Shown here: in pieces, positions 1-41,689 of the stretch
Layout: the number at the start of each line of letters is the position of its first letter
Position numbering within the stretch: the first letter of the stretch is position 1
IMG/VR virus record: IMGVR_UViG_3300006999_000002
Span: 1-41,689 of that record
Length of the DNA: 41,689 bases
Strand: one strand, 5' to 3'
Origin: a virus
Translations under genes and position numbers: made by a program
The notes under the pieces: model-generated
Seen by the model: only the letters and a program-made list of their open reading frames with translations
Told to the model about the DNA's origin: nothing
The model's database searches: none

Positions 1-9
1 CCTACCGTT

Positions 10-97
10 GGCCCACTGTAGGCCCACTGTAGGCCCACTGTAGGCCCACTGTAGGCCCACTGTAGGCCCACTGTAGGCCCACTGTAGGCCCACTGTA
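10..97. repeat. Left-end tandem array, 8 x 11 bp
   Basis: Eight perfect head-to-tail copies of GGCCCACTGTA start 9 bases from the end of the window. The period of 11 is close to one helical turn. On the opposite strand each unit junction reads CCTACAG, one mismatch from the CCTAAAG heptamer known in the T7 SRL/SRR arrays beside the terminal repeats. Each unit also contains GCCCACTG, which occurs in the phage promoter near the right end (41590-41612). An SRL-like role in end processing or packaging is inferred. An array of promoter half-sites is the alternative. Confidence 0.9.
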
Positions 98-194
98 GGA
101 GGGAGAAAGGGGGGTAGGTCGTCCCTGACCAAGGCTCAACTCCCCGCCAGCACAACGATATCGCAATGGTAACCCTGTGTAGGTGGGGAGGGTA

Positions 195-260
195 GGCGCA
201 ATGAAGGCGATGTGAGGGCGATGTGTGGTCTATGTGAGGGCGATGTGAGGGCGTTAGGGA
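195..260. repeat. Second, degenerate 11-bp array
   Basis: About six consecutive 11-mers follow the pattern GGCGATGTGAG. The units at 206-216 and 239-249 are identical, and those at 195, 217, 228 and 250 are diverged. The period equals that of the array at 10-97, but the sequence is unrelated. No open frame explains it. It may be a phased binding array or an older, diverged end repeat. Confidence 0.7.
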
Positions 261-556
261 GTCCCAAGGGCAGCGTTGGGCGGCCCTGGAATGTTTGGGT
301 CGCGTGTATGAGCCCCTATAGCGCACACCGCTCGCCCGCGTTCCCCCCGGTACGCCCCGGCGATCCCGCAGAGAGGCGCAACGCCAACCATGGGGAGGGG
401 GTGCAACGCTACCGGCAACACTAGGGTATAACTACTTGATCCGCCGGCAATCCCGAGTGACTTAGCGTCACCTGGACGTAGTGAGCGGGCGGCATCGGGG
501 GTCATTGGGTATAACCTCGGGTTATCGTTGGGTGTGGTGCTTATGCCGCGTGTTCA

Positions 557-584
557 TTGAAATTCATCGGTGTTTTTTTATAAC
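557..584 (+). promoter_or_regulatory. Candidate sigma70-type early promoter
   Basis: The -35 is TTGAAA (557-562) and the -10 is TATAAC (579-584), with a 16-bp spacer that includes a T7 run. Each hexamer matches consensus at 5 of 6 positions. This is the best bacterial promoter in the left leader and would feed the rightward early genes. Confidence 0.5.
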
Positions 585-631
585 CACACGTAATACTTCC
601 CAACGCTGTCATAACGCCAGCTTATATCTAA

Positions 632-711
632 CCACCCGGCCAGCCACCCGGCCAGCCACACGCACACACGCACACGCGGGCACACACGCGCACACACACA
701 CGCACACGCGG
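632..711. repeat. 12-bp duplication plus CA/CG alternating tract
   Basis: Two adjacent copies of CCACCCGGCCAG (632-643 and 644-655) lead into about 50 bases of almost pure alternating pyrimidine-purine sequence made of CA and CG steps (657-710). Such sequence can adopt Z-DNA under negative supercoiling and is prone to slippage. It lies between two candidate early promoters. No coding frame accounts for it. Confidence 0.85.
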
Positions 712-798
712 TTCATCATCAACACAACGCCACCTCAAGCCATCCTGTGACCTCTTTCACAAAACACGAAGACAACATCAAATCCGCTATCGCATCGC

Positions 799-827
799 TT
801 GCACAAGCGGAAAGGTCCGACTAGAGT
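799..827 (+). promoter_or_regulatory. Candidate promoter 2, TTGCAC-17-TAGAGT
   Basis: The -35-like TTGCAC (799-804) is followed after 17 bp by the -10-like TAGAGT (822-827). The block ACAAGCGGAA is shared with the candidate at 930-958, so the two look like copies of one element. CACAAGCGG also resembles the CACCAAGCGG core of the phage promoters, so recognition by the phage polymerase is an alternative reading. Confidence 0.35.
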
Positions 828-929
828 TAGGGGCAAGTTAAGGCGAAGCGGAGGCGAAGCGGGGCAACGGGACAAGGCGGAAGGCAGGGCAGGCCATCAA
901 GGCAGCCAACATTCCGCCAACGGAACCCA

Positions 930-958
930 TTGACAAGCGGAACCTTCTAGCCTAACTT
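930..958 (+). promoter_or_regulatory. Candidate promoter 3, perfect -35 TTGACA
   Basis: A consensus TTGACA (930-935) is followed after 17 bp by a weak -10, TAACTT (953-958). It shares ACAAGCGGAA with the element at 799-827. It lies about 400 bp upstream of the first early gene and is a plausible strong early promoter. Confidence 0.4.
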
Positions 959-1285
959 GGAAACCATCGCGGCAGGCGGCGAGAAACAGCCTGACAGGGA
1001 AGGGCCTCAGGAGCGAGGCCTACCGATCAAGGAAGACCACCAGGCGCGGCGATCCCTCGGGATCAATGCCCTGGTACTCCAGGAGAACCGAGAGCCTGGG
1101 GCGTGATTCGCCACGAAAGCGCGGCCGTTGATGCTCTGCCATAGGCAACATCACAGGCGGACGGCAGCACTCGCCAAGTCTCGTGGCTCAGGCCTGAGGG
1201 AAACGCTAGAAGCCGAGGGAACTCTAGCGGAGTACAAGGGAATCACTGGGACACGGGGCGATCTGGCCAAGCGCCAGTGATCAAT

Positions 1286-1322
1286 CTTTGCCGGTGGGAC
1301 AATCAATGGCTCGCCGGCAAAG
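1286..1322 (+). promoter_or_regulatory. Hairpin before first early gene
   Basis: Perfect 9-bp arms CTTTGCCGG (1286-1294) and CCGGCAAAG (1314-1322) enclose a 19-base loop. It ends 33 bases before the first gene and has no T tract, so it is not a simple terminator. Similar stem-loops precede the next early genes (2208-2235, 3244-3267), as with the RNase III sites between T7 early genes. RNase III processing is inferred. Confidence 0.55.
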
Positions 1323-1355
1323 GTGGATTCACTACCCAATGAATGGGAGGCAACC

Positions 1356-2171
1356 ATGGCGACAATTCGTAGCATGAACCGTGCAACCATCTCGGAAGCC
1401 CGCAAGGTCCTAAAGATTAGCGGCGTGAACTCGCTGCTATCCGGGACAATGAGTAACCCGAAGGTTGCGAAGAATGGCAAGGCCGGGGCGCTCACCGCTC
1501 CCTTGCATCTTGCTCCCTTCAACGCTAGCGGGTATCAGGTATGCCCGATGGCTTCCTCTGGATGCGCTGCGGCGTGCCTGCACACCGCTGGCAATCTGGC
1601 CTATTTCGCGGCGAAGGACAAGGCGCGGAAGAATCGCACGAAAGCATTCTTCAAGCATCGCAACGCTTTCCTTACGGTTTTGATCGCAGAGATTGACCGG
1701 CATGTGGAGCGGGCGAAGGCGCAAGGCATGGCTCCGGCGATCCGCCTGAATGCGACGTCGGACCTTCCTTGGGAAAGCTATAGGATCTTTGATCCGCTCG
1801 TGGATCATAACGGGAAGTCGATTCAAGGTATGAACTTGATGGAGATATTCCCGAGCGTAGAGTTCTACGACTACACGAAGATCCCGAAGCGTGCGTTTCG
1901 ATGGGCAAACGGCCATATGCCTGGGAACTATCACATTACGTTCAGCCGGGCAGAAGACAACGGGGATGCCGCCCTCCAGGTTCTCCAGGCTGGGGGCAAT
2001 GTGACTGTAGTCATTCACGGCCGCGACCTTCCCTCGACTCTATGGGGCTTCCCGGTAGTTGACGGGGATTCTCACGATTACCGGCCCGCTGATCCAACCG
2101 GCGTGATTGTCGGGCTTCGGGCGAAGGGAGACGCAAAGCGCGATACCAGCGGGTTTGTTGTGTCCGTATAA
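1356..2171 (+). CDS. GP88-like protein with three-Cys motif
   Basis: A 271-residue protein. The ATG at 1356 is chosen because GGGAGG precedes it by 5 bases, although the frame is open upstream to 1323. The central motif CPMASSGCAAACL puts cysteines at about 63, 70 and 74 (CX6CX3C). It is followed by a basic helix and the block RLNATSDLPWE (130-140). I recall this combination from the GP88 family of phage proteins first seen in mycobacteriophages, whose biochemical role I do not know to be settled. The closely spaced cysteines suggest a metal or Fe-S centre, which is inference. As the first gene after the host promoters it is expected to act early on the host. Its neighbours are unknown early proteins, each with its own ribosome binding site and a hairpin between. 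Confidence 0.7.
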   Translation: MATIRSMNRATISEARKVLKISGVNSLLSGTMSNPKVAKNGKAGALTAPLHLAPFNASGYQVCPMASSGCAAACLHTAGNLAYFAAKDKARKNRTKAFFKHRNAFLTVLIAEIDRHVERAKAQGMAPAIRLNATSDLPWESYRIFDPLVDHNGKSIQGMNLMEIFPSVEFYDYTKIPKRAFRWANGHMPGNYHITFSRAEDNGDAALQVLQAGGNVTVVIHGRDLPSTLWGFPVVDGDSHDYRPADPTGVIVGLRAKGDAKRDTSGFVVSV

Positions 2172-2207
2172 ATCCGCTCGAGGAAGGAACCACCTAGCGG
2201 AACCATC

Positions 2208-2235
2208 GCAGCGCCTTGGATCTCCAGGGCGCTGC
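2208..2235 (+). promoter_or_regulatory. Intergenic hairpin, early region
   Basis: GCAGCGCC (2208-2215) pairs perfectly with GGCGCTGC (2228-2235) across a 12-base loop, with no T tract. It sits in the 102-base gap between the first two early genes. It is a candidate RNA-processing or mRNA-stabilising structure like the one at 1286-1322. Confidence 0.55.
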
Positions 2236-2273
2236 CGTGGGTTCACTAGCGACAACCAACGGGAGGGCAATCA

Positions 2274-2780
2274 ATGCCACGCGAAATCTATATCAATCGG
2301 CCCGTCGGGGCTGACCCCAAGACACCGCATTGCGGAGTCGTAGCAATGGCTGCGTTCTGTAGTGTCAGCATGGATGTCGTGAAGGAAACGATTCGTAAAC
2401 ATCGGGATGCCACCTATACCCGAACGAATCATTCCGCCTGGAAGGGGCGCACCTACCATGACGATTACGTCGCGGTACTGAATCGGCACAACAAGCGCAG
2501 AACTGCGGCCTTCTCGATTCACCGGAAGGTGGGGAGGTCTATAACGTTTCCAGCCTTGTGGCAATTCGCAGCCAGCGAAGCCCGGAAGGACTACGTTTAT
2601 CTGATCATCACGGCCGGCCACGCCCAATTGCTCCAGTGGTTTCCCGATGAAACAGGGGAGACTCCTGGCGATTGGTGGGTAATGGACCAGTCGGGAAGCT
2701 TCAGAATTTCCAGCTATTGGGGCCGGCGCAAGAAATGCAGTCATGCGTGGGCCAAGAAAGTCAAGGAATGGGAGGAATAA
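2274..2780 (+). CDS. Papain-fold-like early protein (possible cysteine peptidase)
   Basis: A 168-residue protein with GGGAGG 8 bases before its ATG. The order of conserved-looking residues suits a papain-like or C39-like fold: HCGVVAMA with Cys20 at the start of a helix, then TAGHAQLL with His116 on a strand, then WVMDQSG with Asp138 (and Gln139). Spacing and context match a Cys-His-Asp triad. There is no signal peptide or membrane segment, so it should act in the cytoplasm, perhaps cleaving or modifying a host protein early in infection. The fold is inferred from motif order only. An inactive papain-like fold or an unrelated small protein remains possible. The next gene follows after 1 base. 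Confidence 0.5.
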   Translation: MPREIYINRPVGADPKTPHCGVVAMAAFCSVSMDVVKETIRKHRDATYTRTNHSAWKGRTYHDDYVAVLNRHNKRRTAAFSIHRKVGRSITFPALWQFAASEARKDYVYLIITAGHAQLLQWFPDETGETPGDWWVMDQSGSFRISSYWGRRKKCSHAWAKKVKEWEE

Positions 2781-2781
2781 C

Positions 2782-3234
2782 ATGATCCGTCGTAAAGAGA
2801 TCCCAGCAGCCGGCCTGGCGCATCGCGTGTACAAGATTGTCGAGGATCACGGGGAAGGCTGCTATCGCTCCCTGTTCCATGGAATCCCGCAGAATGGCCA
2901 GTCCAGGCGATCCAGGAAATTGCCGGTCGGCCCGTGGCTCCCCGCTGAGAAAATAGAGGGAGTCCGAGACGGGACCAGCAAGACCACGTACACGTCAGGC
3001 TGGCACGTCCTGAGAACCTGGGAGCAGGCTTATAACTACATGGCTCGGTTCAAGAATCGCCGGGACAAGCTCCGTATTGTTCCGGTATTGGCCATGGAAC
3101 TACGTCCCAAGGAACACAGCAACGCTGAAGTGTACCTGGCAGATCGGATTCAATTCGACATCCACCCGGAAGCATTGGACCACCAGTCCGTAGGGTGGAA
3201 GTACCGTCCTGCCAGTGAACTCCAGGCAGCGTGA
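2782..3234 (+). CDS. Hypothetical early protein, 150 aa
   Basis: The product is 150 residues from the ATG at 2782, which has GGGAGG 7 bases upstream and starts just after the previous stop, so the two genes are probably co-translated. The protein is basic, with a basic N terminus (MIRRKE), an Arg/Lys patch near residues 40-46 (SRRSRK) and a Trp/Tyr-rich centre. No membrane segment or catalytic motif is recognised. The C-terminal half (about 95-150, with LRPKE and WKYRP) looks mixed alpha/beta. The function is unknown. Pairing with the papain-fold-like gene suggests a joint early role. Confidence 0.7.
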   Translation: MIRRKEIPAAGLAHRVYKIVEDHGEGCYRSLFHGIPQNGQSRRSRKLPVGPWLPAEKIEGVRDGTSKTTYTSGWHVLRTWEQAYNYMARFKNRRDKLRIVPVLAMELRPKEHSNAEVYLADRIQFDIHPEALDHQSVGWKYRPASELQAA

Positions 3235-3243
3235 TGGCTGGTC

Positions 3244-3267
3244 GCTGGGTTCTTTCGAGGGCCCAGC
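3244..3267 (+). promoter_or_regulatory. Intergenic hairpin, early region
   Basis: GCTGGG (3244-3249) pairs with CCCAGC (3262-3267) around a 12-base loop, in the 62-base gap before the gene at 3297. It is the third stem-loop at an early gene junction. The loop CTTTCGAGG recurs in the terminator after the capsid gene. Confidence 0.4.
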
Positions 3268-3296
3268 CGCGAGCCAACCAACAGGAGGACTGAACG

Positions 3297-3617
3297 ATGA
3301 TCACCAGTAATGGAAACGGTAAGTTTAAGCTCGAAGTCATCGAAAACGACGCAGAAGACGGTGAAGAGCAAATCAACCTGGAACACTTTGACTACTTGAC
3401 CGAAATAGGGGCTTACCTATTCGGGACCAATTTTCACCGAGACTCAGACTTGAGGATCTCTGTGACAGACCCCGAGTATAACGATGTAACTATGGAGGCT
3501 ATGACCCTGGCTCTGTACCTCGAAAAAGCAGCCCGTCGAATTGCAGAAGCGGGGAAGTCTGTAGAGTCAGGCCGCCGCCTTGAGGAGGAACTAATCGAAA
3601 ACGGGATCATTTACTAG
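3297..3617 (+). CDS. Acidic hypothetical early protein, 106 aa
   Basis: The ATG follows a strong ribosome binding site, AGGAGGAC. The 16-base leader GGAGGACTGAACGATG is repeated exactly at the next gene (3623-3638). The protein is clearly acidic (ENDAEDGEEQ near residues 16-25) and ends in a helical stretch (about 65-100) rich in Glu and Arg. No known domain is recognised. Small acidic early phage proteins often act as DNA mimics or host-protein inhibitors, T7 Ocr being one, but nothing here goes beyond the charge to support that. Confidence 0.65.
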   Translation: MITSNGNGKFKLEVIENDAEDGEEQINLEHFDYLTEIGAYLFGTNFHRDSDLRISVTDPEYNDVTMEAMTLALYLEKAARRIAEAGKSVESGRRLEEELIENGIIY

Positions 3618-3635
3618 ACAACGGAGGACTGAACG

Positions 3636-3779
3636 ATGCACTCGCCCAAAGCTTACCCATTACCGATCTGCCCGAGTTGCGGGTCTCCGGGCAAGATCAC
3701 ATCGCAGACTCGAGCAGATTCACGCACCGCAATTTGTGTGGGCTGCTACCTGGTATTCGTCCAGATCTCAGGGGATTAA
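3636..3779 (+). CDS. Small zinc-ribbon protein, 47 aa
   Basis: The start at 3636 sits in the duplicated leader GGAGGACTGAACGATG, so translation is well supported although the gene is short. Two CXXC knuckles, ICPSCGS (Cys12, Cys15) and ICVGCY (Cys34, Cys37), are separated by 18 residues, the spacing of a treble-clef or zinc-ribbon fold. The layout recalls Lar-type restriction-alleviation and other small phage zinc proteins, but no family is claimed. A nucleic-acid or protein-binding regulator of early infection is plausible. The stop is 2 bases before the next start. Confidence 0.65.
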   Translation: MHSPKAYPLPICPSCGSPGKITSQTRADSRTAICVGCYLVFVQISGD

Positions 3780-3781
3780 CC

Positions 3782-4063
3782 ATGGCGGAACATACTCGCT
3801 ACTTCGATGAATTCACGGACGCTACTCAGTACGCGGAATTCCTGGCGGACTACGATCAAATGACCATCAAGATCAAGCGCCAGGATGGACAATGGTCTGT
3901 TCGATTCGACCATCCGCAGATCCCTGGGCCGGACAAATGCCTGACCCTCAAGACAGGCCATGGGCTACTCGTCAGGGGTGAAGGATGGCAAGGCTACCTC
4001 ACTTCCGCCGGGTGCTGGACGAATATACTCTCGATGCATCCGCCGCAGAATCTGTTCCGGTAG
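3782..4063 (+). CDS. Hypothetical early protein, 93 aa
   Basis: The ATG at 3782 is preferred. It lies 2 bases after the zinc-ribbon stop and has AGGGG about 10 bases upstream. The upstream extension of the frame overlaps the zinc-ribbon gene and has no binding site. The product starts with an acidic, aromatic helix (TRYFDEFTDATQYAEFLADYD) and continues with short strands such as IKIKRQ and WSVRF. No motif is recognised. The order and spacing place it in the same early transcript as the zinc-ribbon gene. Confidence 0.6.
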   Translation: MAEHTRYFDEFTDATQYAEFLADYDQMTIKIKRQDGQWSVRFDHPQIPGPDKCLTLKTGHGLLVRGEGWQGYLTSAGCWTNILSMHPPQNLFR

Positions 4064-4081
4064 GGGAGCCCAGGGTTCCCC
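4063..4081 (+). promoter_or_regulatory. Hairpin at stop codon, early region
   Basis: GGGGAGCC (4063-4070) can pair with GGTTCCCC (4074-4081), with one G-T pair and a 3-base loop, directly at the stop of the preceding gene. There is no T tract. It may reduce read-through into the integration module or mark an RNA processing site. Confidence 0.35.
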
Positions 4082-4125
4082 GTTGCTCACCACACAGCGA
4101 AGCACAATGCCCACAGGAGGCAATC

Positions 4126-4389
4126 ATGGATACTACCCAGGCTCTAAGCCACATCGCTGCCCTGCTCAAGCGGACTGACCAGGTGCTGGAAGACGTTATG
4201 CTCGCCCAGGAGCAACTACTGGACCTTGAGAACGAGTTGAGGAGGGAGATCGAGAGCGAGTTCCAGGGGGGACCAAGCGACGACATCCTGTACAACATGT
4301 CGCCGGATAAGGGCGCACGGCACGAAGACAAGCGTAAGCCTAAGCGCCAGCAGATGAAGCGCAAACTGACAAGGGAGGGCAGCGTATGA
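4126..4389 (+). CDS. Small coiled-coil protein upstream of integrase
   Basis: The start at 4126 is set by AGGAGG 6 bases upstream. The 87-residue product has a long helical heptad-like segment (about 5-45, rich in Leu, Gln and Glu) and a strongly basic C terminus (about 65-87, with KRKPKRQQMKRK). Its stop overlaps the integrase start (ATGA), so the two are translationally coupled. A recombination directionality factor or integrase accessory protein is a natural guess from position and basic tail, but no excisionase helix-turn-helix is seen. The function is unassigned. Confidence 0.65.
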   Translation: MDTTQALSHIAALLKRTDQVLEDVMLAQEQLLDLENELRREIESEFQGGPSDDILYNMSPDKGARHEDKRKPKRQQMKRKLTREGSV

Positions 4390-5387
4390 AAGGTATCAGG
4401 AGGCGGGGCAAAAAGTGGCTGGTAGACGTGACCGTGCAGGGTAAGCGGAGGACCGCAACCTGTGACAGTTACGACCAGGCAGTAGCGCGGCGGTACGAGC
4501 TTCTCTCAGGCGCACAGCAGGCGCACAGCGGACAGAGAGCTTGGACCCTGGGGGAAGCCTATCGACGCACCAAAGACCGCGAGTGGAAGGGCACACGGTC
4601 AGAGTCCAAGGCCGTGGCCAACGCCAAGCAAGCGGTAGATTTCTTCGGCTGGGACACCAGGCTCGACAGCATCACCACCGACAGCGTGGACCAGTACGTC
4701 GAGCACATGGAGGGCCTTGGTTCATCCAACGCCACCATCAACCGCAAGTTGGCAGCACTAAGCAAGATGTTCACGGTGGCCCATCGCCGCGGAGGAGTGG
4801 GGATCAAGCCTCACTTCCCGCGCAAGAGGGAAGCCCAGGGACGCATCCGGTTCCTTACCCAGGAGGAAGAGCGGGCGCTACTCCGTACCATGGAGCACTT
4901 CGGCAAGGAAGAACACCGGGACGCATGTATCGTGCTGATCGACACCGGACTACGGTGTGGTGAGCTATGGAGGCTGACGGCTGGGGACGTGACCCTGAGT
5001 ACCGACATGCTCCACGTATGGGAGACCAAGGCGGACCTACCTCGGTCAGTCCCAATGACTGCCAGGGTGAAGGGGATTATCCGGCCGAAGGTACACGGGG
5101 CTAGTCGTGGAGACCGGCTGTTCCCCTACGACAACTGGTGGATGCGGTCTGCCTGGGAGCGAGTGCGTAGCCATCTTGGGCACGCCGAGGACCCGCAGTT
5201 TGTACCGCACATGCTCAGGCACACCTGCGCATCGCGCCTGGTCCAGCGGGGCGTGGCATTGAAGGTGGTGCAGGAGTGGCTGGGGCACAAGACCATCAGC
5301 CAGACGATGCGGTACGCTCACCTGGCACCGGCCACACTGAGTGATGCAGCCAAGGTATTGGAGACAGACCAGAAGGAGGCAGTGTGA
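4386..5387 (+). CDS. int: Tyrosine recombinase (phage integrase)
   Basis: A 333-residue protein with the full catalytic set of lambda-type tyrosine recombinases: Arg190 (TGLRCGEL), Lys215 (ETKADLP), His275 and Arg278 (HMLRHT), His301 (WLGHKT) and the nucleophile Tyr310 (MRYAHL). The N terminus (1-50) is a small basic arm-binding-type domain, and residues 51-145 look like the SAM-like core-binding domain. It would integrate and excise the genome at an attachment site. The complete tRNA-Leu 293 bases downstream, with flanking repeats, is the obvious candidate. The gene overlaps the small gene upstream (ATGA) and the next one (TGATG). No frameshift or lost residue is seen, so it should be active. 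Confidence 0.96.
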   Translation: MKGIRRRGKKWLVDVTVQGKRRTATCDSYDQAVARRYELLSGAQQAHSGQRAWTLGEAYRRTKDREWKGTRSESKAVANAKQAVDFFGWDTRLDSITTDSVDQYVEHMEGLGSSNATINRKLAALSKMFTVAHRRGGVGIKPHFPRKREAQGRIRFLTQEEERALLRTMEHFGKEEHRDACIVLIDTGLRCGELWRLTAGDVTLSTDMLHVWETKADLPRSVPMTARVKGIIRPKVHGASRGDRLFPYDNWWMRSAWERVRSHLGHAEDPQFVPHMLRHTCASRLVQRGVALKVVQEWLGHKTISQTMRYAHLAPATLSDAAKVLETDQKEAV

Positions 5388-5602
5388 TGAGCTACAAGCC
5401 TAACGATTTCCAGAAGGTGGACTCGTATGCGGACGGTCTGCTGGAGAACGCATCGCCGGAGTACCAGGCCCGCGTCCGCAAGGACATAGACCCCGATGCT
5501 GACCTAACGCCAAAGCAGAAGGAACGCATGGACCTAGCGTTGGGCGTGATGTGCCTGGTGCTGGTCTTCTGGCCAGTCCTGGTGATCTGGCTGTTCGGCT
5601 GA
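5387..5602 (+). CDS. Small C-terminal membrane-anchored protein
   Basis: The ATG at 5387 overlaps the integrase stop and follows AAGGAGG by 7 bases, so coupled translation is expected. The product is 71 residues: a soluble charged N-terminal part (1-48) and one hydrophobic segment (about 51-70, with VMCLVLVFWPVLVIWLF) ending at the C terminus, as in tail-anchored proteins. No family is recognised. Its place in the integration module fits a gene expressed from a lysogen, for example in superinfection exclusion, but that is speculation. Confidence 0.65.
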   Translation: MSYKPNDFQKVDSYADGLLENASPEYQARVRKDIDPDADLTPKQKERMDLALGVMCLVLVFWPVLVIWLFG

Positions 5603-5679
5603 GAGACTAGAGCCACAGAGGAGTCCCTTGATACCCGTATTGATGCAACAGGCGTTGCAGACTGTTGCCGATGTTGCAG

Positions 5680-5767
5680 GCGAGGGTGGTGGAACAGGCA
5701 GACACAGGAGGCTTAAAACCTCCCGCCATTCAATGGCTTGCGGGTTCGAGTCCCGCCCCTCGCACCA
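5680..5767 (+). tRNA. tRNA-Leu (anticodon UAA)
   Basis: A complete tRNA with encoded CCA. The acceptor stem GCGAGGG pairs with CCCTCGC (5757-5763), followed by discriminator A and CCA (5764-5767). The anticodon arm is GGAGG/CCTCC (5707-5711, 5719-5723) with loop CTTAAAA, giving anticodon TAA at 5714-5716. A long class II variable arm (GCCAT/ATGGC) and a T arm GCGGG/CCCGC with TTCGAGT follow, as expected for leucine. It reads UUA, a codon likely to be rare in this GC-rich genome. The location beside the integrase suggests the gene doubles as or derives from the attachment site. A 7-base loop with inverted flanks is a typical crossover core. Since the whole gene is present it could also be a working phage tRNA. 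Confidence 0.95.
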
Positions 5768-5818
5768 GTTCCAGATGGACTTAAAATCCTGTCCCGGATA
5801 CACCCTCCATCGGAACTG
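5766..5818. repeat. Inverted repeat downstream of tRNA, with CTTAAAA core
   Basis: CAGTTCC(A)GATGG (5766-5778) pairs with CCATCGGAACTG (5807-5818), 12 bp with one bulged A. Inside lies GGACTTAAAATCC (5777-5789), which repeats the seven-base anticodon loop CTTAAAA of the adjacent tRNA with 3-bp flanks. It may be a second integrase core-like site or the remnant of another tRNA-Leu copy. Confidence 0.5.
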
Positions 5819-5824
5819 ATCCTG

Positions 5825-5865
5825 AAAGCCCGCCATAGAGCCCCAGGTTCGGCGGGTTTTCTTTT
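5825..5865 (+). terminator. Rho-independent terminator after tRNA-Leu
   Basis: CCCGCC (5829-5834) pairs with GGCGGG (5851-5856), extended by G-T and three A-T pairs, and is followed by TTTTCTTTT. It ends transcription of the early and integration block and lies upstream of the first phage promoter. Early expression of the polymerase gene therefore requires some read-through or a promoter downstream of it. Confidence 0.8.
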
Positions 5866-5954
5866 GGCGTAACCTATCCGCCAGCGCAAGTGATCTTGTT
5901 GCGGCAAGCAACAGGGCATCAGCCCATGCAACTCCCTGTTAGAGCGGGGCTTTT

Positions 5955-5977
5955 GATTGGAGCCCACCAAGCGGCCC
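5955..5977 (+). promoter_or_regulatory. Phage RNA polymerase promoter P1
   Basis: GATTGGAGCCCACCAAGCGG is one of five copies of the same element. The core CCCACCAAGCGG aligns with the T7-family core CTCACTATAGGG. It lies 108 bases before the RNA polymerase gene, so the polymerase probably boosts its own transcription. The start site is probably in the GCGG. Confidence 0.8.
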
Positions 5978-5999
5978 AGCCGAAGGCCCCGTAAGGATT

Positions 6000-6083
6000 C
6001 CTTAGGACATCCCAACGATGCCTATGGATTATCCAAGGACATCCAATCTCAATCTTATTCCCCTAATACCCTTAGGAGATCCC
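6000..6083 (+). repeat. CCTTAGGANATCCC leader repeats before RNA polymerase
   Basis: Three related copies occur: CCTTAGGACATCCC (6000-6013), CCAAGGACATCC (6033-6044) and CCTTAGGAGATCCC (6070-6083). The last provides the ribosome binding site AGGAG for the polymerase gene. The same unit, CCTTAGGATCTC, forms the tandem array at the right end of the window, and CCTTAGG recurs after the promoter at 20896. Confidence 0.65.
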
Positions 6084-6084
6084 A

Positions 6085-8628
6085 ATGGAAGACCGTAAGG
6101 TTACTCGACAGAAGAACCTTGAAGGCATGATGAAAGGGCTCGGTGAGAAGGCGTACAAAGACCAGACGATCAGGGCGAGAGAGAAGGGCCAGGAGAGCAC
6201 CACGAGCTACGGTAGATTCCTGGTCAAGGCAGGGATTCAGCCTGTAGCAGACGAGATTGAGGCATACTACGCTCGAGCTATGGACGGGAGGGCTGGTCGT
6301 AAGGCAACGACCATCCGCCGTCTCCAGGAAGTCGTAAAGGCTCACGGCGAAGACAGGAAGAGCGCCTTCGAGACAGTGGCGTTCATCGCACTGAAGAGTT
6401 TGATCGACACCCTGATCAGGGAGACCAAAGCAGCCGCAACCAGCGTGGCTGTCGGGCTGTCGGTGGAGGATGAGGTCCGGTTCGCTCGGTTCAGGGAAGA
6501 GGCGAAGCCCTTGTTTGACACCCTGGACAAGAACCTCGATAAGAAAACCAAGGATATACGCCACAAGCGCACCGTCATGGTTCATTCGATGAACAAGGCT
6601 GGTGTCGAATGGGAGGGGTGGTCGCTGTCTGATCGTATGCAGTTGGGCCTAGTCCTCCTGGAGTTGACCATCCAGGCGACGGGCCTTGCGGAACTGAAGC
6701 CTGTCAACGAGGGCAAGAACAACACGCTTTACTACATCAAGCCCACGAAGGAAACGCTGGAGTGGATCAAGGCCAGGGGAGAGCATGACGCAGCCTTATG
6801 CCCCCAGTGGCTGCCCTGTGTTGTCCCTCCCAAGGACTGGACCACTCCGTTCGACGGCGGCTACCACAGCAACGAGGGGTCCTTCCGTATCCCCTTGATC
6901 AAGCCAGTGAAGAGCATGGCTGGCCGTCTCAAGCGGAACTACCTGGAAGAGGTAGCCAATCGGGCAGACGAAATGCCTGAGGTATACGAGGCAGTCAACG
7001 CCATGCAGAAGACGGCTTGGCAGATCAACTCGGACACGTTCTCAGTCTTCCAGCATATGTGGGAGAACATGGGGGACAGCCCGAAGGCTGGGCTCCCGGC
7101 CTGGGTCGAGTATGAGCCCAAGGACGTAATGAGGCCCTACCCTGAGGGCGAAAGCACCGACGAGCAGCGACGGTGGAAGCGCGATGCATCCCGTATGTGG
7201 GAGTGGATCAACACGGAGAACAGCCGAGTGATCCAGACCGTGAAGGTAAATTTCATCGCGGACAAGCTGGCCGACGAGGAAGAGATTTACTTCCCGTACC
7301 AGTTCGATTTCCGGGGGCGCGTGTACGCTACTCCCATCGTGCTGAATCCTCAGGGCAGCGACTTGTCCCGGGGCATACTCTGCTTTGCTCATGGTAAGCC
7401 GCTGCACAATCACCAGGCTTATCGCTGGTGGTGCATCCACGGGGCCAACGTGTGGGGCGAGGACAAGCTCTCTCTGGGTGCCCGAGTCCAGTGGGTGGAG
7501 GACAACGCTGATTGGATTCAGGCCGTAGGCTCAGACCCGTTGGAGCATAATGAGTGGATGGAGGCGGACAGCCCCTGGCAGTTCCTGGCATGGGCGTGTG
7601 AGTACGCTCGACGGGAGCAAGAGGGAGCTTCGTTCCTGTCCCATCTGCCGGTCCAGCTGGATGGCTCTTGCAACGGGCTCCAGCACTTCTCGGCCATGCT
7701 TCGAGACCCTGTGGGTGGCGAGGCGACCAACCTGGTGCCATCGGACCAGCCCCAGGACATTTACGCACGGGTGGCTGAGGTTGCCACCAATAAGCTACGT
7801 TCGTATGTTTCCGCAAACGGATACGATCCGCAATCGGAGGACAGTGACACAGCCTTGGCTTCCCGTTGGCTGGACGTCGGAGTCAATCGGAAGACCACGA
7901 AGCGGGCGGTGATGATCCGTCCCTACGGCGGGACGTTGAAGGCTACTCAGCACTACGTGGCGGGACACCTGTTGAGTGACCGGACGGTAGAAGAGCGAGC
8001 CACCTTGAACCCTGAGGACAACCGTGACTTGTTCCGGGCGTCCATGTTCATGGCGAAGGTGATCATGGAGGCGATCAACGAGACTGTTGTGGCCAGCAAG
8101 CACGCTATGGACTGGCTCCAGGCGGTGGCCAAGGCAGCCAGCAGGGAGCAGCTTCCGATCAACTGGTCCACGCCGGCCGGGTTCTACGTTCTCCAGGCGT
8201 ACCCGAACATCAAGATGCGCCGGGTTCGGACCAAGCTCGGGGAGCAGTCCATCCGGTTCTCCCTCAAGGAAGAGCAAGACAGCCTGGACTCGAGCAAGCA
8301 GGCCACGGCTATCTCCCCGAACTTCGTGCATAGCCTGGACGCTGCCGCCCTGGTTCGGTACGTGTGCAAGGCCAAGGCCCGGGGAGTGGATGCGTTCAGC
8401 CTGGTTCACGACAGCTACGGGACTCACGCCGCGGACACCCAGGACTCAGTGGAGGCGCTGAAGGAAGCCTTTGTGGAAATCTATGAGCAGAACGATCCGC
8501 TCCAGGATTTCTACGACCAGGTGGTGGCCGTGCTCCCTGAGGAAGAGCGGGAGAAGCTCCCGCCGATGCCCGCCAAGGGCAACCTGGACATCCGGCAGGT
8601 GCTGGAGTCCGACTATTTCTTTGCCTGA
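6085..8628 (+). CDS. T7-like single-subunit RNA polymerase
   Basis: An 847-residue homologue of T7 gene 1 (883 aa). Visible landmarks are FDFRGRVYA near 407-415, LDGSCNGLQH with catalytic Asp526 (T7 Asp537), RKTTKRAVM with Lys606 (T7 Lys631) and RPYGG with Tyr614 (T7 Tyr639), then APNFVHS-like SPNFVHS at 744-750, VHDSYGTH with catalytic Asp776 (T7 Asp812), and the conserved C-terminal Phe-Ala. The promoter-recognition loop around 708-725 (MRRVRTKLGE) differs from T7, which fits the different promoter core found here. It transcribes the middle and late genes. The ribosome binding site is AGGAG 6 bases before ATG. The gene lies between promoters P1 and P2. Confidence 0.98.
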   Translation: MEDRKVTRQKNLEGMMKGLGEKAYKDQTIRAREKGQESTTSYGRFLVKAGIQPVADEIEAYYARAMDGRAGRKATTIRRLQEVVKAHGEDRKSAFETVAFIALKSLIDTLIRETKAAATSVAVGLSVEDEVRFARFREEAKPLFDTLDKNLDKKTKDIRHKRTVMVHSMNKAGVEWEGWSLSDRMQLGLVLLELTIQATGLAELKPVNEGKNNTLYYIKPTKETLEWIKARGEHDAALCPQWLPCVVPPKDWTTPFDGGYHSNEGSFRIPLIKPVKSMAGRLKRNYLEEVANRADEMPEVYEAVNAMQKTAWQINSDTFSVFQHMWENMGDSPKAGLPAWVEYEPKDVMRPYPEGESTDEQRRWKRDASRMWEWINTENSRVIQTVKVNFIADKLADEEEIYFPYQFDFRGRVYATPIVLNPQGSDLSRGILCFAHGKPLHNHQAYRWWCIHGANVWGEDKLSLGARVQWVEDNADWIQAVGSDPLEHNEWMEADSPWQFLAWACEYARREQEGASFLSHLPVQLDGSCNGLQHFSAMLRDPVGGEATNLVPSDQPQDIYARVAEVATNKLRSYVSANGYDPQSEDSDTALASRWLDVGVNRKTTKRAVMIRPYGGTLKATQHYVAGHLLSDRTVEERATLNPEDNRDLFRASMFMAKVIMEAINETVVASKHAMDWLQAVAKAASREQLPINWSTPAGFYVLQAYPNIKMRRVRTKLGEQSIRFSLKEEQDSLDSSKQATAISPNFVHSLDAAALVRYVCKAKARGVDAFSLVHDSYGTHAADTQDSVEALKEAFVEIYEQNDPLQDFYDQVVAVLPEEEREKLPPMPAKGNLDIRQVLESDYFFA

Positions 8629-8634
8629 AGCAAT

Positions 8635-8661
8635 CCGCTCCCGGAACGAATCCGGGGGCGG
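8635..8661 (+). terminator. Hairpin after RNA polymerase gene (early terminator candidate)
   Basis: A continuous 11-bp stem, CCGCTCCCGGA/TCCGGGGGCGG (one T-G pair), has the loop ACGAA and starts 6 bases after the polymerase stop. It is followed by CTCTTC rather than a clean T tract. The position matches the T7 early terminator TE just after gene 1. It may also be a processing stem. Confidence 0.55.
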
Positions 8662-8667
8662 CTCTTC

Positions 8668-8690
8668 GATTGAAGCCCACCAAGCGGCCC
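8668..8690 (+). promoter_or_regulatory. Phage RNA polymerase promoter P2
   Basis: GATTGAAGCCCACCAAGCGG differs from P1 at one base. It follows the early hairpin and lies 20 bases before the first DNA-metabolism gene, so it starts the middle transcript. Confidence 0.85.
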
Positions 8691-8710
8691 AGCAAGCACA
8701 GGAGATCGAC

Positions 8711-8863
8711 ATGCAGCTTGAGATTCGCATGAACGCAAGCAACGACCGGGTGGTGTTCAACGGCACTGCCCATGACCGCAGCCAGTACGTGGGGCACGAG
8801 AAGCGCCGGCTGCGTAACAACGTGGTGAACGCTTTCCGCAAGTCCAAGCGCAGGAGCAAGTAA
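8711..8863 (+). CDS. Small basic middle protein, 50 aa
   Basis: The ATG at 8711 follows AGGAG by 6 bases and is the first start after promoter P2. The 50-residue product is very basic in its second half (EKRRLRN and KSKRRSK), consistent with nucleic-acid binding. Its stop overlaps the next start (TAATG). In T7 this stretch between genes 1 and 2.5 holds small host-takeover proteins such as gp2. No sequence match to gp2 is claimed. Confidence 0.7.
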   Translation: MQLEIRMNASNDRVVFNGTAHDRSQYVGHEKRRLRNNVVNAFRKSKRRSK

Positions 8864-9120
8864 TGGATCGAGACCAATTCACCAACGCCAACCTCAGGAG
8901 CGTGAGCAAGGCGTCTATGGCTGCCCTGAGCCAGATCCAGGACCATCCCAAGGGCGTCCAGCCGGCGGCCATCGCAGCGATGTTCCTGGCCTACAGCGAG
9001 GCGTCGGGCGTCCCGGCGCAGGACTTGATGACCGTGACCCAGAACATGATCAGCCACGCCGACGGACGGCGGCCTGAGTTCAAGGCACTGGTCCGGTACG
9101 TCGAGGGGGAGCTTCTGTGA
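8863..9120 (+). CDS. Conserved-looking hypothetical protein, 85 aa
   Basis: An 85-residue, mostly helical protein with no Cys and no membrane segment. The start overlaps the previous stop and the stop overlaps the next start (TGATG), so it is part of a tightly coupled cluster. Composition (AAIAAMFLAYSEASG near 36-50) suggests a small helical bundle. The function is unknown. Position upstream of the SSB gene suggests a replication or host-control accessory. Confidence 0.7.
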   Translation: MDRDQFTNANLRSVSKASMAALSQIQDHPKGVQPAAIAAMFLAYSEASGVPAQDLMTVTQNMISHADGRRPEFKALVRYVEGELL

Positions 9121-9275
9121 TGGAAGACGATAGGCAGATGGAGCTACCGCTGGAGCCGTCAGAGGAAGCGGCTCAGACGCTGGACAGCCTGGTTCGCCTG
9201 GCCGAGCAGGGCTACCTCCTGGAAGACATCGACATCCCGACCACCAACGAGGAGATCATCGACCATGGCGAGTAA
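9120..9275 (+). CDS. Small acidic protein, 51 aa
   Basis: The ATG at 9120 overlaps the previous stop, and the frame runs 11 bases into the SSB gene. The product is strongly acidic (MEDDRQMELPLEPSEE at the start, NEEIIDHGE at the end) with one helix, LDSLVRLAEQGY. It is short but enclosed by coupled genes on both sides, which supports translation. No function is recognised. Confidence 0.6.
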   Translation: MEDDRQMELPLEPSEEAAQTLDSLVRLAEQGYLLEDIDIPTTNEEIIDHGE

Positions 9276-9942
9276 GCGACAGAAGCCTACGGTCAGCCCG
9301 AAGGGCACCGCCATTTGGCCGAAGCTCAATGAGCCGGACCAGTACGACGAGAGCCAGGACCCGGTATACAAGGTCACCCTGGCGTTTGACGCTGAGAAGG
9401 ACGCCCAGAGCTTCATCGAGACCATCGACGAGAAGTGCAACGAGGCGTTCAAGGAAGCCCTTGAGGACAAGACGGCAGCCCAGCGCAAAAAGTTCTCGAT
9501 GTACGTCCCCTATGAATACGAGGAGGATGAAGAGACTGGCGAGCGTACCGGCCGAGTCCTGGTCAAGTTCAAGTCCAAGGCCGACGTCAGGGACAAGCGC
9601 ACGGGCAAGACGGTCCGTAAGGCGTTGCCGATCTTTGATGCCCGGGCGAGCAAGCCCATGAAGAACCCGCCGCGGATCGGCAACGGTTCGGTCCTCAAGA
9701 TCGCGGCTGTGTTCTCTAACCCCTGGAGCAATCCTGCGAAGCAGGCAGGGGCGAGCCTGTATATCCAGGCTGTTCAGCTGATCGAGCTTGCCGAGCATGG
9801 CGGCTCTGGCGGTGACGCCTTCGGCTTTGGCGAGGAAGACGGCTTCGAGACTGAGGACGACAGCAGCCCGGACTTCGAGGACGAAGGCGAGGGCTACGAG
9901 GACGGCGGCGACGACGACGGCGACGACGACCCGGACTTCTAA
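9265..9942 (+). CDS. T7 gp2.5-like single-stranded DNA-binding protein
   Basis: A 225-residue protein. The body (1-165) opens with GTAIWPKLNEPD and includes FKSKADVRDKRTGKTVRKALP, as in the OB-fold gp2.5 proteins. The last 50 residues are an acidic tail that ends in DDDPDF. In T7 the acidic tail with terminal Phe docks onto the polymerase and helicase, and the same is expected here. It coats single strands in replication and promotes annealing. It overlaps the small acidic gene upstream, and its stop overlaps the endonuclease start (TAATG). Confidence 0.93.
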   Translation: MASKRQKPTVSPKGTAIWPKLNEPDQYDESQDPVYKVTLAFDAEKDAQSFIETIDEKCNEAFKEALEDKTAAQRKKFSMYVPYEYEEDEETGERTGRVLVKFKSKADVRDKRTGKTVRKALPIFDARASKPMKNPPRIGNGSVLKIAAVFSNPWSNPAKQAGASLYIQAVQLIELAEHGGSGGDAFGFGEEDGFETEDDSSPDFEDEGEGYEDGGDDDGDDDPDF

Positions 9943-10394
9943 TGATAACCCGGAACAGTCGCGCCAACAAAGGTAGCGATGGGTTTCGTGGTGGGCTCGA
10001 GAGGGCCATCGGGGATCTACTCGATGGCCTTTCTATTTCGTACCGCTACGAACCTGGCGACATCGTATACCTGGTTCCTGCCCGAAACGCCAAATACAAG
10101 CCGGACTTCGTTCTTCCCAATGGAATCGTGATCGAAGCCAAGGGACGATTCGTCACGGCTGATCGGCAGAAATTCGTCAGGCTGAAAGAACAGTACCCAC
10201 GCCTTGATATTCGATTCATCTTCTCGAACCCGAATGCCCGCATCTCGAAAAAGTCCTCGACTACCTACGGAATGTGGTGCGAACGTAAGGGGTTTCCCTT
10301 TGCACCCGTGAAGGATTACGCGGCTTGGATGGCGTGGACGAACGAACCCGTAAACCAGGAATCTCTGGATGAACTCGAAAGCCTTCTGAAGTGA
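9942..10394 (+). CDS. T7-like endonuclease I (Holliday junction resolvase)
   Basis: A 150-residue homologue of T7 gp3 (149 aa). The nuclease core is clear: PDFVLPNGIVIEAKGRF contains the PD...ExK active site (Asp in PDF, Glu and Lys in EAKG), followed by LDIRFIFSN and TYGMWCERKGFPFA, as in T7. It cuts branched DNA, resolves concatemer junctions and helps degrade host DNA. The start overlaps the SSB stop and the stop overlaps the amidase start. Confidence 0.95.
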   Translation: MITRNSRANKGSDGFRGGLERAIGDLLDGLSISYRYEPGDIVYLVPARNAKYKPDFVLPNGIVIEAKGRFVTADRQKFVRLKEQYPRLDIRFIFSNPNARISKKSSTTYGMWCERKGFPFAPVKDYAAWMAWTNEPVNQESLDELESLLK

Positions 10395-10825
10395 TGACGA
10401 GAGAAACTACAGACACGGTGATCATCCATTGCTCTGCCACCCCGGCGGACATGGACATCGGAGTCAAAGAGATCGACCGATGGCATCGGGCGAAGGGCTG
10501 GCTTGAGATCGGCTACCACTTCGTCATTACGCGAAGTGGCGTAGTGCAGGAGGGTCGAAAGATCAGCAAGCCGGGAGCCCATGCAATCGGGTGGAACAAG
10601 CGAAGCATTGGGATCTGCTTGGTCGGTGGTGTCAATGAAGAGGGCGAGCCCCAGGACAATTTCACCATCGAGCAGATGGAACTACTGGAGCAACTCACCT
10701 ACGAGCTTCTCGACAAGTACCCAATACGCAATGTCATGGGCCACAACGAAGTGGCCCGTAAAGCCTGCCCGTCCTTCGATGTACAGGAGTGGCAAAAGGA
10801 AATCGGACTGGAGGACTACAAATGA
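10394..10825 (+). CDS. N-acetylmuramoyl-L-alanine amidase (T7 lysozyme-like)
   Basis: A 143-residue homologue of T7 gp3.5. The ATG at 10394 is preferred to the GTG one codon upstream, because of the TGATG overlap. Zinc ligands are His12 (VIIHCSAT), His117 (MGHNEV) and Cys125 (KACPSF), with catalytic-type Tyr41 (GYHFVI) and Lys123. It cleaves peptidoglycan amide bonds at lysis. In T7 the same protein binds and inhibits the phage RNA polymerase and links transcription to replication. Whether that holds here cannot be seen. There is no signal peptide, so it needs a holin. Holin-like genes lie at 23947 and 38515. Confidence 0.96.
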   Translation: MTRETTDTVIIHCSATPADMDIGVKEIDRWHRAKGWLEIGYHFVITRSGVVQEGRKISKPGAHAIGWNKRSIGICLVGGVNEEGEPQDNFTIEQMELLEQLTYELLDKYPIRNVMGHNEVARKACPSFDVQEWQKEIGLEDYK

Positions 10826-11043
10826 AGTCCCTCGACGGAATCCTCAAGAGCTTACACAAGACGCTCCGTGACCTCGACAAGCTGATCGACGCCCGGACGG
10901 CCAAGGTCAGTAAGAACATGGCAGAACTGGCGCGGATCGAGGACGAGAACGAACGGGCACTCACTGAGGCCAAGCAGGCTGGCCGTGCCCGCAGCAAGAT
11001 CGCAGGGCTGATCGGCACCGACGACGAGTCGGCCCCCGATTGA
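10822..11043 (+). CDS. Coiled-coil hypothetical protein, 73 aa
   Basis: The start at 10822 overlaps the amidase stop (ATGA). The product is almost one continuous charged helix (about 5-55, with LHKTLRDLDKLIDAR) and a short acidic end, DDESAPD. Its TGA stop lies inside promoter P3, so gene end and promoter share bases. Function is unknown. Coupling to the amidase might mean a role in lysis timing, but nothing direct shows this. Confidence 0.7.
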   Translation: MKSLDGILKSLHKTLRDLDKLIDARTAKVSKNMAELARIEDENERALTEAKQAGRARSKIAGLIGTDDESAPD

Positions 11044-11060
11044 AGCCCACCAAGCGGCCC
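11038..11060 (+). promoter_or_regulatory. Phage RNA polymerase promoter P3
   Basis: GATTGAAGCCCACCAAGCGG is identical to P2 over the whole element. The TGA in the element is the stop of the preceding gene. It starts the transcript for the winged-helix and primase-helicase genes. Confidence 0.85.
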
Positions 11061-11083
11061 ACCTGTCATCCGGCGGGTGGGCC
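11056..11083 (+). promoter_or_regulatory. 5'-terminal hairpin of the P3 transcript
   Basis: GGCCCACC (11056-11063) pairs perfectly with GGTGGGCC (11076-11083), followed by TTTCGCG. The stem begins within the expected start-site region of P3, so the RNA would carry a stem-loop at its very 5' end, as T7 late mRNAs do. A transcription pause is the other reading. Confidence 0.6.
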
Positions 11084-11120
11084 TTTCGCGTTCAACAGTC
11101 GAAACAGCGAGGCATCAGAC

Positions 11121-11432
11121 ATGCAGAGTATAGTCCGTACCATTCAACAGAATGTGACGCCTCAGGCAGCCAAGGTCCTTCGGTACATGGAGGACACCGA
11201 CGGCACTATCACGGCTCGCGAGGCGATGCTAGACCTTGACGCCACCAGCGCCACCCTCGCTCGCCGTATCTGCGACCTGGAAGAGGTAGGTGTGGTAATC
11301 AACCGGGAGTCGAAGACACACCCCGCGACGGGCAAGCGGTACACCCGGTATTCCTTGGATCCGGTTGCGACTGCAACCAACGTCATGCCGGTTCAGTCCG
11401 TCCACCCCGACGACTACGAGGTCAGTGCATGA
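11121..11432 (+). CDS. Winged helix-turn-helix DNA-binding protein
   Basis: A 103-residue product. ATG 11121 is used because upstream frame extension runs into promoter P3. Residues 13-75 read as a small winged helix: VTPQAAKVLRYMEDTDGTITAREAM, then the recognition-type helix ATSATLARRICDLEEVG and a wing around TGKRYTRYSL. Similar HTH proteins stand just before the primase-helicase in other T7-like phages. Its DNA target is unknown. As the only recognisable DNA-binding regulator in the window it is the best candidate for a lysogeny or timing switch, which is inference. The stop overlaps the next start (ATGA). Confidence 0.75.
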   Translation: MQSIVRTIQQNVTPQAAKVLRYMEDTDGTITAREAMLDLDATSATLARRICDLEEVGVVINRESKTHPATGKRYTRYSLDPVATATNVMPVQSVHPDDYEVSA

Positions 11433-13054
11433 GCGAGTTTGTCCACCATGAACCGTGCCCCCAGTGCGGCAGCAGAGACAACCTGGGCCGGTTCGATGAT
11501 GGGCATGGGTACTGCTTCGGCTGCCAATACTACGAACCGGGGGACGATGATCCCCCGGACACTTCCCGGTCTGAGGAGTCCCTAGTGTCCCGACACGGTA
11601 TGGTTGAGGGCGAGATACAAGCCCTTACGAAACGAGGGATCTCTGAAGAGACCTGTCGCAAGTTCGGCTATGAAGTCGGCCACTTCAAAGGGAAGCCGGC
11701 GCAGATCGCCAACTACCGCCCGCTCGACGGCGGCCCTGTGGTAGGCCAGAAGATACGCCTGAAAGACAAGGGATTCCCCTGGACAGGCGACGCCAAGAAA
11801 GCCTCTCCTCTGTGGGGCTCTTGGCTCTGGCGTAGCGAAGGTAAGATGGTGGTGATCACCGAAGGCGAGATCGACGCGATGACGGTCAGCCAGATTCAGG
11901 GCAACAAGTGGCCTGTGGTCAGCATCAAGGATGGGGCTCAGTCCGCAGCCAAGTCTATCAGCCGAGCCCTGGACTGGCTTGAGTCCTTCGAGCGCGTGGT
12001 GTTCATGTTTGACATGGATGACGCCGGTCAGAAGGCTGCTCAAGAGGCGGCTATGTGCTTGTCCCCAGGCGTCGCACGGATCGCCAACCTCCCCCTCAAG
12101 GACCCGAACGAAATGTTCCAGGCCGGCCGCGGCCGGGAGATCATCGACGCCATTTGGAACGCCCGGACTTTCCGGCCCGATGGCATCGTCACGCTGTCCG
12201 AGGTCAAGGACCTGGCTTCCCAGGACGTTACCCAGGGGCTGCCCTGGTGGTCGAAGACCTTGACGGACCTGACCTACGGCCGGCGTAAGGGCGAGGCGTA
12301 TGCCTTCGGCGCTGGCACTGGCGTAGGCAAGACGGACTTCCTGACCCAGCAAGTCGTGTATGACGTGATGGAGCTACAGGAGCCCGTCGGTCTGTTCTTC
12401 CTTGAGCAACAGCCGGCTGAAACAGCCAAGCGCATCGCCGGTAAGAGCGCCGGCAAGCGGTTCCATGTGCCTGACGGGACGTGGACTCACGAGGAACTCC
12501 TCCAGGCCCTCGACAACCTGGAGAGAAGCGGCCGGCTATACCTGTACAACCACTTCGGGTCCTGCGATTGGGACGTGATCGAGAAGCGCATTCGCTATCT
12601 GGCACGGGGTGAGGGCGTCAGGTTGTTCTACCTGGACCACCTGACTGCTCTGGTATCCGGCACGGACAATGAGCGAGTCGAGCTTGAGAAGGTCATGTCC
12701 GAGATCGGGAGCCTGGTCAAAGAACTCGATGTGATCATCCACTATGTTTCCCACCTGGCCACGCCTGAAGGCAAGCCCCACGAGGAGGGCGGGCGGGTGA
12801 TGATCCGCCACTTTAAGGGCTCCAGAGCGATTGGCTACTGGTCGCATTACATGTTCGGCCTGGAGCGAGACCAGCAAGACGACGAGTCGAACCACGAGAC
12901 TTCGTTCCGAATCCTAAAGGATCGCTATACAGGGCAGGCGACAGGCGAAGTGATCCCGATTGGCTACGACCACGATACCGGCAGGCTCTATGAGCTTGAC
13001 GGTAGTGAGTATTTCGACAAGGAAACCAGCGATGACCAACAAAGTCCTTTCTGA
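11429..13054 (+). CDS. T7 gp4-like primase-helicase
   Basis: A 541-residue fusion of primase and hexameric helicase (T7 gp4A is 566 aa). An N-terminal zinc domain has Cys10, Cys13, Cys29 and Cys32 (CPQC...CFGC). The TOPRIM primase follows, with TEGEID (Glu145) and FDMDDAG (Asp195, Asp197). The helicase has Walker A GAGTGVGKT at 294-302, Walker B LFYLDHL and downstream HYVSHLATP and KGSRAIGYWSH. It unwinds DNA at the fork and makes primers for the DNA polymerase. The start overlaps the winged-helix gene. Confidence 0.97.
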   Translation: MSEFVHHEPCPQCGSRDNLGRFDDGHGYCFGCQYYEPGDDDPPDTSRSEESLVSRHGMVEGEIQALTKRGISEETCRKFGYEVGHFKGKPAQIANYRPLDGGPVVGQKIRLKDKGFPWTGDAKKASPLWGSWLWRSEGKMVVITEGEIDAMTVSQIQGNKWPVVSIKDGAQSAAKSISRALDWLESFERVVFMFDMDDAGQKAAQEAAMCLSPGVARIANLPLKDPNEMFQAGRGREIIDAIWNARTFRPDGIVTLSEVKDLASQDVTQGLPWWSKTLTDLTYGRRKGEAYAFGAGTGVGKTDFLTQQVVYDVMELQEPVGLFFLEQQPAETAKRIAGKSAGKRFHVPDGTWTHEELLQALDNLERSGRLYLYNHFGSCDWDVIEKRIRYLARGEGVRLFYLDHLTALVSGTDNERVELEKVMSEIGSLVKELDVIIHYVSHLATPEGKPHEEGGRVMIRHFKGSRAIGYWSHYMFGLERDQQDDESNHETSFRILKDRYTGQATGEVIPIGYDHDTGRLYELDGSEYFDKETSDDQQSPF

Positions 13055-13151
13055 ATTCATTGCGTTGGGGCCGGAGGATATGTTCCATCCGACTATGCTC
13101 AACGCCTACGCAACGGGGGCTGTATGTCTCTCATTTCTGCTGCTCATGTGA
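13032..13151 (+). CDS. Possible small membrane peptide, 39 aa
   Basis: The ATG at 13032 lies inside the end of the primase-helicase gene, with AAGGAAA about 7 bases upstream. The product has a neutral N-terminal half and a hydrophobic C terminus, AVCLSFLLLM. It overlaps the next gene by 28 bases in another frame. It could be real but short and doubly overlapped, so evidence is thin. Confidence 0.3.
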   Translation: MTNKVLSEFIALGPEDMFHPTMLNAYATGAVCLSFLLLM

Positions 13152-13357
13152 AAGAGGTTACCGTCCCTTCTCTTGACGACGCCTCAGAGTCCCTCCATGT
13201 GGCTGTGGGCATCGCCCAGCTGAACCCGGAGGTCTACCCGGTGCTCCATGTGGCTAACGAGAACGACCGTCTGAAGCTCCAGGAGGCCCTGGATGAAGTC
13301 TCGGATGGAGAGAACGCTGCCAGCCATGTGATTGTACGCATTTATAGGGACAGCTGA
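13124..13357 (+). CDS. Hypothetical protein, 77 aa
   Basis: The ATG at 13124 follows GGGGG about 6 bases upstream. The 77-residue product alternates short strands and helices (HVAVGIAQLNPEVYPVLHV, then NDRLKLQEALDEV, then SHVIVRIYRDS), a compact alpha/beta layout. No family is recognised. It fills the gap between primase-helicase and PhoH. Confidence 0.55.
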   Translation: MSLISAAHVKEVTVPSLDDASESLHVAVGIAQLNPEVYPVLHVANENDRLKLQEALDEVSDGENAASHVIVRIYRDS

Positions 13358-13391
13358 TCTTATTGTCTCAAGCAATCCTGTAGAGGAATCA

Positions 13392-14084
13392 ATGAGCAAG
13401 CGGAACAAAAAAGACAAGTTCGCAAACAACCAGCAGAAGCGGGTCCCCAAGGTACAGGCGCTGACCGACCGGCAGCGGACGCTGATCAACTCGATCCTCG
13501 GCAGCCCCATGACCATCACGACGGGCTACTCCGGTACGGGCAAGACCTTCGTGCCGACCATGATGGCTGCGGATGCGTTCAATCGGACCCGGCAGCGCGG
13601 CGGGGTGGACAAGATCATCCTCACTCGGCCCAACGTGCAGAGCGGCAGGTCCCTCGGGTTCCGCCCGGGCGACCTCAACGAGAAGATGCTGGAGTGGTTT
13701 GCGGAGATCATGGCAGTCCTCCGTGAGGCGCTTGGGACCAATACGGTGGACCTGGCGCTCAAGCGTGGAGACATCGAGCTTGTCCCGTTCGAGACCATGC
13801 GAGGGCGGTCATTCAACAACGCCTTCGTCATCCTCGACGAGGCGCAGAACACCACCCCGCACGAAATGAAGATGTTCACCACCCGCCTGGGGATGAACAC
13901 AACCACGGTGGTCAACGGCGACATCCGCCAGTCCGACCTGAAAAGTAACAGCGGGCTTGCTGCTCTGATCGACATTACCTGGGACATGGAGATCCCTTGG
14001 ATCGACTTCGACGAGGATGACATCGTTCGATCAGACCTCTGCAAGGAATTCATTGTCCGTTGGATGGAATACGAAGCGAGGTAG
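13392..14084 (+). CDS. phoH: PhoH-like P-loop ATPase
   Basis: A 230-residue protein. ATG 13392 is chosen because GAGGAAT precedes it closely and upstream frame extension overlaps the previous gene. Walker A is GYSGTGKT (45-52) and Walker B is FVILDEAQNTT. LTRPNVQSG and NGDIRQSDL are typical PhoH signatures. PhoH proteins resemble the ATPase part of superfamily 1 helicases and are frequent in marine phages. The role in infection is unsettled, with RNA handling or phosphate response as suggestions from the family. The N terminus is Lys-rich (SKRNKKDK). Confidence 0.93.
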   Translation: MSKRNKKDKFANNQQKRVPKVQALTDRQRTLINSILGSPMTITTGYSGTGKTFVPTMMAADAFNRTRQRGGVDKIILTRPNVQSGRSLGFRPGDLNEKMLEWFAEIMAVLREALGTNTVDLALKRGDIELVPFETMRGRSFNNAFVILDEAQNTTPHEMKMFTTRLGMNTTTVVNGDIRQSDLKSNSGLAALIDITWDMEIPWIDFDEDDIVRSDLCKEFIVRWMEYEAR

Positions 14085-14086
14085 CT

Positions 14087-14176
14087 ATGGATTTTGTGGC
14101 TTTCGCACTAGGATTTGCCCTTCTCGTGGGGTGGGTAAAATTGATCACTGAACTCGTTGAAAAGGTGGCGGCATGA
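14087..14176 (+). CDS. Small membrane peptide, 29 aa
   Basis: Starts 2 bases after the phoH stop and ends overlapping the thyX start (ATGA). The sequence has one hydrophobic segment (VAFALGFALLVGWV, about 4-17) and an amphipathic tail (KLITELVEKVAA). Exact packing between two real genes supports translation. Function is unknown. A single-pass inner-membrane peptide is the obvious structure. Confidence 0.55.
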   Translation: MDFVAFALGFALLVGWVKLITELVEKVAA

Positions 14177-14898
14177 GTGCGCTTCCGCTTGAACCGATTG
14201 ATCCGCTAGAGGACGGGATCTCCAAGGTCGAATTTATCGACCGCATGGGCGACGACATCACGGTGGTCAATGCAGCCCGGGTGTCAATGAACAAGGAATC
14301 CTCGTGGGTTCACGAAGGTTACTTGGATTCCGCCATGTCCGTGCCGCGGAACATCCTGTCGAAAGGGGACGCCCGTCTAATTCGATTCCTGGCCAGGAAC
14401 AACCACTGGACGCCATTCGGGCACGTTCAGATTCAGCTACGAATCAAAGCCCCGATCTTTGTGGCCCGGCAGTGGTTCCGCCATGAGGTTGGCTTCGTCC
14501 GCAACGAGGTCAGCCGTCGGTACGTGTCCGAAAGGCCCGAGTTCTTCGTCCCGAAGACGCTGCGGAAGTTCGCGGCCAACGTGAAGCAGGGCTCCTCGGA
14601 CGAGACCGTAGAGGGCTACTCCCGGGATCATTTACTCGAGCAGTGCGAACAGACTGCGGAGGCGTACCTGTCCGTCATAGAAGAGGAAGGCGCTTGCCCT
14701 GAGCAGGCCCGAATGATCCTGCCTCAGAACACTTACACCGAATGGATCGAGACGGCCTCTCTGGCTGCCCTGGCCCGGGTGTTCGGGCTCCGTGCGGACA
14801 GCCACGCCCAGCGTGAAGTCCAGGCATACGCCCATGCCATCGACCACCTGATCCCCGGTGACCTTGCCACATCTTGGAGCGCACTGAGAGGTAACTGA
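14173..14898 (+). CDS. thyX: Flavin-dependent thymidylate synthase ThyX
   Basis: A 241-residue protein. It contains NNHWTPFGH (76-84) and the ThyX signature region RHEVGFVRNEVSRRY (103-117), corresponding to RHRxxSxNExSxR. The third residue is Glu where Arg is usual, a variation worth noting. It makes dTMP from dUMP using FAD, NADPH and methylenetetrahydrofolate, and with NrdJ and the MazG-like enzyme feeds DNA synthesis. Coupled to the peptide upstream and to the exported protein downstream (ATG at the last base of its stop). Confidence 0.93.
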   Translation: MSALPLEPIDPLEDGISKVEFIDRMGDDITVVNAARVSMNKESSWVHEGYLDSAMSVPRNILSKGDARLIRFLARNNHWTPFGHVQIQLRIKAPIFVARQWFRHEVGFVRNEVSRRYVSERPEFFVPKTLRKFAANVKQGSSDETVEGYSRDHLLEQCEQTAEAYLSVIEEEGACPEQARMILPQNTYTEWIETASLAALARVFGLRADSHAQREVQAYAHAIDHLIPGDLATSWSALRGN

Positions 14899-15194
14899 TG
14901 CGACGACTGATTCTGGCTGCACTGCTGACCGCGCCCGTGGCGGCCTCGGCTGGTGAGCTATTCGATGACCCTGAGCCGTACTTCCGTGCGGGCTGGGGGA
15001 TCAACACCACGGACCTGTACTCCGACCGGGACACATTCGGGCACACGCCCTGGGACGAGCCGGTGGCCGAGGCGGCCGTTGGTGTGGAGACCGAGGGCGG
15101 ACTCTCTATCGAGCTACGCCACATGAGCAACACGCAGGCCCCGGACGTTGGATTCAACTGGATCGGGGTCTCCTACAAGATCGGAGGCCAGTGA
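14898..15194 (+). CDS. Exported beta-rich protein, PagL-like C terminus
   Basis: A 98-residue protein with a clear signal peptide (MRRLILAALLTAPVAASA, cleavage expected after 18). The mature 80 residues alternate aromatic and polar strands, and the end, IELRHMSN...GFNWIGVSYKI, resembles outer-membrane beta-barrel strands. HMSN (His75, Ser77) recalls the His-x-Ser motif of PagL lipid A 3-O-deacylases. At the usual distance for the catalytic Glu I see none, and the protein is shorter than PagL (about 160 mature residues). It might alter the cell surface or block re-infection. The location between nucleotide-metabolism genes is unexpected. Confidence 0.6.
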   Translation: MRRLILAALLTAPVAASAGELFDDPEPYFRAGWGINTTDLYSDRDTFGHTPWDEPVAEAAVGVETEGGLSIELRHMSNTQAPDVGFNWIGVSYKIGGQ

Positions 15195-15292
15195 TGTTGG
15201 GGAGTGATAAGTGGCTGTACGCGCTGAAGCTAGCGGCGGCCATCTTCATCCCGGTCGCCCTCGTGGCCGAGTGCGTTCCGGCAGCAGGCTAA
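15194..15292 (+). CDS. Small membrane peptide, 32 aa
   Basis: The ATG overlaps the stop of the exported-protein gene (TGATG). The sequence is a short polar start, LGSDKWLYALK, and one hydrophobic helix (LAAAIFIPVALVAEC). The Cys is preceded by Glu, so this is not a good lipobox. The coupling suggests it works with the exported protein. Function is unknown. Confidence 0.5.
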   Translation: MLGSDKWLYALKLAAAIFIPVALVAECVPAAG

Positions 15293-15316
15293 CCGCAAAC
15301 TATCAAAGGGGAGGCT

Positions 15317-17257
15317 ATGAGCACCGCGATCTTTGACATCGAAACCAACGGACTTCTGGACCAGCTGGATCGGGTCCATAGCCTCGTGATCTGTGACCCC
15401 GACACCAAGCAGGTGGCCAGCTACGCGGACCAGCCCGGGTATCCGTCCATCGAGGAAGGCGTCCAGGCTCTACTCCAAGCGGATTACCTGGTAGGCCACA
15501 ACATCATCAAGTTCGACATCCCCGCGCTGGAGAAGGTCTACCCCTGGTTCAGAATCAAGGGTCAGTGGGGCCTGGACGATGACCGGGTGATCGACACCTT
15601 GGTCTGCTCTCGGTTGATCTGGCCGGAACTCAAGGTCAACGACTTCAAGTTCCGTAAGAAACACCCCTCGTTCCCTGGCAAGCTCATAGGCAGCCACGGC
15701 TTGGAAGCCTGGGGCTATCGCCTGGGCGAGTACAAGGGCGAGTTTGCTAAAGAAACCGACTGGTCCTCCTGGTCCGAGGACATGCAGTTCTACTGCGAGC
15801 AGGACGTCCGTGTAACGGACAAGCTCTACAGCCTGATCCTGAAGCGGTGGCCCTCGGACCTGTCCGTGTGGATCGAGCATGAGTTCCAGAAGATCATCTC
15901 CGAGCAGGAGAAGAACGGCTTCCCCTTCAAGACAGGGGAGGCGGCCAAGCTCTACGCTGGCCTGGTGGGAGAGCGCCAGGAGATCGACGAGAAGCTCAAG
16001 GCGATGTTCCCTCCGTGGTGGCGGCCGGTACACCAGCACACGCCTAAGCGCACCATGCGCCGGTTCGTCGAGAACGAGAACGGCAAGTGGCACAAGCGTA
16101 AGGACGGCTGGCGGAAGGGCTGGTATGAAGGTCTGACGGAAGGCTGCAAGCTCACCAAGGTCAAGCTCCAGGAGTTCGACCCGGGTTCCCCGGACCTGGT
16201 GGCTGATCGGCTGATCAAGGTAGAAGGGTGGAAGCCCCAGGAGTTCACGTCTGAGGCATGGCATTACGGCCCCTATGAAAGGAAGCCGTCCGTGTCCGAG
16301 GATGAACTCGCCAAGCTGAACTGTGAGTCTGCACGGCTGATCGCCCGCAGGATGATGCTATCAAAGCGCATCGGGCAGATCGCTGAAGGCCAGAACGCTT
16401 GGCTGAAACTGGAACAGGACGGGCGCATCTACGGCTCCGTGATTACCAACGGTGCTGTGACGGGCCGGTGTACGCACCGCAAGCCCAACATGGCCCAGGT
16501 CCCTTCCTCCTCTTCCGAGTACGGCAGAGAATGCCGCGCTCTGTTCTACGCTCCCGAAGGCATGAAGCTCGTGGGCGTGGACGCCGACAGCCTCGAGCTT
16601 GTAGGACTGGCCCACTATCTGGCCCTGTGGGACGAAGGAGCCTTCGCCTATGCCGTGTCCACCGGCAGTAAGGAAGACGGCACTGACCCCCACACCAAGA
16701 ACCAACATGCCGCGGGCCTGTCCTCTCGGGACAACGCCAAGACCTTCATCTACGCCTTCATCTATGGAGCCGGCGACTGGAAGATCGGCCACATTGTTCG
16801 ACCTGAGGCCAACGACGCCGATAAGAAAAAGGCCGGCAAGGCCCTGAAGAGCCAGTTCCTCAAGGGGATGCCGGCATTGGATCGGCTGATGAAGGCCGTC
16901 TCCAAGGCCATCAAAAAGCGTGGCTACCTCCGGGGGCTGGACGGACGGGTCCTCCCGATCCGCTCCGAGCACTCCGCGTTGAACACGCTGATCCAATCCT
17001 GCGGTGCGGTGATTATGAAGATGGCTACCATTTTCTTTTGGCGTAAAGCAGTCGCTACCGGATTTGTTCCGGTAGAGGACTTCATGTTGGTGGCTCACGT
17101 TCATGACGAGTGGCAGACGTTGGCCCGGGAAGAAATAGCGGAAGCCATTGGCGAGCTTGGTGTTCTGTCCATCGAGGATGCTGGGGAATACCTAGGGCTC
17201 CGCTGCCCGGTGACCGGCTCCGCGGACATAGGGAATAACTGGAGTGAAACCCATTGA
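15317..17257 (+). CDS. T7 gp5-like DNA polymerase (family A)
   Basis: A 646-residue replicative polymerase (T7 704 aa). 3'-5' exonuclease: IFDIETNG (Asp7, Glu9), VGHNIIKFD, YCEQDVRVT (Asp163). Polymerase: NGAVTGRCTHRKPNMAQVPSS, motif A VGVDADSLELVGLA, FIYAFIYGAGD in the O helix and motif C HVHDEW. In T7 a 76-residue loop in the thumb binds host thioredoxin. The matching segment here (about 234-287) is shorter and Lys/Arg/Trp-rich (KRKDGWRKGW), so the processivity partner may differ. GGGGAGG precedes the ATG by 3 to 4 bases. The end overlaps the GIY-YIG gene by 4 bases. Confidence 0.97.
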   Translation: MSTAIFDIETNGLLDQLDRVHSLVICDPDTKQVASYADQPGYPSIEEGVQALLQADYLVGHNIIKFDIPALEKVYPWFRIKGQWGLDDDRVIDTLVCSRLIWPELKVNDFKFRKKHPSFPGKLIGSHGLEAWGYRLGEYKGEFAKETDWSSWSEDMQFYCEQDVRVTDKLYSLILKRWPSDLSVWIEHEFQKIISEQEKNGFPFKTGEAAKLYAGLVGERQEIDEKLKAMFPPWWRPVHQHTPKRTMRRFVENENGKWHKRKDGWRKGWYEGLTEGCKLTKVKLQEFDPGSPDLVADRLIKVEGWKPQEFTSEAWHYGPYERKPSVSEDELAKLNCESARLIARRMMLSKRIGQIAEGQNAWLKLEQDGRIYGSVITNGAVTGRCTHRKPNMAQVPSSSSEYGRECRALFYAPEGMKLVGVDADSLELVGLAHYLALWDEGAFAYAVSTGSKEDGTDPHTKNQHAAGLSSRDNAKTFIYAFIYGAGDWKIGHIVRPEANDADKKKAGKALKSQFLKGMPALDRLMKAVSKAIKKRGYLRGLDGRVLPIRSEHSALNTLIQSCGAVIMKMATIFFWRKAVATGFVPVEDFMLVAHVHDEWQTLAREEIAEAIGELGVLSIEDAGEYLGLRCPVTGSADIGNNWSETH

Positions 17258-17538
17258 GTTCCGGTTACCTCTATCTGCTCCACCACCCAGCCACCCCAGG
17301 CTGGCTCAAGGTAGGCCATACCTATGACACCGACCGAAGGTTGTCGAACTACCAGACCGGCGACCCGTACCGACGATACGTATACGCCGCGACGGTGTGG
17401 TTCGACGACCGTGTGGTTGCGGAAAAGCTGGCCCTACTGGACCTTGAAGCTGAAGCCGAGGAGAGGCGAGGGGAGTGGTTTTACATCGAACCCCTCCGCG
17501 CTCTCCGTGTGCTCGAACGAATCCGCGAGGAGAACTAA
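17254..17538 (+). CDS. GIY-YIG family endonuclease (T5orf172-like)
   Basis: A 94-residue single-domain protein. The GIY-equivalent is GYLYLL (4-9), the YIG-equivalent LKVGHT (18-23), followed by the conserved Arg in DRRL and a Glu in RRGEWFYI. This layout matches the T5orf172/MUG113 branch of the GIY-YIG nucleases. It lies exactly between polymerase and exonuclease with overlapping ends on both sides, unlike a freshly inserted homing gene. It may nick DNA in replication or recombination, or be a domesticated homing enzyme. No separate DNA-binding domain is present. Confidence 0.85.
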   Translation: MSSGYLYLLHHPATPGWLKVGHTYDTDRRLSNYQTGDPYRRYVYAATVWFDDRVVAEKLALLDLEAEAEERRGEWFYIEPLRALRVLERIREEN

Positions 17539-18380
17539 TGATCCAACGGAGAATACTCCTGGATGCGGACCTGATCTGCCACTCCCACTGCGCCGCCAAG
17601 GAAACACCAATCCATTGGGGCGACGACCTCTGGACCCTGCACTCCGACGCCAAGGAAATCCGGTTTTCCATCGACCAACACATCGAATGGATGAAGGAGC
17701 ACCTGGAGGCGCAGGACGTGACTCTGTGCTGGAACGATTTGGAGGGCGGCAATTTCCGCAAGGACATCCTGCCTTCCTACAAGGGCAACCGGAAGGAAAC
17801 CCGGAAGCCGTTGGCGTTCTACGCCGTCCGCGAATGGATGTTTGAAAGGTGGCGGTCCTTTTCCAGACCCAACCTGGAAGGCGACGACATCCTTGGAATT
17901 CTGGCGACCCACCGAAAGCTGGAGCCCGCCGAGGAAAAGATCATCGTCACCATCGACAAGGACCTCAAGACCATCCCCGGCCTGCACTTTAATTACTCCA
18001 AGCAGGAGCAAGGAATCTTTGAAGTAGACCGGAAAGACGCCGATTTCTGGCATCTGGTCCAAACGCTGGCTGGCGATCAAACCGACGGCTATACCGGCTG
18101 CCCTGGGATTGGCGAGAAGACCGCGAAAGAGATCCTGGAAGACCCCCACGAATTGGTACAGGTCGAGCGGGAAATCACCCGTGGCAAGAACGCCGGGACC
18201 ACACGACTCGAGTGGAAAACAGGCGAGCCTTGCGATCCCTGGACAGCTGTCGTTTCCCAGTACCGAAAGGCAGGGCTAGGCGAACGTGAGGCTCTGACCC
18301 AGGCGCAGGTGGCCCGCATTTGTAGGGCCGAAGATTACGACTTCAAGAAACGGAGAGTTATCCCGTGGAAACCCGAGTAA
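17538..18380 (+). CDS. T7 gp6-like 5'-3' exonuclease
   Basis: A 280-residue product from ATG 17538, which overlaps the GIY-YIG stop (TAATG). Acidic metal-binding motifs of the FEN/T7 gp6 family are present: LLDADLICH (Asp9, Asp11), LEGDDILG, TIDKDLKTIPG and AGDQTDGYTGCPGIGEKTA with the helix-hairpin-helix glycine loop. It degrades host DNA and removes RNA primers and ends during recombination and concatemer processing. The first DUF6378-like residues overlap its 3' end. Confidence 0.94.
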   Translation: MIQRRILLDADLICHSHCAAKETPIHWGDDLWTLHSDAKEIRFSIDQHIEWMKEHLEAQDVTLCWNDLEGGNFRKDILPSYKGNRKETRKPLAFYAVREWMFERWRSFSRPNLEGDDILGILATHRKLEPAEEKIIVTIDKDLKTIPGLHFNYSKQEQGIFEVDRKDADFWHLVQTLAGDQTDGYTGCPGIGEKTAKEILEDPHELVQVEREITRGKNAGTTRLEWKTGEPCDPWTAVVSQYRKAGLGEREALTQAQVARICRAEDYDFKKRRVIPWKPE

Positions 18381-18709
18381 CAACGCAAGAGACAGCAGAT
18401 CATCCCAATGAGGAAGCCCGTGAGGTCTGCATATGCAGCGACCTCCTGGAAGACGCTGCCCGGACCATCAAGCAGCGTGGGAAGACCCGGGACGGGTCAG
18501 GCTCCGAGCGATCCATGGCCCGGACTGTAGCTGCATTCAATGCCATGACCGGCCACTACCTCACCGAGGAAGAGGGGTGGCTTTTCATGCGCTACCTGAA
18601 GGACAGCCGCTCACGTAAGGGCGAGTTCAACATCGACGACTATGAAGATGGTATCGCTTATGCCGCGTTGCAGGCTGAGTGTGCCATCCGTAATAACCAA
18701 TGGGAATAA
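18365..18709 (+). CDS. DUF6378-like phage protein
   Basis: A 114-residue protein starting inside the exonuclease gene (16-base overlap). The pattern DLLEDAARTIKQRGKTRD, followed by AFNAMTGHYLTEEEGWLFMRYLKDSRS and DDYEDGIAYAALQAE, fits the phage family DUF6378, small helical proteins usually near nucleotide-metabolism genes. The helix arrangement with acidic residues resembles MazG-type folds, which is a guess from pattern only. Its position next to a MazG-like gene supports a nucleotide link. Confidence 0.7.
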   Translation: METRVTTQETADHPNEEAREVCICSDLLEDAARTIKQRGKTRDGSGSERSMARTVAAFNAMTGHYLTEEEGWLFMRYLKDSRSRKGEFNIDDYEDGIAYAALQAECAIRNNQWE

Positions 18710-18724
18710 CCAATGGGAGTAACC

Positions 18725-19168
18725 ATGTCACTCAATGAAGCTTTGGCTTCGGAGTTCCACGAGGTTTTCGGGCATCCCATTGGGCTCGACTTTGAGCCCT
18801 CTTCTCTTCCTACGCTCGATCTACGGGCCGCCCTGATTCTCGAGGAAGCCCGTGAACTCGTGGATGCCATTGATACGGTCAAGACTCAGATCCAGTGCGG
18901 CACTAGCGGCCGGCCTGTCGAGGGCCAGCTGGCTCACCTCCTCAAGGAAATGGCCGACCTTCAGTACGTCCTCTCTGGGCTCGCCGTGGCTTTCGACCTC
19001 CCTCTGACCGAAGCCGTCATGGAAGTCCACGAAAGCAATATGTCCAAGCTGGACGACAACGGCGAGCCGATCACCAACGAGAACGGGAAGATTCTCAAGG
19101 GGCCGAATTACCAGCCCCCGGACTTGGAAGGGTTCTTCTCCAGTCATCGCTCCGACAACGACAAGTGA
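18725..19168 (+). CDS. MazG/PRA-PH-like nucleotide pyrophosphohydrolase
   Basis: A 147-residue protein. ATG 18725 has GGGAG 5 bases upstream. A second ATG four codons earlier (18713) is an alternative, as TAACCAATGGGA is duplicated here. Helices carry the metal-binding pattern of all-alpha NTP pyrophosphohydrolases: ALILEEARELVDA (ExxE) and KEMADLQYVLSG (ExxD). It hydrolyses NTPs or dNTPs, perhaps cleaning modified nucleotides or altering ppGpp levels, as proposed for marine phage MazG. The gene is followed after 8 bases by nrdJ. Confidence 0.85.
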   Translation: MSLNEALASEFHEVFGHPIGLDFEPSSLPTLDLRAALILEEARELVDAIDTVKTQIQCGTSGRPVEGQLAHLLKEMADLQYVLSGLAVAFDLPLTEAVMEVHESNMSKLDDNGEPITNENGKILKGPNYQPPDLEGFFSSHRSDNDK

Positions 19169-19176
19169 GGCAATAA

Positions 19177-20901
19177 ATGGAAGGACCAACTCTCAAGTTC
19201 TCTCAGGACACACACGCTACGAAATACCGCGGCAAGGGGGAGAGTTTCCGCGAGGCCATGACTCGCATTGCGGACGCTCTCAAGGACGACCAACAGCACT
19301 TCCACGAGTTTCGCTCGATCCTGCTGCGCCAGGCGTTCCTGCCTCCGGGCCGCGTACAGGCAGCCATGGGTTCTCCCCGGCTGCATACGCCGTACAACTG
19401 CTTCGTCAGCGGTGACATCCCGGACTCGATGGAAGGGATCATGGACTCCGTGAAGCAGGCGGCGCTGACCATGAAGATGGGCGGCGGCATCGGCTACGAC
19501 TTCTCCAGCATCCGCCCCCGGGGCGATTGGATCGCCTCCCAGGAGACCTACGCCAGTGGAGCAGTCTCGTTTATGAAGCCCTTCGATGCGGTCTGCCAGA
19601 CCATCGCGTCGGCCGGCAACCGCCGGGGCGCTCAGATGGCCGGCCTCCGAGTGGACCACCCGGATATCGAGGAGTTCATCGCTGCCAAGCAGAACACCGA
19701 CAACCTAACCCAGTTCAACGTCTCCGTGCTGGTCACCGACGAGTTCATGGAGGCGATGCTGGAAGGCCGTCAGTTCCCGCTGCGCTTCGAGGGCCGGACC
19801 TACAAGTGGGTGGATGCCCGGGCGCTGTGGGACGAGATCATGCGCTCCACCTGGGATTGGGCCGAGCCCGGGGTCCTGTTCGTGGACCAGGCCAACCGGA
19901 TGAACAACCTGTGGTACTGCGAGTACCTGCCAGTGACCAACCCCTGCGGGGAGCAATGGCTCCCTGAACACGGGGCTTGCTTGCTCGGGTCGTTCAACCT
20001 TGTCAAGTACCTGGTTTTCAACAAGCAGCAGACCAAGGTGATCGACTTCGATTACGAACAGCTGTGGACCGACATCCAGATCGTGTACCGAGCCATGGAT
20101 AACGTCGTGGACCGGGCTGCTTACCCGCTGCCTGAACAGGAAGCCGAGGCCAAGAACAAACGTCGGATGGGCCTGGGCATTACTGGGCTGGCCAACGCTG
20201 GCGAGGCCCTCGGGTTTGCTTACGGTTCCAGTGAGTTCCTCCGGTTCCAGGAGGAAGTCGAGAAGCTCCTGACCTATGCGCTGTACACGCAGTCGGCCGT
20301 GAGGGCTCGGCAGTACGGGGCGTTCCCCCTGTGCGACAACGAGAAACTCGTGCAGTCGAACTTCATCCAGAAGCTGCCCCCGGCCCTCCAGGATTTCATC
20401 CGGGAGTACGGGCTGAGGAACAGCCACCTGACTTCCATTGCTCCGACCGGGACGATCTCGCTCTGTGCGGACAACGTGTCCTCGGGCATCGAGCCTCCGT
20501 ACAGCCTCGGGATGTCCCGCAAGGTGCGGACGTTCGATGGCGTCGAGGAGCACGGCCTGGTGGACTACGCCTCGTACTTCCTGGGCGTGGACGGCAAGAC
20601 TGTGATGAACGGCGACGTGACGGTGGAAGACCACCTGAACGTCCTGGAGATCGCTTCCCGATGGAACGATAGTTCGGTGTCCAAGACCGTCAATATCGAC
20701 GACTCGGTGACCTTCGAGCAGTTCAAGGACGTGTACGTCGAGGCGTGGAAGCGCGGCTGCAAGGGCTGTACTACGTTCCGGGCCTCCGGCAAGCGTATGG
20801 GAATCCTCTCCGACAGCCAATCCAAGGGCTCGGAAGAGGCGACCGAGGGTGGCGCTTGTGTCTTCGACCCGGAACTAGGCACTACATCTTGTGGGGAATG
20901 A
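19177..20901 (+). CDS. nrdJ: Class II (B12-dependent) ribonucleotide reductase
   Basis: A 574-residue catalytic subunit. Landmarks: LPPGRVQAAMG, HTPYNCFVSG (Cys75), GGGIGYDFSSIRPRG (102-116), the active-site NPCGEQ (Asn255, Cys257, Glu259), APTGTISLCADN and the C-terminal RGCKGCTTFR. No small subunit (NrdB) is nearby and the organisation matches adenosylcobalamin-dependent NrdJ, so deoxyribonucleotides can be made without oxygen or a separate radical protein, provided the host supplies B12. A single C-terminal Cys (TTSCGE) may serve in thiol relay. The stop lies within promoter P4. Confidence 0.9.
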   Translation: MEGPTLKFSQDTHATKYRGKGESFREAMTRIADALKDDQQHFHEFRSILLRQAFLPPGRVQAAMGSPRLHTPYNCFVSGDIPDSMEGIMDSVKQAALTMKMGGGIGYDFSSIRPRGDWIASQETYASGAVSFMKPFDAVCQTIASAGNRRGAQMAGLRVDHPDIEEFIAAKQNTDNLTQFNVSVLVTDEFMEAMLEGRQFPLRFEGRTYKWVDARALWDEIMRSTWDWAEPGVLFVDQANRMNNLWYCEYLPVTNPCGEQWLPEHGACLLGSFNLVKYLVFNKQQTKVIDFDYEQLWTDIQIVYRAMDNVVDRAAYPLPEQEAEAKNKRRMGLGITGLANAGEALGFAYGSSEFLRFQEEVEKLLTYALYTQSAVRARQYGAFPLCDNEKLVQSNFIQKLPPALQDFIREYGLRNSHLTSIAPTGTISLCADNVSSGIEPPYSLGMSRKVRTFDGVEEHGLVDYASYFLGVDGKTVMNGDVTVEDHLNVLEIASRWNDSSVSKTVNIDDSVTFEQFKDVYVEAWKRGCKGCTTFRASGKRMGILSDSQSKGSEEATEGGACVFDPELGTTSCGE

Positions 20902-20918
20902 AGCCCACTAAGCGGCAG
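20896..20918 (+). promoter_or_regulatory. Phage RNA polymerase promoter P4 (late)
   Basis: GAATGAAGCCCACTAAGCGG matches the other copies with T at the CCCACT position, which is closer to the T7 core CTCACT. It begins the virion block. The nrdJ stop codon TGA (20899-20901) is part of it. Confidence 0.85.
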
Positions 20919-20920
20919 GA

Positions 20921-20948
20921 CGTTGGGGGTCCTTAGGGGCTCCCAACG
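20921..20948 (+). promoter_or_regulatory. 5'-leader hairpin of the P4 transcript
   Basis: A 12-bp stem with two G-T pairs (20921-20932 with 20937-20948: CGTTGGG...CCCAACG) has the loop TTAG. No T tract follows. It lies just after the expected start site of P4 and would protect or process the late mRNA. It contains CCTTAGG, also found after P1 and in the right-end array. Confidence 0.65.
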
Positions 20949-20966
20949 CCCTCCTCAGGAGAGTCC

Positions 20967-21167
20967 ATGAGCGAAGTGAAAGTACCGAACCTGACGCAGG
21001 AACTGATAGATGCGCTGGCGGAACTGTTCCCCGAGCAGGCCGCCGACCTGAATTGGACTGACCGAGAGGTCTGGTATCACTCAGGACAGTGCAGTGTCGT
21101 TCGGTTCCTACAAAGCCAGATGGACATTCAGAACGAAACCATCTTGCAGAACCCGCAGGAGACCTAA
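20967..21167 (+). CDS. Hypothetical protein, 66 aa, first late gene
   Basis: A 66-residue acidic, helical protein with AGGAGAG 5 bases before ATG. WTDREVWYHSGQCSVVRFL (30-48) carries the aromatic core. A small protein just before the gp7.3-like gene is common in T7-like genomes, without an assigned role as far as I know. The next gene follows immediately. Confidence 0.7.
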   Translation: MSEVKVPNLTQELIDALAELFPEQAADLNWTDREVWYHSGQCSVVRFLQSQMDIQNETILQNPQET

Positions 21168-21401
21168 ATGTGCGGAAACCCATTCGACAGCCCTGACGTT
21201 CCTGCGCCACCGCCACCGCCGGCCCCGCCGGCCCCTGGCCCTGTAGACACCGCTGAATCCCCAACGCTGGGCAGCGAACAGGAGAGCCAGGCCCGCCGAA
21301 AGAGTGGCAAGAAAAAGCGTGGCCGGGGCCTTGAATCCCTTCGGATCAAGCTCAACACGCCCAACTCGAGCGGGTCGGGCCTGTCGATTCCACAAGACTA
21401 G
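21168..21401 (+). CDS. T7 gp7.3-like small virion/tail protein
   Basis: A 77-residue protein with a Pro-rich middle (VPAPPPPPAPPAPGP, 11-25), a basic stretch (RRKSGKKKRGRG) and a Ser/Gly-rich end, SSGSGLSIPQ. T7 gp7.3 ends in a comparable basic plus SSGGG pattern and sits just before the portal gene, as here. In T7 it is a minor tail-associated protein needed for adsorption. Assignment is by position and composition more than by sequence. Confidence 0.6.
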   Translation: MCGNPFDSPDVPAPPPPPAPPAPGPVDTAESPTLGSEQESQARRKSGKKKRGRGLESLRIKLNTPNSSGSGLSIPQD

Positions 21402-21409
21402 GAGAATGA

Positions 21410-22954
21410 ATGGCAGATACAGCGCATGAACGCTACAGCCAGCTGGAGCGTGACCGCCAGCCATTCCTGGATCGAGCCCGAGACGCATCGAAGCTGACCG
21501 TCCCCTCCATGATCCCGCCGGATGGCCACAACAAGCACAGCCACCTGTACCAGCCGTATCAAAGCATTGGTGCTCGTGGCGTGAACAACCTGGCGTCCAA
21601 GCTGCTCCTGGCCCTCATGCCGCCGAACCAGACGTTCTTCTCGCTCAACATGAACGAGTTCGAGCTACAGGAAGAGGCCGGCAGCGAGGAGCAGTACGAG
21701 CAGATCAAAGAGGAAGTCAAGCAAGCGTTCTCCCGTATCGAGCGGGTGATCATTGAGAACCTGGAGCAATCCGCAGACCGAGTGGTCATATTCGAGGCGC
21801 TCAAGCACTTGATCATCGGCGGGAATGCCATGCTGTTCGTAGGTAAGGACGGGACTCGTTTGTTCACCTTGCCGCAGTATGTGGTCAGCCGAGACCCCAA
21901 CGGCAATGTAGTCGAGGCCGTGATCCACGAGCAGATGGACCGCCAGGCCCTGCCCTCTGATATTGAAGAGTCCATGGGCAACCAGCTAGACGAGCAGGGA
22001 GCCAACGAGGTCGATGTCTACACCTGGGTCAAGCGGGATGGCAACAAGTTCAAGTCCCACCAGGAGGTCATGGGCGTCAAGGTAGACGATACCGAGGCCG
22101 AGTATCCCATCGACCGGAGCCCGTTCCTACCGCTTCGGTTGCACAAGATCGACGGCGAGAGCTACGGGCGTGGGTTCATCGAGGAATACATCGGTGACCT
22201 CCACTCCCTGGAGATCCTGTCTCAGGCCATCGTTGACGGCAGCGCGGCCGCAGCCAAGGTCCTGTTCCTGGTGCATCCCAACGGAAGTACCCGGCAAAAG
22301 ACCCTTTCGGAGAAGCGCAGCGGCGACATCGCAGAGGGTAATCCCAACGATGTTGGCGTGATCCAGATGGAGAAGTTCAACGACTTCCGTGTGGCACAGG
22401 ACACAGCCCGCGGTATTGAGGACCGGCTGTCGTTCGCCATGCTGCTGAACACCGCGGTCCAGCGTGATGCCGAGCGTGTCACTGCCTCGGAGATTCGGTT
22501 CATGGCCCAGGAGCTTGAGGACGCATTGGGCGGGATCTACTCCGTCTTGTCCCAAGACTTCCAGCAGCCCTACGTGCTGCGAAAGATGTCCCTTCTGGAG
22601 AAGCAGGGCAAGCTCCCGAGCCTGCCCAAGGACAAGATCACCTTGTCTATCACAACTGGCATCCAGGCGCTCGGCAAGGGCCGAGACAAGAACACCCTGG
22701 TCCAGTTCATCCAGACCCTGGGCGAGACCCTTGGACCGGAGATCATCACGCAGTTCGTGGACGTGCGGAACTACATCACCCGCCTTGCTGCATCCGATGG
22801 CATCGACACCAAGGGCCTGATCAAGTCCGAAGAGGAAATCCAGCAGCAGCGTCAAGGCGCTCAGTTCCAGCAGCTGGTGGACAAGCTCGGCCCCGAGGCT
22901 ATGAAGGCGATCCAGGAACAACTTAAGCAACAGCAGCAGGGGCAGAATGGCTGA
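21410..22954 (+). CDS. Portal protein (T7 gp8-like)
   Basis: A 514-residue head-tail connector. The N terminus (ERYSQLERDRQPFLDRARD, then YQSIGARGVNNLASKLLLALMPPN) is characteristic of podovirus portals. The middle has the wing-type GGNAML and DGESYGRGFIEEYIGDL, and the C terminus is Gln-rich. Twelve copies would form the channel for DNA packaging and ejection. The gene end overlaps a short basic gene by 8 bases. Confidence 0.96.
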   Translation: MADTAHERYSQLERDRQPFLDRARDASKLTVPSMIPPDGHNKHSHLYQPYQSIGARGVNNLASKLLLALMPPNQTFFSLNMNEFELQEEAGSEEQYEQIKEEVKQAFSRIERVIIENLEQSADRVVIFEALKHLIIGGNAMLFVGKDGTRLFTLPQYVVSRDPNGNVVEAVIHEQMDRQALPSDIEESMGNQLDEQGANEVDVYTWVKRDGNKFKSHQEVMGVKVDDTEAEYPIDRSPFLPLRLHKIDGESYGRGFIEEYIGDLHSLEILSQAIVDGSAAAAKVLFLVHPNGSTRQKTLSEKRSGDIAEGNPNDVGVIQMEKFNDFRVAQDTARGIEDRLSFAMLLNTAVQRDAERVTASEIRFMAQELEDALGGIYSVLSQDFQQPYVLRKMSLLEKQGKLPSLPKDKITLSITTGIQALGKGRDKNTLVQFIQTLGETLGPEIITQFVDVRNYITRLAASDGIDTKGLIKSEEEIQQQRQGAQFQQLVDKLGPEAMKAIQEQLKQQQQGQNG

Positions 22955-23120
22955 ACAGAAACCCACTACCCAGAAGGGGAGCCAGGCGAAACGTAAGTCT
23001 GCTCCCGCTACCAACACCACCAAGCAGGCCCAGGATCGAATCTCCGAGAAGGTGAAACCCTTCCGCCGGAAGCAGGGAAAGATCACTCAGGGCCGCAACG
23101 GCACCATCCACATCAACTGA
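22947..23120 (+). CDS. Small basic protein between portal and scaffold, 57 aa
   Basis: The ATG lies inside the portal gene end with AGGGG 5 bases upstream. The 57-residue product is very basic and Gln/Thr-rich (AEQKPTTQKGSQAKRKS, then KVKPFRRKQGK) and ends in NGTIHIN. No fold is recognised. It could bind DNA or the negatively charged scaffold. The space between portal and scaffold is otherwise only 7 bases, which supports it being a gene. Confidence 0.65.
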   Translation: MAEQKPTTQKGSQAKRKSAPATNTTKQAQDRISEKVKPFRRKQGKITQGRNGTIHIN

Positions 23121-23127
23121 GGGACCT

Positions 23128-23937
23128 ATGGCCGAAAATCACAGCGTGAACATGGACTCCGGCCAGACCGGGCCGACTCCCCCGGAGCAACAGCAGCCGG
23201 GAACCAACCAGAACCAGGAAGGTGAGAACCAGCGGCCGGAATGGCTCCCCGAGAAGTTCAACTCCCCTGACGAGCTTGCCAAGGCGTATACCGAGCTTGA
23301 GGCCCGCCTCGGTCGCGGCGAACAGCAGCAGGAGCAGCAGGAAGAGGGCCAGGAGTCTCAGGACGGCCAGCAGCAGGAAGAGAGCCAAGAGTCTCAAGAC
23401 CAGGTGGTTTACTCCGAGCAGGTCGATAAGGCCCTGAACAACGCTGGCATCCAGCCCACTGAGGTTCAGAAGGAATACAGCGAGAACGGCGGCCTGTCCG
23501 ACGAGACCTACTCCAAGCTGGAGCAGGCGGGCTATCCCCGGGAAATGGTGGATGCCTACGTCCAGCAGATGGAGTCCCAGGCCAACCAGGGCGTCCAGGA
23601 GGTCATGCAGGAGGCTGGCGGCCAAGACCAGTATAACAACATGGTCGAGTGGGCCAAGGCCAACCTGTCCAGCAACGAGATCGCTGAGTTCAACGCTGCC
23701 GTGAACGGCGGCAAGGAAGCAGCGAAGTGGGCTGTCCGAGGCCTGGCTTCCAAGTATGCGGCGGCAGAGGGCTCCGAGCCCGGGCGTCAGCTTGGCGGGC
23801 GGCAGTCCAGCGCATCCTCGGATACCTTCCGCTCCACCCAGCAGGTGGTCGAGGCGATGAAGGATTCCCGCTACCAGAGCGACCCGGCGTACCGCCAGTA
23901 CGTACAGGACAAGCTCGCTCGTTCCAACGTGTTTTAA
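23128..23937 (+). CDS. Capsid assembly scaffolding protein (T7 gp9-like)
   Basis: A 269-residue acidic protein, with Gln/Glu-rich repeats in 65-95 (QQQEQQEEGQESQDGQQQEE region) and helical C-terminal half ending in AYRQYVQDKLARSNVF. RPEWLPEKFNSPDELAKAYTELE (31-53) is a signature of podovirus scaffolds. It guides capsid assembly and leaves before DNA filling. Unlike in T7, the capsid gene does not follow at once: lysis-type genes intervene. Confidence 0.94.
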   Translation: MAENHSVNMDSGQTGPTPPEQQQPGTNQNQEGENQRPEWLPEKFNSPDELAKAYTELEARLGRGEQQQEQQEEGQESQDGQQQEESQESQDQVVYSEQVDKALNNAGIQPTEVQKEYSENGGLSDETYSKLEQAGYPREMVDAYVQQMESQANQGVQEVMQEAGGQDQYNNMVEWAKANLSSNEIAEFNAAVNGGKEAAKWAVRGLASKYAAAEGSEPGRQLGGRQSSASSDTFRSTQQVVEAMKDSRYQSDPAYRQYVQDKLARSNVF

Positions 23938-23946
23938 GGGGGCACC

Positions 23947-24177
23947 ATGGAGTTTAACGCTGAAATCGTGAGCGTAGTCCTCGGCGGCATTCTCGCCGCG
24001 AAGGGCCTGGCTATGTACATCGTGAATACCACCGATACTCCCCGCGACGACAAGTGGGTGGGCACTGCGTACAAGGTGGTCGAGAAGGTCGCCGGTATTC
24101 TCAACGACGACAAGGCCAAGCAGCTTCCGGGCGAGAACGAAGAGGACGTGAAGGCCGGCAAGATCGGCAACAGCTGA
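23947..24177 (+). CDS. Holin-like membrane protein, 76 aa
   Basis: A 76-residue protein with one hydrophobic segment (about 7-25, IVSVVLGGILAAKGLAMYIV) and a charged amphipathic C-terminal half (DKWVGTAYKVVEKVAGI). Size, single transmembrane segment and location upstream of spanin-like genes fit a small holin that releases the amidase. The stop overlaps the next start (TGATG). No family match is certain. A structural membrane protein is the alternative. Confidence 0.55.
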   Translation: MEFNAEIVSVVLGGILAAKGLAMYIVNTTDTPRDDKWVGTAYKVVEKVAGILNDDKAKQLPGENEEDVKAGKIGNS

Positions 24178-24404
24178 TGAGCTTTCTACAGGCCCTACGG
24201 TCCCTCCTGTCGGCAGTCGGTAAGGCCCTGTCGATGTGGAGGGACTACGAGGCCGAGGAGGACGGCAAGAATGAGCTACGTGCGAAGCAAAGGAAGAGCC
24301 AGCTGGAAGCCGCAAGAGAAGCTCAGGAAATCGAAGAGGCTATCTCTAGTGCTTCTGACGATGAGCTTAATCGCCGGCTGCGCCGTCCCTCCGAGCGGTC
24401 CTGA
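24177..24404 (+). CDS. Possible inner-spanin-like coiled-coil protein
   Basis: The start overlaps the holin-like stop. The 75-residue product begins with an amphipathic helix (FLQALRSLLSAVGKALSMW) and continues as a charged coiled coil to DDELNRRLRRPSERS, an ending often seen in Rz-type and neighbouring lysis proteins. A full transmembrane segment is not visible, so the inner-spanin call is tentative. The lipoprotein gene begins inside it in another frame, as Rz1 does within Rz. Confidence 0.5.
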   Translation: MSFLQALRSLLSAVGKALSMWRDYEAEEDGKNELRAKQRKSQLEAAREAQEIEEAISSASDDELNRRLRRPSERS

Positions 24405-24534
24405 AACCGCCTGCCCTGTATGGGCCGCTGACAACACCTTCTATCCCTCCGAGGAGGTCATCCAGTCCATGTCTCGGGATGAAAAAGAACAAGTCGCTGA
24501 GATCAACACAGAGACTGAGACCTTCTGCAATTGA
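24271..24534 (+). CDS. Outer-spanin-like lipoprotein (Rz1-like)
   Basis: An 87-residue protein in the +1 frame relative to its host gene, with GAGGAG 10 bases upstream. A basic start (1-23) leads to a hydrophobic segment LSLVLLTMSL and lipobox LIAGC with Cys37, giving a 51-residue mature lipoprotein with Pro-rich start (CAVPPSGPETAC). The nested layout and lipobox match the outer spanin Rz1 that fuses inner and outer membranes in lysis. The n-region is longer than usual. Confidence 0.65.
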   Translation: MSYVRSKGRASWKPQEKLRKSKRLSLVLLTMSLIAGCAVPPSGPETACPVWAADNTFYPSEEVIQSMSRDEKEQVAEINTETETFCN

Positions 24535-24592
24535 GTTCCCTTCTCTAGGGCTAGCAACAAAGCCGACACGCTTCCTCACAGCGCAACTTGTG

Positions 24593-24688
24593 ACCCGGTA
24601 ACGGGTATCGCCCCGGGGACGCCCGGGGAGTCGGCTCCTTTTTCTTTCCCCTCTGTGAATCGGCAAGTCTCCACCCCTCCTAAGGGGG
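24593..24688 (+). terminator. Structured leader before capsid gene with terminator-like hairpin
   Basis: The 296-base gap between lysis genes and capsid holds several stems: ACCCG/CGGGT (24593-24606), CCCCGGG/CCCGGGG (24611-24628), GGAG-TCGG-CTCC followed by TTTTTCTTT (24627-24647), and CCCCT/AGGGG (24674-24687) inside GTCT/AGAC. The second and third share bases 24627-24628 and exclude each other in part. The third is a Rho-independent terminator shape, so transcription may be attenuated before the capsid gene. Confidence 0.5.
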
Positions 24689-24830
24689 CAGACAGCCTGC
24701 AACCCCAAGAATGTCCCGCGAAGGACGCCTTGGCCCGCTGCGGCGGACAACCTTGCGCGGACGACGTGTGGAGTTCCGGTCGGGTTAGGCACTCAACCGA
24801 TCTCACACATCTTTCAAGGGGAAGATAATA

Positions 24831-25772
24831 ATGGCAGACGCTACTCCGAGCCGTCCGGGTAACGACGGCAGCACCGATCTCGCGCTGTTTCTCAAGGTAT
24901 TCAGTGGCGAGGTCCTGACCGCTTTCAATAACAAGCAGGTGATGATGGACAAGCACTTTGTGCGGACCATCAGCCAGGGCAAGAGTGCTCAGTTCCCGGT
25001 GACCTGGAAGGCGAGCGCCCAGTACCACACCCCGGGCGCGGAGCTTACCGGCTCCAACCAGTTCACCCATCGTGAGCGCATCATCAACATCGACCAGCTG
25101 CTGGTGTCGGACACCTTCGTCAGCCAGATCGACGAGGCGATGAACCACTACGACGTCCGCTCGATCTACTCCACCCAGCTGGGCGAGGCGCTGGCCAACG
25201 AGTTTGACAAGAACGTCCAGATCGTCGGCCTGCTCGGCGCCCGTGAGGCGGCCGATACCCTGTTCACTGGTCATCCGGGTGGTAAGACCCTGACCAATGC
25301 GGACTACGCCACTGTGGGCGAGACCCTGGCCAGCGGCATGTTCGAGGCGGCCCAGGCCCTCGACGAGAAGGACGTCCCGGAGGACGACCGCTATCTTACC
25401 GTGCGGCCGGCGCAGTATTACCTGCTCGCTGAGACGCCGAAGGTCCTGAACCGGGACTGGGGCGGCCGTGGTTCGTTCGCGGATGGCAACGTCCTGAACG
25501 TCGCCGGCATCAACGTGGTCAAGTCCAACAACCTGCCGAACACCAACATTGCGTCCAGCCCCGCCGGTGCCAACAACACCTACCACGGTGACTTCTCGAG
25601 CACCGTCGGTCTGGTTCACCAGCGTACCGCGGTGGGCACGGTCAAGCTGCTCGATCTCTCCATGGAAAGCGAGTGGCAGATCAACCGTCAGGGCTACCTG
25701 ATGGTCGCCAAGTTCGCCATGGGTCACGACTACCTCCGCCCGGAGGCGGCGGTCGAACTGGCCACTGCGTAA
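24831..25772 (+). CDS. Major capsid protein (T7 gp10-like)
   Basis: A 313-residue HK97-fold capsid protein, close to the 345 residues of T7 gp10A. Typical stretches: LALFLKVFSGEVLTAFNNKQVM near the start, SAQFPVTWKASAQYHTPGAEL, and YLTVRPAQYYLLAETPKVLN. AAGGGGAAG stands 6 to 14 bases before ATG, a strong ribosome binding site for a highly expressed gene. It is isolated between a structured leader and a strong terminator, so its expression can be set separately. No frameshifted longer form is apparent. Confidence 0.96.
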   Translation: MADATPSRPGNDGSTDLALFLKVFSGEVLTAFNNKQVMMDKHFVRTISQGKSAQFPVTWKASAQYHTPGAELTGSNQFTHRERIINIDQLLVSDTFVSQIDEAMNHYDVRSIYSTQLGEALANEFDKNVQIVGLLGAREAADTLFTGHPGGKTLTNADYATVGETLASGMFEAAQALDEKDVPEDDRYLTVRPAQYYLLAETPKVLNRDWGGRGSFADGNVLNVAGINVVKSNNLPNTNIASSPAGANNTYHGDFSSTVGLVHQRTAVGTVKLLDLSMESEWQINRQGYLMVAKFAMGHDYLRPEAAVELATA

Positions 25773-25778
25773 CCCTTC

Positions 25779-25816
25779 TAGGGGCGGCTCCTTTCGAGGG
25801 GCTGCCCCTATTTTTT
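25779..25816 (+). terminator. Terminator after capsid gene (T-phi analogue)
   Basis: TAGGGGCGGCTCC (25779-25791) pairs, with a few G-T pairs, with GGGGCTGCCCCTA (25798-25810) and is followed by TTTTTT (25811-25816). It starts 6 bases after the capsid stop, exactly where T7 carries its main late terminator. Partial read-through must feed the tail genes. Confidence 0.9.
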
Positions 25817-25829
25817 GTTTGGAGGCTCA

Positions 25830-26435
25830 ATGACAGTCGGAAAGACCACTCGACTTGAAGCTGTCAACACTCTCCTGGAGACTATCGGGCTTGCCCCTAT
25901 CAACACGCTCACGGGGACGAAGACCGCGGACGTGATCAAGGCCGAGAACGTCCTCGATGAAGTCTCCCGGGAAGTGCAGACCATGGGCTGGTATTTCAAC
26001 ACCGAAGAGGAATACCCCCTAGCCCGTAACAACAACAACGAAATCGAAGTCCCGCCGAACATCATGTGGATGGACTTCGAGCCCCGCGGGTTTACCAAGA
26101 TCGACCCGGTGATCCGCGGAGATCGACTCTACGACAAGGCGAACCGAACCTACAAGTTCGACGAGAACATCGAGGCGACGGTCATCATTGCTCTGGACTT
26201 CAACGAGCTACCGGAGACCGCCCGTCGCTACGTCACGATCCGAGCAGCCCGCATATTCGGTGACCGTATGGTTGGCGAACAGGCGCTGCATGGATTCACC
26301 CGTACCGACGAACAACGCGCCTGGATCAACTTCAAGGATTGGCAAGGTGAGACCGCAGATCGGTCCATCTTCGACAGTCCTGACATGGCGGAATACAAGC
26401 TGCGCGGTCGGTTCATTCCGAGAGGGATCACATGA
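25830..26435 (+). CDS. Tail tubular protein A (T7 gp11-like)
   Basis: A 201-residue gatekeeper protein, from ATG 25830 with GGAGG 5 bases upstream (the frame extends 5 codons further into the terminator T tract). TRLEAVNTLLETIGLAPINTL at the N terminus and SREVQTMGWYFNTEEEYPL are diagnostic of gp11. It forms a dodecamer below the portal. The stop overlaps the tail tube B start (ATGA). Confidence 0.95.
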   Translation: MTVGKTTRLEAVNTLLETIGLAPINTLTGTKTADVIKAENVLDEVSREVQTMGWYFNTEEEYPLARNNNNEIEVPPNIMWMDFEPRGFTKIDPVIRGDRLYDKANRTYKFDENIEATVIIALDFNELPETARRYVTIRAARIFGDRMVGEQALHGFTRTDEQRAWINFKDWQGETADRSIFDSPDMAEYKLRGRFIPRGIT

Positions 26436-28876
26436 GCTTCATCAGTACCTCAATCCCGAACCTGATCAACGGCGTCTCGCAGCAGCCCCCGACGCTCCGT
26501 AGGGCCTCCCAGGCCGAGCTACAGGAGAACGCCTATCCTTCGGTGGTTGAAGGGCTGAAAAAGCGACAGCCGACCAAGCACATTGAGGTCCTCGACTCGC
26601 TGGACCTTACGGACGCCCACGTCCACACCATCAACCGCGACCTGAACGAGCGTTACGTGGTCGTCACCTATTTCGACAGTAACGCCGGACAGCACACGAT
26701 CCGGGTGTTCGACGTGGACGGCAACGAGCAGACCGTCAACTTCAGCGCGAGTCGGTCTTACCTGGATCCGGGGAGCGCCTCGGTTCGGGACTCCATCAAG
26801 ACCATGACGGTTGCTGACTTCACGTTCATTCTGAATACCAACAAGACCGCTGCCTATACGGCCGACCTGACTAGCGTTAGGCCCCCAGAGGGGTTGGTGT
26901 TTTGCCAGCAGGGCAACTACGGGCAGACCTACCAGATCCTCATAAACGGGACCGTGAAGGCGGAGTACATCACACCAGATGGGTCCCAATCGAACCATGT
27001 CAAAGCGATCTCAACCAGCGCCATCGTAGACGGGCTTCTCAACGGGACGGCCCTTAATGGCGCTTCGGCCCCCTCTTCTCTTGCAGGGACTCTCAATAGC
27101 AACGACTGGACGTTCACTTCGGTCCCCGCTAACGGGTCCACCATTTACATCCGCAACGAGAACAACAACGACTTCACCCTGGGAACCACCAGCGGACAAG
27201 GCGGAACTTCCCTCAAGGCGATCAAGGACTCCATTCAGCGTTTCTCGGACCTCCCTGTTACCGCGTGGCCTGGGTTCAAGGTCAAGATCGCGGGCGACCA
27301 AACGTCTCAGTTCGACGACTACTACGTCTCTTTTGAAGAGTCCAACTCGGCCACAGGAGAAGGTGTCTGGAAAGAGACCATCAAAGACGGAATCGTCTAC
27401 AAGCTCCGGGGCGACCTCATGCCCCATTCGCTAGTCAGGGAGTCTGACGGCACGTTTACGTTCAAGGAAGTCTCTTGGGGCACAAGGTCGGTAGGCGACG
27501 AGGCGAGCGCAGAAGATCCGAGCTTTATAGGCCGGAAGATCAACGACATTTTCTTCCACAAGAACCGCTTGGGATTACTGGCTGACCAGAACGTAATCAT
27601 GTCCCGGGCCGGGAAGTTCTTCGAGTTCTTCCCTGACACCGTGACGACAGTCCTGGACGGGGACCCCATCGACGTCACTGCGTCGAGCACCAAGGTCTCC
27701 ATCCTGAAACACGCTGTACCGTGGGGCCAGAAGCTCCTGCTGTTCTCTGATCAGAGCCAGTTCATCCTCCAGGGGAATCCCTTGCTGACGCCGTCAACGG
27801 TGTCCATCGACCTGGTGACCGGATTCGAGTCGTCTAGTCGAACCCGCCCTGTGGTGTCCGGGAAGAACGTGTTCTTCGCCGTGGACAGCGGCCAGTTCTC
27901 CAACATTCTGGAGTTCTTCCGAGACGGGACCATTGACTCCCACGACGCCAACGACATCACTGGACACGTCCCCAAGTACGTCGCCGGTAAGGCATTCGAT
28001 ATGGCGTCGTCTCCTAACGAGGACCTGTTGACGGTCATCGGAGAGAATGAACAGGACGCCATCTACAACTACAAGTTCTTCTGGGAGGGCAACGAGAAGC
28101 TCCAGTCGGCCTGGTCGAAGTGGAAGTTCAACGGTGCTCGGCTCCTCGGGGCGGACTTCATTGGCACGGAACTGTACCTCTTGATGGTCCGCAACGGTAA
28201 CTTGGTGTTGGAGTCCATGTCGGTAGAGACCGGCTTGGCGGACCCCAACTCGGAGTACCTCACGCACTTAGATCAGAAGGCCCCCGAGTCTGATTGCTCT
28301 TCGGCCTATAACAGCACGGACAATGAGACCACCATTACGCTACCCTATAACGTGCCGGTGGATGAAGAGGTCCAGGTTGTTACCCGTGCGGCAGCGGACG
28401 GCTCCACAACGCCGGGGCGCTTGCTCAAGGTAGTAAGCCGTCCTGGGACCAGCCAGGTAGTGGTCAAGGGCGACGCATCCTCGACGCTGTTCTATGTGGG
28501 CACGCCCTACCTGATGCGCTACCAGTTCTCCCAGCCGGTGATCCGAGAGGATTCCGGCAACGGCAGCACTGTGGTCGGCACCGGCCGGCTCAACGTGCGG
28601 TTCTGGACCGTCCACTTCGACAACACCGGCTACTTCGAGCTTCACGTCTCGCCGTTCTACCGGGGGACTTCTGTCTACCCCTACACCGGGCGAGTGCTCG
28701 GGCAGAAAGACAACGTAATCGGGGCTGCGTCAATCAGCAGCGGCACCTTCCGAGCCCCTGTGATGGCGAAGAATGACGAAGTGACCATCGAGCTACAGTC
28801 CGAATCCTTCCTCCCGTGCTTCTTCCAGAGCGTGGACTGGGAGGCGCTGTACTTCCTCAGGAGTCGCAGGGCATGA
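26432..28876 (+). CDS. Tail tubular protein B (T7 gp12-like nozzle)
   Basis: An 814-residue protein (T7 gp12 794 aa). SIPNLINGVSQQPPTLRRASQAE at the N terminus is the hallmark of gp12, followed by beta-rich domains with FIGRKINDIFFHKNRLGLLADQNVIMSR near 366-393. Six copies form the nozzle of the short tail. It overlaps the gp11-like gene by 4 bases and the gp13-like gene by 4. Confidence 0.96.
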   Translation: MSFISTSIPNLINGVSQQPPTLRRASQAELQENAYPSVVEGLKKRQPTKHIEVLDSLDLTDAHVHTINRDLNERYVVVTYFDSNAGQHTIRVFDVDGNEQTVNFSASRSYLDPGSASVRDSIKTMTVADFTFILNTNKTAAYTADLTSVRPPEGLVFCQQGNYGQTYQILINGTVKAEYITPDGSQSNHVKAISTSAIVDGLLNGTALNGASAPSSLAGTLNSNDWTFTSVPANGSTIYIRNENNNDFTLGTTSGQGGTSLKAIKDSIQRFSDLPVTAWPGFKVKIAGDQTSQFDDYYVSFEESNSATGEGVWKETIKDGIVYKLRGDLMPHSLVRESDGTFTFKEVSWGTRSVGDEASAEDPSFIGRKINDIFFHKNRLGLLADQNVIMSRAGKFFEFFPDTVTTVLDGDPIDVTASSTKVSILKHAVPWGQKLLLFSDQSQFILQGNPLLTPSTVSIDLVTGFESSSRTRPVVSGKNVFFAVDSGQFSNILEFFRDGTIDSHDANDITGHVPKYVAGKAFDMASSPNEDLLTVIGENEQDAIYNYKFFWEGNEKLQSAWSKWKFNGARLLGADFIGTELYLLMVRNGNLVLESMSVETGLADPNSEYLTHLDQKAPESDCSSAYNSTDNETTITLPYNVPVDEEVQVVTRAAADGSTTPGRLLKVVSRPGTSQVVVKGDASSTLFYVGTPYLMRYQFSQPVIREDSGNGSTVVGTGRLNVRFWTVHFDNTGYFELHVSPFYRGTSVYPYTGRVLGQKDNVIGAASISSGTFRAPVMAKNDEVTIELQSESFLPCFFQSVDWEALYFLRSRRA

Positions 28877-29346
28877 GGATTGTCCTCCGTAAGGCCACCC
28901 TTCAGGACTGCTGGTCGTTGGGAACGAAGCTGCGAGAGGAGGACAAGGCAGAGATCAGGGCATCCAGTGGGCGAACCCCCACGCTTGCCTTGATGTCCGC
29001 CTGGGATAACTCGGGGCTGCCCCTGACCATCTACGCTGAGGACGACGTAGAGTCGATCCGCGTAGGTATGTGGGGCGTAGTCCCGACCCCGGGCGAGCCT
29101 ATGGCTGGGGCTATCTGGATGATGGCCCTTCCAGAACTGAGGCTGGCCAAGATGTCCTTCCTTAGAGTCAGCGTGGGCTATGTGGACGTGCTCAACGATC
29201 ATTACCCGGTCCTCTATAACACAGTCGATGCCCGGAACACGTTACATCTGAAGTGGCTGCGGTGGACCGGGTTCACTTTCATCCAACGCCACGAGCACTT
29301 CGGCTATGAACAACGGCCGTTCTACGAATTCGTGAGAGTGAGATAA
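28873..29346 (+). CDS. gp13-like internal virion protein (DUF2833/GNAT-like)
   Basis: A 157-residue protein from ATG 28873, overlapping the nozzle stop (ATGA). RIVLRKATLQDCWSLGTKLREEDKAEI, VGMWGVVP and NTLHLKWLRWTGFTFI agree with the T7 gp13/DUF2833 pattern, which has an acetyltransferase-like fold. In T7 gp13 is needed for correct virion core assembly. It stands at the start of the core-protein cluster, in T7 order. Confidence 0.85.
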   Translation: MRIVLRKATLQDCWSLGTKLREEDKAEIRASSGRTPTLALMSAWDNSGLPLTIYAEDDVESIRVGMWGVVPTPGEPMAGAIWMMALPELRLAKMSFLRVSVGYVDVLNDHYPVLYNTVDARNTLHLKWLRWTGFTFIQRHEHFGYEQRPFYEFVRVR

Positions 29347-29348
29347 CC

Positions 29349-29969
29349 ATGTGTGAGCCAACTACGATCATGGCCACCACGGCGGCGATCAGCGCGGCGA
29401 GCACAGCGACCAGCGCCATCGCTAAGAACCAGCAGGCTGAAGCCCAGGCTCAACACCAGCAGCAGGTCTTCCAGCGGAACAAGGAACGGGCTCTGGAGGC
29501 CCGGACGCAGAAGGTCTTCATGGAGAACCTGCGCCAACAGCAGGAGGCCCAGGCCGCCTCGCAGCGTATCCAGAAGACTGAACGCCAGGCCGCGGAAGCC
29601 CGGTCCAGAGCCCGAGTGGCTGCCGGGGAGTCCGGGGTCTCGGGGCGCTCTGTTGACGCGCTCCTGGCTGACTTCTATCAGCAGGAAGCCGAGTTCCGCT
29701 CCGCGGTGCAGCACAACCTCCAGCTGTCTGACCGCCAGAGCGAGGCCCGTAAGGATTCCCTCGTTACTCAGCAGGAAGGCCGTGTGGCAGCCGCCCAGCC
29801 CCAGCCGGTTCAGCGACCGAACTTCCTTGGCGCTGCGCTGCAAATCGGCGCTACTGGTCTCCGTGGGGCACAGCAAATCAACAAGATCAGCGGGCCGTCT
29901 CCAGACGTGAGCAGCCCGGATAATTCTTTCCAGGGAGTAGCAGCCGCTATTCCTCCCGGCCGTCGATAA
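29349..29969 (+). CDS. Internal virion protein gp14-like
   Basis: A 206-residue protein (T7 gp14 196 aa). It starts with MCEPTTIMATTAAISAAS, continues as a Gln-rich helix (30-110, QQQVFQRNKERALEARTQK) with ESGVSGRSVDALLADF, a conserved element of gp14. On infection it is ejected first and forms a pore in the outer membrane. Follows the gp13-like gene by 2 bases. Confidence 0.9.
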   Translation: MCEPTTIMATTAAISAASTATSAIAKNQQAEAQAQHQQQVFQRNKERALEARTQKVFMENLRQQQEAQAASQRIQKTERQAAEARSRARVAAGESGVSGRSVDALLADFYQQEAEFRSAVQHNLQLSDRQSEARKDSLVTQQEGRVAAAQPQPVQRPNFLGAALQIGATGLRGAQQINKISGPSPDVSSPDNSFQGVAAAIPPGRR

Positions 29970-29981
29970 TAGGAGACATGA

Positions 29982-31985
29982 ATGGCTGAACGTCGTGTAC
30001 AGGTGCGCGACCTGCGGGAGGCACCGACACTTCGGCCCCAGGCCAATCCTACGCAAGGGTTCTTTGCGGAGCAGCCCAAGCGTGTGAACAAGACGGGACT
30101 CACTCAGGTAGCCGAGGCGCTCAAGGGTGTCCAACCGACTCTCCAGGACATCCTTGGGACCGCCCAGGAAGAGGCTACTGAGGAAGAGGTTGCCGAGGCA
30201 AGGCGGAAGTTCCGCGAGGCGAAAAAGCCCCTACGGAAAGCCATCAAGGATGGCGACATCCGTGAGGCTCAGTCCCCGGTATTCCGTCGGGCCTGGCGGC
30301 AGCAGAACCTCCGTCTCCAGGGACAGAAGTTCCAGAGCTTCCTCCGGGAGCAATACTCCAACAGTTCCGTCAAGAACTCGACTGATCCTGAGGCAGCCCT
30401 CGAGTTCGCCCAGGAGAAGTACAAGGAATTCGTCGATAACAACTCCGCGCTTCAGCAGGCCGACGACGTAGAAATGGCTGAGGCCTTTATCCCAGAGGCG
30501 GATAAGGCTATCAACGGGCTCCACCAGCAGCACGTCCAACAGACTGCGGCTCGGATCGAGAAGCAGGCCCGTCAGAATCTGAGCGTGGAAACCATTACTG
30601 CGGTTGACGACGCCCTTACCGCAGAACCGGCCTCCGTAGTGGAGCAGGCCGAGGGGACCAACAACATCATCGAGGCCCGCCATGAAGTGGCAGCCCGGGC
30701 GATTCAGTCCCGGCTTGACTCCATGATCGAAGACGGCATGTCCGGGAGCGACGCCAACGCTGTCGTGATCGAGTCCTTGGCCACGCAGGCTGAGAAGTAC
30801 GAAGACCCCGAACTCATGGAAGAGGTCCTCAAGCGTGTGTCTACCGGCAGCGGCCCGCTGTCGAAGACCGCTAAGGCTCGACAGGAACTCAACCAGGTCG
30901 AAGACAGCATCACGTCCAAGCAGATGCGTCGCTGGAGCTTCCAGCAGCGGGTCAAGGACGAGCAGGAAAAGCAGGCCAAGCAGCAGGCTGTGGAGAGCTT
31001 CGTCCAGGACCGAGTGGGCAAGCTCGGGCAGACCGAATCAAGCCAGCGGGCCAACGCCCTCCAGAACATGGACCCGTTCGACTACATCGAAGAGCAGGGC
31101 ATCACCGACCCGGATGTGGTTCAGTCCGTCCTGGCCATGGACAGCAAGCTCTCCCAAGGTGCCACTCGTACTATCGAGGATCAGGAGTATATCTCAAAGT
31201 TATATCAGCGGATGATCCAAGATCCGAGTGCGGTGGACCGCCAGGAGATCGTGTCGAATATCGGGGACCGCTACAGCACTTCCCGTGGCATGTCCATTCT
31301 CAATGACTACGAGACCATGGCGGCCACCACTGGAGAGGAGGGCAACAACGAGCACCCGTACTTGGACATGGGCGCGTATAAGACGCTCAAGGGTAAGTTC
31401 GACAACGTGCTCAAGCCGATGATCGACCTGGGTGGCACCCCCGAGCAGAACGCTACGAACGCCATGGTGGACTTTGAGCTTTCCATCCGAGAGTGGCTCC
31501 AGAAGAACCCGGACGTCGGCCGCGGCGAGTTCATCCGCCACGTCCGGGACGAGTTCAACACCATCACGGACCATTACTCCAATGCTGCGGGCCTGAACTT
31601 CGATGAGCCGCTAGGTTCCGGTGATTTCTTCGTCAACCAGCAGAATCAAGATCAAGCTCAGAGCAGCACACAGGCGGCACAGCAGGAGCAAACCAATCCG
31701 CAGGGGGATGATACCTCCCAGGGGAACAATGGACAGCCTGACGGCGCTCAGGCAGCGAGAGGCTCAACGGACAGCGAAGAGCAGGAAAAGGAGGCTGAAA
31801 CCCAAGACTCCCGAGACCTGACGTCCATCGAGACCTATCAGCAGATGACTACGATTGAGCGGGCTGAAGCGGTCGATCGCCTCAATCAGCTTCTGGAAGA
31901 AGGCCGCCTGACCCCTGAGCAAGCGGACAAAGCCTTTTCAGCACTGCAAGAAGCCGCCCGACAGGCCGCTCAAGGAGGCCAATAA
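29982..31985 (+). CDS. Internal virion protein gp15-like
   Basis: A 667-residue, almost wholly helical protein (T7 gp15 747 aa), rich in Gln and Glu. Start region RRVQVRDLREAPTLRPQANP, and a low-complexity Gln/Ser/Asn stretch at about 540-600 before the last helices. With gp14 and gp16 it makes the ejected core that spans the periplasm. AGGAGA precedes the ATG. The gp16-like gene follows after 3 bases. Assignment rests on order, size and composition. Confidence 0.85.
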   Translation: MAERRVQVRDLREAPTLRPQANPTQGFFAEQPKRVNKTGLTQVAEALKGVQPTLQDILGTAQEEATEEEVAEARRKFREAKKPLRKAIKDGDIREAQSPVFRRAWRQQNLRLQGQKFQSFLREQYSNSSVKNSTDPEAALEFAQEKYKEFVDNNSALQQADDVEMAEAFIPEADKAINGLHQQHVQQTAARIEKQARQNLSVETITAVDDALTAEPASVVEQAEGTNNIIEARHEVAARAIQSRLDSMIEDGMSGSDANAVVIESLATQAEKYEDPELMEEVLKRVSTGSGPLSKTAKARQELNQVEDSITSKQMRRWSFQQRVKDEQEKQAKQQAVESFVQDRVGKLGQTESSQRANALQNMDPFDYIEEQGITDPDVVQSVLAMDSKLSQGATRTIEDQEYISKLYQRMIQDPSAVDRQEIVSNIGDRYSTSRGMSILNDYETMAATTGEEGNNEHPYLDMGAYKTLKGKFDNVLKPMIDLGGTPEQNATNAMVDFELSIREWLQKNPDVGRGEFIRHVRDEFNTITDHYSNAAGLNFDEPLGSGDFFVNQQNQDQAQSSTQAAQQEQTNPQGDDTSQGNNGQPDGAQAARGSTDSEEQEKEAETQDSRDLTSIETYQQMTTIERAEAVDRLNQLLEEGRLTPEQADKAFSALQEAARQAAQGGQ

Positions 31986-31988
31986 TCC

Positions 31989-34900
31989 ATGGCAGAACAG
32001 GAAATCACAGACGCTGAGATCGCCCAGAGGGCAGCAGAAGCACGAAAGGCTATCAGCGACTCGGAGATTGCACAGAAGGCAAAGGAAGCTCGCCAGGATC
32101 TCAACGACCCCGACGGCTTCGTTGGGACCGCCAAGGACATCGGCCAGGGCATCGCCTCCGGTGCCCAGCGCGGCCTGGATGCGACTCTGAACCTGGCCGG
32201 CGATGCTGCGGAGTCCTTCATCAACTCCGATATGGCCCGGAGTGGCCCCGGCGGTTCCGCCCTAGAAGGCGAGGAGAAGGAATTCGAGCTAGGCACAGCC
32301 GAGAACCTCGGGGACATCCCCGACGCTGAGACCACGGCAGGCCAGCTGGCCAGCGGGCTCTCTCAGTTCGCTGTTGGCATGGTCGGCGGCGGCAAGGTGC
32401 TCAAGGCAGCCCAGTGGGCAAAGAGCGCCAGGCCAATAGTCCGCTCCATGGCTCAGGGTGCCATCGCTGACTTCGCGGCGTTCGAGGAGCACGAGAAGCG
32501 GCTGTCCAATCTTGTCGAAGAGACAGCCCCGGCTCTCTCCAGCCCGGTCACTCGCTTCCTGGCGGCGGACGAAGACGACGCCTGGTGGGAAGGCCGGCTG
32601 AAGAACACCGTCGAAGGGGCGGGCCTTGGAGCTACGGGCGACCTCTTGTTCCGCTCTGCGAAGTTCATCAAGAACGGCAAGCGGGCGGCCAAGGCTGACC
32701 CTCAGAAGGCCGTGGATGATGTCCAGCAAGGGGCAAAGGAACTCGACGAGACCCGTGAGCGTGCCGCTGCTCAGTTCGATGGGAGCGAACCACGGACTGA
32801 CCTCAAAGAGCAGGGCTCCCTGGGCGTTGACCAGGAACGCTCCCTGACCGGAGCGCAGAAGTTCCAGGTCGAAGAGGGCATGAACGCGGTCTCCCGTGGC
32901 CAGCCCGAGGCAAGATCGGTGGTGATGAATGACCCGGCTGATGTCGAGGCCACCAGGAAGATGTTCCAGATGGCCCAGGAAGGGAAGATCACCTTCGATG
33001 AAGCCAGCAAGAACATCCCCATCAACAACGCCGGGAAGTTCGTCAACCTGGAAGAGGACGCCAAGGTGGCAATGGACCGCATCGGTAGGGTCCTCCAGGA
33101 GACCAACCCGGACCTGATCAACGACAGCCAGTCTTGGGGTGCGGCCCGTAACATCGCGGACCACTTCCAGTCGAGCCCTGAGGAAGTCCTCAAGCGTGTC
33201 CGGGACCTCTCCGGTCAGTCTGAAGACATCCAGGCGACGGTCCTGGCAGCCAACAGCATGGCCGAGTCCGTGCTGAACGGCCTACCGAAGATGGCCCGTA
33301 AGGTCGAGGCAGGCGAGGCATCCCAGGAAGAATTCGATGCGCTCCTCGACTATGCGTTCCAGCTGGAAGAGGGCCTGAAGGGGACCTCCAAGACCATGGG
33401 CCGCGGGTTGAACATCCACAAGGCCCAGACCAAGGAAGGCGAAGAGGCGATCAACTTCAAGAACCTCCGAGAGCTAGTCCGCAACCCGGAGTTTGCCGGG
33501 GACAAGAAAGACTTCATGCGGAAGCTCCAGACCCTTGAGGACCACCCCAACGGTGTCGCCCGAGCCATGCGTGGTGCCTTCAGCCGAAAGGCGTGGGACC
33601 TACACAATGAGGTATGGCTTAACGCCTTGCTCTCAGGGCCGAAGACCCACGTCATCAACCAGACCTCCAACGCCATCCAGGCCGTACTCCACCCGGCAGA
33701 GAACCTGGTCGGAGGTGCCATACGACGCGACCCGCGCTCTATGCGCCACGCCCTGAACCAGTACGCCGGGATGGTCCAGTACGCTGGCGATGCGATGCGC
33801 TACGCCGGCCGAGCGATGAAGCAAGAGGACCCGATCCTCGATCCCTTCCATGTCCCGACCGAGCAGTTGGGCCGCAACAAGCAGACCAGCGAAGCCCTCG
33901 GGGCTGTCGGGAAGTTTGTTGGCGGCGAGACGGGCGAGAAGATCGGCCGAGGGACCGGCGCTGTCTTGCGGACTCCTACCAGGCTCCTGGCTGTAGGTGA
34001 CGAGTTCTGGAAGCAGCTTCAGTACCGATCCAAGCTCTACGCTATGGCTACCGACGAGGCTGCCCGCCGGAACCTGAGCACCGAGAAGACCGTTGACCTT
34101 GGCGGCGGTAAGAAAGCCTCCGAGTTCGACCAGTACGTGGCGGACTACTTTGAGGCTGGCTTCGACGACGCAGGCCGGGCCGCCAATCCTCGGGCACTGG
34201 AAGCAGCCCAGGAGCAGACGTTTACCCAGCCTCTGCGGGAAGGGACTGTCGGTAAGAGAGTCCAGCAGATTACCAATGAGAACCCTGCTACGAAGCTCCT
34301 GATGCCATTCGTTCGAACTCCGACGAATTTGTTCAGGCAGGCTTGGCAACGGACGCCTGGGATAAACCTACTCCAGGCAGAGTACCGTGAGGCTTTGAAG
34401 TCCGCGGACCCTGTGAAGCGTTCCCAGGCCCTCGGGAAGATGGCTTCCGGGTCGGCCTTCTGGAGCACCGCGTTGGGCCTTGGTGCCAACGGCCAGATCA
34501 CAGGCGGCGGGCCCAGCGACCCTGAGATCCGCAGTAAGATACGTGAAAACGGCTGGAAGCCATACGCCGTCAAGATCGGGGACAAGTACCACCAGTTCAA
34601 CCGATTGGACCCTGTGGGAATGATCTTCGGCATCGCCGGGGACGTGGCCGAGGCCGGGGCCGATCTGGCGGACAAGCAGGTGGATGAACTCTCCATTGGC
34701 ATGACCATCGCTGCCGCAGAGGACATCTTCAGCGGGGCCGATTCGGTAGGCCCGGAAAAGGCCGCCCAGTTCGCGCAGGACGCAGCCTTGGCCGTACCGA
34801 AGAACCTCGCTAGCAAGACCTACATGAAGGCTCTGACGGATACGCTGACCGCAGTGATGGAAGGGCAGGAGAGCCGTGCTGCGACGCTCATTGAGAGCCG

Positions 34901-35555
34901 TGCTGGCTCCTATGTCCCGAACTTCCTGCGGCAGTCCCGTAAGGCTATGGACCCAACAATCCGAGAGGTCCGGGGCGTGGTCGATTCGATGAAGGCGGGC
35001 ATCCCCGGATTCGCTGACGACCTCGAAGCCCAGCGCAATGTCTTCGGCGAGAAGGTCATGCGGAAGGGTAGTCCCATTCAGCGGCTCCTGTCTCCGGTGT
35101 CTGTGAGTAAGGAAGAGGAAGACCCGGTGGTCACCGAAATGGTGGACCTTGGGAAGAGCTTCCCGGGTGTGCCCGAGGAGAAGGGCAATCTGAAGCTCAC
35201 GGCGTTCACTGACTCCAACGGGAACACCGCCTGGTCCAGGTGGAACGACCTGGTGAAGAACAGTGGAATGAAGGACCGGATGCGGGAAATGATCCAGAGC
35301 GATCAGTACCAGCGAATGTCGGAAGGTGCCAGGGACATTGACATCAGCTACCCAGGCACCAAGAGCCACGTCCTGGGCAGGATCCTCAACGAGCACCAGC
35401 GGAAGACCTTTGCCGAGTTGGTGAAAAAGCACGGAGACGAGTTCACGTCCGAATCAGGCATGAGCTTGTTCCAAGCCTTCGAGAACGAGAAGAGGAACGA
35501 GGCGAGCGTCAAGCAAGGCTCCGCTACCGCGGACGAACTCTTCCCTGTCCAATAA
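31989..35555 (+). CDS. Internal virion protein gp16-like, no transglycosylase domain
   Basis: The largest protein in the window, 1188 residues (T7 gp16 1318 aa). The N terminus contains a repeated helical unit (ITDAEIAQRAAEARKA, then ISDSEIAQKAKEARQD). In T7 the first 150 residues are a soluble lytic transglycosylase with catalytic Glu37. Here no ESxF...GxxGLMQ-type motif is visible. The middle (400-800) is helical, with a Gly/Ala-rich hydrophobic stretch near 120-160 and another near 775-800 (ALGKMASGSAFWSTALGLGANG). It should form the ejectosome with gp15 and thread DNA into the cell. How the cell wall is opened is then unclear. Confidence 0.85.
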   Translation: MAEQEITDAEIAQRAAEARKAISDSEIAQKAKEARQDLNDPDGFVGTAKDIGQGIASGAQRGLDATLNLAGDAAESFINSDMARSGPGGSALEGEEKEFELGTAENLGDIPDAETTAGQLASGLSQFAVGMVGGGKVLKAAQWAKSARPIVRSMAQGAIADFAAFEEHEKRLSNLVEETAPALSSPVTRFLAADEDDAWWEGRLKNTVEGAGLGATGDLLFRSAKFIKNGKRAAKADPQKAVDDVQQGAKELDETRERAAAQFDGSEPRTDLKEQGSLGVDQERSLTGAQKFQVEEGMNAVSRGQPEARSVVMNDPADVEATRKMFQMAQEGKITFDEASKNIPINNAGKFVNLEEDAKVAMDRIGRVLQETNPDLINDSQSWGAARNIADHFQSSPEEVLKRVRDLSGQSEDIQATVLAANSMAESVLNGLPKMARKVEAGEASQEEFDALLDYAFQLEEGLKGTSKTMGRGLNIHKAQTKEGEEAINFKNLRELVRNPEFAGDKKDFMRKLQTLEDHPNGVARAMRGAFSRKAWDLHNEVWLNALLSGPKTHVINQTSNAIQAVLHPAENLVGGAIRRDPRSMRHALNQYAGMVQYAGDAMRYAGRAMKQEDPILDPFHVPTEQLGRNKQTSEALGAVGKFVGGETGEKIGRGTGAVLRTPTRLLAVGDEFWKQLQYRSKLYAMATDEAARRNLSTEKTVDLGGGKKASEFDQYVADYFEAGFDDAGRAANPRALEAAQEQTFTQPLREGTVGKRVQQITNENPATKLLMPFVRTPTNLFRQAWQRTPGINLLQAEYREALKSADPVKRSQALGKMASGSAFWSTALGLGANGQITGGGPSDPEIRSKIRENGWKPYAVKIGDKYHQFNRLDPVGMIFGIAGDVAEAGADLADKQVDELSIGMTIAAAEDIFSGADSVGPEKAAQFAQDAALAVPKNLASKTYMKALTDTLTAVMEGQESRAATLIESRAGSYVPNFLRQSRKAMDPTIREVRGVVDSMKAGIPGFADDLEAQRNVFGEKVMRKGSPIQRLLSPVSVSKEEEDPVVTEMVDLGKSFPGVPEEKGNLKLTAFTDSNGNTAWSRWNDLVKNSGMKDRMREMIQSDQYQRMSEGARDIDISYPGTKSHVLGRILNEHQRKTFAELVKKHGDEFTSESGMSLFQAFENEKRNEASVKQGSATADELFPVQ

Positions 35556-35575
35556 GGGGGCCCTTCGGGGCCTCC
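35556..35575 (+). terminator. Hairpin with TTCG tetraloop before tail fibre
   Basis: GGGGGCCC (35556-35563) and GGGCCTCC (35568-35575) enclose TTCG, the very stable cUUCGg tetraloop, starting at the gp16 stop. The tail is CTCCCTTT, so termination would be weak. It may adjust fibre expression or protect mRNA. Confidence 0.6.
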
Positions 35576-35597
35576 TCCCTTTCCAGGAGAACACCCA

Positions 35598-36614
35598 ATG
35601 GCATTCAGTTTCGTCACCCTAACGGGCGACGGGAGCACGAATACGTTTTCATTCAGCTTCCCGTATATCTCCCGGTCCCACATCAAGGTAACCGTCGGTG
35701 GTGTGGAAGACACCGGCTTCCAGTTCATCAACGACACCACCATAGAGACCTCAGAAACCCCCTCGAACGGGGAGCAGGTCATCATTTCTCGGAACACCCC
35801 GCAGTCGTCCCTGATCGACTTCGCTGATGGCGCAACCCTGGTGGAGTCGGACATGGACACCATGCTCAATCAGTCCATCTACCTGACTCAGGAAGCCCGA
35901 GATCAGGTGGTCAACACGATCTCCCTGAACAATGGCCAGTGGGATGCCCAAAGCTCTCAGTTCACCAACGTTCCTGAGCCTACTGGAGACGGCCAGGTGG
36001 CCACGAAGGGCTACGCTGATACCGTCAAGGACGAGACCAAAACGTTCCGTAACGAGGCGCAAACGGCAGCCAATAACGCTGACGCTGCGGCCGTTGATTC
36101 TGAGACGGCCAGGGATGATTCCAGGGCCTGGGCCACCACTCCTCAGAATACCGAGTTCACCGACAGTCAGCAGGTAACCGGGTTCTCGGCCAAGCATTGG
36201 GCCAAGGAAGCCCAGGGAGCAGCCAATTCAATCCCCGGATATGAAGAGCAGGTGGTCTCTTTGGGAGGCGACTTCGCGGGAGACGAAGTGGCTCACTTTG
36301 TCCGCGTCGGGAATGTGGTCACCATGCACCTGGTCAACGCCGGCAACTCTAGCGGTCGAGTGGATTTCAGCGTCAATACAAGCGAGGCAATTTCCGGCGC
36401 GGATGTAATTCCCTCCAGCATGGTTCCTGCCCGGGACTTCGGACTTTACAAGACGCACACGGACCCAGACGTTACGGTGAACGCGGTGTTGCGCCTAGGC
36501 GGCAGTAGGCGGGTTGTCGTTCATCTCAACAGTGGCGCGGACGGAAGCAATGTTTCCTCCTCACATTCTTTCACCCAGCTGTCCATGACCTGGACGCTTT
36601 CTCAGAACTTCTAA
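35598..36614 (+). CDS. Tail fibre 1 (T7 gp17 N-terminal domain)
   Basis: A 338-residue protein. Residues 1-120 match the T7 gp17 N-terminal attachment domain: TLTGDGSTNTFSFSFPYISRSHIKV, ISRNTPQSSLIDFADGATL, SIYLTQEARDQV. A helical stem (150-210, EAQTAANNADAAAVDSETARD) and a beta-rich end with no known fold follow (LSMTWTLSQNF at the C terminus). Short for a fibre. It may be an adaptor or a short fibre that works with the next gene, which has its own copy of the N-terminal domain. AGGAGA precedes the start. Confidence 0.9.
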   Translation: MAFSFVTLTGDGSTNTFSFSFPYISRSHIKVTVGGVEDTGFQFINDTTIETSETPSNGEQVIISRNTPQSSLIDFADGATLVESDMDTMLNQSIYLTQEARDQVVNTISLNNGQWDAQSSQFTNVPEPTGDGQVATKGYADTVKDETKTFRNEAQTAANNADAAAVDSETARDDSRAWATTPQNTEFTDSQQVTGFSAKHWAKEAQGAANSIPGYEEQVVSLGGDFAGDEVAHFVRVGNVVTMHLVNAGNSSGRVDFSVNTSEAISGADVIPSSMVPARDFGLYKTHTDPDVTVNAVLRLGGSRRVVVHLNSGADGSNVSSSHSFTQLSMTWTLSQNF

Positions 36615-36622
36615 GGTGAACC

Positions 36623-38515
36623 ATGGCTGATTCCTTCGTTCGTTACACGGGGGATGGCAGCACGGTCCAGTTCAACGTCCCCTTCCCTTACATCGAGAAG
36701 GGGCACGTCAGCGCCAATGTGGAGGGGACCACGGTCTCCTTCACTTGGATCAATGACAGCCTGATCGAACTGAACTCCGCCCCGGCCAACGGGGACACTG
36801 TGTCCATCCGCCGGAACACCCCTACTCAGCCCCTTGTAGACTTCTCTGACGGCTCCGTGTTGTCCGAGCAGGGGCTTGATCTTCTCACCACGCAGAACAT
36901 CTACCTCTCGCAGGAAGCCCACGACCGAGTTGGGGAGGCCATAGCGGTCAACGACTCGGGCGAAATCGACGCTCAGGGCAACCCCATCGTCAATGTGGCC
37001 GACCCTCAGGACCCTCAGGACGCCGCAACGAAGAACTGGGCGCTCAACACAGGCGGCTCCTTCGTCAGCGACGCCCAGAACTACGCCCAAGAATCCGAAG
37101 AGTGGGCCACCAAGATCGGAGGTACGGTCGATGGTAGCGAGTATTCCGCCAAGCATTACGCTCAGGAGAGCGCAACGAGCGCCTCAGAGGCGGACACCGA
37201 CGCAACGACCGCTCAGAACGCTGCTTCGAGCGCCCAAACGTACCGTGACGAAGCCTTCGACTGGGCTGAAGCGCCCGAGGACACGTCTGTCAACGACTCT
37301 GCGGGCCATAGTGGCTTCTCTGCGTTCCATTGGTCGCAGAAGGCCGCGGACAACGCGCCTGTTCAGAGCGTAAATGGCTTCACCGGGGACGTCTCCCTGG
37401 ACTACACTCACGTCAACGCCCTCCCGGACACCTATACCGCGCCTGTCCAGAGCGTAAATGGCTTCACCGGGGCCGTCTCCCTGGACTACACGCACGTCAA
37501 CGCCCTCCCGGACACCTATACCGCGCCTGTGCAGAGCGTGGAAGGTAAGACCGGAGCGGTGACCCTGTCCAAAGGTGACGTAGGGCTGTCCAACGTCCCC
37601 AATGAGGACGCCACCAACCCCGCCAACCTGGACCAAAACGGAGCTACAGGCGGACAGGTACTTGCCTGGGACACTGGGCTGAACCAATGGGAGCCCATCT
37701 ACCAAGTCCGCGAGGTCAACGGGAAGACTGGGGTCGTCACTCTAGGCGCTGCGGACGTCAACGCTCTCCCGGACACCTATACCGCGCCTGTGCAGCTGGA
37801 CCAGAACAACAAGTTCGCCAGCGGCGTCAACGGCGGCCAGCAGACTATCCAGGGAACTAACCCCAACCTTGTCCTGGAAGAGACCGACACGACGAACGGG
37901 AACATCGAGCTTCGTGTTTCGTCGGGTACCTACTTTGTGGCTCAGGTAGACGACACCTACGGTTCAGCAACGACCGTCTGGTCTACCAGCCCCTCAGGCA
38001 GCCACTCTGCCACGGGACTCAGGATCAAGGGCGTAGGAGATCCCGCTCTTTCGACGGACGCGGCCCACAAGGGCTACGTGGATAGCCGTTTTGAAGTCGT
38101 CTCTGCGGCTGATCAAAGCGGAGGCCAGTCTATAGGGACCTCCTTTAGTCCTTTAGCGTTCGCGAATCAGACCTACAACAATGCGTCTTGGATTTCTGTC
38201 TCCGCGGATAACAAACAGTTCCAGGTGAATCAATCTGGGGTGTACCTGGTCATGTGGAAGGGATCTGCTGATGCATCGGGCACTTCCCGTTATTCATGCG
38301 ATTGGGTCTTAACTGTGAACGATGTCGAAGCAACGGGGAGTCGGGTAGCTACATACCATCGAACGACCAGCGACGGCCGAAACACGGGCTCCAGTCAAAT
38401 GGTTCACTCGCTTAGTGCGAGCGACGTCTTAAAAGTGAAAGCAAAAGCGAACGCTTCGGGAGTCCTTTCAACTTACCCTGGTGGCAGTTCCATAACCATC
38501 TGGAAGATCGGATAA
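36623..38515 (+). CDS. Tail fibre 2 with C1q/TNF-like tip
   Basis: A 630-residue paralogue of the upstream fibre. Residues 1-115 repeat the gp17 attachment domain (RYTGDGSTVQFNVPFPYIEKGHV, VDFSDGSVLSEQGLD). A helical region with SGFSAFHWSQKA follows, then repeats with NGxTGxVxL and ALPDTYTAP (245-400). The last 140 residues (AADQSGGQSIGTSFSPLAF..., QVNQSGVYLVMWKGSA, GSSITIWKIG) look like a C1q/TNF jelly roll, a common receptor-binding tip. It decides host range. An 84-bp direct repeat lies within it. Confidence 0.9.
   Translation: MADSFVRYTGDGSTVQFNVPFPYIEKGHVSANVEGTTVSFTWINDSLIELNSAPANGDTVSIRRNTPTQPLVDFSDGSVLSEQGLDLLTTQNIYLSQEAHDRVGEAIAVNDSGEIDAQGNPIVNVADPQDPQDAATKNWALNTGGSFVSDAQNYAQESEEWATKIGGTVDGSEYSAKHYAQESATSASEADTDATTAQNAASSAQTYRDEAFDWAEAPEDTSVNDSAGHSGFSAFHWSQKAADNAPVQSVNGFTGDVSLDYTHVNALPDTYTAPVQSVNGFTGAVSLDYTHVNALPDTYTAPVQSVEGKTGAVTLSKGDVGLSNVPNEDATNPANLDQNGATGGQVLAWDTGLNQWEPIYQVREVNGKTGVVTLGAADVNALPDTYTAPVQLDQNNKFASGVNGGQQTIQGTNPNLVLEETDTTNGNIELRVSSGTYFVAQVDDTYGSATTVWSTSPSGSHSATGLRIKGVGDPALSTDAAHKGYVDSRFEVVSAADQSGGQSIGTSFSPLAFANQTYNNASWISVSADNKQFQVNQSGVYLVMWKGSADASGTSRYSCDWVLTVNDVEATGSRVATYHRTTSDGRNTGSSQMVHSLSASDVLKVKAKANASGVLSTYPGGSSITIWKIG
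37355..37522 (+). repeat. 84-bp tandem repeat in tail fibre 2
   Basis: Two nearly identical 84-bp units (37355-37438, 37439-37522) encode 28 residues each, APVQSVNGFTG(D/A)VSLDYTHVN and ALPDTYT. A diverged third unit starts at 37523 and part of a fourth lies near 37709-37795 (ALPDTYTAPVQ again). Few silent differences between units 1 and 2 indicate a recent duplication. Fibre length can change by recombination here. Confidence 0.9.
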
Positions 38516-38877
38516 TGGCAGCCCTGCGACGACATAAACCATACCACAGCGAAGAGGACGATAGGAGTCTTGTGTCCGACGAACAAGAACTGCTCCTGAT
38601 GCTGGGGCGTTTGGACTCCAAAATCGACCACATCGCCCAGAAACAGGACTCCTTCGAGAAACACTGGGATTCCATTGAGTCCCGGGTCAACAAAATCGAA
38701 CAGACCCAGGCCGGCAATTCCAGCATGAGCAGCGTAGTGGACCGCGTTCGGAAACTAGAAGAATCCAACGCCCAGGCTGTAGGCCGCCGTAGGACCATCT
38801 GGGCTGGCCTCGGGCTGGCCGTAGCGATCACGTCTGCCGGCATCACCGCAGTCACCAAGTACCTATTAGGGATGTGA
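38515..38877 (+). CDS. Holin-like / XhlA-like coiled-coil membrane protein
   Basis: A 120-residue protein, start overlapping the fibre stop (TAATG). Coiled coil at about 20-85 (LLLMLGRLDSKIDHIAQKQD, VVDRVRKLEE), then a basic QAVGRRRT and one C-terminal hydrophobic segment (95-118, IWAGLGLAVAITSAGITAVTKYL). The layout is that of XhlA-type and T7 gp17.5-position proteins. T7 has its holin 17.5 exactly here, between fibre and small terminase. So there are two holin candidates in this genome. Confidence 0.6.
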   Translation: MAALRRHKPYHSEEDDRSLVSDEQELLLMLGRLDSKIDHIAQKQDSFEKHWDSIESRVNKIEQTQAGNSSMSSVVDRVRKLEESNAQAVGRRRTIWAGLGLAVAITSAGITAVTKYLLGM

Positions 38878-38878
38878 T

Positions 38879-39127
38879 ATGAGCAAGGCAACCAGCGACA
38901 TCCTCGAGAGCCTTCACGGTGTCCTTGCCGAGGATCTGATTGAGCGCATCAAGAGTGGCGAGGCCAAGGCCAGCGACCTGAATGTGGCCCGTCAGTTCCT
39001 CAAGGACAACGGCATCGAGCAGATTCCCACCCGTGACAACGAGACCGGGCGGCTAGTCCAGCAGCTTCCCTTCGATGCCGAAGAGGAAGGGGCCAACGTC
39101 GTTCCCTTCGCCAACAAAGAGGACTAA
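38879..39127 (+). CDS. Terminase small subunit (T7 gp18-like)
   Basis: An 82-residue protein (T7 gp18 89 aa). LESLHGVLAEDLIERIKSGEAKASDLNVARQFLKDNGIEQIP agrees with the gp18 pattern. It recognises concatemeric DNA and modulates the large subunit in packaging. Location is as in T7. Confidence 0.9.
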   Translation: MSKATSDILESLHGVLAEDLIERIKSGEAKASDLNVARQFLKDNGIEQIPTRDNETGRLVQQLPFDAEEEGANVVPFANKED

Positions 39128-39130
39128 CAC

Positions 39131-39418
39131 ATGGCTTTAGACTACTCTGAGATTCTCAGCAACGCCGGCTCCGGCGCGTCCAACGCAGTGGAGTCGCATC
39201 TTCGCGGCCCGGTAGGTATCTTCATTCAGGGGACTCCTGATGGGGCCACTGTGGATGTTGAAGCGAACTTCGATGGTTCCAACTTCCACTCAGTCCAAAC
39301 CGGCCTAACCACTGGCTACACTTTCGATAACATCGTGGCTCCCTACGTCCGGGCTATCGTCAACGGCGGCACCAGCCCCTCCCTGACTGTCCGTATCTAT
39401 CACGGACCCCTCAGCTAG
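39131..39418 (+). CDS. Small beta-rich protein, 95 aa
   Basis: A 95-residue protein following the small terminase by 3 bases. After a helical start, residues 27-92 alternate short strands: GPVGIFIQGTPDGATVDVEANFDG, FHSVQTGLTTGYTF, YVRAIVNGGTSPSLTVRIYHG. This fits a small beta-sandwich such as a capsid decoration or fibre-associated protein. T7 has Rz/Rz1 (18.5/18.7) at this place, which are absent here. No family is assigned. Confidence 0.65.
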   Translation: MALDYSEILSNAGSGASNAVESHLRGPVGIFIQGTPDGATVDVEANFDGSNFHSVQTGLTTGYTFDNIVAPYVRAIVNGGTSPSLTVRIYHGPLS

Positions 39419-39437
39419 ATCGGAGCCGCTCACAGCC

Positions 39438-39505
39438 GCCACAGTGAATCAAAAGGGCCTACCCTCTATGGGTGCCCAGGGTCCTTCCTTTGCGTTCACT
39501 GTGGC
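39438..39505. promoter_or_regulatory. Large stem-loop before large terminase
   Basis: Perfect 11-bp arms GCCACAGTGAA (39438-39448) and TTCACTGTGGC (39495-39505) enclose 46 bases that can fold further (ACCC-TCTAT-GGGT at 39461-39473, GGGC with GCCC around it). It fills most of the 122-base gap before the terminase gene and contains no gene. It may be an RNA processing stem, an expression brake for terminase or a DNA site. Confidence 0.6.
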
Positions 39506-39540
39506 TTCGCTGTGTCCCCACACACCCGCAAGAGGAACCG

Positions 39541-41247
39541 ATGTCCGACCAGTTAGAACAACTCAAGGACTTCAGGAACTTCCTCTACATCGTCTGGGAG
39601 CATCTGGGCCTGCCAGAACCCACGCCCGTTCAGTACGACATCGCGTACTGGATGCAGCATGGACCCAGGAGGTCCATCACTGAGGCGTTTCGTGGTGTGG
39701 GTAAGTCCTACATCACGAGCGCCTTCGCGGCGTGGCTCCTGTTCTGGAACCCGGACCTGGCCATCATGGTCGTGTCCGCCTCCAAGCAGCGCGGCGACGA
39801 CTTCACCAGCTTCACGCTACGGCTGATCAAGGACATCCCCATCCTCCGCTTCCTGACCCCGAGGGCGGGAAGTAGGGAGTCCATGGTGGCCTTTGACGTG
39901 GGGCCGGCGCAGGCCAAACACAGTCCCTCCGTGAAGTCCGTCGGCATCACCGGCCAGCTTACGGGTGGCCGTGCCGACATCATCATCGCAGACGACGTAG
40001 AGGTTCCGACCAACTCCGCGACGCAGGTGCAGCGAGACAAGCTCTCCGAGGCGGTCAAAGAGTTCGATGCTGTCCTCAAGCCCGACGGCATCGTCAAGTA
40101 CCTGGGTACGCCGCAGACCGAGCAGTCGCTCTACAACAAGCTCCCTGAGCGTGGCTACAAGGTCCGCATCTGGCCAGCCAAGTACCCCGATCCATCCCAA
40201 GTCGCCATCTACGGCAACCGCCTGGCCCCCTGGATCGAAGACCACATCCACCAGGACCCGGAGATCGCCGGCAGGCCCACGGACCCGAAGCGGTTCAACG
40301 AGCTTGATCTGGCCGAGCGTGAGGCCTCCTACGGCCGCACCGGCTTTGCCCTCCAGTTCATGCTCGACACCCGCCTGGCGGACGCGGAGCGGTATCCGCT
40401 GAAGCTGGCCGACCTGATCGTGACGGACGTGAACCACACGATGGCCCCAGGGAAGATCATTTGGGCCAACGACGACCGTTGCGCCTACAACGACCTCCCG
40501 GCTGTCGGGTTCCAGGGAGACGGCTTCTACGCGCCGATCTCGAAGTCCGAGGACGCGAACGACTGGATTGAGTACCAGGGCTCGATCATGGCCATCGACC
40601 CGTCAGGCCGCGGTAAGGACGAGACTGCCTACGCGGTCGTAAAGATGTGCAACGGCACTCTCTACCTGGTCGATATTGGCGGCTTCCGCGGCGGCTACGA
40701 TGAGGCGACCCTCACGGCTCTCGCTCAGACAGCCAAGAGGAACTCCGTCAATGAGGTCGTCATCGAGGACAACTTCGGTGATGGCATGTTCACGCAGCTG
40801 CTCCAGCCCTACCTCCGTGAAATCTATCCGGTGACCACGGATGAGGCCAAGGCCTCGAACCAGATGAACAAGGAACGGAGGATCATCGACACCCTGGAGC
40901 CGGTGATGAATCAGCACCGCCTGGTGGTCGATAAGGGCGTCATTCAGAAGGACTTCAAGTCCACCCAGGACCTGCCTCCCGAGGAAGGCCTGAACTACCA
41001 GCTGTTCTACCAGATGACCCGGATCATGCACGAGAAGGGGGCCCTGGCGCATGACGACCGCCTGGACGCCCTGGCTCATGCAGTCGGGTACTGGGTAGAG
41101 CGGATGGGCCAGCACCAGGAGGAAGCCCTCAAGGCCCATCGCGACGAAGTCCTTGATAAAGAGCTAGAGAAGTTCATGGAGCACGCCCTTGGGGGACAGC
41201 CCAAGAACTCCAGGAACTGGACCGATTCCTTCAACCAATTGAGGTAA
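39541..41247 (+). CDS. Terminase large subunit (T7 gp19-like)
   Basis: A 568-residue packaging motor (T7 gp19 586 aa). ATG 39541 has AGAGGAA 4 to 10 bases upstream. Upstream frame extension runs through the stem-loop and is rejected. Walker A is FRGVGKS (50-56), Walker B ADIIIADDVE. The nuclease domain has AIDPSGRGKDET, VVIEDNFGDGMF and HDDRLDALAHAVGYW, the three acidic clusters of the RNase H-like fold. It docks on the portal, pumps DNA and cuts concatemers. Confidence 0.97.
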   Translation: MSDQLEQLKDFRNFLYIVWEHLGLPEPTPVQYDIAYWMQHGPRRSITEAFRGVGKSYITSAFAAWLLFWNPDLAIMVVSASKQRGDDFTSFTLRLIKDIPILRFLTPRAGSRESMVAFDVGPAQAKHSPSVKSVGITGQLTGGRADIIIADDVEVPTNSATQVQRDKLSEAVKEFDAVLKPDGIVKYLGTPQTEQSLYNKLPERGYKVRIWPAKYPDPSQVAIYGNRLAPWIEDHIHQDPEIAGRPTDPKRFNELDLAEREASYGRTGFALQFMLDTRLADAERYPLKLADLIVTDVNHTMAPGKIIWANDDRCAYNDLPAVGFQGDGFYAPISKSEDANDWIEYQGSIMAIDPSGRGKDETAYAVVKMCNGTLYLVDIGGFRGGYDEATLTALAQTAKRNSVNEVVIEDNFGDGMFTQLLQPYLREIYPVTTDEAKASNQMNKERRIIDTLEPVMNQHRLVVDKGVIQKDFKSTQDLPPEEGLNYQLFYQMTRIMHEKGALAHDDRLDALAHAVGYWVERMGQHQEEALKAHRDEVLDKELEKFMEHALGGQPKNSRNWTDSFNQLR

Positions 41248-41253
41248 CCAGCA

Positions 41254-41454
41254 ATGTCTGATCCCAATACTCAGAGCTACCAGACCATCACTGTCTACAA
41301 GCAGATCACTGGCTCGGCTTCGACCAACACCGTGACCTTCCAGCGCAATCGTGACGGCTCCGTACAGTTCACCGATGCTGATGGTGTGCGGCGGTTCGCT
41401 TACGGCGAGAACGCGGACTGGATGTTCGAGCTTATCAACTCGATCTCGAGCTAG
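41254..41454 (+). CDS. Hypothetical protein, 66 aa
   Basis: Follows the terminase by 6 bases, with GAGGTAA before ATG. A polar beta-rich sequence (YQTITVYKQITGS, NTVTFQRNRDGSVQFTDADGV) ending in a helix (NADWMFELINSISS). No Cys and no membrane segment. T7 carries small unknown genes 19.2-19.5 in the same place. Confidence 0.65.
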   Translation: MSDPNTQSYQTITVYKQITGSASTNTVTFQRNRDGSVQFTDADGVRRFAYGENADWMFELINSISS

Positions 41455-41465
41455 TGGCCCATAGG

Positions 41466-41567
41466 ATGTCCCGGCGGGCCTTTCTGAGGCTCGCTGGGCT
41501 CCTCTTCATGGCCCCTTTGGTGGGCGTGGAGGGCCTTGAGAAGCCCCAGGAATGCCCGTCTCCGTAA
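41466..41567 (+). CDS. Possible 33-aa peptide with Tat-like signal
   Basis: ATG 41466 opens MSRRAFLRLAGLLFMAPLVG and ends after EKPQECPSP. SRRAFLR matches the twin-arginine consensus S-R-R-x-F-L-K with one conservative change, followed by a hydrophobic stretch. The frame also allows GTG 41454 overlapping the previous stop. The upstream ribosome binding site (ATAGG) is weak. In T7 the last genes are also short membrane peptides (gp19.5). It could be real or a chance match. Confidence 0.4.
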   Translation: MSRRAFLRLAGLLFMAPLVGVEGLEKPQECPSP

Positions 41568-41589
41568 CTTCCCTATAATCAGGCCCTTG

Positions 41590-41612
41590 AATTGGAGCCC
41601 ACTGAGCGGGTA
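41590..41612 (+). promoter_or_regulatory. Phage RNA polymerase promoter P5 (phi-OR position)
   Basis: AATTGGAGCCCACTGAGCGGG matches the consensus of P1-P4. It lies after the last gene and reads out through the right end, as phi-OR does in T7, where it serves replication or concatemer processing rather than gene expression. In a concatemer its transcript would enter the next left end. Confidence 0.8.
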
Positions 41613-41630
41613 GCCCGGGGGGTCTCCCCC

Positions 41631-41689
41631 TTAGGATCTCCCTTAGGATCTCCCTTAGGATCTCCCTTAGGATCTCCCTTAGGATCTCC
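41631..41689. repeat. Right-end tandem array, 5 x 12 bp
   Basis: Four full copies and one nearly full copy of TTAGGATCTCCC run to the last base of the window, preceded by the hairpin GGGGG-TCT-CCCCC (41617-41629 region). On the other strand the units read CCTAAGG, one mismatch from the T7 SRR heptamer CCTAAAG. The array is cut by the window end, so its true length is unknown. Confidence 0.9.

Follow-up and report, generated by a model that had tools for sequence, protein, structure and literature searches.

The region around the integrase gene in the window, by which we mean the whole 41,689-base viral sequence IMGVR_UViG_3300006999_000002 that was analysed here, very probably serves the integration of a temperate T7-like phage with tRNA-dependent lysogeny. 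According to the mechanism that we propose, the integrase would carry out recombination between a core at 5777-5789 and a host tRNA-Leu(UAA), within the anticodon loop of the latter, presumably bound during strand exchange at flanking TGTTGC arm sites, and the 5' and 3' halves of the host tRNA would finish at opposite ends of the prophage. Because neither a 3' nor a 5' tRNA half lies beside 5777-5789, as one would in a classical attP derived from a tRNA gene, the host gene would be split and not rebuilt. UUA codons are read by the UAA tRNA only. The spare tRNA-Leu(UAA) at 5680-5767, which lies on the integrase side of the core and nine bases off, would maintain UUA decoding, and by supplying a UUA-reading tRNA it would allow the lysogen to survive. 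The evidence, read at the level of sequence, consists of an intact tRNA, a separate core, the pairing of the two throughout the family and a host tRNA that is split in the lysogen of a LUZ100-like relative.

Architecture of the probable integration region

The features of the region are as follows.

4386-5387, plus strand: tyrosine integrase, 333 aa (PF00589, E 2e-26; PHROG integrase, E 5.5e-56)
5645-5677, no strand assigned: left putative arm-type sites (GCAACA at 5645, TGTTGC at 5663 and 5672, also GTTGC at 5654)
5680-5767, plus strand: complete tRNA-Leu(UAA) with encoded CCA (ARAGORN; Rfam RF00005, 53.3 bits)
5777-5789, plus strand: putative attP crossover core GGACTTAAAATCC, 13 bases, outside the tRNA, with an equivalent core in whole-tRNA relatives
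5824-5865, plus strand: terminator-like hairpin TTTTCTTTT with an 11-bp stem and a 16-base loop, between the core and the RNA polymerase gene and followed by T-runs
5897-5932, no strand assigned: right putative arm-type sites (TGTTGC at 5897, GCAACA at 5908, also GCAAC at 5928)
6085-8628, plus strand: T7-like RNA polymerase (PF00940, E 5.8e-103)

The window carries the single-subunit phage RNA polymerase and the T7-like terminase that characterise the Autographiviridae, and thus represents a T7-like podovirus. Its large terminase (TerL) shares 58-61% identity with its counterparts in Roseobacter, Rhizobium, LUZ100 and ProddE phages, and the best matches of its RNA polymerase are Pasto and YIMV22061. 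Among the early genes examined, neither an excisionase of known type nor a MarR-type regulator was recognised; the early region also encodes a GP88-family protein of unknown function (1323-2171; PF17338, E 1.4e-45). Perfect tandem arrays are present at both ends of the window, at 10-99 (GGCCCACTGTA, 8.2 copies) and 41628-41689 (CCCTTAGGATCT, 5.2 copies), and possibly resemble the short repeats near T7 termini, while a comparison of both ends revealed no exact terminal repeat. Repeats of the CCTTAGGA type also occur at 6000-6085, ahead of the RNA polymerase gene, and an in-frame 84-base repeat of about 2.5 copies is found at 37354-37567 within ORF 36623-38515, which is possibly a tail fibre gene.

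A sequence-only reading of the same DNA had pointed to an active-looking integrase upstream of the tRNA, and this is borne out by an intact ORF, by the PF00589 and PHROG matches and by an alignment in which the catalytic residues R...HxxR...H...Y are kept. The nearest relatives of the integrase are those of T7-like phages; the most similar one, in L038, shares only 54% identity with it, and the closest named relative is the T7-like Desulfovibrio phage ProddE at 45%. The tRNA starts 292 bases after the integrase stop and is the sole tRNA in the window, its completeness, which had likewise been claimed, being agreed upon by ARAGORN and Rfam. A promoter scan found no sigma-70 promoter for it. Its anticodon is the same as that of the core, which served as the reference in place of a host tRNA.

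The core itself had been overlooked. GGACTTAAAATCC comprises the anticodon loop of tRNA-Leu(UAA) plus three stem bases on each side, begins nine bases beyond the tRNA end and is part of no tRNA; the string GACTTAAAATC has a single occurrence in the window, and 100 dinucleotide shuffles produced none. What we find is a short putative attP core that matches a tRNA gene and is adjoined by too little tRNA to rebuild it. The earlier proposal was that the whole tRNA is the attP, with the crossover in its own anticodon arm. The anticodon loop of the phage tRNA is indeed flanked by 5 bp on each side, and the tRNA lies among arm-like sites, but we regard this explanation as very unlikely, given that there is a second core beyond the tRNA, that in relatives the position of this core downstream of the integrase is conserved even where the tRNA shifts and inverts, and that in the L028 lysogen described below the separate core was the crossover site and the phage tRNA remained whole. 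As the phage tRNA arm reads GGAGG-CTTAAAA-CCTCC, it shares just seven consecutive bases with the core. Thus, what had been suggested still stands in that the phage, a temperate T7-like one, attaches through this region and most likely targets the anticodon loop of a host tRNA-Leu(UAA), but the crossover core most likely lies outside the tRNA. It also follows that a host should not be sought by the identity of its tRNA to 5707-5767, because the sequence of a spare tRNA may differ from that of the host's.

The clustering of TGTTGC/GCAACA around the tRNA, also noticed in the sequence-only reading, is real. These hexamers number 18 in the window versus 17.5 expected, that is, chance level, and five of them, at 5645-5913, fall within one 273-base stretch, the densest in the window, where the mean is 0.12 per 273 bases. 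TGTTGC flanks the core in L038 as well. The cluster looks like a set of arm-type sites to which the integrase might bind.

The hairpin at 5824-5865 was missed by a simple terminator scan with a loop limit of 8, and terminator T4 of LUZ100 occupies the equivalent place. Terminators are found between the core and the RNA polymerase gene in several members of the family and not in all, and for this reason the hairpin was excluded from the evidence. In a lysogen, it would separate the host tRNA promoter from the phage RNA polymerase gene, and our guess is that it could serve as an insulator.

Pairing of tRNA and core among relatives

Relatives of the integrase were gathered from IMG/VR, genome contigs and phage records, and most of them have an RNA polymerase gene downstream. 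A separate core was present in 24/24 surveyed loci (the window included) that have a phage-borne whole tRNA-Leu and readable downstream sequence, and in every one of these the core anticodon corresponds to the isoacceptor of the phage tRNA, be it UAA, CAA or UAG. Most whole-tRNA loci combine a UAA tRNA with a CTTAAAA core, L038 and L088 a CAA tRNA with a TCAAAA core, and RHEph21 and Lo5R7ANS a UAG tRNA with a TTTAGGT core, which in Lo5R7ANS is further from the integrase. Within 750 bases after the integrase, a core with matching anticodon was detected in all 19 whole-tRNA-Leu loci tested, compared with 1.9 expected from dinucleotide shuffles; the corresponding tail probability is only indicative and not a clean p-value, because the pattern was defined after the first cases and the loci share ancestry. 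Left out of the count were L048, in which a whole tRNA-Leu(CAG) without a separate core lies at the contig end and may be a phage or a host gene, and the provirus records that end just after the integrase (L024-L026, L029, L104).

The loci can be sorted into four groups. Group (a), with a whole tRNA-Leu and a separate core, includes the window, LUZ100, Pelagibacter phage HTVC200P, MedDCM-S28-C10, Limnohabitans phage YIMV22061, RHEph21, Lo5R7ANS, Pasto, HTVC119P and many metagenomic contigs. Group (b) has a tRNA 3' half at the core (ProddE, L071, L116 and others), group (c) a tRNA-Leu 5' half (L051, L064, L075, L077 and others), and the heterogeneous group (d) collects loci in which neither a whole tRNA with core nor a tRNA half was recognised. 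Members of group (a) vary in the side of the integrase on which the tRNA lies and in its strand, whereas the core is always downstream of the integrase and on the same strand, except in YIMV22061, where it is on the opposite one; the core of L090 is weak. A whole and a half tRNA-Leu never occur together in an unintegrated attP, and were seen together only in L028 and L068, which are integrated junctions with the host's half. Mapped onto the integrase tree, the presence of a whole tRNA requires 14 changes, of which at least 7 are forced by well-supported branches, which argues that the whole tRNA is not one inherited accident and that the solutions have been swapped repeatedly.

These patterns bear on two further explanations for the tRNA. 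As suggested for LUZ100, it could be a passive remnant of imprecise excision, and phages can indeed acquire host tRNAs, an origin put forward by the LUZ100 authors (PMC10134795). We consider this very unlikely, as the tRNAs are intact, occur in many divergent lineages, are isoacceptor-matched to a separate core and are missing where the attP already has a tRNA half. Alternatively, the tRNA might serve lytic growth independently of integration, through codon supply or the evasion of tRNA-cutting defences. Such roles are known for tRNAs of other phages and would be compatible with tRNA-dependent lysogeny, but a lytic role predicts neither the pairing of isoacceptor and core nor the mutual exclusion of whole and half tRNAs, and as an explanation in its own right it seems very improbable. 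The whole tRNA, which the sequence-only reading had noted as unusual, is indeed the clue; across the family it pairs with a separate, matching core, as tRNA-dependent lysogeny would have it.

The 5' half of tRNA-Leu(UAA) in the attP is an observation in its own right. It is present in L051, L064, L066, L074, L075, L077, L079 and L091, in sites about 100-150 bases past the integrase, whereas the 3' half is the usual form, and with such an attP the 5' half of the reconstituted host tRNA, perhaps along with its promoter, would come from the phage. L051, L064, L075 and others had been considered as core-only phages that would disrupt the host tRNA while carrying no replacement; this reading was dropped, as a 5' tRNA half ends at the core in these loci.

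Integrated relatives and the search for the window's prophage

The clearest view of integration comes from the provirus L028 (IMGVR_UViG_2927991490_000002; also L032), whose record name points to an isolate genome, whose integrase is 87% identical to that of LUZ100 and in which both attL and attR are visible, together with a whole tRNA-Leu(UAA) of its own. At one junction, the integrase is followed by ...CTGCAACAGACTTAAAA and then by the 3' half of the host tRNA-Leu ending in CCA; at the other, which adjoins a tRNA-Cys, the tRNA-Leu 5' half ends in GGGACTTAAAA and runs into phage GGTCTTGCATCC. ARAGORN finds no tRNA at attL or attR, and the joined host flanks yield an intact tRNA-Leu(UAA) with a common core of 9 bp, GACTTAAAA. 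The host tRNA-Leu(UAA) is therefore split within its anticodon loop; the crossover took place in the separate core, leaving the tRNA of the phage untouched. This implies that in this LUZ100-like relative integration destroys the host gene and a replacement comes with the phage. In addition, the unintegrated relative L027 carries the predicted attP, and L068 provides a second junction of the same kind, visible at one end only. By extension, we infer that the window phage itself would lysogenise in this manner and would need its tRNA for lysogeny.

Searches of viral sequences, genome contigs and genomes yielded neither a lysogen of the window phage nor its host. No prophage was recovered with the LUZ100-type integrase in 274 genomes of one class, and none of use with the T7-like RNA polymerase in 369 genomes, of which two matched, the starting genome G001 and a weaker one. 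A scan of viral contigs with the window RNA polymerase gave no match, and accordingly neither a close relative nor a host was identified. Genome contigs scanned with the integrase returned two relatives, namely L010, whose contig stops about 2 kb past the integrase with no core seen, and L011, in which the integrase adjoins an intact tRNA-Leu(UAG) that belongs to a tRNA cluster, with no RNA polymerase nearby. Integrase matches in plasmid records were mostly weak.

A separate observation concerns a LUZ100-like prophage that has itself been invaded. In L036 (IMGVR_UViG_3300014012_000008), a 12.5-kb satellite-like element at 4559-17059, encoding a P4-type tyrosine integrase, a VapE-like protein and an AlpA-like HTH protein, interrupts the prophage's tRNA-Leu(UAA) in the anticodon loop with a 9-bp core. 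The element has its own complete tRNA-Leu(UAA) at 16871-16955, and the phage tRNA is restored on joining the flanks. A second, unrelated type of integrase thus appears to use tRNA-dependent integration.

Relation to known phages and implications

tRNA-dependent lysogeny was defined and experimentally demonstrated in actinophages by Guerrero-Bustamante and Hatfull (2024, PMC10865867), who posed its frequency elsewhere as a question and whose criteria include a requirement of the phage tRNA for lysogeny, evident as clear plaques on its deletion. Like the window, the actinophages Fionnbharth, LeBron and Gaia have a tyrosine integrase, a short core matching a tRNA gene and an intact phage tRNA of the same isotype; their host tRNA gene is not rebuilt, as we propose for the window phage too, and Omega and Gaia illustrate the same switch between a half-tRNA attP and a whole tRNA (PMC10865867). 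Unlike them, the window represents a T7-like podovirus with a tRNA-Leu(UAA), known here from its sequence.

Among T7-like phages, the Pseudomonas phage LUZ100 (OP329100; PMC10134795) and LUZ100-like prophages share with the window a complete tRNA-Leu(UAA) beside a related integrase, and LUZ100 further has a separate core, CAGACTTAAAAGG, with a terminator after it. It differs in that its tRNA lies upstream on the other strand and its integrase is about 40% identical; its authors ascribed the tRNA to imprecise excision and did not obtain lysogens (PMC10134795). According to the accessible parts of the respective papers, the idea of tRNA replacement has been stated for the Fonsibacter phage uv-Fonsiphage-EPL (PMC6811365) and for Lo5R7ANS-like prophages of Sinorhizobium meliloti (PMC11476347, PMC12429752), which, like the window, are T7-like and have their own tRNA-Leu, said to replace a disrupted host tRNA-Leu. 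Their tRNA is a tRNA-Leu(UAG), and a family-wide separate core with isoacceptor match is not described in those parts. ProddE (MZ666938), unlike the window, has a classical attP with the 3' half of tRNA-Leu(UAG) and no whole tRNA near the integrase. The cyanophages P-SSP7 and S-TIP37 (PMC8776855) are T7-like, encode an integrase and have an attP in tRNA-Leu, with integration shown by PCR; their attP is part of the tRNA gene, and stable lysogens were not found. P-SSP7, with which a parallel had been drawn earlier, is thus of another kind than the window, having part of a tRNA in its attP. In the literature covered, which was mainly open and had the pelagiphage study of Zhao et al. 2019 outside its scope, we found no report of the separate core, of the match between core and isoacceptor or of three exchangeable solutions, and the family-wide evidence seems not to have been assembled before.

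The proposed mechanism explains the leucine tRNA beside the integrase in many temperate T7-like phages, gives base-level predictions of the attB for LUZ100, Pasto, HTVC200P and their relatives, and predicts clear plaques when the phage tRNA is deleted. With the LUZ100-like lysogen, in which both junctions are visible, tRNA-dependent lysogeny also extends beyond the actinophages in which it is experimentally known. Overall, it seems probable that tRNA-dependent lysogeny is widespread and has changed repeatedly in temperate T7-like phages, with one integrase family that typically targets the anticodon loop of tRNA-Leu and relies on a 3' half, a 5' half or a whole spare tRNA, and with satellites that exploit the phage-borne tRNA in the same way.

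Follow-up and report, generated by a model that had tools for sequence, protein, structure and literature searches.

A putative half-length PagL-family protein encoded in the replication operon of a T7-like phage

The gene immediately downstream of thyX in virus record IMGVR_UViG_3300006999_000002 encodes a 98-residue protein (p98) for which sequence comparisons support membership in the PagL family of lipid A 3-O-deacylases, with homology to PagL strands 5-8 following a signal peptide. Our preferred reading, held tentatively and at slightly less than even confidence, is that p98 is a half-length, phage-borne member of the PagL lineage that is exported, forms a dimeric barrel and cuts lipid A. 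The enzyme family is already known, but the half-length form and its recurring unusual location are new. We found no description of a phage-encoded PagL or lipid A deacylase in the open-access literature, including the available portions of PMC9004378 and PMC9804370.

Genes at the locus and their context

The virus record spans the whole window (the entire stretch of DNA analysed, 41,689 bp) and has a T7-like gene plan. Its genes run in the order RNA polymerase, single-strand binding protein, endonuclease I, amidase, primase/helicase, PhoH, ThyX and DNA polymerase, followed by exonuclease, a MazG-type gene, ribonucleotide reductase and then the structural genes and terminases. Among cultured phages, LUZ100 (50.6%) and roseophages come nearest in their polymerase. 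An integrase gene (4386-5387) and then a tRNA-Leu(taa) (5680-5767) both precede the phage RNA polymerase gene, a temperate T7-like plan with a likely attachment site in tRNA-Leu; LUZ100 and other temperate T7-like phages are described (PMC10134795) as carrying the integrase close to the RNA polymerase, some of them with a retained tRNA-Leu. A host search with the tRNA-Leu matched none of 398 genomes at a strict limit of E = 1e-18 and gave partial matches (75-97%) in three of six genomes. A lipoprotein-like ORF at 24,271-24,534 matches the Rz-like spanin family phrog_1275 (E = 8.9e-8) and lies among the structural genes, not beside the terminase genes.

Four plus-strand genes lie between a phoH-like gene (13,392-14,084, plus strand; Pfam PhoH, 1.8e-59) and the T7-like DNA polymerase gene (15,317-17,257, plus strand; phrog_17, 8e-134). 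The first, p29 (14,087-14,176), is a 29-residue hydrophobic ORF with a single transmembrane segment, and its stop codon overlaps the start of thyX (14,173-14,898) in an ATGA. Both p98 (14,898-15,194) and p32 (15,194-15,292), a 32-residue hydrophobic ORF, begin at a TGATG, each with a one-base overlap with the gene before it. These positions and overlaps agree with the initial annotation on checking the sequence. By family assignment, thyX certainly encodes an FAD-dependent thymidylate synthase (Pfam Thy1, 7.7e-41; TIGR02170, 2e-35 and 122.2 bits against a cut-off of 87.9). In a near relative of the window, a 62-residue membrane protein (phrog_6006; L011:11546-11734) overlaps the thyX start; small membrane genes beside thyX may recur. 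The initial annotation had regarded envelope functions as unexpected in this operon, but a T7-type lysis amidase is encoded in the same gene region (10,391-10,825), so envelope-acting genes are normal here for the group.

We asked of p29, p98 and p32 whether they are real genes. A Shine-Dalgarno-like stretch lies 4-6 nt before the start of all four genes (p29, thyX, p98 and p32), that of p32 within the 3' end of p98. The codon score per codon of p98 (0.324) exceeds the 99th percentile (0.193) of 3325 wrong-frame windows, whereas that of p32 (0.248) falls between the 95th and 99th percentiles of 3815 such windows and that of p29 (0.083) is below the 95th percentile of 3840, though within the true-frame range. 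Dinucleotide shuffles of the two gaps rarely yielded a coupled hydrophobic ORF with a Shine-Dalgarno-like stretch (18 of 5000 for the p29 gap and 4 of 5000 for the p32 gap), and p29 and p32 therefore exceed chance. Given these start signals, codon scores and shuffle results, p98 is a gene, p32 is probably one and p29 is likely to be one, with less certainty. A comparison with the ORFs from 213 other loci, chosen mostly for T7-like polymerases (215 records counting the window and L001, which is the same record), gave no relative of any of the three.

Sequence and structural relationship of p98 to PagL

The p98 sequence begins with a signal peptide, predicted by eye, of residues 1-18 (14,898-14,951, plus strand; cleavage between ASA and GE). 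By alignment with PagLs, its H-M-S-N motif (His75, Ser77 and Asn78; 15,120-15,131, plus strand) occupies the position of the PagL catalytic His and Ser, and Asn87 (15,156-15,158, plus strand) that of the third catalytic residue. When mature p98 was compared by hhalign with 37 diverse PagLs, residues 7-76 of 80 matched PagL columns 113-182 of 192 with a probability of 83.4% and a score of 33.1; reversed p98 gave 0.3%, and the best of 300 shuffles 8.2% with a score of 19.8. Against an HMM of the same 37 sequences, from which L262, a non-PagL present in an earlier alignment, had been left out, p98 scored 11.5 bits, a value reached by none of 9730 scored shuffles (10,000 made) but by a narrow margin over the best of them (10.8). 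Its score against a narrower 29-sequence HMM was reached by 3 of 2282 scored shuffles (2500 made). The alignment is colinear over 66-70 columns from the start to the end of the mature protein and covers the C-terminal half of PagL only. The initial annotation's PagL-like secreted protein is thus borne out by hhalign and HMM comparison as to family, but only half of a PagL is present.

In mature numbering, G16, H57, S59 and N60 are invariant across p98 and the C-terminal halves of 25 phage PagLs (26 of 26 rows for H, S and N). The catalytic His and Ser of PagL occur in an HxSN motif about 24 residues from the C-terminus, and p98 has the same arrangement, with His75 24 residues from its end (in the motif search, nearly all PagL frames give 23-26). 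At the third catalytic position, in contrast, p98 has no acidic residue; this position, Glu140 in P. aeruginosa PagL, is acidic in 26 of the 37 PagLs, Asn in 10 and Gln in one. The hairpin loop of p98 also has four residues, compared with six in 36 of the 37 PagLs.

Alternatively, p98 might be an unrelated small secreted beta protein in which HxSN is coincidental. Its match to the Pfam PagL family (PF09411) is consistent with such a reading, at 13.6 bits and E = 0.075 against a curated cut-off of 23 bits. The generic Pfam family OMP_b-brl gives a lower E value than the PagL model (0.011), also below threshold. Nevertheless, the shuffle controls, the colinear alignment and the position of His75 relative to the C-terminus argue against coincidence, and we consider this explanation unlikely.

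The predicted structures bear on the same question. A model of p98 from its single sequence was poor (pLDDT 45), and one built from the PagL alignment has four strands over about 80 mature residues (pLDDT 74.9) rather than an eight-stranded barrel in one chain. The latter model aligns with residues 71-150 of PagL 2erv_B (Z 4.6, rmsd 4.0, 73 aligned residues), but unrelated proteins score equal or higher Z values. Among the top fold matches are the trimeric autotransporter anchors AtaA (Z 5.0) and Hia (Z 4.7), with four strands per chain, which would fit an unrelated beta protein. Because PagL sequences went into the model and unrelated structures match it as well or better, the 2erv_B match indicates consistency rather than proof. 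A Foldseek search with the model returned no match at E 0.001, and PagL was absent from its best 50 rows; the 2erv_B match emerged only in a second structure comparison.

No direct homologues of p98 were found in viral contigs by peptide patterns, in phage or plasmid collections, among PDB sequences, in NCBIfam or in PHROGs (best E = 0.31). The only BLAST match, in phage 201phi2-1, was rejected as chance, since it lies inside a 467-residue virion protein and there is no HxSN there. A strict p98 motif scan yielded no loci and a looser one five, one of which (L093) encodes a PagL-like barrel. The PF09411 profile matched nothing in 45 records that included the window's own, which makes it too coarse a search to detect p98; in 49 records it matched two, the already identified PagL contigs L297 and L315.

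This scarcity of relatives, in the 213 other loci as in the phage and plasmid collections, might be expected if p98 were a functionless, decaying remnant of a host-derived pagL. However, its frame is intact, its codon use is phage-like, it has a Shine-Dalgarno-like stretch and TGATG coupling on both sides, and its signal peptide leads in frame into strand 5. All of these together would hardly survive random decay, and we regard a decaying remnant as quite improbable.

Full-length PagL genes in other viral contigs

In a PagL reference collection, 73 of 299 genomes of one phylum have a PagL above the cut-off, and all of the frames are at least 168 aa long. A motif scan of viral contigs found at least 120 loci; among those listed, 104 encode PagL by HMM, of which 75 are Pseudomonas-type and the other 29 fall into 22 groups. 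The 75 Pseudomonas-type genes (among the loci listed, L249-L368) probably belong to the chromosome at the borders of proviruses; in Pseudomonas, a prophage insertion site may adjoin pagL. Free-standing half-length PagLs are absent from the 104 listed loci, where the four frames shorter than 110 aa all lie near sequence ends. Searches of 50,697 phage records with six PagLs (L093, L315, L300, L334, L286 and L282) turned up nothing convincing, the L315 query giving chance matches alone (E = 9), and none of eight phage PagLs had a convincing PHROGs family (best E = 0.014).

In at least four of the listed motif loci (L297, L315, L334 and L340), several genes mark the contig as T7-like. Contigs L334 and L340 each carry a ligase gene, a small membrane gene related to phrog_1374 directly before PagL (L334:1174-1317 and L340:3073-3243), a PagL of 142 aa, a gene for a secreted-looking protein of 72-73 aa and a polymerase. 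L315 has helicase, ligase and PagL genes, with the polymerase past the contig end, and L297 has ligase, PagL, a small soluble-looking gene and polymerase; the ligases in all four contigs were assigned by reading the sequence rather than by family search. PagL is just upstream of the DNA polymerase in three of the four (L297, L334 and L340), and in three of the four it is coupled to the next gene by TGATG, at which the 72-73-aa gene of L334 and L340 can start. The L315 and L297 PagLs score 37 bits with Pfam, against the cut-off of 23. Grouping at 70% identity on the final 60 residues puts the four PagLs together, so these contigs are treated as a single lineage.

The window's polymerase shares 46-48% identity with those of L297, L334 and L340. 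Among 159 loci with at least 1.5 kb of upstream sequence, only these three have a PagL of at least 20 bits upstream of the polymerase, although they had been picked by their PagL motif and a half-length protein like p98 (11 bits) is missed at 20 bits. An envelope gene in the replication operon thus recurs in T7-like contigs as a rare trait. That p98 and the T7-like PagLs share this slot is suggestive rather than independent proof. Pairwise scores of p98 with the T7-phage PagLs were reached by 50-152 of 1000 shuffles and are not significant, that with L276 being reached by 6 of 1000; as far as sequence can demonstrate, p98 is no nearer to the T7-phage PagLs than to other PagLs.

These contigs also bear on the initial annotation's proposal that p29, p98 and p32 act together, for example as a superinfection-exclusion set. 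Small membrane genes do flank PagL in L334 and L340, but in L297 and L315 the gene after PagL is not hydrophobic-looking and no membrane gene was seen before it. Since p29 and p32 also lack relatives among the 213 loci and thyX stands between p29 and p98, a superinfection-exclusion set of the three is very improbable.

Proposed function and comparison with known systems

We propose that p98 would be made in the middle phase of infection, as its position in the DNA-replication gene block suggests, and then exported, with p29 and p32 co-translated as small peptides of the inner membrane. Having no more than four strands, p98 is either inactive or in need of a partner, whether a second copy of itself or something else; two copies might complete a barrel (four strands plus four, as against eight in PagL), in which His75 and Ser77 would remove the 3-linked acyl chain of lipid A. 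Such deacylation might leave the outer membrane loosened and more curved and so help virion release together with the amidase and spanin that the phage encodes; it may also alter the surface for later phages. The full-length PagLs encoded at this position by other T7-like phages would probably share this purpose.

A surface modifier is the natural expectation for p98 by analogy with its family, and we infer that outer-membrane weakening before lysis would be as good a purpose as superinfection exclusion, or a better one. The idea that p98 substitutes for a missing spanin was dropped because the spanin-like lipoprotein is present; by the same token, an additional outer-membrane weakener is not obviously needed, which counts against p98 as a lysis aid. 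A four-stranded active unit is also without precedent among the PagLs found here, which counts against an active p98. The broader proposition, that T7-like phages use PagL enzymes of their own to remodel host lipid A while they replicate and that p98 is a four-stranded catalytic half forming a homodimeric barrel with two active sites, we consider rather doubtful.

It is possible, though less probable than the deacylase reading, that p98 descends from PagL without retaining catalysis and is a small structural protein of the outer membrane or periplasm, for instance a receptor-masking or superinfection-exclusion factor. Half of the barrel is absent, the third catalytic position is Asn, half-length PagLs do not stand free among the 104 listed loci, and LUZ100, the best cultured polymerase match, probably uses LPS as its receptor according to PMC10134795. 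Nevertheless, Asn occupies the third position in 10 of the 37 PagLs as well, and the active-site hairpin has kept its His, Ser, Asn and glycines despite wide divergence elsewhere, which favours retained chemistry.

If lipid A deacylation by p98 is real, the phage would edit the lipid anchor of LPS rather than its sugar chain, which might serve lysis, the release of vesicles or alteration of the surface. A PagL of half size would also probe the minimum size of an outer-membrane enzyme and the assembly of a beta barrel from two identical halves. Should p98 prove inactive, the idea can still be examined with the full-length T7-phage PagLs.

In PMC4958258, PagL is described as a lipid A deacylase in which His163 and Ser165 are essential, and its expression in Salmonella as driving the formation of vesicles that contain deacylated lipid A. 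With PagL (PF09411; structure 2ERV), p98 shares an AGxG strand, the HxSN motif, a P[ND]xGx[DEN] hairpin and the last strand, as well as an export signal and outer-membrane type, both predicted for p98. Unlike PagL, which has at least 136 aa, p98 has 98 and lacks strands 1-4, carries Asn at the third catalytic position and a four-residue hairpin loop, and is encoded in a phage replication operon. LUZ100 resembles the window in its T7-like plan, its integrase near the RNA polymerase and its ThyX, but its genome has no match to PF09411 and its ThyX gene lies downstream of the polymerase. The PagLs of L297, L315, L334 and L340 share with p98 the operon region between helicase or ligase and DNA polymerase and, in three of four, TGATG-type coupling to the next small gene, but they have 142 aa, are clear Pfam members where tested and neighbour a DNA ligase gene instead of PhoH and ThyX.
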